DNA of 64,000 nucleotides from Balneolales bacterium (GTDB lineage: Bacteria; Bacteroidota; Rhodothermia; Balneolales; Natronogracilivirgulaceae), in the NCBI GenBank assembly GCA_007134845.1, contig SLKA01000062.1, positions 1-64,000 of the forward strand, read 5' to 3'. Position numbers and translations under genes: made by a program. This document shows, piece after piece, positions 1 to 64,000 of the stretch. Within the stretch, counting starts at the first letter, position 1. Each line of letters starts with the position of its first letter. The notes below the pieces were generated by a model that saw only the letters and a list, made by a program, of their open reading frames with translations, ran no database searches and had not been told where the DNA came from.

Positions 1-142
1 AATAACATTGTTTCATTGGGGGGATTGATTTTGGAAAAGACGAATAATCTGTCCTAAATGTACCTAATCATAGAGAATTTGAATATCTTGAAACGTTTTG
101 GACAGCTGTGAAAATCAATATTCATTATTGCGCTTTCAAAAA

Positions 143-248
143 TCCACCCCGAGTTTTCCCCGGAATCGTCGCACAGATCCGGCGACGATCTTCAGCCGCG
201 TCTTGTGGTGCATCGTTACCGAGTAACCCAGAAACGCCCTCTTTTTTA
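143..248 (-). pseudogene. Group II intron reverse transcriptase/maturase fragment
   Basis: Minus-strand translation VKKRAFLGYSVTMHHKTRLKIVAGSVRRFRGKLGVDF* resembles the RT-maturase linker motif (FLGYSxTxxxxxRLKIAxxSVxRFRxKLR). No intact ORF around it. Confidence 0.5.
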
Positions 249-562
249 CAAGTCAGCTCACCACTAATTAAAAGTTAAACAGAAAACCATTTGCATGTTA
301 AATAATTTTCAATATCATTGGTTTAATATGTTCAAGTTACCGGTTAACAATAGATTGTATCTTTAAATGTGAGCGGGATGCATAGACCCTGGAAACGGAC
401 AGCAACAGGATTCACCCGAAGAAACGTCCGGACCTTACTTTCATAATAGTGATCCGGAAGTCTTGGGTAGTGGGGCACGTTGCGTCATTACTGATTCACC
501 GGTAGCTGTTTTGCACGCATTTCATCCAAAAATTGTACTCCCACTAATCAATCACCAAATCA

Positions 563-3169
563 ATGAACTTCCGAAAAGCATTTATCACTACTTTTTTAAC
601 ACTTTTCGCAGTCGGTGCTGGTCAGGCACAATCATTATCCGATTACCTGCCGGATGATGTTACATATAATGCGGGTATTCCCACACCATCGGAAATTCTG
701 GGATATGAAATTGGTGAACAGCATCCTGATCATGCTTTGATCATACAATATATGCATAAAGTAGCTGCAGCATCCGATAGAGTTGAAATCCAGGAATATG
801 CGCGAACTTATGAACACCGACCACTGGTGTTACTCAAAGTAAGTTCACCAGGTAATATCGTTAATCTGGAAGAAATCCGGCAAAATCATATTAAACTTAC
901 ACACCCGGAGCAGTCACAGGATTTGGTTCTTGAGCAAATGCCGGTTCTAACCTGGCTCGGTTATAGCGTACACGGAAATGAGCCCAGCGGGGCCAGCACC
1001 TCCATGCTGGCTGTCTACTATCTGGCCGCTGCAGAAGGAGAAAAAATCGATCGTCTTCTTGAGGAAAGTGTAATTTTGATAGACCCGGTACTCAATCCCG
1101 ATGGACTGAATCGTTTTGCAAGCTGGGTAAATTCCCACCGCAGCAGTGTGATGGATGGAGATCCCATGAACCGTGAACACAATGAAGCATGGCCTGGTGG
1201 AAGAACGAACCATTACTGGTTTGACCTCAACCGCGACTGGATGCCTGTTGTTCACCCGGAAAGTCGGGGCCGGATTAAAATGTATCAACAATGGAAGCCC
1301 AATGTGCTTACTGATCATCACGAAATGGGCACGCAAAACACGTACTTTTTCCAGCCCGGTGTTCCGGCACGTGAAAACCCTCTCATACCTGAACAAACCG
1401 TTGAAATAATCAGTAAACTTGCAAAGTACCATGCCTCATATCTGGATGAATACAACCAGTTATATTGGACTAAAGAGGGGTTTGACAACTACTATCTCGG
1501 CAAAGGCTCCACTTATCCCGATTTACATGGAACGATCGGAATATTATTTGAACAGCCCAGTGCACGCGGTCATCTTCAGGACAGCCAGCATGGGAAAGTC
1601 AGCTTCCCGGTCGCCATCCGAAACCAGTTTGTAACAACACTGTCAACGATTGAAGGTTCACATGAAAATCGTGTTAAACTCCTCAGCCATATGCGGGATT
1701 TCTACGTTAATGCTCTTGAAAATGCCCGGAATGACGATATTTCAGCATATGTCTTTGGCTGTGAAAAGGATCCGGCACGTAATTATCATCTGATTGACAT
1801 TCTTGATCACCATAATATCGATGTTTATCACTTGTCGGAAGAAATTGAACAGGATGGATTGACATTTCACCCCGATTGGGCGTATATCGTACCACTTGAA
1901 CAGCCGCAGTATACGTACATCAAGGGGTTGTTCATGGAGCATCATGAATTCACCGACAGTCTCTTTTATGATGTTTCCACCTGGACACTGCCTCATGCAT
2001 TTAACATGGACTATGTCGAATTGAAGCAGGGTGGTTTGTTCAGTAGAAATTTCAGGGAAGATTTGCTTGGTGGCAGAGTTGCAGACCCTTTTTTTCCACA
2101 AGGAGAACTGAAAGGGGATGAAAGTCCTTATGCCTATCTGTTCGAATGGCATGGATATTATGCACCAAGAGCCGCCTATCGACTGCTTGATGCAGGGGCA
2201 CGGTTGAAAGCCGCCAAAAGACCTTTTCGCATTGGCACCCAAAACGGGGTACATGGCTTTGATTATGGTACGATTATGGCCAATATGGGAATTCAGGACA
2301 CGTCCATTGCCGGTGAAATTCACAAGGTTATGGAAAAGATAGCCGAAGAAGATGGAATTGTGATTCATACTGTTGAAACCGGGTTGTCAACGGATGGGGT
2401 TGATCTGGGAAGCCGCAACTTTATTTCAATGGAAAAACCTTCAACAATGATCATAGTTGGAGACGGTATCAATATGCATGAAGCCGGAGAAGTATGGCAT
2501 CTACTGGATCAGCGATACAAAATGCATCACACTCTCATTGATAAAAAAGACATAAATAATACCGATCTGTCCCGCTATAATAACATCGTCATGGTCAACG
2601 GAAACTATAACGATATATGCAGCCAAACCGTCAATTCCATCAAAAAATGGGTATATAACGGGGGCAATCTCATCACCATCAAAAATGCGACAAGATGGGC
2701 AGTTACTAACAAACTGGCTGATATTGATTTTAGGGAAACACATCTTCGTTTGACTGAAAAAGGAGACTTCCCCCCTTACATTGAGGAATCAACCGAGCGT
2801 GGCGCCCTGGTTATCGGAGGCACCATCTTTGAAACACAGGTGGATTTAACCCATCCCCTGCTCTACGGGTACAGCCGAAACACCCTTCCGGTATTCCGAA
2901 ACAGCAGGATTTTTATTGAGCCAACTGACAATCCTTATGCCAGTCCGGTACGCTATACATCCGAGCCTTTGCTTAGCGGATATGTTTCTGAAAAAAATAT
3001 GGAACTTCTTCCCGAATCTACCGGAGTTGCAATAAGTTCATTCGGATCCGGAAAAGTCATACTCATGCCGGACAATCCCAACTTCCGGGGTTTTTGGTTT
3101 GGAACCAACAAGTTGTTTGCCAATGCTCTGTTTTTTGGCAGCGGCATTGAACAAGCAACTACCAACTAA
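563..3169 (+). CDS. M14 family zinc carboxypeptidase, secreted
   Basis: N-terminal signal peptide; HGNEPSG, DPVLNPDG, DLNRDW and DHHEMG motifs of M14 peptidases; long C-terminal region. Confidence 0.85.
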   Translation: MNFRKAFITTFLTLFAVGAGQAQSLSDYLPDDVTYNAGIPTPSEILGYEIGEQHPDHALIIQYMHKVAAASDRVEIQEYARTYEHRPLVLLKVSSPGNIVNLEEIRQNHIKLTHPEQSQDLVLEQMPVLTWLGYSVHGNEPSGASTSMLAVYYLAAAEGEKIDRLLEESVILIDPVLNPDGLNRFASWVNSHRSSVMDGDPMNREHNEAWPGGRTNHYWFDLNRDWMPVVHPESRGRIKMYQQWKPNVLTDHHEMGTQNTYFFQPGVPARENPLIPEQTVEIISKLAKYHASYLDEYNQLYWTKEGFDNYYLGKGSTYPDLHGTIGILFEQPSARGHLQDSQHGKVSFPVAIRNQFVTTLSTIEGSHENRVKLLSHMRDFYVNALENARNDDISAYVFGCEKDPARNYHLIDILDHHNIDVYHLSEEIEQDGLTFHPDWAYIVPLEQPQYTYIKGLFMEHHEFTDSLFYDVSTWTLPHAFNMDYVELKQGGLFSRNFREDLLGGRVADPFFPQGELKGDESPYAYLFEWHGYYAPRAAYRLLDAGARLKAAKRPFRIGTQNGVHGFDYGTIMANMGIQDTSIAGEIHKVMEKIAEEDGIVIHTVETGLSTDGVDLGSRNFISMEKPSTMIIVGDGINMHEAGEVWHLLDQRYKMHHTLIDKKDINNTDLSRYNNIVMVNGNYNDICSQTVNSIKKWVYNGGNLITIKNATRWAVTNKLADIDFRETHLRLTEKGDFPPYIEESTERGALVIGGTIFETQVDLTHPLLYGYSRNTLPVFRNSRIFIEPTDNPYASPVRYTSEPLLSGYVSEKNMELLPESTGVAISSFGSGKVILMPDNPNFRGFWFGTNKLFANALFFGSGIEQATTN

Positions 3170-3456
3170 TAAGGAGAATATTCACATTCCGAGTCATGTT
3201 CCACCTTTCCCGTCTCCCTCATGACATTCCAAAAATCCGGAGTGCGGCCCTCAAAAATGGTGTTGGCCCAGGCGGGCCATCTTCCGGGTAGTAAAAATCA
3301 CATCCTCGGCCGGCGGGCCTGAGATTGCAGGGACGTCAAATTTGCAATATTTACCAGGTCTCCGGATTCTACACTTATCCGGGCGGCAACACCGACAGGA
3401 ATGGACATCATACCGTCACGTGAACCGGTCGATTTGAAAGCTTCCCTTAACTAGCA

Positions 3457-3835
3457 ATGTTTAAAACTAAGGATTTATATGAATTAGTTGATGGTATTTT
3501 TTGCAGGGTTGGAAAGTCGCCTGGACCCAGGCGACTTTCCATAAATCGCACCGGTGGCCGATATCCCAGCGAACTGATTGCAAGTATGTCCCGAAAGGGA
3601 GATTGCTGGGACAACAGTCCGGTGAAGAGCTTCTTTGCTTCATTGAAGAAAGAGTCGGATCTGTATGCCACGATGAATTATCATCAAAAAGCAACGAAGT
3701 ATTTGAGTACAATGCTGTATTTTAAAACCGGCAACGACCTCATTCCTGGCTGGATGGCAGTAGTCCGGAAAATTTTGAAATCAAACATCAACCCTTAAAC
3801 ATGTGTGCTTAACCAAGTGTCCTGTTTTTGGGGTC
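3457..3835 (+). pseudogene. IS3-family transposase (OrfB) C-terminal remnant
   Basis: MSRKGDCWDNSPVKSFFASLKKE in one frame; VFEYNAVF*NRQRPHSWLDGSSPENF continues in another frame with an in-frame stop, so frameshifted and nonsense-disrupted. Confidence 0.8.
3511..3540. repeat. Perfect 14-bp inverted repeat with 2-bp spacer
   Basis: GGAAAGTCGCCTGG-AC-CCAGGCGACTTTCC read directly. Confidence 0.9.
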
Positions 3836-3896
3836 CACTCCACCTCGCGGTGGACACTCTTGCCGTTCGGCTAATGCTTCCTCCTGCCGGGCGCAC

Positions 3897-3934
3897 CAAA
3901 AAAAAGCCTGATTACCGGTTAAGGTAATCAGGCT
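3897..3934 (-). terminator. Rho-independent terminator-like hairpin
   Basis: AGCCTGATTACC-GGTTAA-GGTAATCAGGCT perfect 12-bp stem followed on the minus strand by a T run (A run on plus at 3897-3905). Confidence 0.65.
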
Positions 3935-4126
3935 GGAAGCAAGTTGCCTGAAGTTTACTGCATTTGTGAAAAGGTTAACAAGTGTGAGTTTCACAAAAAC
4001 AGCCCACTTCCTATATGCAGTATGTAACATCCGGGTCACAGGGACGAAAACCTGGATGATCTTGCTTTTATTGTTACAGGTTAAAAGAGAAAAATATCAT
4101 GGAAATTGCTGGATATACCCACAAAG

Positions 4127-4139
4127 CTTAAACGGTAAC
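4127..4139. promoter_or_regulatory. Candidate LacI-family operator copy 1 (CTTAAACGGTAAC)
   Basis: Same motif as at 5315-5327 and 20331-20342; central CG, pseudo-palindromic. Confidence 0.35.
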
Positions 4140-4208
4140 TAAAATTTAAAACACCAACAGCGCAATGTCAAATTATTTTTAAAATTGTTTTAATAAACTG
4201 CAATCAAT

Positions 4209-5219
4209 CTAAAAATCCCATCCCGTTTCCAGGAATTTACTTTCAATATACTCAATGTGGTCACATGCCATAATTTTTCCTTCTATTTCATTTATAAGTA
4301 GCTCGGCTGCTTTTTTCCCCATTTCCAGGGCTGGCTGGTCAATATAGTACTGTGGATATGGCACCGCACCTCGTATCCCGCTATCACCAAATGCCAGCAT
4401 CTTTATGTCGTCCATCAGCTCCGGAGCAATCTCCTGCATTGCCATGTATGCACCAAGTCCAACCGGATACGTAACTGTAAACAGACCATCCGGAACAATT
4501 CTCCTTTTTAGCAAGGTCTTAAAACCATAGTAACCTGCTTCCTCATCAAAACCACCCTCGACAACCATATCCATTACCGGTTTACTACCATTTTCAGATA
4601 ACGCTTCTTTGTACCCAAGAAGTCTTTCCTTTCCAATGTTTACGTGCTGGTATCCGGCAAGATGTGCAATATTTACACAACCTCGCTTTAATAATTCTGC
4701 AACACCATTTTTGGCAGCTTTTCGGTCATCCATGATAACACTGTTAAAGCCGATTCCCATGATATTTCGATCGAAGAATACCAATGGGACCTGCATCATG
4801 CGAAGCCATTTGTAAAGATCCGTGTTTCTTGTTTCCATTGAAACTGATACCAATAGACCTTCAACCTGCATTGAAAGCAACCCTTCAATATGCTTGTTTT
4901 CCAGTTTTTCGCTCTCTTCCGATAACTTCAAAACAATTTCGTAACCATTAGCATTGGCATGCTTTTGAATTCCGGCAACAATATGCGCAAAAAAATTGTG
5001 GGCAATCTTTGGAACAACCACGCCTATTGTTTTACTTCTGGATGAAGTCAGTGACCGGGCCAAGAGATTAGGTCTGTATCCGAGTTGATCAGCAATTTCT
5101 TTTACCTTCTGTTTTGTATTATCAGAAATATCAGGGTGATTTCGAAGTGCTTTGGATACAGTAACTTTCGTAACATTCAGCCTTAAAGCAATGTCTTTCA
5201 GAGTTACTTTCTTTCTCAT
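4209..5219 (-). CDS. LacI family transcriptional regulator
   Basis: N-terminal HTH VTLKDIALRLNVTKVTVSKALRNHPDIS plus periplasmic-binding-like domain. Confidence 0.93.
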   Translation of the reverse strand: MRKKVTLKDIALRLNVTKVTVSKALRNHPDISDNTKQKVKEIADQLGYRPNLLARSLTSSRSKTIGVVVPKIAHNFFAHIVAGIQKHANANGYEIVLKLSEESEKLENKHIEGLLSMQVEGLLVSVSMETRNTDLYKWLRMMQVPLVFFDRNIMGIGFNSVIMDDRKAAKNGVAELLKRGCVNIAHLAGYQHVNIGKERLLGYKEALSENGSKPVMDMVVEGGFDEEAGYYGFKTLLKRRIVPDGLFTVTYPVGLGAYMAMQEIAPELMDDIKMLAFGDSGIRGAVPYPQYYIDQPALEMGKKAAELLINEIEGKIMACDHIEYIESKFLETGWDF

Positions 5220-5314
5220 GTAAATTTCTCAAACTATTGCAAGAGCGCCAATCAAATGAATTTGAAAAGAACGAAATCATGCTCTTTTTTCTGGATATGG
5301 ACTTCTCCCTGCTA

Positions 5315-5327
5315 CTTAAACGGTTAA
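5315..5327. promoter_or_regulatory. Candidate LacI-family operator copy 2 (CTTAAACGGTTAA) in the lacI promoter region
   Basis: TTAAACGGTTAA matches its reverse complement at 10 of 12 positions; lies about 100 bp upstream of the lacI start. Confidence 0.5.
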
Positions 5328-5427
5328 TTTACCGAGTATAACATTTTTTTGAAGAAACTGCCCGATTATTTCACGCCATTTGAAAATGATTTTATAATTT
5401 GTAAAACATGGGTCCAGGATCGTGGTA

Positions 5428-7428
5428 TCACATCAAGATTTTCCGGCATTCCTCCACAACGCGCTCAACCGTAAACCCAAGCGCTTTCATTGCCTCCCCG
5501 CCCGGTGCCGATTCTCCGAAACGCTCCAGGGAGATGCTTGTTCCGCCGGTTCCGGTGTACCTGCCCCAGCCAAAGGAAACCCCGGCCTCAATCGAAATTC
5601 GCCTTGTGACCTGCGGCGGAAGTACCGAGTTTCGGTATGATTCCGGCTGCTGATCGAACACTTCCTGACATCCCAGGTTCACTACCCTGGCACTGATACC
5701 TTCTTCAAGCAGTTCGTCCCTGGCGCCCAGTGCAAGCTGCACTTCCGATCCTGTTGCTATCAGCGCGAGATCATCGCTGTCACTTCCAGCCATCACATAT
5801 CCGCCTTTGCTGATCCCGCTGGCCGGGGCCACGCCGTTTCTGTCAAAAATGGGCAGTCCCTGACGGGTCAGAATCAACGCTGTCGGCCCATCGGTACGCT
5901 CCAGGGCCATCTGCCATGCATATGCTGTCTCGTTGGCATCGGCCGGGCGAATCACATTCAAATTCGGTATAGTGCGCAACGACGGAATATGCTCTACCGG
6001 TTGATGTGTCGGACCGTCTTCTCCGAGTCCGATACTGTCGTGAGTAAAAACATAAACCACCGGAATACCCATTAGTGCCGCAAGCCGGATTGTCGGACGC
6101 ATATAGTCCGAAAAAACCAGAAAAGTCCCGCCATAGGGCCGCAAGCCTGTAAGCGCCATCCCATTCATAATTGCGCCCATGCCATGCTCGCGAATACCAT
6201 ACCGGATATAGCGGCCGGAATAGTTGTCAGCTGAAAAATCCTGAAGTGTTTTGACCAGTGTGTTGTTCGAGGGCGTCAGATCTGCTGAACCGCCGATGAT
6301 GAACGGACTCTCTCCCACCAGCTTCTCCAACACCTTGCCTGAAGCCTGGCGTGTCGCCATTTTTCCCGCTTCCGGTGAGAATTCGGGAAGTACCTGTTCC
6401 CAGTTTATGGATAATTTTCCTTTCTGAAAGTCGTCAAGCTCCCGGTATAACTCAGGGTGTTTTTCTTTATAAGCAGCAAGTTCATCATCCCAGGTTTTTT
6501 CGAGCTGCGCACCTTTTGCAACCGCCGTCCGGAACACCTCAAGCGCCTTCTCCGGTATGACAAAAGTCTGATCCGGGTCAAAGCCCAGGTTTTTCTTTGT
6601 CAGCCTGGCCTCCTCTTCTCCGAGGGCCGCACCATGAATAGCGGCCGTATCCTGCTTGTTCGGACTGCCATATCCGATATTTGTTTTAGTGGCAATAAGT
6701 GATGGCCGGCCATCACTGTTTTCCAGGCAGCTCACCAACGCTTTTTCAATGGACTGCAGGTCATTGCCATCAGCTGTCACAACATTCCATCCATACCCTT
6801 CATATCTTTTCGGGACATTTTCCGAGAAGGACAGGTCGGTGCTGCCGTCAATAGTTATGCCGTTATCATCATAAAAATAGATCAGGTTGTCCAGTTTCAG
6901 GTGTCCGGCCAGGGAGGCGGCCTCGCTCTGGACCCCTTCCATCATATCACCATCACTTACGATGCCATAAATGTTGTAATCGAAGGGCTTGAAATCATCG
7001 CGATTGAAATAGGCTGCCAGGTATTTCTGAGCAAGTGCCATCCCGACACCGTTGCCGAATCCCTGTCCCAGGGGACCAGTAGTTGTTTCCACACCGGCTG
7101 TATGTCCGTATTCCGGATGCCCAGGCGTCTTGCTGTTGAGCTGACGAAACTGTCGCAGTTCGTCCAGCGGAAGGTCATAGCCGGTCAGGTGCAACAGCGA
7201 ATATAGCAGCATTGAGCCGTGTCCGGCCGACAGCACAAACCGGTCGCGGTTCAGCCAGTGCGGGTTATCAGGATTGTGACGGAGGTATTTGGTCCACAGC
7301 ACAAAAGATAGCGGAGCTGTACCCATCGGCATTCCGGGATGTCCGCAACCTGCGGCTTCCACCGCATCGACGGCCAGGGTTCTAATGGTATTTATGCAAA
7401 GGGTATCGAGATCGTTACTGGATTTCAT
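5428..7428 (-). CDS. tkt: Transketolase
   Basis: Full-length TPP enzyme: [56 protein letters not shown]. Confidence 0.96.
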
Positions 7429-7623
7429 CTGTTTAAATGTTTGGATTTATAATGTCAGATAGAATGCCATGACAGATCTTAATCATACACCTGTGTGTCA
7501 GAACTTGAGCTCTGTCATGGGCATTTCATGTGTTTAAATTTTCCGATTTATAATGTCACATAGAATTCACATGACAGAATGTAATCATGCTCTTGTATGT
7601 TCGGGGCTATCCCGGTCATGGAC
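7422..7623. repeat. Two imperfect tandem copies of a ~101-bp unit immediately upstream of tkt
   Basis: 7422-7522 and 7523-7623 both begin ATTTCATNTGTTTAAAT and share GATTTATAATGTCA.ATAGAAT, CATGACAG, TAATCAT; a third partial head occurs at 7624. Confidence 0.85.
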
Positions 7624-7792
7624 ATTTCATATGTTTTTATCAAATTAAATAAATTTATCAGGTGCTAATGCCCTTCTTGCCTGGCTAGGCGATTACGAAA
7701 GGAAAATTCGTATGCATTCAGGAAATTCATCTCAATTTTCAGGGGGATCATCCCTGCAAGGCAGAGCGATGCAACGTTAATTGTGAATTTTC

Positions 7793-9085
7793 TTACATCG
7801 CATATTCCTGAGGAACATACGCTTTGCATCTCTTTTCAGCAAATATCGGCTTGATTCTGGCAAAACGCTGAATACCATTGACGAGGGGAACACTGACCCA
7901 ATCCTCTCCAATGAGTGGACGTGCATAACGAACGAAATCATCCGTCACATCACAGCGATTTTCGGTAATCCAGTGTGCCGGAAATTCACGTTCGGAATTG
8001 GCAACGTTGTCAAGCGGCACCTTGTCGTAATCCACCATGTAGATATCACCCGGCCGGCGCAGGATCGTAGCCATATACCCCGACCCCTCATCTTTTGCTA
8101 CCATGACGGCTTTTTGTCCGACCCGGTAAGCCTCCTCCAGATCAACAGCAGAAGCATATATCATATTGTGACGCTGATCCGTTCCACTCACATTCACTCT
8201 GGCGGCACCGCGAGCACCGATTCCCACCTCATTAAGATGGTTTACGAGCTTTTGTCCGACCGTGATTTTGCTGGCTGAGAACTGGGTATGACCGAAGGAA
8301 TCTCTGGTTTCCCCGATGTCACCCATGGGAAACCCTTCGCTGACCACCACAATCGAACGACCATGCTTTTTCACATTGTCATTCACATTATCTGTGAGTT
8401 GATCCATCGTGATATCCGATTCCTTCATGAAAATCTGAAGAGGCAGTTCCCGATCCGGATCAGCAAGTCGCGCAGCAGCCGGGATAAACCCGATTTTGCG
8501 CCCCATTACCTGAATAACCATAACGGGGTCTGCAGGTGATGAGCCCTTGTTCTCTTCGTTGGCATTCTGGATATTCAATGCCCAGTAACGTGCCACGCTG
8601 CCGTAACCCGGGGTATGGTCAATCAGCTTGAATTCCGAATCACCCACATCATTGTCGATGGTTTTGGGCACACCGGTACCGACAAGATCCAACCCTTTTT
8701 CCCGGGCCAGTTTGGCCACCTTGTTGGCGGTATCCATGGAATCGTTGCCTCCTATGTAAAAGAAATAGCCGATATTGTGTGCCTTGAGGACTTCAATCAC
8801 CCGGTTAAAATCAGCCTCCTGATGATCTTTTAGCTTATATCTGCACGTTCCGATCGAGCCTGCGGCAGGTGATGTTCTCAGCAGTGCGATCTCATCAGCC
8901 GGCTGAGCCGACATATCGATCAATTCCTCCTTGAGCACACCTTCGATTCCGTGAAGCCCGGCATAGACCGAGCCGAATATTTCCGGAAATTCCTGACAGG
9001 TATCAACAATGGCGCGCAACGAATTGTTGATAACCGGTGTTGGTCCGCCCGACTGGGCTACAAGTACATTTTTTTTATTCATCAT
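7793..9085 (-). CDS. 6-phosphofructokinase, probably pyrophosphate-dependent
   Basis: PFK family: QSGGPTPVINNSL, YIGGNDSMDTANK, VPKTIDNDV (K in the PKTIDND motif and GGND rather than GGDG suggest PPi use). Confidence 0.9.
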   Translation of the reverse strand: MMNKKNVLVAQSGGPTPVINNSLRAIVDTCQEFPEIFGSVYAGLHGIEGVLKEELIDMSAQPADEIALLRTSPAAGSIGTCRYKLKDHQEADFNRVIEVLKAHNIGYFFYIGGNDSMDTANKVAKLAREKGLDLVGTGVPKTIDNDVGDSEFKLIDHTPGYGSVARYWALNIQNANEENKGSSPADPVMVIQVMGRKIGFIPAAARLADPDRELPLQIFMKESDITMDQLTDNVNDNVKKHGRSIVVVSEGFPMGDIGETRDSFGHTQFSASKITVGQKLVNHLNEVGIGARGAARVNVSGTDQRHNMIYASAVDLEEAYRVGQKAVMVAKDEGSGYMATILRRPGDIYMVDYDKVPLDNVANSEREFPAHWITENRCDVTDDFVRYARPLIGEDWVSVPLVNGIQRFARIKPIFAEKRCKAYVPQEYAM

Positions 9086-9110
9086 TTCACCTCCAAAATC
9101 ATCCGGAAAA

Positions 9111-10526
9111 CTATATTTTCAACCATTCCGTGTGGAAAAATCCTTCCTTGTCGATGCGCTCATATGTATGCGCACCGAAATAATCGCGCTGTGCCTGCAG
9201 CAGATTGGCTCCCAGCCGTGCCGAGCGATAGGAATCGTAGTAGTTCAGTGCCGAACTGAATGCAGGGATGGGAATTCCCAGTTTCGAGGCTGTTGAGACC
9301 ACTTCTCTCCATGGCATCTGTGCTTTCTGAATGGATTTGCTGAAATACGGATCCAGTAATAGATTTTTAAGATCGGGATTCTTGTCATAGGCATCCTTGA
9401 TATGCTGCAGAAAATGTGCACGGATGATACAGCCTCCTCTCCAGATCATGGAAATTTCACCCAGACTCAGGTCCCATCCATACTCATCGCTTGCTGTTTG
9501 CATCAACGCAAAACCCTGAGCGTATGAGCAGATTTTAGAGGCATATAGCGCATCGCGAATAGCATTTTTAAACGCTTCTGCATCACCGTCGAATGGCTTG
9601 GTATCCGGACCTGCGAGTAATTTCGAAGCTTCAACGCGCTCCTGCTTCAACGAGGAGATGATTCTTGCAAAAACGGCCTCGGCTATCGTTGGAGTGGAGA
9701 CACCCGTGTCAAGTGCCGCTCTCACCGTCCATTTGCCGGTTCCTTTTTGTCCGGCGGTATCCATTATCACATCCACAAGCGGTTTGCCGGTTTCTGAATC
9801 AGTTTTTCCAAGAATATCGGCAGTGATTTCAATCAGATAGGAATCCAGGTCGCCGGAATTCCATTCGGTGAAGGTTTCATGCAGCTGCTGTGCATCCATA
9901 CCCAATACGTTCTTGAGCAGCAGATAGGCTTCAGTAATCAGCTGCATATCACCATACTCAATCCCATTGTGGACCATTTTGACAAAATGGCCGGCACCGG
10001 CCGTACCGATATGCGTGCAGCACGGGTCACCGTTGACCTGAGCAGAGATTTTAGTGAAGATCGGCTCCACCAGATCATATGCTTCTTTCTGTCCGCCAGG
10101 CATGATGGACGGCCCTTTCAGCGCTCCTTCCTCGCCGCCGCTCACACCTGTGCCGATGAACAAAATGCCTTCATTCTCGAGCCATTGCGATCGGCGTTCG
10201 GTATCCTGATAGTCTGAGTTTCCACCGTCGATAATCAAATCGCCCTCATCCAGGAGCGGAAGCAGAGATTCAATCGTCTTGTCAACCGGCTCACCGGCCT
10301 TGACCATCAGCATGATTTTTCGCGGGCTTTCAATCGCATTGACGAAATCCTCAAGCGTATACGCCGGATGAATATTCTTGCCTTTTGCCTTGTTTTCAGC
10401 AAAGGCTTTGGTTTTCTCTGCCGAACGATTATATACCGCAACGGAGAACCCCTTGGATTCCATATTCATTACAAGGTTTTCGCCCATTACAGCCAGTCCA
10501 ATCAGACCAATATCATTTTTTTTCAT
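9111..10526 (-). CDS. gnd: 6-phosphogluconate dehydrogenase, decarboxylating
   Basis: [53 protein letters not shown]. Confidence 0.96.
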
Positions 10527-10636
10527 AGTCCTATGTATTTTTTTGTTGATTTTCAGATTCAGTCAATCCGCATGGTTTCCAGTAGCATTGCAGACCTTCG
10601 GATTGATTTTATTTTGTATAAATGGTAACAAGTGCT

Positions 10637-11890
10637 TCACAGCACCGGAGCTTCTTCTTTCAAGCGATAAAGTATTTCGCCGGCTTTGGGCACATAAAGT
10701 ATTCCCTCTTCTTCACGATTCCTGAATGCATCAATATCAATGGATGCCGGGTCCATATAGCCCAGATTTATCTTCTTGCATCGCTCCTCGGGAATAGATG
10801 TGGCCAGCACCACATCGACATTCGGTGTCTCCACTCCGTTTTCGTAGGTTCCACTGCCCTTGACATGCGTTGAGTGTGCAAGCACTCCTCTCGGTATATG
10901 CCCGAACCGCTCCATCTGCTTCAAGAAGTAATCACGTACATGGTATCCGATTTCGTCGATATGCTTGCCATGTGTGTAGGATACTTCGGTGATATGAGGG
11001 GCATAAATAATGAGTCTTCCTCCCTTTTCGATCACCGGCTCCAGCTTGTACATGCATTTTCCGGCTGTCCAGACATCTTCATACATCGGAGGCGCCACCG
11101 AGAGCACATCCTTGAAGGGATTGTCCACATACCTGATGTGCTCCTGTGACGACAGATCCGCAGCACGGTCCCATGCATCCTCGGGACTTCCGACAAATAT
11201 GCCTTTCACTCCCTGACCCTTGACCACCATGCTGAAACAGGTTTTGGGCAAATCAACTTTCGACGCCGCCAGATCCACCACCTCACGAATCGGGGTGTAT
11301 TTTGTTCCGATGACCTCACGATTGGTGATTACGGCTCCAAGCCAGTGAAAAAAGTTCAGTATCTCCGGTCCGGATATCCCGGGGAAAAAGTACTTGTTGC
11401 CCCCGGAGAATCCGACAACTTCGTGCGGAAAAGTGGGTGCCAGAACCATCAGATGGTCATAATCATAAATGAGCTTGTTTATATGCACCGGCACATCTTC
11501 CCCGAACAGTCCACCTGAAATCTTTTCAACTTCGGCTTTACGGATCCATCCAATCTCCCTGAGCTGACCAGGATCATCCCAGCGATGGTTATACACCTGA
11601 TAACGCGGGATATCGCTGCCGGCACGACCCAGCATCCGGTCAATCGCCTCATCAGACATGGGTTGATGGGTTCCAAGTGCAATCAGGTAGCTGAGTTCTC
11701 CGGCTCTTTTGCCCAGATATTCATGCATCATCTTGTAAAAGATGTGAAGGGGCATGGTGCGGGTGCTGTCGGGGATGATGACCAGCACCTTTTTCCCATC
11801 CACATCCATATCTGCAAGAGCATCAGCCAAAAAATCGCTGAGCTCCTCTTCTGACAGATTATCCTGCCGGGAAATTTTTTCTTTCACCAT
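10637..11890 (-). CDS. LarA-family (DUF2088) nickel-dependent alpha-hydroxyacid racemase/epimerase homolog
   Basis: PDSTRTMP, GTHQPMS, HEVVGFSGGNKYFFPGISG motifs of LarA homologs. Confidence 0.85.
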   Translation of the reverse strand: MVKEKISRQDNLSEEELSDFLADALADMDVDGKKVLVIIPDSTRTMPLHIFYKMMHEYLGKRAGELSYLIALGTHQPMSDEAIDRMLGRAGSDIPRYQVYNHRWDDPGQLREIGWIRKAEVEKISGGLFGEDVPVHINKLIYDYDHLMVLAPTFPHEVVGFSGGNKYFFPGISGPEILNFFHWLGAVITNREVIGTKYTPIREVVDLAASKVDLPKTCFSMVVKGQGVKGIFVGSPEDAWDRAADLSSQEHIRYVDNPFKDVLSVAPPMYEDVWTAGKCMYKLEPVIEKGGRLIIYAPHITEVSYTHGKHIDEIGYHVRDYFLKQMERFGHIPRGVLAHSTHVKGSGTYENGVETPNVDVVLATSIPEERCKKINLGYMDPASIDIDAFRNREEEGILYVPKAGEILYRLKEEAPVL

Positions 11891-11936
11891 AGATTGTCAG
11901 CCGTTTCCGGTATTTTGAAATGTATGTGTGTGTGAT

Positions 11937-12866
11937 TTATTTCCAAGGTGGCGTTTCCGGAAGATGATCCAGGAATTCTGAAATCAGCTTCTCTTCATAG
12001 CTTCCGGCAAAATCGCCGCGAATAAACACATCGGCGGCTTCCTCGTAAAAACGTTGCCAGGACACATCCTCCTCTCCCGGCATGATCGGATAGAACAAGG
12101 CATTGTTATCCTTGGCCGCCTTCATATCACCCGGGGCATCACCGATCATAAGCACGCGTCCTTCTTTGTACTTGTTTCCTGCAGCCAATGCCAGGTGTTC
12201 CTTTTTGGAACCCATTTCCTGGCCGGCAATGACGCGTACAAAATGATCGATTTTACTTTCACTCCACTCCTTGTTTAAAGCATTTCCCGGTGTCGCCGAG
12301 ACCACCAGCATATCGGCGGTGTCCTGCAGCTTTTCAAGGCTATCCCGCACGTAGGGGAACGGGGGGATCCCGTTAACGATGTCATCAACCGTGCGGTTTA
12401 CCGCATGGCTCCACTCTCGCGCCCGGGCCAGCTCCTCGGTTTCCCCTTTTTCAGCAATGTATTCGTCAAGCGATGGATTGCTCAAGGGTCTGCCCGAATC
12501 GATAAACGCACGCACCTCCGCCAATTCCGGAATCGAAGCTTGTCGTTTCTGCACATCTTTCCAGTCGCGAAGAAGATCCAGGCTCATCACCAGAGCAGGA
12601 AAGCGGTTGATCCCGCGCCACCGTGAATACAGGTTGACAAACTCCGCTGTTTCACGGGCAAATTTTGATACGGCCTGCAGATTCCAGTATTTGATGTTAT
12701 TGGGAATAAAACACTCCTTGTGCTTGATTTCCATGGTATCAAATACGCAGCCATCAGAATCTATTCCAATGAAAAAATCTTTTTCCGGTTGAAGCTCTTC
12801 TAATATCTTATTTGGTTTGTTAGTGCTCATCATATCATCCTTTACTTGTTGGTCGGCAGTAATCAC
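11937..12866 (-). CDS. HAD-superfamily hydrolase
   Basis: GIDSDGCVFDTM motif I, VVSATPG motif II, KKEHL/LMIGDAPGDMKAA motifs III-IV. Start may be an internal Met (MSTNKPNK). Confidence 0.75.
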   Translation of the reverse strand: MITADQQVKDDMMSTNKPNKILEELQPEKDFFIGIDSDGCVFDTMEIKHKECFIPNNIKYWNLQAVSKFARETAEFVNLYSRWRGINRFPALVMSLDLLRDWKDVQKRQASIPELAEVRAFIDSGRPLSNPSLDEYIAEKGETEELARAREWSHAVNRTVDDIVNGIPPFPYVRDSLEKLQDTADMLVVSATPGNALNKEWSESKIDHFVRVIAGQEMGSKKEHLALAAGNKYKEGRVLMIGDAPGDMKAAKDNNALFYPIMPGEEDVSWQRFYEEAADVFIRGDFAGSYEEKLISEFLDHLPETPPWK

Positions 12867-12872
12867 TGCCCA

Positions 12873-14321
12873 TTATGAATTATTCAAATGAATGTTTGCG
12901 GCCATCGGCAGCCGGGAGTATGAAAAATACCGAATGGCATTGCTATAACAGAGTTTTTCGATCAGATTACCCAGCATGCTGTCGTCATCTGGAATGATTC
13001 CAAGTTCTGCATCCGATCCGAGCATGTTGCAGAGTATCCTGCGGAAATATTCGTGTCTGGGGAAGGAAAGAAAACTTCGTGAATCAGTGACCATGCCAAT
13101 AAACTGACTCAATAAGCTTATGTTGGAGAGCGTCTGAAGCTGAGCCTCCATTCCTTCTTTCTGATCGTGGAACCACCAACCCGGACCATGCTGAATTTTA
13201 CCGGGAATACCGTCACCCATAAACGTTCCGATAAGTGAAGCAAGCACTTCGTTATCCGATGAATTCAGGTTATACAGAATCGTTCTGGGAAGCTGATTGT
13301 TCTGCTCCAGTCGATCCAGAAACCGGACAAGTGGCTTGGCAATCTGTGCGTCACCGATGGAGTCAAATCCCGTATCCGGGCCCAATTGCCTGAACATTCT
13401 GGTATTGTTGCTTCTAAGTGCACCAATGTGCATCTGAAATGCCCATCCCTTCTCAAAATCCATCACGGCAAATTCATGCATCAGAGCCGATTTGAATTTC
13501 AAATCATCGTTGGGATCCGGTTTTTTCCCTGTGAGCACGTCACTGAAAATCCGCTCAAGATCATCCTGCAAATAATCAGCGGAATAAGGCTCTTCAATGC
13601 CATGATCCGAGGCACGGCAACCCATCTTGTCAAAGTGATCATGACGCTGCTTCAGCGCTTCCAGAAACGTGGAAAAACCTGTAATACTGATTCCGGAAAC
13701 CGATTCAAGCTTCTTGACATACTTCACGAAACTTGCCGGATCTTCGATCTTCATGGCATTATCCGGTCGAAACGTAGGAAACATCACAAAATCGTTAAAA
13801 TCCTCACCGGCCAGCTTCCGGTGCTCCTCAAGCGTATCGACAGCATCGTCAGTGGAACATATGACATGCACATTCATTTTGCCAAGCAGACTCCGGGGCG
13901 AAAATTCCGGCAATTGAAGCATTTCGTTGGTTTTCTCCCATATTTTCGGCGCCGTATCCTCATTCAGCTGCTCATCTATATCAAAATATCTTTTCAGTTC
14001 AAGATGCGTCCAATGATAAAGCGGGTTTTTCAGGGTTTGCGGGACTGTTTTCGCCCATGCCAGAAACTTGTCCCGGTCCGGCACATCCTTGCCAGTGATC
14101 ATCTGCTCGGGAATACCGGCAGTGCGCATCGCCCGCCATTTATAATGATCGCCTTTAAGCCAGACATCGGTGATATTGGCGTAATTGGAATCCGCCAGTG
14201 TTTCGCCTGGAGGAAGGTGGTTGTGGTAGTCTACAATAGGAAGAGATGCAGCATGCTCATGATACAGCCTTCTCGCCGTATCTGACTGCAGTAAAAAGTC
14301 CTCGTGAATAAATGATTTCAT
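12873..14321 (-). CDS. uxaC: Glucuronate/galacturonate isomerase
   Basis: MKSFIHEDFLLQSDTARRLYHEHAASLPIVDYHNHLPP...; ORF-track start at 14441 is an artefact that runs into upstream SDR pseudogene sequence. Confidence 0.94.
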   Translation of the reverse strand: MKSFIHEDFLLQSDTARRLYHEHAASLPIVDYHNHLPPGETLADSNYANITDVWLKGDHYKWRAMRTAGIPEQMITGKDVPDRDKFLAWAKTVPQTLKNPLYHWTHLELKRYFDIDEQLNEDTAPKIWEKTNEMLQLPEFSPRSLLGKMNVHVICSTDDAVDTLEEHRKLAGEDFNDFVMFPTFRPDNAMKIEDPASFVKYVKKLESVSGISITGFSTFLEALKQRHDHFDKMGCRASDHGIEEPYSADYLQDDLERIFSDVLTGKKPDPNDDLKFKSALMHEFAVMDFEKGWAFQMHIGALRSNNTRMFRQLGPDTGFDSIGDAQIAKPLVRFLDRLEQNNQLPRTILYNLNSSDNEVLASLIGTFMGDGIPGKIQHGPGWWFHDQKEGMEAQLQTLSNISLLSQFIGMVTDSRSFLSFPRHEYFRRILCNMLGSDAELGIIPDDDSMLGNLIEKLCYSNAIRYFSYSRLPMAANIHLNNS

Positions 14322-14341
14322 ATTCGATCCTTGCTTATTCA

Positions 14342-14538
14342 TTAAATAGACATTGATGTGAAGCCACCATCCACCGAAATCATAGCACCCATAACAAAAG
14401 ATGATGCCCTGTCCGAAGCCAGCCATAGCGCGGCACCGCACAATTCATCCGGGTCACCGTAGCGCTGAATGGCCGAGTGCCGCCGACAATTGAGGCGACT
14501 TTATCTTCAAGGCTGAACAGGTCATGCAAATTGCTCAT
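14342..14538 (-). pseudogene. Internally deleted SDR oxidoreductase
   Basis: N-terminal MSNLHDLFSLEDKVASIVGG is joined almost directly to C-terminal QRYGDPDELCGAALWLASDRASSFVMGAMISVDGGFTSMSI*; 197 nt, so the two parts are out of frame. Confidence 0.85.
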
Positions 14539-14683
14539 AGTACCGGGTATGGAATGAATTTTTTGCGTATTTCTATGGATGCTTCATGGCTTTAGATGTA
14601 TCGACGCCTGCCTTGCAAGCATGTTCTATTACCTAAGACGCAGAATTTGCCTTTTGACAGGATAGACACTTTAAAATTGATGA

Positions 14684-15511
14684 TCAGACTCCGCTGAAAG
14701 CTGAGAACCCACCGTCTACAGGCACCACGATGCCATGGACAAACTGTGAAGCCGGTGCCGTCAGCCACATGATTGTGGAAACCAAATCTTTCGGATCCCC
14801 AAAACGCGCAGCCGGAGTGTGATCTATGATAGTCTGCCCCCGATCCGTGAGACTGCCATCGCTTTCATTGGTCAGCAGAAACCGGTTTTGATCCGTCAGC
14901 AGAAAACCGGGAGCAATGGCATTCACTCTGATATTCGTAGAGTAGTTATGCGCCATATGTACGGCCAGCCACTGGGTGAAGTTGCTTACCGCCGCTTTTG
15001 CCGCTGAATAGGCCGGGATTCTGGTCAGTGGAGTGAACGCATTCATAGATGAAATGTTGATGATGTTCCCACTTTTCTGTTCTGCGAAATACTTGCCAAA
15101 AACCTGGCATGGAATAAAAGTCCCCATGAAATTGAGGTCGAAAACCCATTTGATCGCATCTTCAGGGAGATCAAAAAATGGCTTGTCAGGACTGGTTGTC
15201 GCGGTGGGTTTGTTTCCTCCGGCTCCATTGATCAGGATGTCAATACGTCCAAAACGTTCAACGGTTTTCTTTGCAGCCTCCTCGATATTTGCTTTATCCA
15301 TCACATCGGTTTTGATGGCAAGGTGTTCGATTCCCTTTTTTTTCAGCTCTTCGGAAACCACGGCCATCCCTTTTTCGCCAATATCCAGCAGAACAATTTT
15401 TGCTCCGGATTCACCCAGTGCATATGCCATTTCGGCACAAAGTACACCGGCTCCGCCGGTAATGACAGCTACTTTTCCGCTGACATCAAAGTCTTTTGTA
15501 ATTCTCATCAT
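14684..15511 (-). CDS. uxuB: SDR family oxidoreductase, fructuronate reductase (D-mannonate oxidoreductase)-like
   Basis: TGGAGVLCAEMA Rossmann motif, NISSMNAFTPLTRIPAYSAAKAAVSNFTQWLAVH, NAIAPGFLLTDQNR, PVDGGFSAFSGV; resembles the SDR-type UxuB family and lies beside uxaC/uxaE. Confidence 0.75.
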   Translation of the reverse strand: MMRITKDFDVSGKVAVITGGAGVLCAEMAYALGESGAKIVLLDIGEKGMAVVSEELKKKGIEHLAIKTDVMDKANIEEAAKKTVERFGRIDILINGAGGNKPTATTSPDKPFFDLPEDAIKWVFDLNFMGTFIPCQVFGKYFAEQKSGNIINISSMNAFTPLTRIPAYSAAKAAVSNFTQWLAVHMAHNYSTNIRVNAIAPGFLLTDQNRFLLTNESDGSLTDRGQTIIDHTPAARFGDPKDLVSTIMWLTAPASQFVHGIVVPVDGGFSAFSGV

Positions 15512-15607
15512 TCCCTCATTTTTTAATGCTCATTGCGAATTCACCAGACGGAATCAGCTTATCATGAGCTCCTTAATTCATTTTTTCAATTAGTCCTTTA
15601 CAGCCTG

Positions 15608-17188
15608 TCATTGAAATAACACCGTTTTTTCAAACGGCCGGATGTGTTTCCTGAAATGCCGGTAGAGACAGTCTTCGTAAATTGTTTCATTCTCTGTCAA
15701 AACAGACATGATGCGATCACGGAACAGAAGTTCACCATCTGCTCTCCTTTCCGTTAACACCGATCCGAAAGTCACATGGAATACCTGCCGCGCATGATCA
15801 TTATCAAGAAGTCCAGGCATCTCCTCATTGGAATAACTGTCGGGATCAGACAGTTGCTCCGGATCAGCCGAGATATGATAGGTTTTGCGATCGGTATCAA
15901 AACGCTCCAGTGAAAATGTGTAAATTTCACGAAAGAGACCGGGATCCGCAAGCGCAACAGCGCGTAATGCTTCGAGGTAGCTGGTACCCGCTGTTTTTAC
16001 GTGCACGGTACCCACACCAAGACTTCCAATCGCTTCATACACCTCGAATTTATCACTGCCCGAGTGAACACTTAATTTGTATGCACCATAGGCGGCTGCA
16101 ATAGCCTGATGGAGCAGGTACTCACTGCGGAATTCCGAGATATCCCCTTTGAAATCAACCCCCTTCTCAAAGTCACCGCAAAACCTTGGCGCCAGGCTGA
16201 CCAGCTTCACATCCAGACGCTTCAACTCAGAAGCAATCACCAGGTGCTCCTCGGGTGTGGTAGGATGAGGTGTCTCGTCTACCGACAATTCAACCTCGGA
16301 ATCAGCATCCGGATAAGTTTTTTTAAGATAGCGATACATTTCCAGTGTGTGAAGAATGACCCGTCCATATTTCACAGCCGCCTGCAGTATGGCGGAACGG
16401 GAAGGTTGCAGCGTGACATCATTATCCAGTGAAAATGTTACATTTTCATACCGCTTCAAAAAAGCGTCGTGATCGTCACTGAGCTTATCCCACGGAAGTT
16501 CTGAAAAAGCTTGCTGAAGGGAAGGTTCGTCCATGTCAACTACGCGATTATCAACATAATCGCTCGGATCAATGGTATACATGGTGAACCCGGCATCCAT
16601 CATGCGATCAATATCAGCAAATGTTTTCAGATGATCCGCATCGGCACCGAATCTGCCGGTGTAACCTGCCTGCAGAACCGCCCATGTTGCCGCATCCATC
16701 ACTTCCAGTGCGGTCCGGCCGGTTCGGTCCAGCTCTCTGATAGATTGCTGGGCCAGTATCGGAAGAAATGATGATGATTCAAGAGATCGGAGATGAGCAG
16801 CCCCCGCATTGCCAAGCCGATCACCAAATCCAAAAGAATTCCGGTTGCCGAGGGTGGTCGGATTCGTATGGGGCAGTGCGGACCGCAATGCCGATGCATT
16901 GACCGGAGTGAGATCGCACAGCAGATTGCTGTTGCCCCCATGATCCATCTCATCACCTTCAAAACCGACAGGCAGAAACTTCCTGTCTGTGGCTGTAATC
17001 AACAATTTTTTCTCAGCATCCTTTTTCAGGATGTGGTAGTTGCACTGATTTTTACTGGTAACTTGAGAGACAATACGATAATCCTGCATAGCCTGCGGCA
17101 GGATATCAGAAGAAATTGTCGATGCTTCTGATCTTTGTTGTGTTGATTTATTCATACTTGCCTCAATGTTATTCATCATTACAGTCAT
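15608..17188 (-). CDS. uxaE: Tagaturonate epimerase family protein
   Basis: ELSVDETPHPTTPEEHLVIASELKRL, LAPRFCGDFEKGVDF, YKLSVHSGSDKF motifs and uronate context. Start probably an internal Met (MNKSTQQ, ~17155). Confidence 0.8.
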   Translation of the reverse strand: MTVMMNNIEASMNKSTQQRSEASTISSDILPQAMQDYRIVSQVTSKNQCNYHILKKDAEKKLLITATDRKFLPVGFEGDEMDHGGNSNLLCDLTPVNASALRSALPHTNPTTLGNRNSFGFGDRLGNAGAAHLRSLESSSFLPILAQQSIRELDRTGRTALEVMDAATWAVLQAGYTGRFGADADHLKTFADIDRMMDAGFTMYTIDPSDYVDNRVVDMDEPSLQQAFSELPWDKLSDDHDAFLKRYENVTFSLDNDVTLQPSRSAILQAAVKYGRVILHTLEMYRYLKKTYPDADSEVELSVDETPHPTTPEEHLVIASELKRLDVKLVSLAPRFCGDFEKGVDFKGDISEFRSEYLLHQAIAAAYGAYKLSVHSGSDKFEVYEAIGSLGVGTVHVKTAGTSYLEALRAVALADPGLFREIYTFSLERFDTDRKTYHISADPEQLSDPDSYSNEEMPGLLDNDHARQVFHVTFGSVLTERRADGELLFRDRIMSVLTENETIYEDCLYRHFRKHIRPFEKTVLFQ

Positions 17189-17274
17189 TTACCGCTTTTA
17201 GAGAACGTGAACATCGTGCAAGACTAAAACCGATAAGTGAACTACTGCTTATTTACAGATTTACAATTTTTTAT

Positions 17275-18576
17275 TTATGCAAAGCCGAAAAGCCGCGGAA
17301 GAAACAGGCTCAGCTCTTCAAAGTACGTGACGACCATTAGCGAGAACAGCATGGCCAGGAAAAAAGGCAGTAAAGGCCTCACAACCTGTGCAATAGACAG
17401 GTTGGCCACCCCGCATCCCACAAAGAGCACCGTTCCGACCGGAGGTGTGCATAGTCCCACACTCAGATTCAAAATCATCATGATCCCGAAATGGATGGGA
17501 TCCATTCCCAACTCCACTACAACCGGGAGGAAGATGGGAGTGAAAATCAAAACAGCCGGTGTCATATCCATAAATACACCGACAGCCAGCAGGGTCATAT
17601 TGATAATGATCAGAATCAGAAACGGGTTATCGCTGAGCGTGAGCAGACCGGCAGTAACTATCTGCGGAATATTTTCATAGGACATCACCCAGGACATGCC
17701 CAGTGACGTACCAATAAGCAGGGCTACGATCGCAGTCGTGTTGCAACTGTCAAGTATAGCCTTCGGAAGCTCGGAAAACTTAAGTTCACGATTGATTAAA
17801 CAGGCCAGAATGAAGGCATACAGGACAGCAATGGCGGAGGCTTCTGTTGCCGTGAAAATACCGGCAATGATTCCACCAATAACGATGATGATCATCAGAA
17901 GACTGGGGACGGCGCGACCGAATTTTCGAACCACTTCTCTGATAGGAAGCCTGTCGGAAACCGGATACTTTTTCCGGAATGCATAGTATCCGGCGACTAA
18001 CATAATCATCAGTCCGGTGAAAGCACCCGGAAGATAGCCGGCGAGAAACAGGGCGGCTATGGAGACACCGCCACTGGCCAAAGAATAGACAATCAGGATA
18101 TTGCTTGGTGGAATGAGCAATCCGGTCGTTGAGGAGGTGATATTCACGGCTGCACTGTATCCACGGTCATACCCCTGTTTCTGCATCTGAGGCGTCATAA
18201 ACGTACCAACAGCGGAGGCTGCCGCTACAGCAGAACCTGATATCGAGCCAAAAAGCATTGCAGCAATCACGTTGACATAGGCAAGTCCGCCAGGCAGCAT
18301 GCCGACCAGCGCTTTGGCAAAATCAATGAGCCGCTCTGCGATACCTCCCTTGTTCATGAGCTGACCTGCCAGAATAAAAAAAGGTATGGCCAGCAGGGTA
18401 AAACTGTCCAGCCCGGTGCCCAGTCTTTGTGCGATGGTAGTCGCTGCCGGTGTAAAATCAACACTTACCAGCAGCGTCAGTATGGTGGAGATGCCAATGC
18501 TGAATGCCACAGGAACTCCAATAGCCAAAAGAATGACAAAGGTTATGACCAATACAAGAATCCCGAAAATATCCAT
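17275..18576 (-). CDS. dctM: TRAP transporter large permease (DctM)
   Basis: Multi-TM; AIPFFILAGQLMNKGGIAERLIDFA; order DctP-DctQ-DctM. Confidence 0.93.
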   Translation of the reverse strand: MDIFGILVLVITFVILLAIGVPVAFSIGISTILTLLVSVDFTPAATTIAQRLGTGLDSFTLLAIPFFILAGQLMNKGGIAERLIDFAKALVGMLPGGLAYVNVIAAMLFGSISGSAVAAASAVGTFMTPQMQKQGYDRGYSAAVNITSSTTGLLIPPSNILIVYSLASGGVSIAALFLAGYLPGAFTGLMIMLVAGYYAFRKKYPVSDRLPIREVVRKFGRAVPSLLMIIIVIGGIIAGIFTATEASAIAVLYAFILACLINRELKFSELPKAILDSCNTTAIVALLIGTSLGMSWVMSYENIPQIVTAGLLTLSDNPFLILIIINMTLLAVGVFMDMTPAVLIFTPIFLPVVVELGMDPIHFGIMMILNLSVGLCTPPVGTVLFVGCGVANLSIAQVVRPLLPFFLAMLFSLMVVTYFEELSLFLPRLFGFA

Positions 18577-18737
18577 AATTCCGTGCCTGATTCAGCCGCA
18601 CGCCATAAAGCATGCGAATGATTGATTTAATAAATGTCCGATTATTTCATTATCGCCGGAATATTCCATCCCATTTTTACCGGCCCAATCACTATTTGAT
18701 ATATTCATTGAGTTTAAAATGTTCATTATCCAGCATA

Positions 18738-19274
18738 CTACTCAACATGAAGCGAATCTGTTTTTCTGCCGGGATGAAGCGAATCTGTGGCCACATCATC
18801 CTGACGGAATCCGGCTTCTTGCAGTATGAAATCCATGGCATATATTATCATGGCAATACCACTGACCGGCAATACGAGATAGACAAATGACATGGATACA
18901 CCAAGAGCCGGTGAGCTCTGATCCAGGACCCAGGTCAAGATCACAAGCTGAATCCCTCCATACACCAGTACAACCGCTGCAAACAGAGCTATTAGTGAGT
19001 GAATTATGATATTCAGCACGTTTTGCTGTCTGCCTTTCAGTTTCTGGACAAGCAGATCGAGTGCAAGATGCATCCGCTGTCTGTATGCGTATGACGCAGC
19101 CAGCAAACCCAGCCAAATCAAAAGAAAACGGGATAATTCCTCGGTAAATGTAACCGGTGATCCAATTATATAACGCATAAAAACCTGCAGGAGCACCGTA
19201 AACACCAACAGGGTCATGATGAGGATTGACATGCGGGCCAGAATATAGTCAAGTGCTCTAATCAATATATTCAT
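18738..19274 (-). CDS. dctQ: TRAP transporter small permease (DctQ)
   Basis: Four TM segments; FTEELSRFLLIWLGLLAASYAYRQRMHLALDLL. Confidence 0.9.
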   Translation of the reverse strand: MNILIRALDYILARMSILIMTLLVFTVLLQVFMRYIIGSPVTFTEELSRFLLIWLGLLAASYAYRQRMHLALDLLVQKLKGRQQNVLNIIIHSLIALFAAVVLVYGGIQLVILTWVLDQSSPALGVSMSFVYLVLPVSGIAMIIYAMDFILQEAGFRQDDVATDSLHPGRKTDSLHVE

Positions 19275-20262
19275 CGCCGAGCTCCTGTATTTCGAGAAAT
19301 AGTTGATAGAGAACCGGTTGCTGGGCTCTCATGTTTTCGTAAAAAGGTTCGGACGCTTCCATAAATGGCACGCGATCCGGATATATGATTTCGACTCCTG
19401 CCTCTGCAACGGCCCGAAGGGCTTCTTCACTCGCTTCTTGCCACACCTTCCGCTGATAGGGTACCGATTCAAGCGCAGCCTCCTGCACTATAGCACGCTG
19501 CTCCTCATTCAGTACATGCTCCCAGGTATGCCTGGAAATAACCAGGATATCCGGCACGGCGGTATGCTCGTTGAGTGTGTAATACTGCGAGACCTCATAA
19601 TGTCGTGACAGATAAAAACTTGGAGGATTGTTTTCTGCACCGTCAACAACTCCCTGCTGCAATGCAGTGTACAATTCACCCCAGGAGATCGGAGTGGCAG
19701 ATCCACCAAGTGTATTGACCATTCGTATAGCCGAAGGGCTTTCCTGCACGCGAATACTTAATCCCTGAAGATCTTGCGGAGTTCGGACGGGCCTGTTGGT
19801 TGTATAGAAACTCCGGGTTCCGGCATCATAATAGCAAAGTCCAACGATGCGATAAGGCTCACTGGCATCCAGAATTCGTCTCCCCATCGGACCATCAAGA
19901 ATCGAATACATGTGCTCATCATTGACAAAAAGAAATGGAACGCTGAAAATTGAAAACACAGATGTAAAGCTCTCCATCACTGCAGCAGAGACCTTGGTGA
20001 TATCCAGGCTTCCTATCTGAAGCAGTTCGAGAGTTTGACGTTCGGTACCCAACTGCTCATTGGGATAGATGTCGATGCGCATGGACCCGTCGGATTTTTC
20101 CTTGACCAGTTCTGCCATGCGCATCATGCCCTCATGCACCGGATGCGACGAATCCAGGCCATGACCAAGTCTCAAGACGACCGTATCATCATCGACACGA
20201 CAACCAGATAATATTAGAATTGAAAATAATAGAATCGCAACTCGCGAAAGTGTACAGGTCAT
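19258..20262 (-). CDS. dctP: TRAP transporter substrate-binding lipoprotein (DctP)
   Basis: Lipoprotein signal LILSGCRVDD; LRLGHGLDSSHPVHEGMMRMAELV; GVVDGAENNPPSF. Confidence 0.93.
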   Translation of the reverse strand: MTCTLSRVAILLFSILILSGCRVDDDTVVLRLGHGLDSSHPVHEGMMRMAELVKEKSDGSMRIDIYPNEQLGTERQTLELLQIGSLDITKVSAAVMESFTSVFSIFSVPFLFVNDEHMYSILDGPMGRRILDASEPYRIVGLCYYDAGTRSFYTTNRPVRTPQDLQGLSIRVQESPSAIRMVNTLGGSATPISWGELYTALQQGVVDGAENNPPSFYLSRHYEVSQYYTLNEHTAVPDILVISRHTWEHVLNEEQRAIVQEAALESVPYQRKVWQEASEEALRAVAEAGVEIIYPDRVPFMEASEPFYENMRAQQPVLYQLFLEIQELGDEYID

Positions 20263-20330
20263 ATCATTTTTGGTTTTCGCAATTCGGTCAAGAAAGACAA
20301 GACGGATAAGAGGATGAAATAAAAAAGGCT

Positions 20331-20342
20331 TTACCGTTTAAG
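20331..20342. promoter_or_regulatory. Candidate LacI-family operator copy 3 upstream of dctP
   Basis: TTACCGTTTAAG = reverse complement of CTTAAACGGTAA; ~70 bp upstream of the dctP start. Confidence 0.5.
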
Positions 20343-20398
20343 TCTACGCAGAATAATAATACGATAGTTGAAATACAACCCTGATTTTAACACTTTTC

Positions 20399-20438
20399 TT
20401 AAAAAAAAGCCCGGGCTGCTATCACAGTACCGGGCTTT
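20399..20438 (-). terminator. Rho-independent terminator of glutamine synthetase
   Basis: AAAGCCCGG...CCGGGCTTT stem followed on the minus strand by a T run. Confidence 0.8.
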
Positions 20439-20494
20439 CTCTTTCCTCATGTTGCGTCAAGAAGAGACTTCTTGCTACTATCCATTATTTCGCA

Positions 20495-22690
20495 TTATTT
20501 CACGAAGAGCATTTCGCGATAGGATGGCAGCGGCCAGTAGTCGTCGGCCACCAGTTTCTCCAGCTTGTCAGCCAGTTCACGAACCTTGTTCATTTCCGGG
20601 AGCACCACCTGTGAAAGGTGCTTTGCTTTTTCCGGCACGGTGTCACCGCCAAGATCCGCATTCACTTTGCCAAGCTTGTCCACTGCAACCAGGAGCTGAC
20701 TCAATACGGTGTTAACCTCCTCAGCAAGCGTTTTTGTGGATGATATATCCAGGCTGCTTGACTTGCCCCGATCATTGACCGCAAGGATTTCATTCAAATA
20801 CCGGATTGCCGATGGAACAATCATGGTACGAACGATATCCTCTGTGGTTTCAGCTTCGATATTGAGCTTGATGAAATACTGTTCAAGATATATTTCCTGG
20901 CGCGCTTCCAGCTCCAGCTCGGAAAGCACATGGTATTTCTCAAAGAGCTCAATCGTCTTTTTATCGGTCAGGTAGGGAAGAGCATCCATCGTGGTTTTCA
21001 GATTCAGCAATCCACGTTTTTTTGCTTCCTTCTGCCAGTCATCGGAGTACCCGTCACCATGGAACAGGATGTTATCAATCTCACTTAAGGTTTGCTGCAA
21101 TACGACTTCCAGTGCATCCTCCAGGTCACTTCCCTTGTCCATTTCTGCTTCAAGAGCAGTTGTCATGACATCTATCGAGCTAGCCACTGTTGTATTCAGT
21201 ATGGCCATCGGAAAAGATACCGTCTGTTCGGAACCGACAGCGCGGAACTCAAACTTATTGCCTGTAAAGGCAAAGGGCGAGGTTCTGTTGCGGTCCCCGG
21301 CGTGCTTGGGAATGGTAGGAAGTACGGGAATTCCCAGTCCGAGTAGTCCGCCCTCCTTCGAGCTCTTGGCTTTGCCGGATTTAAGCTGGTCAACAATATC
21401 ATCCAGTTGTTCGCCAATATAAGCAGAGATGATTGCAGGCGGAGCTTCGTTTGCACCGAGCCGGTGATCGTTGCCTGCACTGGCTATGGAAGCCCGAAGC
21501 AACCCCTGATAATCGTGCAATGCCTTAAGTGATGCAGCAAAGAAGAACAGAAACTGCATATTTTCATGCGGACTGTCACCAGGTTCCAGCAAATTGGCAC
21601 CTCTGCTGGTGACCATGGACCAGTTGGCATGCTTGCCGCTGCCGTTAAGTCCTGCAAACGGTTTTTCATGCAGAAGACAAACCAGACCGTACTTCCTGGC
21701 AATTTTTTTCAGCATGATCATTGTAATCTGTTGATGATCAGCCGCTACATTCGCCTTTTCAAAAACCGGCGCTATTTCATACTGGCTTGGTGCCACTTCG
21801 TTGTGCCGCGTTTTGACCGGCACACCTATCCGGTACAGCTCTCTTTCCGCCTCCAGCATGAAGGAGAGAATCCGGTCCGGAATGGATCCGAAATAGTGAT
21901 CGTCCAGTTCCTGTCCTTTGGGGGGTTTTGCCCCAAAAAGTGTTCGTCCGGATGTAAGCAGATCCGGGCGACGATAGAAGTACTCCTGATCAATCAGGAA
22001 ATACTCCTGTTCAAAGCCACCGGTTGCATTCACCCATCTCAGGTCTTTTACTCCAAAAAGATTCAGTGCACGCAATGCCTGTATATTCAGGGCCTCAACC
22101 GAGCGTAAAAGAGGAGTTTTGAAATCAAGCGATTCACCTTTCCAGGATGCGAATACCGTTGGAATACACAGTGTAGAGCCCCTTCCATTTTCGATGATAA
22201 AGGCAGGTGAGGTGGGATCCCAGGCTGTATACCCGCGCGCTTCGAATGTCGGACGCAGCCCGCCGCTCGGGAAACTTGATGCATCGGGTTCGCCCCGCAT
22301 CAAATCATTTCCGGAAAACTGGGTGATGGCGCCCCCACCTTGGTTCGGAGTGATAAAGCTGTCGTGCTTTTCAGCCGTAAAACCGGTCAGCGGTTGGAAC
22401 CAGTGAGTGTAGTGGGTCGCCCCTTTTTCCGTAGCCCATTCTTTCATGACCACGGCGACCGCATCAGCCACTTCATAATCCAGCGGGGCATTGTCGCGAA
22501 TTGTTTTTTTCAGAATTTTCCAAACGCTGCCCGGAAGCCGCTCCTTGAGTGTGTCAATGGAAAGACAGCTTTCACCAAATATTTTGGCTATGTTCATATC
22601 CATTTTCTGCGAACCATTTCTGGCAATAAGGGTGGCTTCCGCCTTTCTGACGGCTTCCAGTGCATCGAATCTCTTATACGATTTGCTCAT
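20495..22690 (-). CDS. glnN: Glutamine synthetase type III
   Basis: 731 aa; [54 protein letters not shown]. Confidence 0.95.
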
Positions 22691-22936
22691 GAAAAAATAC
22701 TCTTATGGTTTTTGTTTTTTTCATTAACGAGAACAGGACAAATATAAGATTTTATCATAAAAAGTCCATAATTTTTTAATTAGAAATTATTTTTAGACTA
22801 ATATTTTCATACTGCATGAATGTTATGCTTTATACATTACAAAAAAGCGCTTCCAATAAAGGTTTCAAATTATAACTTCCTTTGTTTTCACTATTTTATC
22901 AGACAACAAGTCATTTGCAATAAGTTCATTATTTAT

Positions 22937-23818
22937 ATGAAAATTTCCTCCTGGCTGGAAGCGGCACGTCTCAGAACATTACCGGCATCACTTGTTCCAG
23001 TGATGGTCGGGAGCTCACTTGCCTGGAGCCATGACCTTTTTCATCTGCCTGCAACGCTCGTGGCACTCGTCTGTGCCATCCTCATCCAGATTGCAACCAA
23101 TTTCGCCAACGATTATTTTGATTTCCGCAACGGAGCTGACACTATCGACCGTGTTGGTTTTACAAGAGCCTCGGCATCCGGTGAAATCACTCCCAAAACC
23201 ATATTATCAGCCGCTTTGATGACTTTTTCCCTGGCATTCTTACTCGGACTCTATCTGGTATTCCATGCCGGCTGGCCGATTCTCGTGATCGGACTGCTTT
23301 CCATCACCTCGGGACTTCTTTATACCGGTGGCCCGTTTCCGCTTGCCTACAATGGACTCGGTGATCTCTTTGTTTTTATATTTTTCGGAATTGCAGCTGT
23401 CATGGGTACCTACTATGTCAATGCCCTGCAATGGTCCACGGAAGCTTTCTGGGCTGCTGTTGCCGTCGGCTCACTCTCCACTATGATCCTGGTTGCCAAT
23501 AACTACCGTGATGTTCATACCGATCGCAAGGCAAATAAAAAAACACTTGTTGTTCTGCTGGGCGAACGTTTTGCACGCTGGCAGTTTCTGATTCTGGCTG
23601 TTGCCGCTTTTGCCATTCCTCCGCATTTTTATTTCCGAGAAGACTATGATACTATAGTATTTCTGCCTATGATTCTGATAATTCCGGCTTTATTTCTAAT
23701 CCTTAATTTCTGGAAAGAAAACCGGAAAGAAAAGTACAACATAATTCTGGTCCGGACAGCCCAGTTAATGACCGCATTTGGTGTTCTTTTTTCACTGGGA
23801 ATTGTGCTGTCACATTAA
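22937..23818 (+). CDS. menA: 1,4-dihydroxy-2-naphthoate polyprenyltransferase
   Basis: UbiA family; MKISSWLEAARLRTLPASLVPV, NFANDYFDFRNGADT, NNYRDVHTDRKANKKTL. Start taken at the internal Met. Confidence 0.93.
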   Translation: MKISSWLEAARLRTLPASLVPVMVGSSLAWSHDLFHLPATLVALVCAILIQIATNFANDYFDFRNGADTIDRVGFTRASASGEITPKTILSAALMTFSLAFLLGLYLVFHAGWPILVIGLLSITSGLLYTGGPFPLAYNGLGDLFVFIFFGIAAVMGTYYVNALQWSTEAFWAAVAVGSLSTMILVANNYRDVHTDRKANKKTLVVLLGERFARWQFLILAVAAFAIPPHFYFREDYDTIVFLPMILIIPALFLILNFWKENRKEKYNIILVRTAQLMTAFGVLFSLGIVLSH

Positions 23819-23845
23819 CCTCCCTTACCTCAGAACTCTACTCCT

Positions 23846-24979
23846 ATGAAACAAAAGTCGCTGTTACTCTATCGCTACTCCGTTCCATTCCGCACTCCGT
23901 TTCATTATGCAAATGGCTCCATTGATAAACGGGAGGGCTTTCTGATAGGATCCGGAAAAAGTATTTGGACGGAAATCGCGCCATTGCCCGGATTTTCCGG
24001 GGAATCAATGGAAGATGCCGGTTCATTTCTAAAAAATAACTGGAACCTGATACTGCAGCATTTTAAAAATGCGACACTCGACAGATTTCTTGTTGAAGAG
24101 GCACAGCAGTCAGGAATCGAACAATTCCCATCAATCCGATTTGGACTCTCACTGCTTGATGAACAACAGAAAGCTTCAGCTTCCGGACTCCCGCTGTTCG
24201 CATACTGGCAGGAGCAATGGTTTCCGGATGCAGCTGAAACAAAGGGGTACGTGCGATGCAATGCACTTGCTGAGCATCAAAACATGGAAGAACTCTTGCA
24301 GGTTATCCATTTCCGAAAGGAGTCCGGCTTCCGCACAATGAAGGTGAAGCTTACTGCCGACCCGGAGACAGCTTATAATGTAATCAATGAGACCTGCACC
24401 CGGTTTCCTGATGTTATTTTTCGCTATGATGCGAACAGAGCGTTTTCACTTCAGGAAGCACTGGGCCTTTTTGAACGGCTCAGATCCCGCTTCGATCGCG
24501 ATCAAACAGGCAATAATCTGCAGTATATTGAAGAGCCGCTCAGCAATCCCGATGTTGACTCTCTGACCAAACTCAAAAAATTTGGAATATCTATCGCGGC
24601 TGATGAATCTGCCCGATCTTCCGCCGAAGTGCGTAAACTGAACGAAAGTGGCAGTTTCGATTACCTTGTCATTAAGCCCATGCTTTTTGGTTCTTTCAAT
24701 GAATTGAAGGAGTTAATCCAAAGCGACAGTTCTGTTACAATTTCCTCTGTATTTGAAACTGCTGTGGGGCGGATGCTTCTTGCTCATCTGGCGGCATTAT
24801 TTAATAATAACAGAGAAACAGATCACGGGCTTGCCACCGGTCCATTTCTGATGGATGATGTTTCAACATCCATGCCGGGTCCTCATATCAAACTGAAATC
24901 AAAACCAGGGATTGGACTCAAGGTGAATATGGACAAGACCTGGCTGACTCCAGAGGTGGATTCCAGCAATAAAGAATGA
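23846..24979 (+). CDS. menC: o-succinylbenzoate synthase
   Basis: Enolase superfamily: KVKLT, RYDANRAFSLQEAL, QYIEEPL, AADESA, VIKPM; between menA and menE. Confidence 0.9.
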   Translation: MKQKSLLLYRYSVPFRTPFHYANGSIDKREGFLIGSGKSIWTEIAPLPGFSGESMEDAGSFLKNNWNLILQHFKNATLDRFLVEEAQQSGIEQFPSIRFGLSLLDEQQKASASGLPLFAYWQEQWFPDAAETKGYVRCNALAEHQNMEELLQVIHFRKESGFRTMKVKLTADPETAYNVINETCTRFPDVIFRYDANRAFSLQEALGLFERLRSRFDRDQTGNNLQYIEEPLSNPDVDSLTKLKKFGISIAADESARSSAEVRKLNESGSFDYLVIKPMLFGSFNELKELIQSDSSVTISSVFETAVGRMLLAHLAALFNNNRETDHGLATGPFLMDDVSTSMPGPHIKLKSKPGIGLKVNMDKTWLTPEVDSSNKE

Positions 24980-26778
24980 TCCAAAACCACTCCGATAGCA
25001 ATAATCCGATGCAGGCTGGTGCAGCTAAAGGGGGGCTATCATCCCATTCCGGAAACCAGTGGCAGCACCGTGTAAATAGCACGGTATATTCCCCGAATGG
25101 CGCCATATTGTTTTCCGAAAGCTCTTTTCACGATCAGGCTATTTTTTTGTCCGACGGTATCACCACGGTTCGCTACCAGGATCTGCCAACTGTTATACAA
25201 AACGCCCATCATCAGTTTCAGAACCTTTGCAATTCCCGTAAGTTGGAGAAGCCACCCTCCGCCTGCGTTGCCGGGATCGATACGACCAATCGTTTTGAAT
25301 CCATCTTGTGGATGGTGTACTGTTGGGTACATGCTATTCCATTTGTCCCGTTCTGTGCTGATAACCCTGAACCGGTGACGCAATTCCTACCTGAAGTTCT
25401 GCTTGTTACCTCTGATGAGACGCTGATCCATCCGCATATCAAAAAAGCTGCAAATGGAGCGCAGGCTATCTCAGACCTCACGATTCCAGGAAAATCCCTT
25501 GCAGAAAAAACACTTCAAAACTACGGAACAGGAGTCAGCCTGCCATTACCCGGAGCGCATTTGCCGTTCACAGACCAGCCCCGGGCTCTTTTTTGCGGGC
25601 TCCTCACTTCAGGCTCGTCCGGCCGGCCAAAACGCGTCGCCCTTCTGAGAAAGAACATGATTGCTGCGACACGAAACTCATTTCGTGACATCCGGCCGGA
25701 TTCGGATGCAGGGGAACATCTCTGGGGTAATTGTCTGCCATTGCATCATACGGGCGGGCTCTCCATCATTTTCAGAGCGCTGCTTAGTGGAACCGGCGTT
25801 TTTTTATGGAACAGGTTTGATGCCGGCAGTATCCTGGATGCACTGCACGGTAATCCATCCATTAAACGAATTTCACTTGTACCAACCATGCTCAAGCGGC
25901 TGGTGGACTGTTCACAAAAATCCGGCATAACTTCACCCGCGAAACTGCAACAGATACTGACCGGGGGTGGGCCTTCAAGTCCGGAATTGATCCGGCATGT
26001 CCGGAATATGGGCTGGCCTGTTTGTTTCAGTTACGGTATGACAGAAACGTGCGGACAGATCGCTTCCCAGAACACAGACGGATCAAGTCCATTTGCGTCA
26101 GTCGGCCTTCCCTTCCCAGACCACGACATTGTAATCCGTGATGATACCGGAAAGGCTGCATCAACTGGTATGGTCGGAGCATTGCACGTGAGAGGCCCCC
26201 AGCTTTTCCCGGGATACCTGCCCGATTCTGCCAGGCTTTCTGATTTCGATTTAAAAAAAATGGATTTTTCTTCAGATGACCCGGACCTGACAACACACAG
26301 CTCCAATCCGGCATCCGGCGGGTGGTTTCGAACCGGTGACTATGCCCGGTTGGATAAACAAGGCAATCTGTATATCGAGGCGCGCAGAACGGATCTGATT
26401 GTTTCTGGTGGTGAAAATGTTAATCCGGTTGAGGTTGAATCGATATTGTTGAAATGTGCTGATATCGCCGATGCGGGTATTTCCGGACTGCCTGACGAGG
26501 AATGGGGTCAGTTGGTGGTTGCCTTTATAGTGCCGAAAATTAGAAATTCAAAGGGAACAAAGGATACCTTCCAAACTCGTGAAGAAGATCCGGCTGGTGT
26601 ACAAGCACAATACTCAGAAACGCAGCAGCGAATTTTCCATTTTATTTCAAACAACCTGAAGCCCCATCAGCGTCCAAAAAAAATCGGGTTTACCGATTCT
26701 CTTCCTCGCACTTCACTCGGAAAGCTGGAAAGGAAAAAGCTGCAGGATCAGATTAAAGTCCGATTCTTTCAAAAATAA
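24976..26778 (+). CDS. menE: o-succinylbenzoate--CoA ligase
   Basis: AMP-binding: [63 protein letters not shown]; 4-bp overlap with menC. Confidence 0.93.
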
Positions 26779-28045
26779 CATCGACGTTTCGGGTATGATG
26801 TTTCAGGTCGAAGGCCTCATCCATCTCATTTTCATTCAGAAATGATGTAATCCCGGTGTTGCATTCAAGCAATTGCCGGAAAGAGGTTTTCTGCTCCCAG
26901 GCTTGCATGGCAAGTGGCTGTACAAGATCATAGGCTTTTTCGCGGGACAGACCCTTATCGATCAGCATTAGAAGCACCCGTTGGGAAAAAACTACCCCGT
27001 GGGTTTTGTCGATATTGCTTTTCATGTTATCCGGATATACAACAAGGTTCTCCAGGACACCTGCAAACCGGTGCAACATGTAATCAAGCAGGATCAGTGC
27101 GTCGGGAATGATGATGCGTTCAGCTGAAGAATGGGATATGTCCCGTTCATGCCAAAGCGGAATATTCTCGTATGCGGTCACCATATAGCCGCGGAGCACA
27201 CGTGCGCAACCGGTAATGTTTTCGGAGCTGATCGGATTGCGCTTGTGCGGCATGGCCGAAGACCCTTTCTGGCCCTTTCGGAATTGCTCCTCAACCTCCC
27301 GGGTTTCGGTTTTTTGCAGATGCCTTATCTCTACAGCTATCTTTTCCATGCTTGCACCAATCAAGGCCAATACAGCCATATAGTGTGCATGCCGGTCACG
27401 TTGCAGCGTCTGTGTTGATACAGGTGCCGGTGTCAGATTCAGCAGTTCACAGGTAATAGCCTCCACTTCGGGCGGGATATTGGCGAAGGTTCCGACTGCA
27501 CCAGAGAGTTTGCCGAACTCTACTCCATCAGCCGCCTGATCAAACCGCTCGCCGTTGCGCTTCATCTCCTCATACCAGAGCGCGCATTTCAGTCCGAATG
27601 TCGTTGGTTCCGCATGAATGCCATGGGTGCGTCCCATCATGACGGTGTGTTTGTGCTCACGGGCTTTTTCCGCCAGCACGGAAATCATCCTGTCTAGTCC
27701 GTCACGGATGATACAATTTGCCTGATGCAGCCGCACGCCCAGAGCCGTATCAACAACATCGGTGGATGTCAGTCCGTAGTGCACCCATTTTTTTTCCTCA
27801 CCAAGGGATTCCGATACGGCACGGGTAAAAGCCACCACATCATGCCGCGTCTGCTCCTCAATCTCATGGATGCGATCAACGTCAAAACGTGCATTGGCTT
27901 CCATTTTCCGGATATCCTCCTCCGGGATTACGCCCAGTCGGCTCCATGCTTTGCATGCGGCAATTTCCACATCCAACCATGACCGAAACTGATTTTCCTC
28001 TGTCCAGATCGAGGCCATTTCCTCGCGTGAATACCTTTCTATCAT
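26753..28045 (-). CDS. purB: Adenylosuccinate lyase
   Basis: [45 protein letters not shown]. Confidence 0.96.
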
Positions 28046-28069
28046 AACTTGCTCAGAATAATATCACAT

Positions 28070-29470
28070 TCATTTTTTCCCGGATCCGGTTTCATGGCCG
28101 GAATCATTCAACACCTTGACCTCAACCTTTGACAAGCGGTTGTTGTCCATTTCATTGACAGTCAGTTCCAATCCCTTGAACTCAATGGTCTCCCCTTCCT
28201 CGGGTATGCGCTCAAGCAGATGGTATATTAGTCCACCAAGGGTTTCGTATTCATCTTCGTCGGTGGTAAGATCCATTGAGAGGATATCGGCCATATCATC
28301 CAGATCAATCTTGGCATCGAATATATAGTTGCCCGATTTCTTTCTGGTAAAAAGTTCCACGGTTTCCGTGTATTCATCGGTGATTTCGCCGATAATCTCC
28401 TCCAGAACATCGTCAAGAGTAATCACCCCCTCAGTGCCCCCGTATTCGTCAACGACAATGGCAATATGTGTTTTCTCCCTCTGAAAATCACGGAGCAGGT
28501 CATCCAGCTTTTTGGTGGTCGGGATAAACAGTGCTTTCCTGGCCAGTGTTTTCCAGTTTATTGTGGTCTCGCCGAGATCAGAATTGATGTAAGGCAGCAG
28601 GTCTTTCGAATGGATGACCCCTGTGATATTGTCCAGATTGTCTTCATAGAGAGGAAGCCTGGAGATGCTTTTTTCCCGTATGATATCAAGGACCTCATGC
28701 AGCGTGTTTTTTGTATTGATGGCCGAAATATTCATCCGTGATGTCATGATTTCCCGGACATAGGTATTTCCAAACTCAATGACATTTTCAATGATCTCCC
28801 TTTCATCACCATGGATGGATCCATGCAATTCACCCACTTCGGCTATTGCCTTGAGGTCCTCGGATGAGATGCCGTCCGACGGCCGCGGAATATTTTTTTC
28901 CAAAAAACGGGTGCTTCGCGATATAAGGCGTGACAATGGCCCCAGAATTATAAAAAAGAAATAAAGCAGGCCGCTCAGCTTGCGGGATACAGCCATTGGT
29001 TTGTTGAGGGCAATCAATTTGGGCGTTATCTCTGCCAGTATAACAATGACGAAGGTAAGCACTATGATCTCAATGGTGAAAACAATCACCTGCGGAAGCC
29101 CGAACATCGCCACAAGACGACCGGTCACCACTGCGGCGCCAACTGCGGTGACGATGTTTGCAAAAGTATTGCCGATAAGTACTGTTGCCAGAAGCTGCCG
29201 GGGCTTGTCAAGCATGTACAGCACCCGGGCAAAAGCAATGTCTTTTTCCGATTCCTTGACCGCTTTTCGATCCACTTTCTTATCGAGTGAGAAGAAGGCA
29301 ACCTCCGCACCGGAAAAAAATGCCGACAAAATGAGACCAAGCAGAATAATGACAATCAGCAGAATGAAGTCGACCGGATTGACAAGCAGGGTATCAAACG
29401 TGCTGCCATCTGCCGTTCTCCACAGACGGCTGCCGGCATCCGCTATCTGAAGCACCAATATGTTATCCAA
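28070..29470 (-). CDS. Hemolysin-family / CorC-CNNM protein (DUF21, CBS pair, CorC_HlyC)
   Basis: N-terminal DUF21 TM domain, CBS segment, VVDEYGGTEGVITLDDVLEEIIGEI. Confidence 0.92.
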   Translation of the reverse strand: MDNILVLQIADAGSRLWRTADGSTFDTLLVNPVDFILLIVIILLGLILSAFFSGAEVAFFSLDKKVDRKAVKESEKDIAFARVLYMLDKPRQLLATVLIGNTFANIVTAVGAAVVTGRLVAMFGLPQVIVFTIEIIVLTFVIVILAEITPKLIALNKPMAVSRKLSGLLYFFFIILGPLSRLISRSTRFLEKNIPRPSDGISSEDLKAIAEVGELHGSIHGDEREIIENVIEFGNTYVREIMTSRMNISAINTKNTLHEVLDIIREKSISRLPLYEDNLDNITGVIHSKDLLPYINSDLGETTINWKTLARKALFIPTTKKLDDLLRDFQREKTHIAIVVDEYGGTEGVITLDDVLEEIIGEITDEYTETVELFTRKKSGNYIFDAKIDLDDMADILSMDLTTDEDEYETLGGLIYHLLERIPEEGETIEFKGLELTVNEMDNNRLSKVEVKVLNDSGHETGSGKK

Positions 29471-29565
29471 CAGGGTTAAGGAATCGGTAAATTAAATTAA
29501 ATCTCTCAAATCTAACCACATTCAGCATCGTTTGCAATAATACCGCAGCATTCATGAAGATGCGG

Positions 29566-29603
29566 CAAAAATAGGGGCGGACTCCGTTGATACGGAATCC
29601 GCC
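29566..29603 (-). terminator. Rho-independent terminator downstream of ssb
   Basis: GGCGGACTCCG...CGGAATCCGCC stem (one wobble) followed on minus by CCTATTTTT. Confidence 0.65.
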
Positions 29604-29624
29604 ATTCAAAACCATCTAACCGAA

Positions 29625-30053
29625 TCAGAACGGCAGGTCGTCGTCTTCGTCCGGACTGTCACTGTCATTAACAGAGACTTCCTCCTTCCGTGCTGCGCTG
29701 TATTCGCCTGAACCAGAGTCAGTACGGCTGTCCAGTACCTGCATGGTCAGTGCCTTGATCTCGGTCATATACTGTTTCTGTCCCTCCTTGTCTTCCCAGG
29801 AGCGTGTCTGGATCGGGCCTTCAAAATAAACCATTGAACCCTTCTTCAGAAGCTGCTGACAATTTTCAGCGAGTCTGGCCCAGGCCACAACCCGATGCCA
29901 TTCGGTAGTCTCCTGAAGCTCGCCGTTGCTGTCGCGATACCGTTCGTTGGTTGCCACCCTCATCGTTGCGAGCGCGGTATTATTCTGTGTGTAGCGGACC
30001 TCGGGATCTGCCCCGAGCCGTCCGATAATCATTGCTTTATTAAGTGATCCCAT
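29625..30053 (-). CDS. ssb: Single-stranded DNA-binding protein
   Basis: MGSLNKAMIIGRLGADPEVRYTQNNTALATMRVATNE; acidic tail DEDDDLPF. Confidence 0.97.
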   Translation of the reverse strand: MGSLNKAMIIGRLGADPEVRYTQNNTALATMRVATNERYRDSNGELQETTEWHRVVAWARLAENCQQLLKKGSMVYFEGPIQTRSWEDKEGQKQYMTEIKALTMQVLDSRTDSGSGEYSAARKEEVSVNDSDSPDEDDDLPF

Positions 30054-30204
30054 AAGATTGTGATATTTCGTTTCAGATTACCTACGGTACGGAATAGATC
30101 AACCGGGAGCATATTCCTTACACAGGCAAATCCATTTTTCTGTCACCATTTTGTTGCTTATGACAAAATGGTACACATTCCCCGGGCCATATTCAAAAAA
30201 TGAT

Positions 30205-31068
30205 TCAGGAATAGACCCCTGTCTTCTCCATCTCCATAAGCTTTTTTATCCGCAATCCGGTATCAGGATGCGTGGAAAACAATTTACTCATACCTCGTGC
30301 AGAAAAAGGATTGACCGGAAACATATGCGCCGTCGATCGCTGGGCAGTTTCGGAAGCCTGCATCGGCACCCGTTCAACCGATGTCTGAATTTTTCTGAGG
30401 GCGCTTGCCAGGCTTTCAGCACTGCCACAAATTTCAGCGCCAACACGGTCAGCCTCAAATTCACGGGTCCGGGATATGGCGGATTGCAGCATAGCGGCTG
30501 CCAGCGGTGCCAGAATGAGTGTCAGAAGAAGCACTAGCAGGTTGGGCCCTCCGCCATTTCCCCGTCCTATAGGCAAAAATATGGCAAATTGGGCGATCAT
30601 AGTGATGGCGCTCACAACGGTGGTGACAATGGTCTGGGTGAGAATATCCCGGTTTTTAATATGTGCGAGCTCATGGGCCATGACACCGCGAAGCTCCCGC
30701 TCATTCAGGTTTTGCAGAATGCCCTGCGTGGCAGCAACCGCCGCATTTTTTGGATTTCTCCCGGTGGCAAAAGCATTGGGCTGCTGCTGGGGGATAATAT
30801 AGACTTTCGGCATGGGTAAATTGGCATTACGGGCCAGTTCTTCAACCATATTGTAAAATCGCGGGGCATTCTCCCTGTTGACTTCCTTAGCCCGGTACAT
30901 CTTAAGTACCAGCTTGTCTGAATACCAATAACTGAAAACATTCATTGAGAGTGCAAACACCAGAGCGATAATCATGCCTGTTTGACCACCGAGCAGATTG
31001 CCTACAAACAGAAACAACAGCGCAACCAACGCCATCAGAAATACGGTGCGCATTGAATTTTTGATCAT
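30205..31068 (-). CDS. htpX: Zinc metalloprotease HtpX homolog
   Basis: MAHELAHIKNRDIL (HExxH), FEADRVGAEI, N-terminal TM helices. Confidence 0.94.
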   Translation of the reverse strand: MIKNSMRTVFLMALVALLFLFVGNLLGGQTGMIIALVFALSMNVFSYWYSDKLVLKMYRAKEVNRENAPRFYNMVEELARNANLPMPKVYIIPQQQPNAFATGRNPKNAAVAATQGILQNLNERELRGVMAHELAHIKNRDILTQTIVTTVVSAITMIAQFAIFLPIGRGNGGGPNLLVLLLTLILAPLAAAMLQSAISRTREFEADRVGAEICGSAESLASALRKIQTSVERVPMQASETAQRSTAHMFPVNPFSARGMSKLFSTHPDTGLRIKKLMEMEKTGVYS

Positions 31069-31401
31069 TACAGATTACCTCCTTATTACAAACTGTTAAA
31101 ATGTTGCTCGTTCAGATTTCTGATATATAACTTGCGGCATGAGCAATATATTTTTGTTCCCCAAAAAAAACTCGACGTTTTAATAACAGATTTTCAGCGT
31201 TCCGCATTTCAAATTTTTACAGTTTAATAACAACTTTTTTATTATTCTGCCATACAGTTACGAATTATAAGGTATGATTCGCCCTCACAATACGAGTTTA
31301 TTTCTGAACCTTCTCTGACGGCCTTCATCTGACCTCCTGACCAGCATCGGTCACCGAATGAACCCGGCCATCAACCTGCAATCACAAATCACCCTTTTAT
31401 T

Positions 31402-32868
31402 ATGACAAACAAGAAATCCAAAAACAACGGTTCTTTCAACAGAAGAGATTTCCTGAAAACCGGAGCCCTTTCCGGTATGATGCTCGGCTCCGGAGCTCTT
31501 TTAAAAGGATGCGCCTCTGAAAACGGCAAAGCCCGATCGGGCGATGCCAAAAACATCATCTTTTTGGTCAGTGACGGGATGAGCATCGGTACACTGACCG
31601 CAGCCGATCACATGTTGCGGCGTAACTACGGGCGCACCTCAAACTGGATTTCGCTTTATGAGCAAAACAGAGCTGCACGCGGACTGATGGACATGGCCTC
31701 AGCCAACTCCATTGTTACCGGTTCTGCAGCCGCCTCTTCGGCCTGGGGATCCGGACAACGGATCGTCAATGGACGGGTAAACATGACCGAAGAAGAACAA
31801 TCCCTCAAACCCATCCTGAAAATTTTCCGGGATGCCGGCAAGGCGACCGGACTGGCCACCACTACAACCATCACCCACGCAACTCCGGCCGGCTTCAGCG
31901 CCAATGTCATGGCCCGGGGTGATGAAGCGACCATTGCCACACAATATCTGGAGCGCGGCTATGATGTACTCCTTGGGGGCGGAAACCGGTTTTTTGATGT
32001 AGCGCAACGTGAAGACAATCGCGATCTGTATAGTGAATTCGCACAAAACGGATACAAGGTGGTCCGAAAGAAAAATGATCTGATGCAGTTCAGCGGCGAT
32101 GAAAAACTGCTTGGCATTTTTTTTGATGGGCATGTCCCGTATACACTTGATCACATGAACACCGAGGAGTACAGCCGCGATATTCCCACACTGGCTGAAA
32201 TGACCGAGTCGGCCATCAATCGGCTCTTAAAGAACCCTGACGGATTCATACTTCAGGTTGAAGGCGGCCGTGTGGATCATGCCGCCCATGGAAACGATGC
32301 CGCCGGACTCATTTACGATCAGATCGCGTTTGATGATGCCATCGGCAAGGCACTGGCTTTTGCTGAAAACCGGGACGATACGCTGATCATTATCACCACC
32401 GATCACGGTAATGCCAATCCCGGTCTCAGCGGCGTTGGTTCGGGGTATAATGAAAGCGAACCGCGTTTTGACCGGCTGGCCGAGTTCCGCCATACCAATA
32501 ACTGGTTCCTGCCACAGCTTGACGAAAACAGCTCTATAAGCCGGATTCGTGAACTGGTGGAGTATGCAACGAAAATCGAGATCCGGCGGGACGAAGCTGA
32601 GATTCTGCGCAAGGCCTATGCGGGTGATTATGAAAACCTGCACCGGATGATGAGCCGCCCCTGGCCCGTGATGGGTCAGATTCTGGCCAACTATCTGGCT
32701 TTCAACTGGATCGGCACATCCCACACCTCCGACTATGTGGAATTAGCTGTGCTCGGTCCCGGCAGCGACCGTATCGGACCAATCACAAGAAATACCGATC
32801 TTTTCTATTTGATGGTGGAAATGGCTGGTGTTGAGGCTTATACCGAGCCGATCGAGCAATCCGTCTGA
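31402..32868 (+). CDS. Alkaline phosphatase (PhoA-type), Tat-type signal
   Basis: NRRDFLKTG Tat motif; SDGMSIGTLTAADHM; QVEGGRVDHAAHGND; TTDHGNANPGL; HTSDYVELAVLGPGS. Confidence 0.9.
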   Translation: MTNKKSKNNGSFNRRDFLKTGALSGMMLGSGALLKGCASENGKARSGDAKNIIFLVSDGMSIGTLTAADHMLRRNYGRTSNWISLYEQNRAARGLMDMASANSIVTGSAAASSAWGSGQRIVNGRVNMTEEEQSLKPILKIFRDAGKATGLATTTTITHATPAGFSANVMARGDEATIATQYLERGYDVLLGGGNRFFDVAQREDNRDLYSEFAQNGYKVVRKKNDLMQFSGDEKLLGIFFDGHVPYTLDHMNTEEYSRDIPTLAEMTESAINRLLKNPDGFILQVEGGRVDHAAHGNDAAGLIYDQIAFDDAIGKALAFAENRDDTLIIITTDHGNANPGLSGVGSGYNESEPRFDRLAEFRHTNNWFLPQLDENSSISRIRELVEYATKIEIRRDEAEILRKAYAGDYENLHRMMSRPWPVMGQILANYLAFNWIGTSHTSDYVELAVLGPGSDRIGPITRNTDLFYLMVEMAGVEAYTEPIEQSV

Positions 32869-32869
32869 T

Positions 32870-33874
32870 TCAAGGCTTCTTCAACATTCCTGCAACATTG
32901 ACAAATTTGCGGTCAGGTTGACGCAGGTTGGCGCCTGCTATCCGGATATTCCGCTGGAGTCCGTCAAATTTCGCACGCTTGACGGCACTCTTGCGGAACA
33001 GCCGGCGATATTCCTGGAGATCCAGCTCTTCCCAATAATCAATATCACGATCGGCGCTATCCGGCCGGGCAAACAACCTCTCTTCCGATCCGCTTCGCGC
33101 TTTGCGATTCCATGGACAGACATCCTGGCAGATATCGCACCCGAAAATCCATTCCCCCATCTGCTCCTGGTATTTAACCGGGACCTCATCACGCAACTCG
33201 ATGGTAAGGTAAGATATGCACTTGCTGCCATCGACCTTGTACGGCTCATAGATGGCATCGGTCGGACAGGCATCGATGCACCGGGTACAGGTGCCACAAT
33301 GGTCTGCCATCGGTTCGTCATACTCAAATTCCGCATCCAGGATCATCTCACCCAGGAAATACCAGGAGCCCCAATCACGGTTAAGTACATTGGTGTGCTT
33401 GCCCATCCACCCAATACCCGATTCCACTGCCCAGGCTTTGTCCAGAACCGGTGCTGTATCCACAAAAACACGCCCTTCCACCTTTCCGATTACCTGCTCG
33501 GCAAACGCAAACAGTTCGAACAGTTTTTCCTTGAGCACAATGTGATAATCCTCTCCCATTGCGTATTTTGAGATTTTCGGTTTTTCCGATGAGAGCTGCC
33601 GGCCGGCCAAATCCGGCTGGTGGTAGCTCATCATCACCGATACCACCGATTTCGCGCCGGGAACCAGTTTTCCCGGATCTACACGCTTATCAAAGTGATT
33701 CTCCATCCATTGCATGGATCCGTGCCGTCCCTCCTTAAGCCACTGTTCCAGTCGTGTCTCCTCTTCTATAAGACGGCGTGCTTTTGCAAAGCCAATGGCG
33801 TCAAAACCCAGCCTGAGTGCTTCACGACGGATCAATCCGGTACGCTCGGTGGTATTTTTGGGCAGTCTGGTCAT
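32870..33874 (-). CDS. queG: Epoxyqueuosine reductase
   Basis: HCGTCTRCIDACPTDAI and CDICQDVCPWNRKA 4Fe-4S motifs; YGREHY-type N-domain. Confidence 0.93.
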   Translation of the reverse strand: MTRLPKNTTERTGLIRREALRLGFDAIGFAKARRLIEEETRLEQWLKEGRHGSMQWMENHFDKRVDPGKLVPGAKSVVSVMMSYHQPDLAGRQLSSEKPKISKYAMGEDYHIVLKEKLFELFAFAEQVIGKVEGRVFVDTAPVLDKAWAVESGIGWMGKHTNVLNRDWGSWYFLGEMILDAEFEYDEPMADHCGTCTRCIDACPTDAIYEPYKVDGSKCISYLTIELRDEVPVKYQEQMGEWIFGCDICQDVCPWNRKARSGSEERLFARPDSADRDIDYWEELDLQEYRRLFRKSAVKRAKFDGLQRNIRIAGANLRQPDRKFVNVAGMLKKP

Positions 33875-33897
33875 TTTTGAAGCAGACCCTTTGAGGT

Positions 33898-33997
33898 TCA
33901 GTGGTTTTTTTTGGGAATCAGCGGTTTTTTTGGGAATCAGCGGTTTTTTGGGGAATCAGCGGTTTTTGGGGATCAGCGGTTTTTGGGGATCAGCGGT
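33898..33997. repeat. Short tandem repeat array (ATCAGCGG-T(n)-GGG) between the VSD-like gene and queG
   Basis: ATCAGCGG at 33917, 33936, 33955, 33972, 33989 plus degenerate TTCAGTGG at 33898; period 19 then 17. Confidence 0.92.
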
Positions 33998-35144
33998 TTT
34001 CTTTGATGCCGGCAGCACGAGTTGTGCCGGTATTTGGGGTGGAGCTGCCGTCAGGATAGGAGTCTGAGTCATCCGCAGTTTTCATCAGCTCCTCCCTGAG
34101 TCGTCGCCGAAAATCCTCTTCGTCTTCCGCCAGATCACGCAGCTTCCACTGCTGCACCATCACTTGCTGCTTGACAATTTCAAGCGAGCGGTCCACTGTG
34201 TCAACAACCAGTCGATTGAGTTCGGTATCTTCCTCCTTGAGCAGAATGGCATCAAAAAGTACATCGGCTGCCTCATTGATCAAAACCCGGTTGCGCTCCG
34301 ACGCCAGATCCTGCATTATTCCATTGATCACACTGAACACCATGTCGCCAATGGCCTTCTCGATCGTATTCCTCACAAGCGACCCGAATATCGGGATCTG
34401 TTCCAGCCGGGCAAATTCCTCGTTTTCGTCCACTGCCTTGTTGATCCGTTCCTGTACATATTCGCGAATATCATCGCGGTAGCCGTCATAATTGTCATTG
34501 GCCACTTTTTCGATGCGGTGGGACATCCATTCCACCAGAGATTCCCTCTGCGGCATCACCACCTCGTTGACAATCCGGTCCACTACAGGTCCGCCATTGC
34601 GCACTTCGCGCTGGATATCGGAAAGGATATTGAGCGTCACCCTGTCGGAAAGCTCCTCAAGCAGTATTCCGTAATATTTCCGGATGAAACGGATCAGCGC
34701 CGTGTCACTCAGGTCAATGATGCCGTTTTTCTGAAGCCGGTAGGTGATGGAAATGATCCGGAGCAGGCGCAGAAAACGGAATCCGCCTACAGGAATACAG
34801 CCCAGAAGGTCATAAAAATGGATGAATGGAAAGAAAAACCAGCGATGGTACATCCGGTGATAGACCGCCATAGCCCATCTGATGAAAAACTCGACCAGAA
34901 ATACAGAAACAAACATCAGATCAATGAGAATGAAGCGCGGATGGACCGTCGCGGTGTACATGTCGGTAAAATCCGGTGCGATTTGATACAGATAGCTTCG
35001 GATCAGCTCATATTCAAAAAGCCAGTCGAAAACAATCCAGGCAAGATTGACCACAAGCAGGGTGATCATCAGAATGTCAAGAAGAAAAAAGCCAATTTGT
35101 CCGCCCTCACGAACCGTTTTACCTTGAGTTGTCATGCCATTCAT
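33990..35144 (-). CDS. Voltage-sensor-like four-helix membrane protein with large cytoplasmic C-terminal region, no recognisable pore
   Basis: S2-like LMFVSVFLVEFFIRWAMAVY, S3-like FFFPFIHFYDLLGCIPV, S4-like FRFLRLLRIISITYRL; no S5-P-S6 afterwards. Confidence 0.6.
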   Translation of the reverse strand: MNGMTTQGKTVREGGQIGFFLLDILMITLLVVNLAWIVFDWLFEYELIRSYLYQIAPDFTDMYTATVHPRFILIDLMFVSVFLVEFFIRWAMAVYHRMYHRWFFFPFIHFYDLLGCIPVGGFRFLRLLRIISITYRLQKNGIIDLSDTALIRFIRKYYGILLEELSDRVTLNILSDIQREVRNGGPVVDRIVNEVVMPQRESLVEWMSHRIEKVANDNYDGYRDDIREYVQERINKAVDENEEFARLEQIPIFGSLVRNTIEKAIGDMVFSVINGIMQDLASERNRVLINEAADVLFDAILLKEEDTELNRLVVDTVDRSLEIVKQQVMVQQWKLRDLAEDEEDFRRRLREELMKTADDSDSYPDGSSTPNTGTTRAAGIKENR

Positions 35145-35525
35145 TATCCGGAATTGTTATTGTTTCATTCAACGATGATAACCTGTACAGCTGCAACTTT
35201 CAAAAGATGATTTTCAAAGCGGCAGGAAACCCTTGCGAAATGCCGTAAACGGATGTATTCCATTGATTGTTTTCCGGACTTTGGAATCTTGTGAGAATCC
35301 ATTGCCTCCTCTGATGATTTCAGGGATCACCGCATTATCCGCCAAAATGATTCATGATGATTGATGTTTCACATGATTGATGTTACACATGCAAGTTGTA
35401 TTTTCTCGTTGTGCTTTCTGATTGTATCTTCAGTTGTCGTACCAGGTACTTTTCCTGCTTCCATTGTACAATCGGTACAGGGACGCGCTATTGATCAACA
35501 CCGACTTCGTGATACTTTCTCATTC

Positions 35526-36266
35526 ATGACACGTTTCGACTCCTGCATTGCCCGGGTTCAAAGCAAATACCAATTCTGGTTCCCCTGGGGAATCGCGATT
35601 TTATTGTTTGCTCTGGTACAGGGTGCCACCCTCGAAAAAATCAGCTCAGATGTAACCACGCGGGTCTGGCAGGATGGTGTCGCAGTTCAGTCCACATCAT
35701 CCCTCTATTATCACACAGATGGAACCCTTGTCATCCACTCCACCGAACCCGAAGAGCTGATCATCAAGACCAACCGGCTTGGGGAAATGTATGCATATCA
35801 TCCGGAAAACAATACTGTCGAATATGAGCAGAATCCGGATATGAGCTCCGAGACCAGCCAGTTTTATCTTTTTTTTCAGGGTCTGACCGACGATATGGGT
35901 TTGCGCAGAATGGGATTTCGTCAGTCCGGCTCCGATTTCACGGATGAAAATGATATCTCATACTGGGATCCGCCCCCTGAACTTGCTACCCGTATTTCCA
36001 AAGCCGAGCTGGTCCACCAGAATTACCGTCCCATCTACATTGCCATACATGATGTGGCGGACCGCATCATTCAGCAAACCTATTTCCATTCCTACACGGA
36101 AATACTGGACCATGATTTTCCCCGGAAGATCACAACCATACAATACGAATCTGAACAGGACTCGGTCGTCATGCAGACCCTGTTCGAAAACATCCGAATT
36201 AATGAGCAGGCCGACAGCCCTTTCTTTGATTTTCAGATACCCGATGATGCCCGGATTATCCGTTAG
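35526..36266 (+). CDS. LolA-fold outer-membrane lipoprotein carrier-like protein
   Basis: Signal anchor followed by LolA-like beta-rich sequence; start placed at MTRFDSCIARVQ. Weak motif evidence. Confidence 0.5.
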   Translation: MTRFDSCIARVQSKYQFWFPWGIAILLFALVQGATLEKISSDVTTRVWQDGVAVQSTSSLYYHTDGTLVIHSTEPEELIIKTNRLGEMYAYHPENNTVEYEQNPDMSSETSQFYLFFQGLTDDMGLRRMGFRQSGSDFTDENDISYWDPPPELATRISKAELVHQNYRPIYIAIHDVADRIIQQTYFHSYTEILDHDFPRKITTIQYESEQDSVVMQTLFENIRINEQADSPFFDFQIPDDARIIR

Positions 36267-36762
36267 CGCCACCGTGTGGTTTATCTCACTTGCCCTGTTG
36301 CTGACCCTCATGGCTGCAAATAACGTCATGTCACAATCATTGCGGACTGACCTGGCGCTTGTCAGGCTGGCATCAGATATCCCGGTAACCGGCGAAAGCG
36401 GCATTGACCATCGATTTCAACGGATAAACGACGACGATGCCGTGGAACGCAGCCGGCCACCCAGACTGCTGGGGCGCAATGTACTGGAGCGTTTCAACCC
36501 GGTTTCGCTTGTAATGGCCGGTTCACTTTATGGTTATCAGAATGCGATCTCCCCCCAGCTTTCAAACCGATGTATCTATCATCCGTCATGCTCTGCCTTC
36601 AGCCGGGAGATCATCAGTGAACGGGGTTTGATTCCGGGAGTTTTTCTGACTGCTGACCGTATTTCCCGCTGCAACCGGATATCTGCAATGGATGCTCCAC
36701 AGCACAGATTTGAATTTCGGTTAGGCCGCATCATCGATGAAACCGAACGTTATCATAAATGA
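36244..36762 (+). CDS. yidD: YidD-family membrane protein insertion efficiency factor
   Basis: NRCIYHPSCSAFSREIISERGLIPGVFLTADRISRCNR matches the YidD core; start placed at 36244 (MMPGLSVS), overlapping the upstream gene. Confidence 0.8.
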   Translation: MMPGLSVSATVWFISLALLLTLMAANNVMSQSLRTDLALVRLASDIPVTGESGIDHRFQRINDDDAVERSRPPRLLGRNVLERFNPVSLVMAGSLYGYQNAISPQLSNRCIYHPSCSAFSREIISERGLIPGVFLTADRISRCNRISAMDAPQHRFEFRLGRIIDETERYHK

Positions 36763-37670
36763 GTCCTTCGCGCACCGCACACCTGCCCCTGTTTGTATTT
36801 CTGCTGATGTTTTTTTCGTCTGGATTACTTGAGGCATCAGAGCGCGGTGAAATTCGCTTTATCCGGCATCTCATGGAACAGCAATTCTGGGGTGATGCGC
36901 TATTTGCCATAGAGAAATTTGAAAATGAGCATCATCAGCATCTTGAACGGGAAACGCAATTGCGGGATTCCCTGCATTTCTGGGCAGGATGGTCTGCCTA
37001 CAACCGGATGATGCTCCCGGACGCCATTGGGAGATTTCAGAAAATATCGGAAACCCATCCCGGCTATCTGCAAGCAGCTTTTTATACGTTTTACCTGCGA
37101 ACCTATGAGGCGAGTGTTCATGGTGATCAAAAAGAACTCCTCGCATCAAAAGAAGAACTGAAGCTAACCGGTTTCAGCCGGGAAATCCATTCCGAACTTC
37201 AGTCATTTCAACTGGCCGGAATGAATCTTTTACTCAGAGATTTTGACGGATTTGAGTACCATTCCGGCGCATTTACCGGCAACTTCTTTGCCATGGCACA
37301 CGAGCAGGATCATCTCGGAGATTATGCCAGGGAATTAAAGAAAGCAGATGGAAAATCACCGTTTGCCGCAGCTTTGATGTCCGCCGCCATTCCCGGCAGC
37401 GGAAAAATCTATGCCGGCCGGCACGGGGCAGGAATAAGCTCTTTTCTGCAAGTTGCCGTTTTTGGAGGGATATTCGCTGAAAGTCTGATACGGGCCGGAC
37501 CCGGGCATCCTCGCACCTGGGCAACAGGATCCGCATTCGGATTGTTCTATGTATCAAATATTTGGGGCAGCGCAATAGCTGTAAGAATCACACAGGAAGA
37601 AATCTATGAAGAAGTTGATCAGCGTATATTGTTTGATCTGCATATTCCCCTGCGCTCTGTTTTCCGCTGA
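36759..37670 (+). CDS. Membrane protein with C-terminal IPGSGKIYAG domain
   Basis: Signal peptide, TPR-like middle, AIPGSGKIYAGRHGAGISSFLQ hydrophobic C-terminus. Confidence 0.65.
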   Translation: MSPSRTAHLPLFVFLLMFFSSGLLEASERGEIRFIRHLMEQQFWGDALFAIEKFENEHHQHLERETQLRDSLHFWAGWSAYNRMMLPDAIGRFQKISETHPGYLQAAFYTFYLRTYEASVHGDQKELLASKEELKLTGFSREIHSELQSFQLAGMNLLLRDFDGFEYHSGAFTGNFFAMAHEQDHLGDYARELKKADGKSPFAAALMSAAIPGSGKIYAGRHGAGISSFLQVAVFGGIFAESLIRAGPGHPRTWATGSAFGLFYVSNIWGSAIAVRITQEEIYEEVDQRILFDLHIPLRSVFR

Positions 37671-38538
37671 GACCGGGTCTGATTCGAGTGCCGGTTTTCT
37701 TGAAGCTGAAATCATTCCGGATATCAGGATTTTTGATACTTGGCGGGCACTGATGGATGAGCATGAATACCGTGCGGCTTCTGTAGAATCCGAAAGAATT
37801 TTTTTTCATTCCCATGACCGGCTTATACGCATGCAGGCTATACTGGCCCGCACCTGGGCTTTGAAACATTTGGGTGATTACAACCAGGCATTTGAAAACC
37901 TGCGTCGGGCTTCCCCCCGCGATCTTCCGCCGGAACTGCAGTATCTCATTCATCATGAAAGGACACTATTAATGTACCTCCGGGAAGACTGGGAAGGCGT
38001 ACTGGCAGAATCAGCTCGGCTGAACAACCTGGTCCAGGATCATGGCTGGCGGCTTCTTACCGGATATCTACCCATTTTGGCACTTCTGGAGCTGGAGCGA
38101 TGGGATGAAAGCGGTACTAAAATGAAGGCTTATCTCAACGAATTGGGTGTACCTGCATCCTTGCCCTCGTCCCCGCCGGATCACATCAGCCCCCGCAAGG
38201 CCGTCCTTCTATCCACATTCATCCCCGGTTCAGGACAAATATACGCCGGCAAGACCGGCGAAGGCCTCGGAAGCGCCGGATTGCAGCTTGCAGCTCTGGG
38301 ATGGGGTGCATACAACGTCTATAACGGATTTTATGCCACGGCACTATTTACCGGAGGCGGACTGTTTCAGGCGTTTTATTTTGGTGGCATTGACAGGGCG
38401 GAATATCATGCTGTCGGCCGCAACAGGAAAGCGGCTGAAGATTACAAACGGGCTGTCACTGAATGGTTCCTGGAACAGATTGAGCCGGTGCTGATAAAAA
38501 AAAGGCAAACCCTTTCGGACTCGCCTTTTTCACAATAA
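37606..38538 (+). CDS. Paralogous membrane protein with C-terminal IPGSGQIYAG domain
   Basis: Signal peptide MKKLISVYCLICIFPCALFSAE; FIPGSGQIYAGKTGEGLGSAGLQL; tandem paralog of the preceding gene. Confidence 0.65.
   Translation: MKKLISVYCLICIFPCALFSAETGSDSSAGFLEAEIIPDIRIFDTWRALMDEHEYRAASVESERIFFHSHDRLIRMQAILARTWALKHLGDYNQAFENLRRASPRDLPPELQYLIHHERTLLMYLREDWEGVLAESARLNNLVQDHGWRLLTGYLPILALLELERWDESGTKMKAYLNELGVPASLPSSPPDHISPRKAVLLSTFIPGSGQIYAGKTGEGLGSAGLQLAALGWGAYNVYNGFYATALFTGGGLFQAFYFGGIDRAEYHAVGRNRKAAEDYKRAVTEWFLEQIEPVLIKKRQTLSDSPFSQ
38499..38530. terminator. Bidirectional terminator-like hairpin inside the 3' end of the CDS
   Basis: AAAAAGGC(n16)GCCTTTTT between convergent genes. Confidence 0.6.
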
Positions 38539-38556
38539 AATACAATTTGTGCGCCG

Positions 38557-38979
38557 CTAATTGCTCCACATGAAGAATCTGGGATTATTGACATAGTTCT
38601 CAAAATTCTTTTCGTCAATAAGCTCAATAAGCAGCATGATCCAGTCAATTGTGGCCACAATGCCGCAGCCTCCTAAAGTCAGAATATAACCGACTCCGGT
38701 CATCGTCGCTGTTCCAAGATAGAAGCGGTGGATGCCAAGAGGACCAAGCACCCAGGCGAGTGCGAAAGCGAGCCCGGGTTGTTTGCCATGATCCGCTCCC
38801 TGCAAAGCTGTTGCTCCGAAGGCTCCGTTGAAGGCAGACATCGGATCGACATGCTGCGAAGTTGCGAACAGATCGTCTACTGCTGCTTCATCGATCGAAT
38901 AGCGTTGATTTGCGTCAGCAGCTGAAACCCAGGACAGTGTCAGAATCAGAACTGCAAGAAGTGAAAGTTTCTTCATCAT
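38557..38979 (-). CDS. TM2 domain-containing protein
   Basis: ALAWVLGPLGIHRFYLGTATMTGVGYILTLGGCGIVATIDWIMLL; signal peptide from MMKKLSLLAVLI. Confidence 0.85.
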   Translation of the reverse strand: MMKKLSLLAVLILTLSWVSAADANQRYSIDEAAVDDLFATSQHVDPMSAFNGAFGATALQGADHGKQPGLAFALAWVLGPLGIHRFYLGTATMTGVGYILTLGGCGIVATIDWIMLLIELIDEKNFENYVNNPRFFMWSN

Positions 38980-39092
38980 TAAATACCTCATTGACGGTTT
39001 ATTTTTATTAGTGTTAGACCCACTCTGACATTGAGGATACGTATCTTTCCCGGAAATAAGCAACACCTTTGCGAATTTTTAAACGAAAAACT

Positions 39093-39695
39093 TTAATAAG
39101 CTGCGAGTTTTTCTTTCAGATGCTTGTTCAGCAACTCCCTGGCCCGAAAGATGTGGGCCTTGACCGTTCCCAGGGGCAGTTCCAGCTCCTCGGCAATCTC
39201 TTCATAACTTTTTTCCTCCATATGGCGCATCCGCACCACCAGACGGTATTTTTCCGGCAAACTCTCCACGGCATCCCGAACCATGTTGCGTCGCTGTTTT
39301 CGGATGATATCCATGTCCGTGTGCATGCTTTCATCGGGCAGTTCCAGCTGCATCTCTCCGTCCTTTCCCTGAACAGGTTCGTCAATGGAAAGAGTGCTCA
39401 GTTTTTTCTTTCTGAGATGGTCAATGCTGTGATTTGTCGCAATGCGATAGATCCATGTCGAAAAGGCATACTGTCTGTTGTAGGATGCTAGACAATCAAA
39501 CGCTTTCATGAACGCTTCCTGCACCAGATCATCCACCACATCACGGTTGCGCACCAGCTTCAGGATATGATAATACAGGGCCCGTTGATATTTATCCACC
39601 AGACGCTGATAAGCATGCTGATCACCGGCAAGTGCGGCATCCACCCAGACAAGGTCCTTTCGGCTGCTATCGGTTGATGATGTATTATGAGTCAC
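39093..39695 (-). CDS. RNA polymerase sigma factor, sigma-70/ECF family
   Basis: Region 2 DDLVQEAFMKAFDCLASYNRQYAFSTWIYRIATNHSIDHLRKKK; region 4 YEEIAEELELPLGTVKAHIFRARELL. Confidence 0.94.
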   Translation of the reverse strand: MTHNTSSTDSSRKDLVWVDAALAGDQHAYQRLVDKYQRALYYHILKLVRNRDVVDDLVQEAFMKAFDCLASYNRQYAFSTWIYRIATNHSIDHLRKKKLSTLSIDEPVQGKDGEMQLELPDESMHTDMDIIRKQRRNMVRDAVESLPEKYRLVVRMRHMEEKSYEEIAEELELPLGTVKAHIFRARELLNKHLKEKLAAY

Positions 39696-39784
39696 TGCGG
39701 CTCTGCGTTTGCGTTCGGTGCGTATTCAGGAAATATCGGTTTTGACCTTGAAATATAGCAAGTTTCCATTTGAATCGAATACCA

Positions 39785-40630
39785 TTATTTGCGATAGACC
39801 ATCGCCCGCCACTCATTCTCCTTCCAGGTGCCAAGCAGCTCCATCGATGCATAGGCCGGATGATCCCTTATTGCCTGCACATCCTCTTCCAGAATCCCGG
39901 AAAGCATCAGAATGCCACCGGGAAAGAGACGACTGACAAGCTTTTCAGCCAATTCCAGCAGTATATTTCTGTTGATGTTGGCAAGGATAAGGTCGTATTT
40001 CTCCTCCGCCGATATCATCTCCGTTGATCCGATCCGGATTTCCAGACGGTCACTGACAGCGTTCAATCGGGCATTTTCAATGGCATTGTCGTAACTCCAT
40101 GGATCGATGTCAATTCCAGTCGCTTTTTCCGCTCCCAGCCTGAGCGCGGCAATCGCCAAAATTCCGGTGCCTGTTCCCATGTCAAGTACAACGACATCCT
40201 TTCGCACAAACTCGGGCAGCAACCTGAGAAGCAGTCGGGTCGTTTCATGATATCCCGTTCCGAATGCCATTTTCGGATCTATGGTGATCGGGATGGTCCC
40301 GGCAGGCGCAGGCTGATCTGCCCAGGTCGGATGAATGTAAAATCTGCCAATGGTCTGCGGCTGAATGGTTTTCTCCCACTCTTCGTTCCAGTTCCGCTCC
40401 TGCTGTATCTCTTCATCCAGGATACGCCATGTTCCACCAGTCTGTTCCTCCAGCCATTGATTAAGCCGTATTCTTGTGCTTTCTGTAAATTTATCTGCCG
40501 GAATCCACGCATCCATTCTGTCGTTAAGCTGCTCGAAACCTTCAAATCCAAAGGCAAGAAGATCATCTGCAGCAATTTCATGGTCTTCCTGCGGTATGGA
40601 AAGTCTGATTTTGAGATAGTTATTTTTCAT
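39785..40630 (-). CDS. prmA: Ribosomal protein L11 methyltransferase
   Basis: MKNNYLKIRLSIP...; DPKMAFGTGYHETTRLLLRLL; VLDMGTGTGILAIAALRLGA. The ORF-track N-terminal extension to 41329 lies over the peptidase gene. Confidence 0.93.
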   Translation of the reverse strand: MKNNYLKIRLSIPQEDHEIAADDLLAFGFEGFEQLNDRMDAWIPADKFTESTRIRLNQWLEEQTGGTWRILDEEIQQERNWNEEWEKTIQPQTIGRFYIHPTWADQPAPAGTIPITIDPKMAFGTGYHETTRLLLRLLPEFVRKDVVVLDMGTGTGILAIAALRLGAEKATGIDIDPWSYDNAIENARLNAVSDRLEIRIGSTEMISAEEKYDLILANINRNILLELAEKLVSRLFPGGILMLSGILEEDVQAIRDHPAYASMELLGTWKENEWRAMVYRK

Positions 40631-40631
40631 A

Positions 40632-40688
40632 AATAATGGTATCGGGAATAATGGTATCGGGATGATGGTATCGGGATGATGGTTCGGG
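40632..40688. repeat. Four tandem 13-15-bp units directly upstream of prmA
   Basis: AATAATGGTATCGGG x2, ATGATGGTATCGGG, ATGATGGTTCGGG. Confidence 0.9.
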
Positions 40689-40694
40689 AAGGTA

Positions 40695-41732
40695 TCAGCG
40701 AATGCGGTTATAGACAAGTTCAAGCAGCACTTCCCCGACAGCCTGCAATGTTTCGGTACTGATGATATCCATATCGTCGGCATGCGTATGCCAGTGCTCC
40801 GGGAAGTTGATAGCGGTTTGCAGTGGCCGGGGTGGCTTGTGATGAATGATATTGATCGTTGGAATGCCGGTTTTCCGATTGATGATCCAGTGGTCATCGG
40901 CGATGGATGACCCTTTCTCATCGACAAAAAGATGATCGTAACCCATCTGTCGTGCGATTTCCCAGACCTCGTCAACCAGCCCGGGAGCGTATTGCATGGA
41001 AAAACCCTCCCGGGGAAAAACAGCATCACCGGCTCCCACCATATCCAGCAGCACACCAAAGCGCGGCCGGTATTCCGGCACCGGCGGATTTTCAGACCAG
41101 TACCGTGAACCAAGAAAATAGTAATCCAAGTCACCTTCGCGCCCATAGTCTTCGCCGTCAAAAAGCAGGATATCGACTCCAAGCGGCGGCGGATGGTCGT
41201 GGAATATCCGCGCAAATTCCAGTAGAACACCAACACCGCTTCCCCCGTCATCAGCTCCGGGGATAGGCTGACTGCGTTTGAGGGGATCGGGATCCTTTTC
41301 TGCACGCGGACGGGTATCCCAGTGGGCAAGCAGCATTACGCGGTCGCCCATCCCGGGACGAAATGATGCAATGATATTGCCCATCCGGTACATTTCACCG
41401 GAATATCCTGTATGGGTGAACTGCTGAACGTAGACGGCCTGGGATCCGGCATAGCTCTGAAGTGTGCCGACAAGGTAGTCCCTGGTCTTCCGGTGACCTT
41501 CCGAACCCGGATTTCTCGGGCCAAAAGAAACCTGTCGTTCAATAAAGTGATAAGCCGAATCAGCTGAAAAAGCCGGCACTTCACGATCACGGTCAACAAA
41601 GGAGAGGCGAGGGGCACTCACCCCGGAGTCACGCTCTTTTCTGTCGCAAGCCGATGCTGCCACCAGAAACAAGGTAAAGGCGACAAATGCGATATAGGCG
41701 ACAAATGCCATCTGGATAACCCGTCCTGTCAC
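40695..41732 (-). CDS. M28 family peptidase / glutaminyl-peptide cyclotransferase-like lipoprotein
   Basis: AHWDTRPRAEKDP, GADDGGSGVGVLLE, LFDGEDYG metal-site motifs. Confidence 0.88.
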   Translation of the reverse strand: MTGRVIQMAFVAYIAFVAFTLFLVAASACDRKERDSGVSAPRLSFVDRDREVPAFSADSAYHFIERQVSFGPRNPGSEGHRKTRDYLVGTLQSYAGSQAVYVQQFTHTGYSGEMYRMGNIIASFRPGMGDRVMLLAHWDTRPRAEKDPDPLKRSQPIPGADDGGSGVGVLLEFARIFHDHPPPLGVDILLFDGEDYGREGDLDYYFLGSRYWSENPPVPEYRPRFGVLLDMVGAGDAVFPREGFSMQYAPGLVDEVWEIARQMGYDHLFVDEKGSSIADDHWIINRKTGIPTINIIHHKPPRPLQTAINFPEHWHTHADDMDIISTETLQAVGEVLLELVYNRIR

Positions 41733-41747
41733 AAGGTCACCATCAGG

Positions 41748-43265
41748 TTATTCAACAGAAGAGTCCTGCCCTGTTGCGCACACCATCTCTGCAAGACGTG
41801 CAGCATTGAGCAGATCCGGCTCACGAAAGGCATCCGCCATGAACTGCACACCAATGGGCATGCCGTCGCTGCTGTGCTCCCCGGCAGAGACATTGATCCC
41901 GCAAATTCCGGCCAGATTTGCCGAAATGGTGAAGATATCATTCAAATACATCTGCAGCGGATCATCCTGGATGGCTCCCAGGTCAAATGCGGTGGTAGGT
42001 GCCGTGGGTGAAATAATTACATCCACTTTTGAGAAAGCCTCCACAAAATCCTGTTTGATGAGGCGGCGGATACGCTGAGCCTTGCCGTAATAGGCGTCAT
42101 AGTACCCTGCACTGAGCACATAGGTACCAAGCATGATGCGTCGTTTGACCTCGGGGCCGAATCCTTCGGTGCGGCTCTGCTTGTACAGGCGGATCATCGG
42201 GCTGTCGATGATATCAGAAGAATTCTTTAACCTGGCTTCCTCTTCTTTCAGCTGCGCCCGCACCGCACGCATATCGGCCCTGTGACCATAACGAATACCA
42301 TCGAACCGCGCCAGGTTGCTGGAAGCTTCCGCCGTTGCCAGGACATAATAGGTTGCTATGGCATACTTCAAATGGGGCAGCCGGATGTTCACCAGTTTCG
42401 CACCCTTCTGTTTCATTTTTTCGGCGACATCCAAAACCCGATCCCGTATTTCGGGATCCAGGCCGTCACTGAAATACTCATCGGGAATACCAATCGTAAT
42501 TCCGGCATTGACATTGTCCAGCAGTGTGGAATAATCGGGAACAGGGCGTGATGAGGAGGTCGCATCCCGTGGATCCTGGCCTGCAATCGCCTTGAGCACC
42601 GTCGCCGCATCGCTCACGGTACGGGCAAAAGGACCGATACAGTCAAAGGAAGAGGCAAAAGCAATCAATCCGTGGCGTGAAACACGACCATACGTTGGTT
42701 TGAGTCCGACAACCCCGCAGTACGATGCAGGTTGACGAATCGAGCCGCCGGTGTCTGTACCCAGTGATGCATTGCACATGCCGGCTGCGACGGCAGCAGC
42801 GCTTCCGCCGCTGGAACCCCCCGTAACCTTGCCGGTATTGCGGGGATTTCTGGCCGGGCCGAAAATCGAATTTTCGTTTGACGAGCCCATTGCAAACTCA
42901 TCCATATTGAGCCTGCCAATGATCACGGCATCCTGTGCGTTCAGACGTTCCACCACGGTCGCGCTGTACACCGCCTCATAATTTTCCAGCATTCGTGAGG
43001 CACAGGTGGCCGGATATCCCTCCTGACACAACACCTCTTTGATTCCGATCACGACTCCGGCAAGAGGACCGGCCGTGCCATCCTCAATTTTTTTCTGGAT
43101 CACCCCGGATTGTGCAAGCGCCTGCTCTTTTTGCAGCAGTGTAAAAGCATTGATTTCCGGATTGGCCTCTTCAATACGCGCAACATACCCCTTTACAAGA
43201 TCCGGCAAGATCACCTCGCCGCAGTCAAGTTTCTCGCGCGTGCTGCGAATGTCAAAATATTTCAA
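41748..43265 (-). CDS. gatA: Asp-tRNA(Asn)/Glu-tRNA(Gln) amidotransferase subunit A
   Basis: Amidase signature GGSSGGSAAAVAAGMCNASLGTDTGGSIRQPA; KEVLCQEGYPATCASRMLENY. Confidence 0.95.
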   Translation of the reverse strand: MKYFDIRSTREKLDCGEVILPDLVKGYVARIEEANPEINAFTLLQKEQALAQSGVIQKKIEDGTAGPLAGVVIGIKEVLCQEGYPATCASRMLENYEAVYSATVVERLNAQDAVIIGRLNMDEFAMGSSNENSIFGPARNPRNTGKVTGGSSGGSAAAVAAGMCNASLGTDTGGSIRQPASYCGVVGLKPTYGRVSRHGLIAFASSFDCIGPFARTVSDAATVLKAIAGQDPRDATSSSRPVPDYSTLLDNVNAGITIGIPDEYFSDGLDPEIRDRVLDVAEKMKQKGAKLVNIRLPHLKYAIATYYVLATAEASSNLARFDGIRYGHRADMRAVRAQLKEEEARLKNSSDIIDSPMIRLYKQSRTEGFGPEVKRRIMLGTYVLSAGYYDAYYGKAQRIRRLIKQDFVEAFSKVDVIISPTAPTTAFDLGAIQDDPLQMYLNDIFTISANLAGICGINVSAGEHSSDGMPIGVQFMADAFREPDLLNAARLAEMVCATGQDSSVE

Positions 43266-43330
43266 AACGTAGTAATACTTAATTCAAATGCTGTTGTATC
43301 AGGAAATGTTACGCACCTGATCCCCGCGGA

Positions 43331-43591
43331 TCAGTCTGCATCTTCTTCCTTCTCAACTTTTTGCTTTTCCTTTTCACGCGGCTGCTTATCAGGCGGCTGC
43401 TCTTTACGCTCGGATTGGGTGGGTTCCTGCGAACCTTTCTCTATTTCCTTGCGTATGTCGGTTGACGCTTTCCGGAATTCTGTGATTCCCTGCCCTAGTC
43501 CACGCGCAAGCTCGGGGATTTTTTTTGCTCCGAACAGAAGCAACACCACCATGATAATAACCAGCCATTCAATACCGCCAAAAGAACCCAT
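43331..43591 (-). CDS. tatA: Sec-independent protein translocase TatA/TatE
   Basis: [36 protein letters not shown]. Confidence 0.94.
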
Positions 43592-43775
43592 AAAAATACC
43601 TCAAAATTAATTTTTCATACTATTGTGCTATTCCTTAAAATAGCAAACTTTTACCTCATGGATAACCCCTGACAAAATTATTTTATTGTGATGGCGTTAG
43701 GGACTTGAATTTTATCATAATTATTAGTTTATAACCCTCGAAAGTTACTAACACGAATTTTTATACCGAAACCAT

Positions 43776-44021
43776 ATGATTTGGACTGTTGAACTAGCTG
43801 CAACACTTGAGGATGCCCCCTGGCCGGCAACCAGGAATGAACTGATTGAATGGGCCGAGCGCAACGGTTGCCCCCAGCAGGTGATCGATAATCTCTACGA
43901 ACTTGATGAAGAAGATGACACCCCATACGAAAGTATTGAAGAGATCTGGCCCGATTATATCATGAAAGAGGACTTTTTCCACGGAGAGGAAGACGAGGGA
44001 TTCGACTACGATGACGTCTGA
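43776..44021 (+). CDS. DUF2795 domain-containing protein
   Basis: ELAATLEDAPWPATRNELIEWAERNGCPQQVIDNLYEL..YESIEEIWPDY. Confidence 0.8.
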   Translation: MIWTVELAATLEDAPWPATRNELIEWAERNGCPQQVIDNLYELDEEDDTPYESIEEIWPDYIMKEDFFHGEEDEGFDYDDV

Positions 44022-44124
44022 AGCGTCCTTGTCCCGAATCATTGCATCTTTAGTCCAGTATCCAAATTCTTATATTCGGGTGATGCCGCAACTGTAAGTC
44101 ACCCATTATCCGTATCAGTTCCCC

Positions 44125-46455
44125 TTGAAACGCATTTATTGTGTTATATGCCTGAGCCTGCTGTCCGGTCTGATTCCAGCCGTCCTCGCGAAATCCGGCG
44201 CATTTGCCGCCTTCGCAGAGCCACGCGCCGTACAGGCTCAGACAGAGACGCAGGATGAACAGGATGTTGACCTTCGCATCCGGAGAGTTCGTTTTGTCGG
44301 CAATGATTACTTCAGCAATGGAGAATTGCGCAGAATTGTCCGAACGCGGCCAAACAGGCAGTTTCTTGGAGTTCCCGGTCTAACCCTGTGGTATCAGCTT
44401 CACAGAATTTCCAGCCGGATGGGCGAACCCCCATCGACGCTGGATGAAAACCTGCTCGAACGTGATGTCGAGCGGCTGACCAACTTGTACGAATCCAATG
44501 GTTACCGTAACGCAGTAATCGATACAAATATCACCTTTTTTGACAGGGAGCGTGTAGAAGTTTCGTTTATGATCCGCGAGGGCCGCCAGTCACGCATCCG
44601 TGATGTTTTTTTCAGTGGAATGCCTCAAATCGGTTCCGACGATGACATTATTGATTTTTTAAAGGATAGCGAAATTGTTACCAGAGCGATCAATGACACC
44701 TCCTACCACTCAGGCCTGCCCTTCACCTACGAAAAGATTGCAGAAGAACGAAACCGGGTAATCACACATCTACGTAATAACGGTTATGCTTCCGTCTCCC
44801 GCGATTCGGTAGTAGCGGTGGTTCGGGAAGACACGGTTAACACCCTGCAACTCGACGTGATGTTTCGGATTTTTCCGGGCCGGACCTACCAATTCGGTGA
44901 TGTGCATATTGAGTTGCGCGGACCCGCCGGTGAGTTCGAAAATGTGCGACACGATACGCTTTCGGGCCACCCATATACCGAAGATCCCCTCCGCATAGTC
45001 ATCAATATTGATGAATCGGCACGAACGAGGACCGGCCTCATTGCAAAACAGCTTCTCTTCAAACCCGGCAGCCTCTATGATAACAGTGCTTACCGGAACA
45101 CCGTTAACCAGTACCAGAACCTGGGCATGCTTGTGGTCAACCAGTTCGGCCACTCCGACGATGGATCACTGCCCGATTATTCAAATGAATTTCTGCCGGT
45201 ATATGTGAGGATGCAGACCCTTCCCCGGCATCGCATCCAGTTCGATTTTTTCGGGATGAGACGGCTTGGTTTTGGCGCCGGGGCCGGGGTTCGGTATATT
45301 AATAACAACCTGTTTCAGGGTGCTGAAAATTTCGAGGTTGGAGTGCAGGGTAACTTTGAGTTTGTCAGTGGCACACTGCTGAACAGCACCGAGTTGAGCA
45401 CCGCCTATACCGTTCCACGTCTGAATTTTCCGTTCATGCGTCTTGATCAGACGCCCTTTTTCCTGAATGCCAGTACACGCTATCGATTCAGCTGGGCACA
45501 AAGCCGTCAGGAAAACTTTACGATCAACGCCAATTTCCGCTTCAACAACCAGTTCGAGGTGCGGCACCGCCCGCAAATGGCCAGTCTGCTGGATCTGATC
45601 GAACTTGACTGGCTCGATGCCTCGGCCACATCCGAATTTGAACGGAATCTTCGCGATCGGTTCGATGATATTATCGTGGAGCGTATCCTGGAGGATTTCA
45701 ATCCTCAGTTCAGCTCCATTATACGCTACACATTCCGTTTTGCCAATACCGATTTGATCAAGCGGAACTACGGATTTTTCAGTGAATCTTCCATTGAATT
45801 CGGCGGAACCATTCCATATCTGATGGATCGCTTTGTTTTTGAGCCCGGCGATGTACAGGGTACCGTGCCCTCCCTGAACCTGAGCGACAGCACACTCACC
45901 TACAGCCAGTTTGTGCGTGTTTCGTTTGACTACCGTGACTATGAACCGGTTCTTGAAAACGGAGTATTTGCCTGGCGTGCATTTGCCGGTTACGCACATG
46001 CATTCGGAGTAACACAGCAAATTCCACTTAACAGACGCTTTTTCGCAGGAGGAAGTAATGACATACGCGGTTGGCCGCCCCTTCGACTTGGTCCGGCCGA
46101 TCTTAATCCGGGTGCCGGAGAAGTGCCTATCAATGGCGGTGATTTAAAACTGGCCGGCTTTCTGGAATACCGCCATATCTTGTTTCACAATCTACTGAGT
46201 ACAAACTGGGGTGTTGCAGGCTTTACCGACTTTGGGAATATCTGGTATGGCACGCGCAGTCCGTTTGATGAGGGCAAATTCAAATTTGATGAGTTCTACA
46301 AACAGATTGCTGTCGGTTCCGGGTTCGGCCTTCGACTCGACTGGGAGTACCTTATCTTCCGTATTGATGTCGCCTATCGCGTGCATGACCTTCAACGTGG
46401 CTGGTTCAACAACAGCAATCCATACTGGCACTTCGGGATCGGTCACTCCTTTTAA
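44125..46455 (+). CDS. BamA/Omp85 (TamA-like) outer-membrane protein
   Basis: POTRA-like repeats, C-terminal beta-barrel; FFAGGSNDIRGWPPLRLGP; terminal GIGHSF. TTG start. Confidence 0.88.
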   Translation: MKRIYCVICLSLLSGLIPAVLAKSGAFAAFAEPRAVQAQTETQDEQDVDLRIRRVRFVGNDYFSNGELRRIVRTRPNRQFLGVPGLTLWYQLHRISSRMGEPPSTLDENLLERDVERLTNLYESNGYRNAVIDTNITFFDRERVEVSFMIREGRQSRIRDVFFSGMPQIGSDDDIIDFLKDSEIVTRAINDTSYHSGLPFTYEKIAEERNRVITHLRNNGYASVSRDSVVAVVREDTVNTLQLDVMFRIFPGRTYQFGDVHIELRGPAGEFENVRHDTLSGHPYTEDPLRIVINIDESARTRTGLIAKQLLFKPGSLYDNSAYRNTVNQYQNLGMLVVNQFGHSDDGSLPDYSNEFLPVYVRMQTLPRHRIQFDFFGMRRLGFGAGAGVRYINNNLFQGAENFEVGVQGNFEFVSGTLLNSTELSTAYTVPRLNFPFMRLDQTPFFLNASTRYRFSWAQSRQENFTINANFRFNNQFEVRHRPQMASLLDLIELDWLDASATSEFERNLRDRFDDIIVERILEDFNPQFSSIIRYTFRFANTDLIKRNYGFFSESSIEFGGTIPYLMDRFVFEPGDVQGTVPSLNLSDSTLTYSQFVRVSFDYRDYEPVLENGVFAWRAFAGYAHAFGVTQQIPLNRRFFAGGSNDIRGWPPLRLGPADLNPGAGEVPINGGDLKLAGFLEYRHILFHNLLSTNWGVAGFTDFGNIWYGTRSPFDEGKFKFDEFYKQIAVGSGFGLRLDWEYLIFRIDVAYRVHDLQRGWFNNSNPYWHFGIGHSF

Positions 46456-46498
46456 TTCCTGATAATTCCTGCAACGTAATCCGCTCATGGTTGCCATT

Positions 46499-46580
46499 CA
46501 TAGTTATCCGTTCATAGTAACTCATCCATAGTTACCCGTTCATAGTAAGTCATCCATAGTTATCCGTTCATAGTAACCCA
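46499..46580. repeat. Nested tandem repeat: three 28-bp units, each two related 14-bp halves
   Basis: CATAGTTATCCGTT/CATAGTAACTCATC units beginning at 46499, 46527, 46555. Confidence 0.93.
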
Positions 46581-46737
46581 AGCAATGCAAGCCATGCCAT
46601 TCATTCCGGCTGTCTTTCCGGATAAAGCAATCTCATAACCGGGAGATTTGATAGGTCAATTTTCATTATCATTTTGTACCTTATCAGATGAATTTGGAGC
46701 ACATTTCTGGCATTTACAATCATTTTTCCACTCCATG

Positions 46738-47295
46738 ATCAAACCAAATTTCTGGAAACGAATTAAGGCGCAGTCTGAAATGATTTTTCAGTCGCCTTTA
46801 CTGAAGCGGATGTCTCAGCTCGAACGCTATGAGTTTCTGCAACTTAGCCATCGCCGTCGGTTCAAAGCCGGCGAATATGTCTACTATCAGAACGATCCTG
46901 GTACGGGATTCTACATGATTGAACAGGGAGCGGTTGAATTGTTATATCAGGAGGAGCAAACGGATAATGCCGAACAACTAACCATTCTGAATGCGCCGCA
47001 ATCCTTTGGAGCCTTCAGCGTGGATTACCTGGTCAGGCGCAAGGCCTCGGCACGTTGCGCCACAGACGCTGTGTTGTACGGTTTTTTTATCACCGACTAC
47101 CAGACATTGGGAAAACGCCATCCCCGAATTGCATTGCGTTTTCTGGAGACACTGAATGTATTCGCAATACAACAGTATGATCTGGTCATATCACGCATGT
47201 CGCAGATAGATGAGGAGGAAACCGGTCCGGAAGCCTGCGCTCTGCTCTTTGAAACCTATGATATCCCTGTCGAAGAGTCGTCCGGGGACAAATAA
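46738..47295 (+). CDS. Cyclic nucleotide-binding domain protein (Crp-like sensor domain, no obvious HTH)
   Basis: FKAGEYVYYQNDPGTGFYMIEQGAVELLYQ; start placed at MIKPNFWKRI. Confidence 0.75.
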   Translation: MKPNFWKRIKAQSEMIFQSPLLKRMSQLERYEFLQLSHRRRFKAGEYVYYQNDPGTGFYMIEQGAVELLYQEEQTDNAEQLTILNAPQSFGAFSVDYLVRRKASARCATDAVLYGFFITDYQTLGKRHPRIALRFLETLNVFAIQQYDLVISRMSQIDEEETGPEACALLFETYDIPVEESSGDK

Positions 47296-47306
47296 GCTGT
47301 ACTGGA

Positions 47307-48794
47307 ATGCATCAACACACACCTCCTTCTCCTGTTAAAAAGGGACGGGAACTGATTCTGGATATCACCACTGCCGCATTCGAAGGCAAAGGACTGGGAA
47401 AAGTCGATGAATACGCTGTTTTTGTAAAGAATACGGCACCCGGTGACCGTGTCCGGGTGCGCATCATCCGGAAACGGAAGAACTATGCCGAAGGCGTGCT
47501 TCTCGAGATCCTGGCCCCTTCCCCGATACGAATCCCTCCCCGGTGCCGGCATGCCGGTGTCTGCGGCGGCTGTACCTGGCAGCACATCCCCTATGAAGCA
47601 GAGCTGGCTCATAAATCGGGACACGTTGCCGACCATTTCCAGCGGATAGGCGGTTTTCGCGACATTCGCATTGATCCGGTGATCGGTGCGCCCGACCCTT
47701 TCCACTACCGAAATAAAATGGAATACACCTTCGGTGACCGGCGATGGCTGACAGACGACGAGGTACAGTCCGACAAACCGATATCTGACAGAGACTTTGC
47801 CCTGGGCCTTCATGTTCCCGGCCGCTATGATCGCATTCTGAATCTGGAAGAGTGCCACCTGCAGGAACCGGTCTCCTTCCGGATCCTCGACTCCGTCCGG
47901 GATTATGCCCTCACCAACCGCATCCCTCCATACAATTCACACAAACACGAGGGCTTTCTTCGGAATCTGATTATCCGCAATGCTGTACATACGAGTGATC
48001 TGATGGTCAATCTGGTTACCAGCGCCGAGGAAAATGGCATCATGCAGCCTCTGACCGATCATCTTCTGCAAACCTTCCCTGAAATCACCACGGTCATCAA
48101 CACCATCAACGACACCCGTTCACCGTCTTCTGAGGGAAGGTACCGGAATGTGCTTCACGGACCGGGCTATATTCGCGAGCATATCGGAAACTATCACTTC
48201 CGGATTGATCCGGGGACATTTTTCCAGACCAACACGCTGCAGGCGAAAGCCCTTTATGATGTCGTCCTGCACTCACTTGATGATTCGGCATTTACTGCAC
48301 CTGATAGTGCAGCAGAAGTAAAACCTGCAAAAGAAGACAAGGTCCTTTATGACCTCTACTGCGGTGTGGGAACACTTTCGCTCTACCTTAGTGGCAAGGC
48401 CTCCAGGGTGGTGGGAATTGAGATACACGCAGGGGCGGTCGAAAAAGCCCGTGAAAACGCAGCTGAAAATAAGGTGGATCATGCCGTTTTCGAACAGGGA
48501 GATATGAAGGACATATTTAATGATGCGCTTATTGAACGCCACGGTCGTCCCGACGTGATCATCACCGATCCGCCACGTGCCGGCATGCACGAATCAGTGA
48601 CAGAACAAATCAAGAAAATCGCCCCGGGAAAAATTATCTATGTGAGCTGTAACAGTGCCACCCAGGCTCGCGATGCAGCCATGCTTGCGGATCAATACAA
48701 CGTCGAACGCATTCAACCGGTTGATATGTTTCCCCGCACATATCATATCGAATCGATAGCCGTTTTATCAAAAAAAGAGGGCAGCACCTCATGA
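47307..48794 (+). CDS. rlmD: 23S rRNA (uracil-C5)-methyltransferase, RlmD/RumA family
   Basis: TRAM-like N-terminus, CRHAGVCGGCTWQHIPYE cluster, DLYCGVGTLSLYL, DPPRAGMHESV, YVSCNSATQARD. Confidence 0.92.
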   Translation: MHQHTPPSPVKKGRELILDITTAAFEGKGLGKVDEYAVFVKNTAPGDRVRVRIIRKRKNYAEGVLLEILAPSPIRIPPRCRHAGVCGGCTWQHIPYEAELAHKSGHVADHFQRIGGFRDIRIDPVIGAPDPFHYRNKMEYTFGDRRWLTDDEVQSDKPISDRDFALGLHVPGRYDRILNLEECHLQEPVSFRILDSVRDYALTNRIPPYNSHKHEGFLRNLIIRNAVHTSDLMVNLVTSAEENGIMQPLTDHLLQTFPEITTVINTINDTRSPSSEGRYRNVLHGPGYIREHIGNYHFRIDPGTFFQTNTLQAKALYDVVLHSLDDSAFTAPDSAAEVKPAKEDKVLYDLYCGVGTLSLYLSGKASRVVGIEIHAGAVEKARENAAENKVDHAVFEQGDMKDIFNDALIERHGRPDVIITDPPRAGMHESVTEQIKKIAPGKIIYVSCNSATQARDAAMLADQYNVERIQPVDMFPRTYHIESIAVLSKKEGSTS

Positions 48795-50272
48795 AAATCA
48801 GTGTTATCGGAGCAGGATTAGGCGGGTTGTCCGCATCAGCAATTTTAGCTTCCCGGGGACACACCGTTGATCTTTTCGAGCAAAATGAAAATCCGGGTGG
48901 CAAAATGCAGGAATTACGTAGTACCGGTTTTCGCTTTGACACCGGTCCGAGTCTGCTTACCATGCCGTTTCTGCTGGAGCAGGTTTTTGAACGATGCGGC
49001 AAATCATCAGCAGATTATCTGGAGTGGACTCAGGTGGAGCCGGTGTGCCGGTATCAGTTCCCTGACGGCTCCGTGTTTCATAACTACCATGATCCCCGCA
49101 GAAACCGGGAGGAACTGATGCGCATTGCCCCGGAGGATGTAGAAGCCTGGGACCAATTTCTCGATTACAGCTCCGATCTGTACCGTCGTACCGCCGAGAC
49201 ATTCCTTTTCAATCCGCTTCAGGGCATACGGGATATGCAGCTCAGTGACATACCCGACTTTCTGCGCATTGACGCCTTTACCACTGTATCCAAGCGTGTT
49301 GATGACTATTTCAGCTCCCCCAGACTGCGTCAGCTTTTCAAGCGTTTTCCAACCTATAACGGCTCTTCGCCTTATCAGGCTCCGGCCACACTGAATGTGA
49401 TCCCCTTTGTAGAACTCCGTCTGGGTGGTTATTACATCAAGGGGGGCATGTATAATCTCGCACGTGCGCTGGTGAAACTGGCTGAGGACTGCGGGGTGCG
49501 GATTCATATCGGCGTTCCGGTTGATATGATCGTTCCCGATCCCGGGCGCAAACGTGCGATTTCGGGACTCATGATCAACGGAACCTTATACGAGGCGGAT
49601 GCCGTCGTAGCCAACAGTGATGCCACGGCTACCTATATGAGCCTTATGCCGCGCAATGCGCTCTCACAGTTAAATAAAAGAAGGATTTCACGTATCGAAC
49701 CTTCCTGTTCCGGTTTTGTTGTGCTGCTGGGTCTGAACCGCATCTATCCGCAGCTAAAGCATCACAACATCTTTTTTTCCGATAACTATGAAGAGGAATT
49801 CCGTACGATTTTTGATCTGAGAGAACCACCTCAGGATCCCACGGTCTATATCACCAACACATCCCTGACCGACCCCGGTGACGCCCCGCCCGATTGTTCG
49901 AATTTTTTCATGCTGGTAAATGCACCCTACACGGCAGCAGGTCAGCTTTGGCATGAATGGACGGAGACCTACACGGATCATATCATCCATACCATGGAGG
50001 CACGCGGACTTGAAGGGCTCCGGGATGCCATTCTGTTCAGGAAAGTCATCACCCCACCCGATTTTGAGCGTCTTTACGGATCTAACAAAGGCAGCATCTA
50101 CGGCACCAGTTCAAATAACCGCAATGCCGCATTCATCCGGCCGCGAAACAAGTCACCGTGGTTTGATAACCTGTATCTCTGCGGTGGAAGTACTCATCCG
50201 GGCGGTGGCATCCCCCTGGTGATGCAATCGGCCATGAACGTCGATGCGCTCGTGAACCGCCAGGCGGAATAG
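48791..50272 (+). CDS. Phytoene desaturase family protein (CrtI/CrtN-like)
   Basis: VIGAGLGGLSASAILASRGHTVDLFEQNENPGGKMQEL; LYLCGGSTHPGGGIPLVMQSA. Confidence 0.9.
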   Translation: MKISVIGAGLGGLSASAILASRGHTVDLFEQNENPGGKMQELRSTGFRFDTGPSLLTMPFLLEQVFERCGKSSADYLEWTQVEPVCRYQFPDGSVFHNYHDPRRNREELMRIAPEDVEAWDQFLDYSSDLYRRTAETFLFNPLQGIRDMQLSDIPDFLRIDAFTTVSKRVDDYFSSPRLRQLFKRFPTYNGSSPYQAPATLNVIPFVELRLGGYYIKGGMYNLARALVKLAEDCGVRIHIGVPVDMIVPDPGRKRAISGLMINGTLYEADAVVANSDATATYMSLMPRNALSQLNKRRISRIEPSCSGFVVLLGLNRIYPQLKHHNIFFSDNYEEEFRTIFDLREPPQDPTVYITNTSLTDPGDAPPDCSNFFMLVNAPYTAAGQLWHEWTETYTDHIIHTMEARGLEGLRDAILFRKVITPPDFERLYGSNKGSIYGTSSNNRNAAFIRPRNKSPWFDNLYLCGGSTHPGGGIPLVMQSAMNVDALVNRQAE

Positions 50273-50349
50273 AAAGTAACTTATCAGCTACGCGGATCAG
50301 GGCAGCTGAATTACCAGTCAGGCTCTGACAAATAACAGGCAGGTTCTGA

Positions 50350-50874
50350 CTATGACCTTGTTTTCCCGCTTCTGTCCGATCTTTTTCCCAGATTGATCAC
50401 TTCCACATCAATAATTTTCCCGTTTTCAAGGCCGAACCTCACGACTGTACGATACTCATGAAAACCGTGCACTCCCGCCGCACCGGGGTTCATATAGACC
50501 ATGTTACCCTTATCGTAATCACGGGCGATTTTAAGGATATGTGTATGACCGCAAACAAACAGGTCGGGCGGATCCTCTTCCAGTTTCTTTTTGATGGGAA
50601 GTGCATAGCGCCCCGGATTGCCGCCAATATGTGTCATCCACACATCCACTCCCTGTTTTTCAAACCGCTGATGCAGCGGGTAGGCAGCGCGGACGTCCTG
50701 CCCGTCAATATTGCCATAGACGCCGGTCAGCGGTGCGATCGCCTCAAGATGCCGGGCAATTTCAATCTTGCCGAAATCTCCGGCATGCCAGACCTCATCC
50801 ACACCGTTAAAATAATCGGCCACTTGCGGATCGAGATAGTGATGTGTATCTGAAATCAGCCCTATTTTAAGCAT
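50350..50874 (-). CDS. Metallophosphoesterase, YfcE/MJ0936 family
   Basis: IGLISDTHHYLD, HAGDFG, YGNIDG, FVCGHTHILK, MNPGAAG. Confidence 0.93.
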   Translation of the reverse strand: MLKIGLISDTHHYLDPQVADYFNGVDEVWHAGDFGKIEIARHLEAIAPLTGVYGNIDGQDVRAAYPLHQRFEKQGVDVWMTHIGGNPGRYALPIKKKLEEDPPDLFVCGHTHILKIARDYDKGNMVYMNPGAAGVHGFHEYRTVVRFGLENGKIIDVEVINLGKRSDRSGKTRS

Positions 50875-51010
50875 CGTACATATTGTGTATCATAGGGTCA
50901 CGGTTAGCTATCCTGCCATTATACGGCAATATGCAACCGGGGTAAAGCATTTTCTGATGGTGCAATCCGATTTTTTCTTCATTTCGTAAATCTGTCCAAA
51001 CGTATTTCTA

Positions 51011-52042
51011 ATGCCTGATTTCAGCATCATTATTGTCACCTGGAATGCCCTGCATCACCTGAAAACCTTTCTGCCATCGGTTTGGCAGCACTCCCGGCTC
51101 GATGCAGAGATTATCATAGCGGACAATGCCTCCACTGACGGAACAGTGGAATGGGTTGCCGACCATTTTCCGGAGATGCGGATTGTCACCCTGGACCATA
51201 ATTACGGATACTGTGGCGGTAACAACCGGGCTGCAGGCCATGCGCGAGCCGAGAATCTCATTTTTCTGAACAATGATGTGGAGGTAACGCCAGGCTGGCT
51301 TGCCCCCCTGCGCCAGATGCTGGATGACAACCCGGATGTAGCTGCGCTGCAGCCGAAACTGCTCAGCTGGAGTGAGCGGAATTATTTTGAATATGCAGGT
51401 GCGGCAGGGGGACTGCTTGACCGGCATGCCTATCCGTTTTGCCGTGGTCGCATTTTTGACACGCTTGAAGCAGATGAGGGGCAGTACGATCAGGAGTGCG
51501 ATATCTCATGGGCAAGCGGCGCGGCAATGGTCATCCGGAAAAAGCCGTTTCTGGACAGCGGCGGTTTTGACGAGACGTTCGAGTTTCACATGGAAGAGAT
51601 CGATCTGTGCTGGCGGCTGTGGAATCGCGGATACCGGACACGTTACTGTCCCGGTTCGGTCGTATATCATCTGGGCGGCGGCTCCCTTCCTCCCGATTCC
51701 CCCCGCAAGCTCTACTACAACTATCGCAATAATTTGAAGATGATCTGGAAAAACAGCCGGTCAGGTCATCTGCCCGGACGCATCACCATGCGCATCCTTC
51801 TGGATGCCGTCGCTTTTTCACGTGCCATGCTGCGGCTGCAGTGGCGCGAGTGCGGCGCCATACTGCGTGCCCATCTCCATTTCTACCGGTCCCTGCCCGG
51901 ACTGATCTCCGTTCGCAAGTCACTCAACAGGGTCAGGACCACATCCAGTGATACGCCGGTTCTTCGCCCCTATTCCATCATCTGGCAGTATTTTTTCCGT
52001 GGCCGGAGAACCTACAACTCATTGCCTGACACTGGAAATTGA
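51011..52042 (+). CDS. Glycosyltransferase family 2
   Basis: FSIIIVTWNALHHLKTFLPSV, ADNASTDGTVEWV, FLNNDVEVTPGWL, FEFHMEEIDLCWRLWNRGYR. Confidence 0.93.
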   Translation: MPDFSIIIVTWNALHHLKTFLPSVWQHSRLDAEIIIADNASTDGTVEWVADHFPEMRIVTLDHNYGYCGGNNRAAGHARAENLIFLNNDVEVTPGWLAPLRQMLDDNPDVAALQPKLLSWSERNYFEYAGAAGGLLDRHAYPFCRGRIFDTLEADEGQYDQECDISWASGAAMVIRKKPFLDSGGFDETFEFHMEEIDLCWRLWNRGYRTRYCPGSVVYHLGGGSLPPDSPRKLYYNYRNNLKMIWKNSRSGHLPGRITMRILLDAVAFSRAMLRLQWRECGAILRAHLHFYRSLPGLISVRKSLNRVRTTSSDTPVLRPYSIIWQYFFRGRRTYNSLPDTGN

Positions 52043-52060
52043 CTGCCAATCTGCCTATTA

Positions 52061-52987
52061 TTGATGCCTAAGCAAACCATAAAAAAACGCATGTTACCTG
52101 ATTTCAATCAGACTGTCCCTATTGATCAGATTGGTGTGGAAGAGCGGGTCGCCCGCTTCCGGACCCGCAGCATAAAGAAGGAGTCCAAGCTTTTCGCATT
52201 GAAACTGGCACTGAGGATGGTCGATCTTACCACATTGGAGGGCATGGACTCTCCCGGCAAAGTGCGCCAGTTGTGCTACAAGGCACTCTATCCGCATAAA
52301 ATTGATCCCGACATCCCGCGTGTAGCCGCCATCTGTGTCTATCCGAACCGTGTGCGGCTGGCTGTCGAAATCCTCAAGGGTTCCGGCATCCATGTTGCCA
52401 GTGTGGCTACCTCCTTCCCCAGCGGCATGGGAACGATGGAATCGCGTATCGATGAGGTGAAGTACGCTGTGGATGAGGGAGCAGACGAAATCGACATGGT
52501 CATCTCACGCTGGGCTTTCCTTAAGGGTGATTACAGCTATGTTTTTGATGAGATCGCCATGATTAAGGAGGCGTGCGGACCAGCGCACCTCAAAGTCATC
52601 CTGGAAACGGGCGAGCTTGAGACCTATGAAAATGTCCGCAAAGCAAGTGATATCGCCATGTATGCTGGTGCCGATTTCATAAAAACATCGACCGGAAAGA
52701 TCTCTCCCGCGGCAACCATGCCCGTAACACTGGTGATGCTGTATGCCATCCGCGACTACTACCTGAAAACCGGCAACAAAATCGGCATGAAACCGGCCGG
52801 CGGCATCCGCGATGCCAAAACGGCACTGCACTACCTGGCGATGGTCAAGGAGACACTGGGAGCCGATTGGCTGGATCCCGACCTGTTCCGTTTCGGTGCC
52901 AGCTCGCTCGCCAATGACCTGCTTATGCAGATCATCAAGCAAAAAACCGGGCACTATCAATCACCCGACTATTTCTCAATCGGATAA
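52061..52987 (+). CDS. deoC: Deoxyribose-phosphate aldolase
   Basis: VRLAVEILKGSGIHVASVATSFPSG, EIDMVI, ADFIKTSTGKISPAATM, GMKPAGGIRDAKTAL. Confidence 0.94.
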   Translation: MMPKQTIKKRMLPDFNQTVPIDQIGVEERVARFRTRSIKKESKLFALKLALRMVDLTTLEGMDSPGKVRQLCYKALYPHKIDPDIPRVAAICVYPNRVRLAVEILKGSGIHVASVATSFPSGMGTMESRIDEVKYAVDEGADEIDMVISRWAFLKGDYSYVFDEIAMIKEACGPAHLKVILETGELETYENVRKASDIAMYAGADFIKTSTGKISPAATMPVTLVMLYAIRDYYLKTGNKIGMKPAGGIRDAKTALHYLAMVKETLGADWLDPDLFRFGASSLANDLLMQIIKQKTGHYQSPDYFSIG

Positions 52988-52991
52988 TCTT

Positions 52992-54473
52992 ATGTCAGAA
53001 AAAGAAGTCATCACCCGCCAGAGTCTTCGCTTCGATGAACTGTGGACCTACGATCCGGCGCCGGAAAGTCCGGATTATGTGAAAATCGAAGAGCAATACA
53101 ACCTGTTTATCGACGGAAAATTCCAGGAGCCGGCGAGCGGCCGCTATTTTGAAACCATCAACCCGGCCAATGAAAAATTGCTTTCACGGGTTGCCAGAGC
53201 GGACAAGAGCGATCTGGACATGGCGGTGGCCGCGGCGCGAAAGGCCTATGACGGAATCTGGTCCAGGATGCCCGCGAAGGAACGCGGCAAGTATATTTAC
53301 CGCATCGCCCGGCTGCTGCAGGAGCGCGCACGCGAATTTGCCATCCTGGAAAGCATGGATACCGGAAAGCCGATCCGGGAGTCGCGCGACATCGACATTC
53401 CGATCGTCATCGCCCATTTCTTCTACTATGCCGGATGGGCAGACAAACTGAAATATGCCTTCCCTGGCGTGGATCCTCGTCCGCTCGGCGTTGCCGGACA
53501 GATCATTCCCTGGAACTTCCCTCTTCTGATGGCCGCGTGGAAAATTGCGCCTGCACTTGCCACGGGCAACACCGTTGTCATCAAGCCGGCCTCATCCACC
53601 CCCCTTACCCTCCTGAGACTGGGTGAGCTTATCCGTGATGCCGGCCTGCCCGCCGGTGTGGTGAATATCGTGACCGGTCCGGGTGAGATCGGAAGTGCTA
53701 TAGCCAACCATCCCGGCATCGACAAGATTGCCTTTACCGGATCGACGGAAATCGGCCGGACCATTCAGGAGGCGTCCCTGCGAACCGGAAAGAAATACAC
53801 CCTGGAGCTGGGTGGAAAAGCGGCCAACATCGTCTTCGACGACGCACCTGTCGAAGAGGCGGTGGAAGGCATTGTCAACGGCATCTTCTTCAACCAGGGG
53901 CATGTCTGCTGTGCCGGATCCCGGCTTCTGGTGCAGGAGGGTGTGGCCGACGAGCTGGTGCACAAGCTCAAAATGCGTATGGAGACGCTGATCCTGGGGG
54001 ATCCGCTCGACAAGAACACTGACATCGGCGCCATCAACTCCAAGGGACAGCTTGACAGTATCCTCGGTTACCTGACGGAGGGTGTGGATAACGGCCAGCA
54101 GATCTACCAGACCAAATGCGAGCTTCCGGAGAAAGGCTACTGGTGCCGGCCGACGCTTGTGGAAAACGTGAGCCAGTCCCACCGCATCGTACAGGAAGAG
54201 GTATTCGGACCGGTTCTCACCATACAGACCTTCCGCACCCCGGCCGAGGCGGTCTCCCTGGCCAACAATTCACCTTACGGCCTGTCGGGTGGCGTCTGGA
54301 CCGACAAGGGATCCAAAATCTTCAAGGTCGGCAAGGGAATCCGCGCCGGGGTTATCTGGGCCAATACCTTCAACAAATTTGATCCAACCTCACCTTTTGG
54401 CGGTTATAAAGAGAGCGGCATGGGCCGTGAAGGCGGCATCCACGGTCTTTTACCCTATTTGGAGCTATCATAA
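52992..54473 (+). CDS. Aldehyde dehydrogenase
   Basis: IIPWNFPLLMAAWKIAPALATGNTVVIKPA, FTGSTEIGR, LELGGKAANIVF, FFNQGHVCCAGSRLLV (catalytic Cys). Start placed after the deoC stop. Confidence 0.94.
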   Translation: MSEKEVITRQSLRFDELWTYDPAPESPDYVKIEEQYNLFIDGKFQEPASGRYFETINPANEKLLSRVARADKSDLDMAVAAARKAYDGIWSRMPAKERGKYIYRIARLLQERAREFAILESMDTGKPIRESRDIDIPIVIAHFFYYAGWADKLKYAFPGVDPRPLGVAGQIIPWNFPLLMAAWKIAPALATGNTVVIKPASSTPLTLLRLGELIRDAGLPAGVVNIVTGPGEIGSAIANHPGIDKIAFTGSTEIGRTIQEASLRTGKKYTLELGGKAANIVFDDAPVEEAVEGIVNGIFFNQGHVCCAGSRLLVQEGVADELVHKLKMRMETLILGDPLDKNTDIGAINSKGQLDSILGYLTEGVDNGQQIYQTKCELPEKGYWCRPTLVENVSQSHRIVQEEVFGPVLTIQTFRTPAEAVSLANNSPYGLSGGVWTDKGSKIFKVGKGIRAGVIWANTFNKFDPTSPFGGYKESGMGREGGIHGLLPYLELS

Positions 54474-55336
54474 TGAGCAATCGACTGAACGTTTTGAAAA
54501 CCTGCAAACTGTATATCGGGGGGAAATTCTCCCGGTCGGAGTCGGAACACTATTTTCAGGCTTTTGACAAAAAACAGAAACTCCTGGCCAACCTGTGCCG
54601 GGCATCTCGCAAGGATCTCCGCAATGCCATTCAGGCGGCAAGAAAGGTGCAGGCTGACTGGGGCGGCCGTACCGCATACAACCGCGGGCAGATCCTCTAC
54701 CGCATGGCCGAGATGATGGAAGGCCGCCGCGATCAGTTCATCGCCGAACTGGAATGTGCTGCTGTCTCCAGGCGTCGTGCCGAAAACGAAACCGATGCGG
54801 CCATCGACCGCCTGGTCCATTATGCCGGCTGGACTGACAAATATTCCGCACTATTCAGCAGTGTAAATCCGGTGGCCAGTCCCCATTTCAACTTTTCGAT
54901 ACCTGAACCTACGGGTGTTGTGGGGATAGCGGCTCCGGACGACTATCCGCTGGTCGGACTTATATCACTTATTGCGCCGGTCATTGCGGGCGGCAATACC
55001 TGCGTGGTACTTTCCTCCGAAAAATACGGTAGCGTTGCCTGCACCCTGGCCGAAGTGATCCATTCGTCGGACGTACCCGGCGGCGTGGTCAACGTACTGA
55101 CCGGCTTCCGCGCTGATCTGGTGCCTCCTCTTGCCACACATATGGACGTCAATGCCGTACTCAGTGCGGCCGATGATCCGGAGCAGAAAAAAAATATACA
55201 GGAAAACGCTCATATCAACGTTAAGAGGGTACACTTGTATGATGGAACCGACTGGATGAAGGATGAATCCCAGTCACCGTATTATATCATGGACTTCCAG
55301 GAGATCAAAACAACCTGGCATCCTGTCGGAACCTGA
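54473..55336 (+). CDS. Half-length aldehyde dehydrogenase-like protein lacking the catalytic Cys domain
   Basis: ALDH N-terminal/cofactor-domain similarity (PTGVVGIAAPDDYPLVGLISLIAPVIAGGNTCVVL, DVPGGVVNVLTG); ends before any catalytic Cys motif. Confidence 0.8.
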   Translation: MSNRLNVLKTCKLYIGGKFSRSESEHYFQAFDKKQKLLANLCRASRKDLRNAIQAARKVQADWGGRTAYNRGQILYRMAEMMEGRRDQFIAELECAAVSRRRAENETDAAIDRLVHYAGWTDKYSALFSSVNPVASPHFNFSIPEPTGVVGIAAPDDYPLVGLISLIAPVIAGGNTCVVLSSEKYGSVACTLAEVIHSSDVPGGVVNVLTGFRADLVPPLATHMDVNAVLSAADDPEQKKNIQENAHINVKRVHLYDGTDWMKDESQSPYYIMDFQEIKTTWHPVGT

Positions 55337-55374
55337 TCCATTTTATCCAGGCATCTGCTAACAATTTGACATCC

Positions 55375-56013
55375 ATGCTGAAATCGTACCGTTTCCTGTT
55401 TGTGCCGTTTTTGTTGACGGCCCTGATCCTGGCATCATGCGCCCCTACCGATGAATTGCGGGATGACGAGATGGACCAGCTTCTTGACAAAGCTTTTGAG
55501 GATTATGCCGATCTTGCAGAACATATGGATGAAATGATCATTGAAGAAGAGCTTGATGAGAGCACAATGATTCAGCTGGAAGAACGTGCGGAGGAGCTGC
55601 TCAGAGAATTGCCTGAGCTGGCTTTCAATCTTGAAGCATACCGCAGTACATTTGCAGATTTACATGCCGGCGCCCGAAATGAAATTCCCGTCCATTATCT
55701 GCAACCTGAAAAACAGGAGGATACCCGGGACCGTGCAGATCAGAATCACGGATTTCGCATTCAGATCATATCCACACAAGATGCGCAACTGGCCGATGAG
55801 ATCCTGGAGGATTTTGAAGAGTGGATCAGCAGTGTTAGCGAACCTCCTCAGCCGCGCACCTACATGGTTTTCCAGCAGCCTTATTACCGGGTGCATGTCG
55901 GTGACTTTCTTGACCGCCAGAAAGCTCTTGAGTTCACTGATTTTGTAAGACTTCGCTATCCGGAAGCCTGGGTGATTCACAGCCAGATCCATCCCGGGCG
56001 TGTTCAGAGATAA
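55375..56013 (+). CDS. SPOR domain-containing lipoprotein
   Basis: LILASCAPTD lipobox; GFRIQIISTQDAQLADEILEDF..PYYRVHVGDFLDRQKALEF. Confidence 0.8.
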   Translation: MLKSYRFLFVPFLLTALILASCAPTDELRDDEMDQLLDKAFEDYADLAEHMDEMIIEEELDESTMIQLEERAEELLRELPELAFNLEAYRSTFADLHAGARNEIPVHYLQPEKQEDTRDRADQNHGFRIQIISTQDAQLADEILEDFEEWISSVSEPPQPRTYMVFQQPYYRVHVGDFLDRQKALEFTDFVRLRYPEAWVIHSQIHPGRVQR

Positions 56014-56104
56014 TACTACCCTGCTAACAATACAGGCGGATGCCAGACAGTTAAGTTTCAGGCATGAGAGTGCCAGCTTTGCTTCTCGCCTTCGCTCCTG
56101 AGCT

Positions 56105-58993
56105 TCATTCCTCAGCATACGCTGCCGGATCCGGGCAGCTGCACATCAGATTACGGTCGCCGTACACTTCATCAATACGGCCGACGCTGGGCCAGAATTT
56201 GCTATTGGCTACCCATTCCAGCGGATAGACGGCTTCACGCCGACTGTATGGCAGATCCCAGTCCGCCGCCGTTACCAGACTGGCCGTATGAGGCGCCATT
56301 TTCAGGGGATTAATCTCCCTATCCCAGCGTTCCGCCTCAATAGCGGCAATTTCCTTGCGGATGGTGATCATTGCCTCACAAAAACGATCCAGCTCCGCCT
56401 TGTTCTCACTCTCGGTCGGCTCGATCATCATGGTACCGGGAACCGGGAAGGAAACCGTGGGAGCATGGTAACCAAAATCCATCAGCCGCTTGGCCACATC
56501 AATGGCATCCACACCGGTTGTTGACCTGATATCACGAAGCTCCACAATCATCTCGTGTCCAACCCGTCCGTTTTTACCAACATAAAGCGGCTTATAGAAC
56601 TCTTTAAGCTGCTCCATGATATAGTTGGCATTGAGAATTGCCAGTTTCGTCGCCTGGGTAAGCGCATCTGATCCCATCATCCTAATATAGGCATAAGATA
56701 TGGCCAGAATGCTTGGACTGCCGTAGGGCGCCGCGGACACCGCACCTTCCTTTTTTTCGAGACGAAAATGTCCTGGCAGGTGGGGTCTGAGATGCTCCAG
56801 CACCCCGATCGGACCCATGCCAGGTCCGCCGCCGCCATGCGGGATGCAGAATGTCTTGTGCAGATTGAGGTGGCACACATCGGCACCAATGCGTGCCGGT
56901 GAGGTGAGTCCGACCTGGGCATTCATATTCGCACCATCCATGTACACTTGCCCGCCGTGCTCATGAATCAGTGTACATATTTCACGAATATCCTCTTCAA
57001 ATACACCATGCGTTGACGGATAGGTCACCATAAGAGCCGCCAACCGTTCGCTATGCGCTTCCACCTTATCACGAAGATCATCCAGATCAATATTTCCCTG
57101 ATCGTCACATTTGGTGATCACAACGTTCATTCCGGCCATGACTGCACTGGCGGGATTGGTACCGTGAGCCGATGATGGTATGATGGTCACATTGCGGTGT
57201 CCCTCATCCCGGGAAATATGCCAGTCGCGGATCGTCAGAAGGCCGGCATATTCGCCCTGAGCGCCCGAATTCGGCTGCATGGAGATAGCGTCGAAACCGG
57301 TGATTTCGCACAGCCAGTCTGAAAGATCATCGATGATCCTGCGATATCCCTCTGCCTGCCATTCCGGTGCAAATGGATGGATATCGGCCAGTTCCGGCCA
57401 GCTCACCGGCAGCATTTCCGTTGTGGCGTTGAGTTTCATGGTGCACGAACCAAGAGATATCATGGAATGCGTCAGCGAGATGTCCTTGTTCTCCAGCCGT
57501 TTCAGGTAGCGCAGCATTTCGTGCTCACTATGGAAAGTATTGAATACCGGATGAGTGAGAAAATCCGAAGTGCGGTCAATTTTATCCGGATATGCAACGG
57601 TAATCTGTTCGCGGAGCGACACGGTATCCGGGACCTGCATGTCCGATGCCGTTGCAAATACCTCAAGGACAGCTTCCACATCCTCCGGCTCCTTGGCCTG
57701 GTCGAATGAGATGCCGACGAAAGGCTCATCAAAGTAGCGGAAGTTCATTCCCCGGTTTTCAGCCTCGTCCCGCACGCGCTTCTGCAGCTGCTCGTTGTGC
57801 ACATCAATTTTAAGAGTATCGAAATAGTGCTCGTTTTGCTGGTCAAACCCAAGCTCTTTCAATCCTGTTTTAGCCAGTTTTGCCAGGGCATGTATGCGGG
57901 AGGCCACCCTGTACAAGCCGGCCTGACCGTGATAGACGGCATAGGCACCGGCCATTACAGCCAGCAGAACCTGTGCTGTACAGATATTGGATGTGGCTTT
58001 CTCCCGGCGGATATGCTGCTCACGTGTCTGCAGCGCCATCCGGAAAGCCGGCTTACCGGCACTGTCCACCGAGACACCGATCATTCGCCCCGGAACCTGG
58101 CGCTTGTACTCATCACGTGTTGCAAAATATGCGGCATGAGGACCGCCATATCCCAGCGGCACCCCGAATCGCTGCGTGGACCCAACTACAACATCCGCTC
58201 CCATCTCGCCAGGCGGTTTCAGCAGCACCAGGCTCATCAGATCGGCTGCAACCACGACACCGATATGCTGTTCGTTTGCCGAGGCAATCAGTGGGGCGAT
58301 ATCGCGGATTTCGCCGTTGCCGTCGGGATACTGAAGCAGCAGTCCGAAAAGACTGTCATCGGTCAGGTCGACATTATCAGGGTGATCAATGACAAGCTCG
58401 ATGCCAAGAGGTTCGGCCCGGGTGCGCAGCACATCAATGGTTTGGGGATAGCAGAGACTGGACACAAAAAACCGTTGAGCCTTTTTCCGGGAGCCCTTTC
58501 GCGTGTCGCGGATCATGGTCATGGCCTCGGCAGCAGCTGTGGCCTCATCAAGCAGTGAAGCATTGGCAATCTCCATACCCGTGAGATCGATAACCATGGT
58601 CTGGTAGTTGATCAGCGCCTCCAGCCGGCCCTGCGAGATCTCCGCCTGATAGGGTGTATACGAGGTGTACCAGCCCGGATTCTCCAGAATATTACGCTGA
58701 ATAACTGCCGGTGTAATCGTTTCGTAGTATCCCATTCCTATATAATTCCGAAAAACCCGGTTTATTGATGCAATCTTCCGGAATTCCTTGATAAAATGAT
58801 ATTCGCTGAGCGGTTCCGGCAGCTGCAGCGGTTTTTCCAACCGGATAGATGCGGGTATGGACTGTTCCACAAGCTGATCCAGTGATTCACAGCTAATGGC
58901 ATCCAGCATGGAAGATATTTCGTCTTCGGCCAGACTGTTGTGCCGTAGTGCAAACGGCTCTCTGTCAAACAGGGTATTCATGATATAGGGCAA
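56105..58993 (-). CDS. gcvP: Glycine dehydrogenase (aminomethyl-transferring)
   Basis: Full length 962 aa; [60 protein letters not shown]. Confidence 0.97.
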
Positions 58994-59083
58994 TAAGTGG
59001 CTAATAGGTGTGAAACAGGGATCCTGACAGTCACAGGGAAAACAGCGACTTCATGCGGAACATTCCATCGCCTTCCACCCCGA

Positions 59084-60121
59084 CTACCCAAAAATGCGAT
59101 CCATTTTGATGTATTTCTCCGCCATTTGCTCCAGCATCCGCAGTGTATCCTTATTGTCTCTGGTCAGCAGTGTTTCAAGATGACCAAATTTGGCCGAGGC
59201 GTTAAATGTATCCATGGAAACAAGCAGCAGTGGAATATTTCTTTCGTTAGCCTTTGAAATAATATGGGACGGAGGCAGGATATTGTTGGTGAGCATGATG
59301 CCAGAGGTATCACCCTCAAGTGCAGCAAGGATCATGTCGGTCCGGTCACCGCTGGTGATCAGAAACTTGTTTTCCTTGTTGAACAGCGGATTTCTGAGGA
59401 TTTCATCGGTTGACATTGCCCCGACAAAAACATTTTTTACGGTATTGTTCAATCCTTCTTCTCCCGCCACAACCTTGGCGTAAAATCGCTGCGCAAGGTA
59501 GCTGATTGTAAACTTGGTTAAGCGCTCCTTGTAGGGCAGCACACCCAGGATCTCAAAACCGAGGTCCTGGATTTGATCGAGGTAAAGATCTTCGAACTCA
59601 TCGATATCATGCACCTTGTTGACGATCACTGAACAGGATGGTATACCATCCAGATCCAGATTCCGTTTGGCGAAAGACAGATCATCCATAACGGACTCAC
59701 TGTCACCACAGGCAATCAAAATAAGGGAAGAATTCGTATGTCTTGCAAGAGAAAGCGGATCCAGTTTGAGCGACGAGCCATAGAAAATATCCTTTCCTGC
59801 TTCAATGAATACGCCTTCATGACCTTTACCGGCCTTCTCCACCAGATCCATTACTGCTTTTTTAATGCTCTCGTCGTTATACATGTAGCGCAGCTTGGAG
59901 TGGTCAAAACCCAGTGTTATATTTTCCGCCTCCTCACTCAGCTGGAAAATATCCGTTACCAGATGCGAGTCATAGTCCCTGTTTCTTTTCAGCTTGTAAA
60001 TGAGCCGGTCACCAATCGGCTTGGTATATCCGTATTTGTTTTTAAGGGCGGCCATGGTACCCACCACCACCGATGTCTTGCCTGAACCTTCACGGATTGA
60101 TGCAAATACAGCGCTTTTCAT
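59084..60121 (-). CDS. BioD-like P-loop ATPase with DRTGG-type domain (Pta N-terminal-like)
   Basis: ASIREGSGKTSVVVG P-loop; VFVGAMSTDEILRNPLF, FLITSGDRTDMILAALEGDTSGIMLT. Confidence 0.8.
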   Translation of the reverse strand: MKSAVFASIREGSGKTSVVVGTMAALKNKYGYTKPIGDRLIYKLKRNRDYDSHLVTDIFQLSEEAENITLGFDHSKLRYMYNDESIKKAVMDLVEKAGKGHEGVFIEAGKDIFYGSSLKLDPLSLARHTNSSLILIACGDSESVMDDLSFAKRNLDLDGIPSCSVIVNKVHDIDEFEDLYLDQIQDLGFEILGVLPYKERLTKFTISYLAQRFYAKVVAGEEGLNNTVKNVFVGAMSTDEILRNPLFNKENKFLITSGDRTDMILAALEGDTSGIMLTNNILPPSHIISKANERNIPLLLVSMDTFNASAKFGHLETLLTRDNKDTLRMLEQMAEKYIKMDRIFG

Positions 60122-62238
60122 TATTTCTCCTCCTTGGTATGTTGTAACAATATTCTTACGTCCAGTGCCTTGAGACCTGCGGTTTCGCTGTAAACAACGA
60201 TGGGATTGATCTCGATATCCGTTATCCGGTCACATCTGGACAGGATGCTTCCCACTTTAAGCAGGGAGTCGATCACTCCGTCGATATCTTTTTTCTCTTC
60301 ACCCCTTACCCCGAGAAGCAATGGATATGATTTGATCTCCTGAAGCATGCGGCGTGCCTCTTCTTCATTGAGAGGGAAGGAGCGGAAAGCGACATCTTTC
60401 ATCACTTCCACATAGATCCCGCCCAATCCGCACATGACAACCGGACCAAAGGATGGGTCCCGGATGGCACCAACAACCATTTCAAGGCCGGATGTGACCA
60501 TCTCTGTAACCTCTACTCCTGTAATGTGTGCATCGGGGTCATAATCGCGACAGTTGTTTATGATCGCCTCATAGGCATCGATCACTTCCTGCTTGTTCTC
60601 CAGATCGAGAGCCAGTCCGCCGGCATCGCTTTTGTGGATGATGTCCCTTGATACAACTTTCATCACTACCGGGTAGCCCATTTCCTCTGCTGCATCCACG
60701 GCTGCGGCCAGGTTTCTGGCAATGGTGCTCTTTGGAATCCTGATCCCGGAAGCCCGCATAACATCCTGCGCCTCATCAGCAAGCAGAAAAGTGCGCTCAT
60801 CCGCCATCGCTTTGTCAATAATGGCGTTGATGGCATTAACGTCGATATCCGGTTCCTGAAGTTCAGCCGATTTCCTGTTCTTGTAAGCACTGTAGCGATA
60901 GAGCGCACCCATGCACGAGACAGCCGGTTCCACATCCCGAAACACCGGCAGGTTCTGCCTGCTGAGTTCCTTGATAGCATGCTCCACGGATTCACCGCCT
61001 ACAATGGCATACGTAACCGGCTTGGAAGCCTCGTGGTGCCTGTCATACGTTTTTCGGACCATGGGAATCAGGTTTTCCGAATCAAACGTGGCGGTCTCGC
61101 AATAGAGCGTGATTGTAGAGTCAATCGATTCACAGTCCACCGGAGCGGTGAGTGCTGCCAGGTAATCGTCGGCCAGGGCACCGCCGGTTATGTCGATCGG
61201 GTTCCTGGTGGAGCCGAATGAAGGCGTAGATTTCTCGAATGTCTCCTTGAGCACCTGCTGGTCATCATATAGTTCTATATTGTGCTTTTCACAGGCGTCC
61301 GTCGCCAGTACACCGATGCCACCGCCATTGGTGACGATAACGGTGCGCTTGCCCAGCGGCTCGGGCGCGAACGATAGAAAGCGGCACCAGTTGAACGCTT
61401 CCTCGAGACTGTCGGCTCTGAGCGCGCCGCACTGCTTCATCACCGCATCAAAAATGGCATCGAGTCCCGCCAGCGATCCGGTGTGGGAGGCAGCTGCCTG
61501 TGCGCCGCGTTTGGAGCGACCTGATTTGATGACGATAAGCGGTTTTTTCTTCGCAATCCTTTTCAGGATCGGAATCAGCTTCTCCCCGTTCTTGATGCCT
61601 TCGATATACATCATCACCACCCGTGTCCGGTCGTGGTCTTCGAGGTATTCCAACAGATCGGCCTCGTCCAGATCCGACTTGTTGCCGGTGGAGACGATCA
61701 CCGATAGCCCCATGTTATCCACGGCGGTCCGTCCGATCATGGCGATGCCAAGCGCTCCGCTCTGGGTGAGAATAGCCACACCTCCCTCCTTGACCGGTGT
61801 GGCGGAAAAGGTCAGGTTCATTGAGACTTCGGCCGAATACATTCCGAAGGTATTCGGACCCATCACACGCACCCCTGCTTCCTTTGCTATGCGCACAATC
61901 TCCCGTTCCTCCCTGTCATTGCCGATCTCGGAGAACCCGGAACTGATGATCTGAATGTATTTCACTCCCTTTTTGGCACACTCCCTTACGGCGTCAAGAC
62001 AGAATTTTGCGGGTATCGCCAGCGAGACCACGTCAATCTCATCCTCAATATCCAGCACGGATTTGTAGACACGGTATCCGAGTATTTCCCCGCCGGAAGG
62101 ATTTACCGGATAGATTTTCCCTTTGTAGCCCCCACTGATCAGGTTATTCAGGATCGTATGGCCGATTTTCTTCGGATCATGCGATGCCCCGATAATGGCT
62201 ATCGACCTGGGTTCAAACAGATCTTTATAATTGCTCAT
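60121..62238 (-). CDS. Acetate/acyl-CoA ligase (ADP-forming), fused alpha-beta
   Basis: CoA-binding IIGASHDPKKIGHTILNNLISGGYKG, GPNTFGMYS, SHTGSLAG, ATP-grasp YPVVMKVVSRDIIHKSDAGG. Confidence 0.92.
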   Translation of the reverse strand: MSNYKDLFEPRSIAIIGASHDPKKIGHTILNNLISGGYKGKIYPVNPSGGEILGYRVYKSVLDIEDEIDVVSLAIPAKFCLDAVRECAKKGVKYIQIISSGFSEIGNDREEREIVRIAKEAGVRVMGPNTFGMYSAEVSMNLTFSATPVKEGGVAILTQSGALGIAMIGRTAVDNMGLSVIVSTGNKSDLDEADLLEYLEDHDRTRVVMMYIEGIKNGEKLIPILKRIAKKKPLIVIKSGRSKRGAQAAASHTGSLAGLDAIFDAVMKQCGALRADSLEEAFNWCRFLSFAPEPLGKRTVIVTNGGGIGVLATDACEKHNIELYDDQQVLKETFEKSTPSFGSTRNPIDITGGALADDYLAALTAPVDCESIDSTITLYCETATFDSENLIPMVRKTYDRHHEASKPVTYAIVGGESVEHAIKELSRQNLPVFRDVEPAVSCMGALYRYSAYKNRKSAELQEPDIDVNAINAIIDKAMADERTFLLADEAQDVMRASGIRIPKSTIARNLAAAVDAAEEMGYPVVMKVVSRDIIHKSDAGGLALDLENKQEVIDAYEAIINNCRDYDPDAHITGVEVTEMVTSGLEMVVGAIRDPSFGPVVMCGLGGIYVEVMKDVAFRSFPLNEEEARRMLQEIKSYPLLLGVRGEEKKDIDGVIDSLLKVGSILSRCDRITDIEINPIVVYSETAGLKALDVRILLQHTKEEK

Positions 62239-64000
62239 GTTTCCAATCACCAAATCTCATTATGATTTCATAAACACCATCTTCTATTCGTTTTTCCAAA
62301 TCAAATCCCATCTTTTCAAAGACCCGTAGCATCGGCTTGTTCTCCACCAGAACCTCGGCGGTGAATCCTTCCATATTGTCACTGACCGCAATCTCGGTAA
62401 GATAATTCAGCATTTCGGAGGCGATATCGCGGTTATGATAGTCGTCCCTGACCGCAAAGGAGACTTCACCCATCTTGCCGTCGGGATTTTTGAAGATCTG
62501 TCCCATTCCCACTACCCGCTCGTTTCCGTTCACATCAACACAGGCGAGCATGGTAATCTCCTTCGTATAGTCGATCACCACGAAATCCTGGCGCTTGGAG
62601 TGGGGCATATCGACATGGGAGGACATGAAACGGCGTTGAAAGCTCTGGTCGGAGAGCGAATAGAAGAAATCCTTGATCAACGGTTCGTCATTGATCCGGA
62701 CGGGCCGGAAATGCAATATCTGACCGGTCGAACTTACACGATGCGTTTCGAGGTGTTCAGGGTACTCGCCGCGTTTACCGGGGATGTAGGCCTGGTCCTG
62801 ATAGATAAGATGCAGTTCCTTGGCACGTTTGATAAGCTCCGCCCGGTATTTCGGATGGGCAATGGAGATGATGTCCATAGCCCGTTCACGAATATTCTTT
62901 CCGTGCAGGTAGGCCACGCCGTATTCAGTGACGATATAGTTGATGTCGCCCCGGTTGAGTGTAACACCGGCTCCACTGTCCAGGAAAGGCACGATACGAG
63001 ACACTTCGCCGTCTTTCGCTGTTGACTGCATCACCAGAATGGTCTTTCCATTGGCCGAGAGATTGGCGCCTCTCATAAAATCCGCATGTCCTCCGATGCC
63101 ACTGTAAAATATGCTGCCGATGGACTCGGATGTGGACTGCCCGGTCAGGTCGATCTGTAGCGCGGCATTGATGGCGGTCATGTTCTCAATTTCTGCAATG
63201 ACCAGTGGATTGTTGGTATAGCTCACTTCCTTGAACTCGACTCCCGGATTGTCATCAATAAAGTCATAGGTCTCCCGTGACCCCATGCAGAATGAAGCAA
63301 TGCTCTTGCCCTTGTCGATGCTTTTCATCGAGTTGTTTATCACACCGCGTTTGATCAGCTCCACCATGGAGTTGGTTAGCAATTCCGAGTGAATGCCAAG
63401 ATTTTTCTTGTTTGTGATATTGGCAAGGATCGCATTGGGCATGCTTCCGTACCCCAGCTGAATGGTGTCACCGTCTTCAATGATTCGGGCCACATACTTG
63501 CCAATTTTCTGTGATATATTTCCGGGCACGTCGGTGGAAAACTCCAGCAATTCTTCTTCTTTAAAGACGAGGTAATCGATGTTTTTCAGGTGGACAAACG
63601 TATCGCCAAGTACTCGGGGCATGCGCGGATTGATCTGGGCAACTACCAGGCGTGCCGATTCCATGGCAGCTTTGGTGATGTCGACACTGATTCCCAGGCT
63701 TACATACCCGTTTTTATCGGGCATCGAAACCTGGATAAGCGCAACATCGATCTCTATGTTCTTGCGTTTCAGTAACTGCGGAATACGCGAGAGGAAAATC
63801 GGGGTGTAATCGGCAAAACCTGTGTTGACCTTCTCCCGGGTGTTGTCACCAATAAAGAAGGAATTATGTCTGAAGTTGTAATTGAATTTTTCGTCCTTCC
63901 ATGGTGCAACGCCGAGCGTCCATACCTGCATCAGTTCGGCATCAGCAACAGCCTTGGGATATTTTTCAACATACTTGACCAGGGCTTTAACGAGATATTG
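62225..64000 (-). CDS. Acetyl-CoA hydrolase/CoA-transferase with C-terminal GNAT domain (5' end beyond window)
   Basis: IQLGYGSMPNAILANI, SIGSIFYSGIGGHADFMRGA, C-terminal RPVRINDEPLIKDFFYSLS...; reading frame stays open to the window edge. Confidence 0.88.
   Translation of the reverse strand, partial: QYLVKALVKYVEKYPKAVADAELMQVWTLGVAPWKDEKFNYNFRHNSFFIGDNTREKVNTGFADYTPIFLSRIPQLLKRKNIEIDVALIQVSMPDKNGYVSLGISVDITKAAMESARLVVAQINPRMPRVLGDTFVHLKNIDYLVFKEEELLEFSTDVPGNISQKIGKYVARIIEDGDTIQLGYGSMPNAILANITNKKNLGIHSELLTNSMVELIKRGVINNSMKSIDKGKSIASFCMGSRETYDFIDDNPGVEFKEVSYTNNPLVIAEIENMTAINAALQIDLTGQSTSESIGSIFYSGIGGHADFMRGANLSANGKTILVMQSTAKDGEVSRIVPFLDSGAGVTLNRGDINYIVTEYGVAYLHGKNIRERAMDIISIAHPKYRAELIKRAKELHLIYQDQAYIPGKRGEYPEHLETHRVSSTGQILHFRPVRINDEPLIKDFFYSLSDQSFQRRFMSSHVDMPHSKRQDFVVIDYTKEITMLACVDVNGNERVVGMGQIFKNPDGKMGEVSFAVRDDYHNRDIASEMLNYLTEIAVSDNMEGFTAEVLVENKPMLRVFEKMGFDLEKRIEDGVYEIIMRFGDWKHEQL

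Follow-up and report, generated by a model that had tools for sequence, protein, structure and literature searches.

The hexuronate gene cluster of this Balneolales bacterium, located within a window of 64,000 nucleotides (the whole stretch of DNA analysed), encodes a phosphofructokinase (PFK)-like protein which, judged from its sequence and gene neighbourhood, is proposed to be a gluconate (or mannonate) 6-kinase, probably PPi-dependent, and would as such constitute a third, unrecognised gluconokinase family; the probability of this reading is put at roughly 0.55. The original prediction had assigned the PFK to the end of the pathway as a kinase of fructose-6-phosphate (F6P), but the evidence points instead to the missing gluconate/mannonate kinase, and no description of a PFK-like gluconokinase was found in the literature searched. 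It is this proposed gluconokinase that is new, while the nickel-epimerase shortcut has previously been proposed for another bacterium. The main idea of the original prediction is thus a known pathway, as the route from uronate via mannonate, gluconate and 6-phosphogluconate to ribulose-5-phosphate was, according to papers citing that work, published for Thermotoga maritima in 2012 (Rodionova 2012) and its epimerase was assayed in 2020 (PMC7583248).

In the proposed scheme, which as a whole appears on balance probable, a TRAP transporter would take up galacturonate and/or glucuronate, UxaC would isomerise the imported uronates, UxaE would convert tagaturonate to fructuronate and a short-chain dehydrogenase-type protein (SDR) would reduce fructuronate to D-mannonate, which the nickel-pincer LarA homolog would epimerise to D-gluconate. 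In place of a classical gluconokinase, the PFK-like protein would phosphorylate gluconate to 6-phosphogluconate, probably with pyrophosphate as donor, and Gnd would convert the product to ribulose-5-phosphate, which enters the pentose-phosphate pathway. A HAD phosphatase probably removes wrongly phosphorylated acid, such as 6-phosphomannonate. The function of UxaE and the mannonate/gluconate epimerisation have been demonstrated by others on homologs; the transported substrate, the substrate and donor of the kinase and the role of the HAD protein are what we infer.

Gene content of the cluster and the LarA-type epimerase

Gene identities, residues, conserved neighbourhoods and the absence of known gluconokinases were observed directly in this analysis. 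The predicted minus-strand run from DctP to LacI was confirmed in positions and identities, as the open reading frame listing and profile searches of the window found all named genes to be complete minus-strand reading frames with family support; comparison with the clusters of relatives indicated that the gene order is kept. The features are:

4209..5219, minus strand: LacI-family regulator (PF00356/PF00532)
5428..7428, minus strand: transketolase Tkt (TIGR00232, 885 bits)
7793..9085, minus strand: PFK-like protein, PFK-A fold, distinct clade (NF010675, 380 bits versus a cut-off of 273)
9111..10526, minus strand: 6-phosphogluconate dehydrogenase Gnd (TIGR00873, 758 bits)
10637..11890, minus strand: LarA homolog, nickel-pincer 2-epimerase of GntE2 type (Lar_N, 76 bits; best PDB match 4NAR)
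11937..12866, minus strand: HAD-superfamily phosphatase with enlarged cap (HAD_2, 36 bits)
12873..14441, minus strand: uronate isomerase UxaC (PF02614, 669 bits)
14684..15511, minus strand: SDR, fructuronate reductase/D-mannonate oxidoreductase of UxaD type (NF006132, 381 bits versus a cut-off of 281)
15608..17188, minus strand: tagaturonate/fructuronate epimerase UxaE (PF16257, 526 bits)
17275..18576, minus strand: TRAP large permease DctM (PF06808, 415 bits)
18738..19274, minus strand: TRAP small permease DctQ (PF04290)
19258..20262, minus strand: TRAP solute-binding protein DctP (TIGR00787, 233 bits)

The LacI gene lies slightly beyond the span of 5428-20262 originally given for the cluster. 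Its product is probably the local regulator; a LacI gene adjoining the cluster is also present in genomes G010, G012 and G002, and no common CG-centred palindrome that could serve as LacI operator was found upstream. RNA elements and tRNAs were not detected in the window. As the PF02614 match in UxaC begins only at residue 41, the real start of this protein is probably located around codon 40. Clusters of the same genus and of G002 likewise include a transketolase gene.

The LarA homolog, the sole Lar_N protein found in the metagenome-assembled genome (MAG), has its closest PDB match in 4NAR (E 1e-70), which is T. maritima GntE2, an assayed D-mannonate/D-gluconate 2-epimerase (PMC7583248). At the GntE positions, 10 of 10 residues agree (D41, R44, H75, H156, E157, V158, K166, H182, W274 and K278), with R44, K166 and H182 equivalent to the NPN-binding R75, K184 and H200, and D41, H75, H156 and K278 equivalent to the catalytic D72, H108, H174 and K298; the numbering was checked and reproduces the published GntE2 residues R41/K164/H180/E155/S156/G286. 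The NPN-binding and catalytic residues are kept across 44 aligned epimerases, save for gaps in one truncated row. The signature of groups 18-20, a Glu followed by Val/Ser after the catalytic His and a Trp in helix 11 (PMC7583248), is likewise present as E157 V158 and W274. The 4NAR match and these residues support the predicted function of the LarA homolog, which would feed Gnd as a mannonate/gluconate 2-epimerase. Of the cofactor genes larB, larC and larE, the absence of which the original prediction had named as a refutation, larC/larE had no match in the MAG; this MAG is, however, 80.6% complete, and larC/larE are found in 7 of the 9 LarA-bearing genomes of the family, the two exceptions being 73% and 80.6% complete, and G002 possesses a complete larC-larE-larB operon.

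The HAD protein, the gene of which adjoins the LarA or PFK-like gene in most loci, has motifs invariant in 28 orthologs (D36xD38, S190, K221, D243/D247) and is proposed to be a metabolite-repair phosphatase. Its assignment to a known enzyme was rejected, as the sequence comparison gave no meaningful PDB match and the model folds only like generic C1-cap HADs (TM-score, normalised to query length, of no more than about 0.5), with no close solved relative. In one family the HAD protein is found where LarA is missing, so it is not specific to the LarA route.

The PFK-like protein and the search for a conventional gluconokinase

The PFK-like protein is 36% identical to the nearest solved structures and falls within the PPi-type subfamily NF010675, a subfamily model named F6P phosphotransferase, the score of which does not settle the substrate. 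With the PPi-PFKs of this kind, 3k2q and 3hno, it shares the fold (TM-score of the AlphaFold2 model about 0.83 by query length), the catalytic loop and the PPi-type Asp/Lys signature (D115/K141), but differs in its separate clade, in extra residues after the catalytic loop, in GTDQR instead of DYLQR, and in the R206 and PADP motifs. Compared with 12 outside PFKs, the clade has a support of 100/100 and a stem of 2.9 changes/site versus end branches of about 0.05-0.3, and 26 clade-specific invariant residues were counted against only these 12 sequences; P187, R206 and D303 are located within or beside active-site segments. In 78 of 78 PFK-like sequences the 6-phosphate ligands R162 and H249 of E. 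coli PfkA are replaced by P187 and T302, while R243 is kept. The loss of R162/H249 was rejected as proof of a substrate other than F6P, as other NF010675-like PFKs vary there too.

Besides this third paralog, the genome encodes two further PFKs. The PFK-like paralog is present in all 9 LarA-bearing genomes of the family (in one of them only as a fragment at the end of a contig), whereas 3 of 3 checked family genomes without LarA homolog lack it. Loci selected by PFK sequence alone, via two peptide patterns, are spread over about ten phyla (best 80 of 478 relatives); Roseithermus sacchariphilus (CP030158.1) also has a copy. In the 35 of these 80 loci with flanks of 4 kb or more in both directions, the neighbours are Gnd (32), HAD (29), LarA (28), SDR (27) and Tkt (3), and GntK was found in none of the best 80 of 478 loci, including 0/35 well-flanked ones. 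In some loci (L153, L175 and L202) the sequence around the PFK-like gene contains no LarA gene as far as it extends, and in G081 it resides beside UxaC/UxaE/HAD genes without LarA or Gnd nearby.

As originally noted, the window contains no gluconokinase gene. Among 12 family genomes, a P-loop gluconokinase above cut-off was found in G001 alone, a genome without the LarA/PFK pair, with none in the LarA-bearing family genomes and none in 24 further genomes that have the PFK-like gene; FGGY gluconokinases above cut-off were found in 0 of 20 genomes. G002 (97% complete), G283 (99%), G081 (99%) and G423 have no FGGY kinase match whatever, and three lineages with LarA, Gnd and PFK have neither a P-loop gluconokinase nor any FGGY kinase. 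One of the two FGGY matches of the MAG is best described as xylulokinase-like, the other matches no NCBIfam family, and the FGGY kinases examined in the own family match best to xylulokinase-, glycerol kinase-, ribulokinase-, pentulose kinase- or rhamnulokinase-like proteins. Many Chloroflexi genomes hold FGGY kinases below the strict cut-off, which could be gluconokinases. Two Gammaproteobacteria have a true GntK gene next to or fused to the LarA gene, and the sequence read there contains no PFK-like gene.

Alternative readings of the kinase and the epimerase

The NF010675 assignment, the annotation of the nearest structures as PPi-PFKs, the presence of a transketolase in the clusters of this genus and the preference of a Methylococcus PPi-PFK for sedoheptulose-7-phosphate (cited in PMC5673643) would all agree with a conventional role as PPi-dependent phosphofructokinase, or as sedoheptulose-7-phosphate kinase, in clearing pentose-phosphate products, the gluconokinase then being an unrecognised gene elsewhere. 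This is considered unlikely, as the genome already possesses two other PFKs, the long stem and the 26 clade-specific residues set the protein apart, and Tkt accompanies it in only 3/35 loci whereas LarA, HAD and SDR, which have no tie to F6P, do so in 27-29.

A gluconate kinase downstream of the epimerase is also preferred over the reverse order, in which the PFK-like protein makes 6-phosphomannonate from D-mannonate and the LarA homolog epimerises it to 6-phosphogluconate. Although both activities have been measured in Lactobacillus suebicus extracts, with genes unknown (PMC6978723), and an adjacent kinase and epimerase are compatible with either sequence of steps, the relative GntE2 converts unphosphorylated mannonate with a kcat of 197/s (PMC7583248) and the LarA homolog keeps the GntE signature residues, which renders this order quite unlikely. 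Action of the LarA homolog, in the manner of group 19, on another uronic or aldaric acid, with mannonate as an incidental substrate only, is very improbable: the KM of GntE enzymes for mannonate is high and the authors were cautious over GntE1, but the homolog is closest to GntE2, the context and activity of which agree, and SDR as mannonate producer and Gnd as gluconate consumer flank the LarA gene across phyla.

Significance and related systems

The breakdown of pectin and algal polysaccharides yields hexuronates as one of its main products. If the proposed gluconate kinase is real, the extra 'PPi-phosphofructokinase' annotated in hundreds of genomes (478 relatives found) may be a gluconokinase belonging to a new fold family, and the route, regarded as peculiar to Thermotoga, would be common across Chloroflexota, Bacteroidota, Acidobacteriota, Balneolota, KSB1 and further groups; pyrophosphate as donor would alter the energy balance of uronate fermentation.

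UxaC, UxaE, a UxaD-type SDR, a GntE2-type LarA and Gnd, which are encoded together in the window, are common to T. maritima, where the UxaR regulon comprises gnd-uxaRED-gntEK together with kdgAK-uxuBA (Rodionova 2012; PMC3750489), and both would lead from mannonate via gluconate to 6-phosphogluconate. While the T. maritima cluster includes gntK and works with ABC uptake and UxaR, the window has a PFK-like and a HAD gene but no gntK, TRAP uptake and LacI control. The plasmid clusters of Saccharobesus litoralis and Catenovulum adriaticum (NZ_CP026605.1, NZ_CP109967.1) share with the window UxaC and a LarA of hexonate-epimerase type, as well as UxaE and Gnd in S. litoralis and a homologous TRAP transporter in C. 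adriaticum (DctM 63%). Unlike in the window, GntK is fused to or adjoins LarA, which with 55-56% to an NF052594 member is similar to the group-18 type; larB is part of the cluster, along with larC in C. adriaticum, and the sequence read contains neither a PFK-like nor a HAD gene. In the galacturonate pathway of L. suebicus (PMC6978723), C2 epimerisation joins the isomerase route to 6-phosphogluconate as proposed here, but the kinase acts first, on mannonate, the genes are unidentified and the pathway ends with a phosphoketolase.

The suggestion that the LarA route replaces the UxuA-KdgK-KdgA branch was rejected as a general rule, as sister genera carry both branches in one cluster: in three of them LarA-Gnd-PFK are clustered with uxuA and kdgA, in two also with kdgK. 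The UxuA branch equally co-exists in T. maritima, within one regulon (PMC3750489). In the congener G008 uxuA is located elsewhere in the genome, and kdgA adjoins the LacI gene in two congeners.

Gene content and the probable mannonate to gluconate route

The window is a piece of a 79,782-base contig from a 2.6 Mb MAG (141 contigs, 80.6% complete), whose closest named relatives are Balneolales and Balneolaceae MAGs, several of them pointing by isolate name to one sediment sample series. All genes named by the original prediction are genuine minus-strand open reading frames with a clear family assignment each, and those central here are the following:

7793-9085, minus strand, PFK-like protein
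9111-10526, minus strand, Gnd
10637-11890, minus strand, LarA homolog
11937-12866, minus strand, HAD protein

The single clear solved relative of the LarA homolog is 4NAR (E 1e-70), apo Thermotoga maritima GntE2, an enzyme which turns D-mannonate into D-gluconate (PMC7583248), followed by lactate/malate racemases at 1e-7 or worse. Alignment to GntE2 places D41, R44, H75, H156, K166, H182 and K278 at cofactor and catalytic positions and recovers the Glu-Val plus Trp signature of groups 18-20 (signature from PMC7583248); the register is right, because the published GntE2 residue numbers come out of the alignment. Neither of the cofactor genes larC and larE was found in the window MAG, which is 80.6% complete; of the nine family genomes bearing the LarA homolog, seven have them and the other two are the least complete. 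All three lar cofactor genes are absent from G003, and a full larC-larE-larB operon was read in the sister-genus genome G002.

While the epimerase and Gnd reading of the proposed alternative hexuronate pathway is upheld by the GntE2-like LarA homolog, the pathway is not new, because the T. maritima regulon gnd-uxaRED-gntEK plus kdgAK-uxuBA has been published (PMC3750489) and the idea of a route from mannonate via gluconate and 6-phosphogluconate to the pentose-phosphate pathway goes back to 2012, as recounted in later papers (PMC7583248; PMC6978723). The window cluster is thus a new member of this known kind of pathway. Nor does replacement of the UxuA branch hold as a general claim: in the sister genera, uxuA, kdgK and kdgA stand in the LarA-Gnd-PFK cluster of G017 and G018 (kdgA by family score in G017 and from the copy of its contig at L143 in G018), and uxuA and kdgA share that cluster in G002. 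In the window's own genus the cluster is without uxuA, which was detected in one of six genomes checked (G008); kdgA adjoins the LacI gene in G010 and lies at the same place on the G012 contig. The interpretation first given is partly right and mostly already known, and the observation behind it is confirmed.

A PFK-like protein at the place of the gluconokinase

The kinase step in T. maritima is performed by GntK (PMC3750489). A search covering both known gluconokinase families recovered no P-loop GntK above cut-off in the LarA-bearing family genomes or in 24 further genomes with the cluster PFK, and no FGGY gluconokinase in 20 genomes above a strict cut-off that can miss real enzymes, so that the numerous FGGY genes of Chloroflexota genomes remain candidates and may include gluconokinases. 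The window MAG encodes two FGGY-type proteins, one scored best as xylulokinase-like and the other without NCBIfam family match. No FGGY match whatsoever was obtained in G002, G283, G081 and G423; as LarA, Gnd and PFK are all present in G002 (Balneolota), G283 (an Ignavibacteria MAG) and G423 (KSB1), the pathway occurs without a known gluconokinase in three separate lineages.

The cluster PFK is a third PFK paralog, which nine genomes of the family carry along with the LarA homolog (one of them as a contig-end fragment) and which is absent from all three checked family genomes without it. Scanning GTDB genomes with an alignment of the PFK-like protein alone gave 478 relatives, the best 80 of which were taken as loci. 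Among these 80, the 35 loci flanked by 4 kb or more in both directions have as neighbours Gnd (32), HAD (29), a LarA-type epimerase (28), a mannonate-type SDR (27), UxaE (13) and transketolase (3); GntK is found in none of the best 80 of 478. The epimerase is mostly of the window type, with the group-18 type in Bacteroidota/Ignavibacteria (NF052594 over cut-off in both tested). Minimal clusters, LarA-PFK-Gnd at L214 and SDR-HAD-LarA-Gnd-PFK at L156 in the complete genome of Roseithermus sacchariphilus, show the core. A PdxB-like 2-hydroxyacid dehydrogenase with DUF3410 lies near LarA/Gnd/PFK in 12 of the 80 loci (L174:5136-6335 and eleven more) and also at L022:1597-2880.

A true GntK stands beside the epimerase in two loci, whereas elsewhere the PFK-like protein holds that place. 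On Saccharobesus litoralis plasmid NZ_CP026605.1 (151759-153528; L261:7500-9269) one gene, surrounded by those for UxaE, Gnd, UxaC and LarB, encodes a 589 aa fusion in which a GntK domain is followed by a group-18-like LarA; the protein is annotated as gluconokinase only and is predicted to be a bifunctional mannonate 2-epimerase/gluconokinase. Catenovulum adriaticum plasmid NZ_CP109967.1 (L262:7498-11778) carries, in one run, neighbouring GntK and group-18-like LarA genes, larC, a gene that begins like larE but has no Pfam match, and larB, behind uxaC and a TRAP transporter homologous to that of the window; cofactor and pathway genes thus stand together. Within the stretch read, neither locus contains the PFK-like or HAD gene. 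Such a swap of GntK and PFK-like protein, with two GntK loci only, is expected if both do the same job.

Residues of the PFK-like clade and order of the steps

The AlphaFold2 model of the PFK-like protein (pLDDT 80.6) has matches in 3k2q and 3hno, two annotated PPi-PFKs that share 35-36% identity with it, and the protein retains PPi-type D115 and K141 as well as the catalytic TIDND. At the positions of the E. coli PfkA 6-phosphate ligands R162 and H249, P187 and T302 stand in all 78 aligned members. Loss of these ligands was dropped as a sign of changed substrate, as it proves nothing alone: when a further seven PFKs from this broad group were brought into the comparison, several of them were without the ligands, too. 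Support for the clade is 100/100; its stem measures 2.9 changes per site and its end branches about 0.05-0.3, although the members come from about ten phyla, the placement of long outside branches being unsure. It carries an insertion directly after the catalytic loop and 26 invariant residues, including D303 and R206, found in none of 12 other PFKs compared, with two of the 26, E178 and G76 (beside the second motif), lying within or next to the search patterns, hence favoured by the way loci were found.

Judged from sequence and gene context, this PFK-fold clade is likely a gluconate or mannonate kinase, which is the new point here. The order of kinase and epimerase could be either, because Lactobacillus suebicus phosphorylates mannonate first (PMC6978723); we consider phosphorylation of mannonate before epimerisation unlikely for the present cluster.

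The HAD protein and adjoining genes

The HAD protein has every catalytic motif, and its confident model (pLDDT 93.5) displays an unusually large cap; no close solved relative was found. As a guess, the phosphatase would remove wrongly made 6-phosphomannonate, a role that would fit a kinase of loose specificity. HAD is also found in other contexts without LarA. At L101-L107 (family f13), orthologs lie beside sugar-isomerase-like TIM barrel and shikimate-dehydrogenase-like genes (by eye) with no LarA, and therefore would serve another route there.

In the cluster of the congener G010 (L019), UxaE is missing from its usual place and a second SDR is present, with 31-32% identity to the first; a related SDR also precedes UxaC in G012 and G007, in both of which a contig end cuts the region upstream. 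A type III glutamine synthetase gene (20495-22690) adjoins the uronate cluster in the window and also lies upstream of it in G008. On the plus strand, 22820-26778 encodes a UbiA prenyltransferase, a MenC-like enolase and an AMP-binding ligase, resembling menA-menC-menE of menaquinone synthesis.
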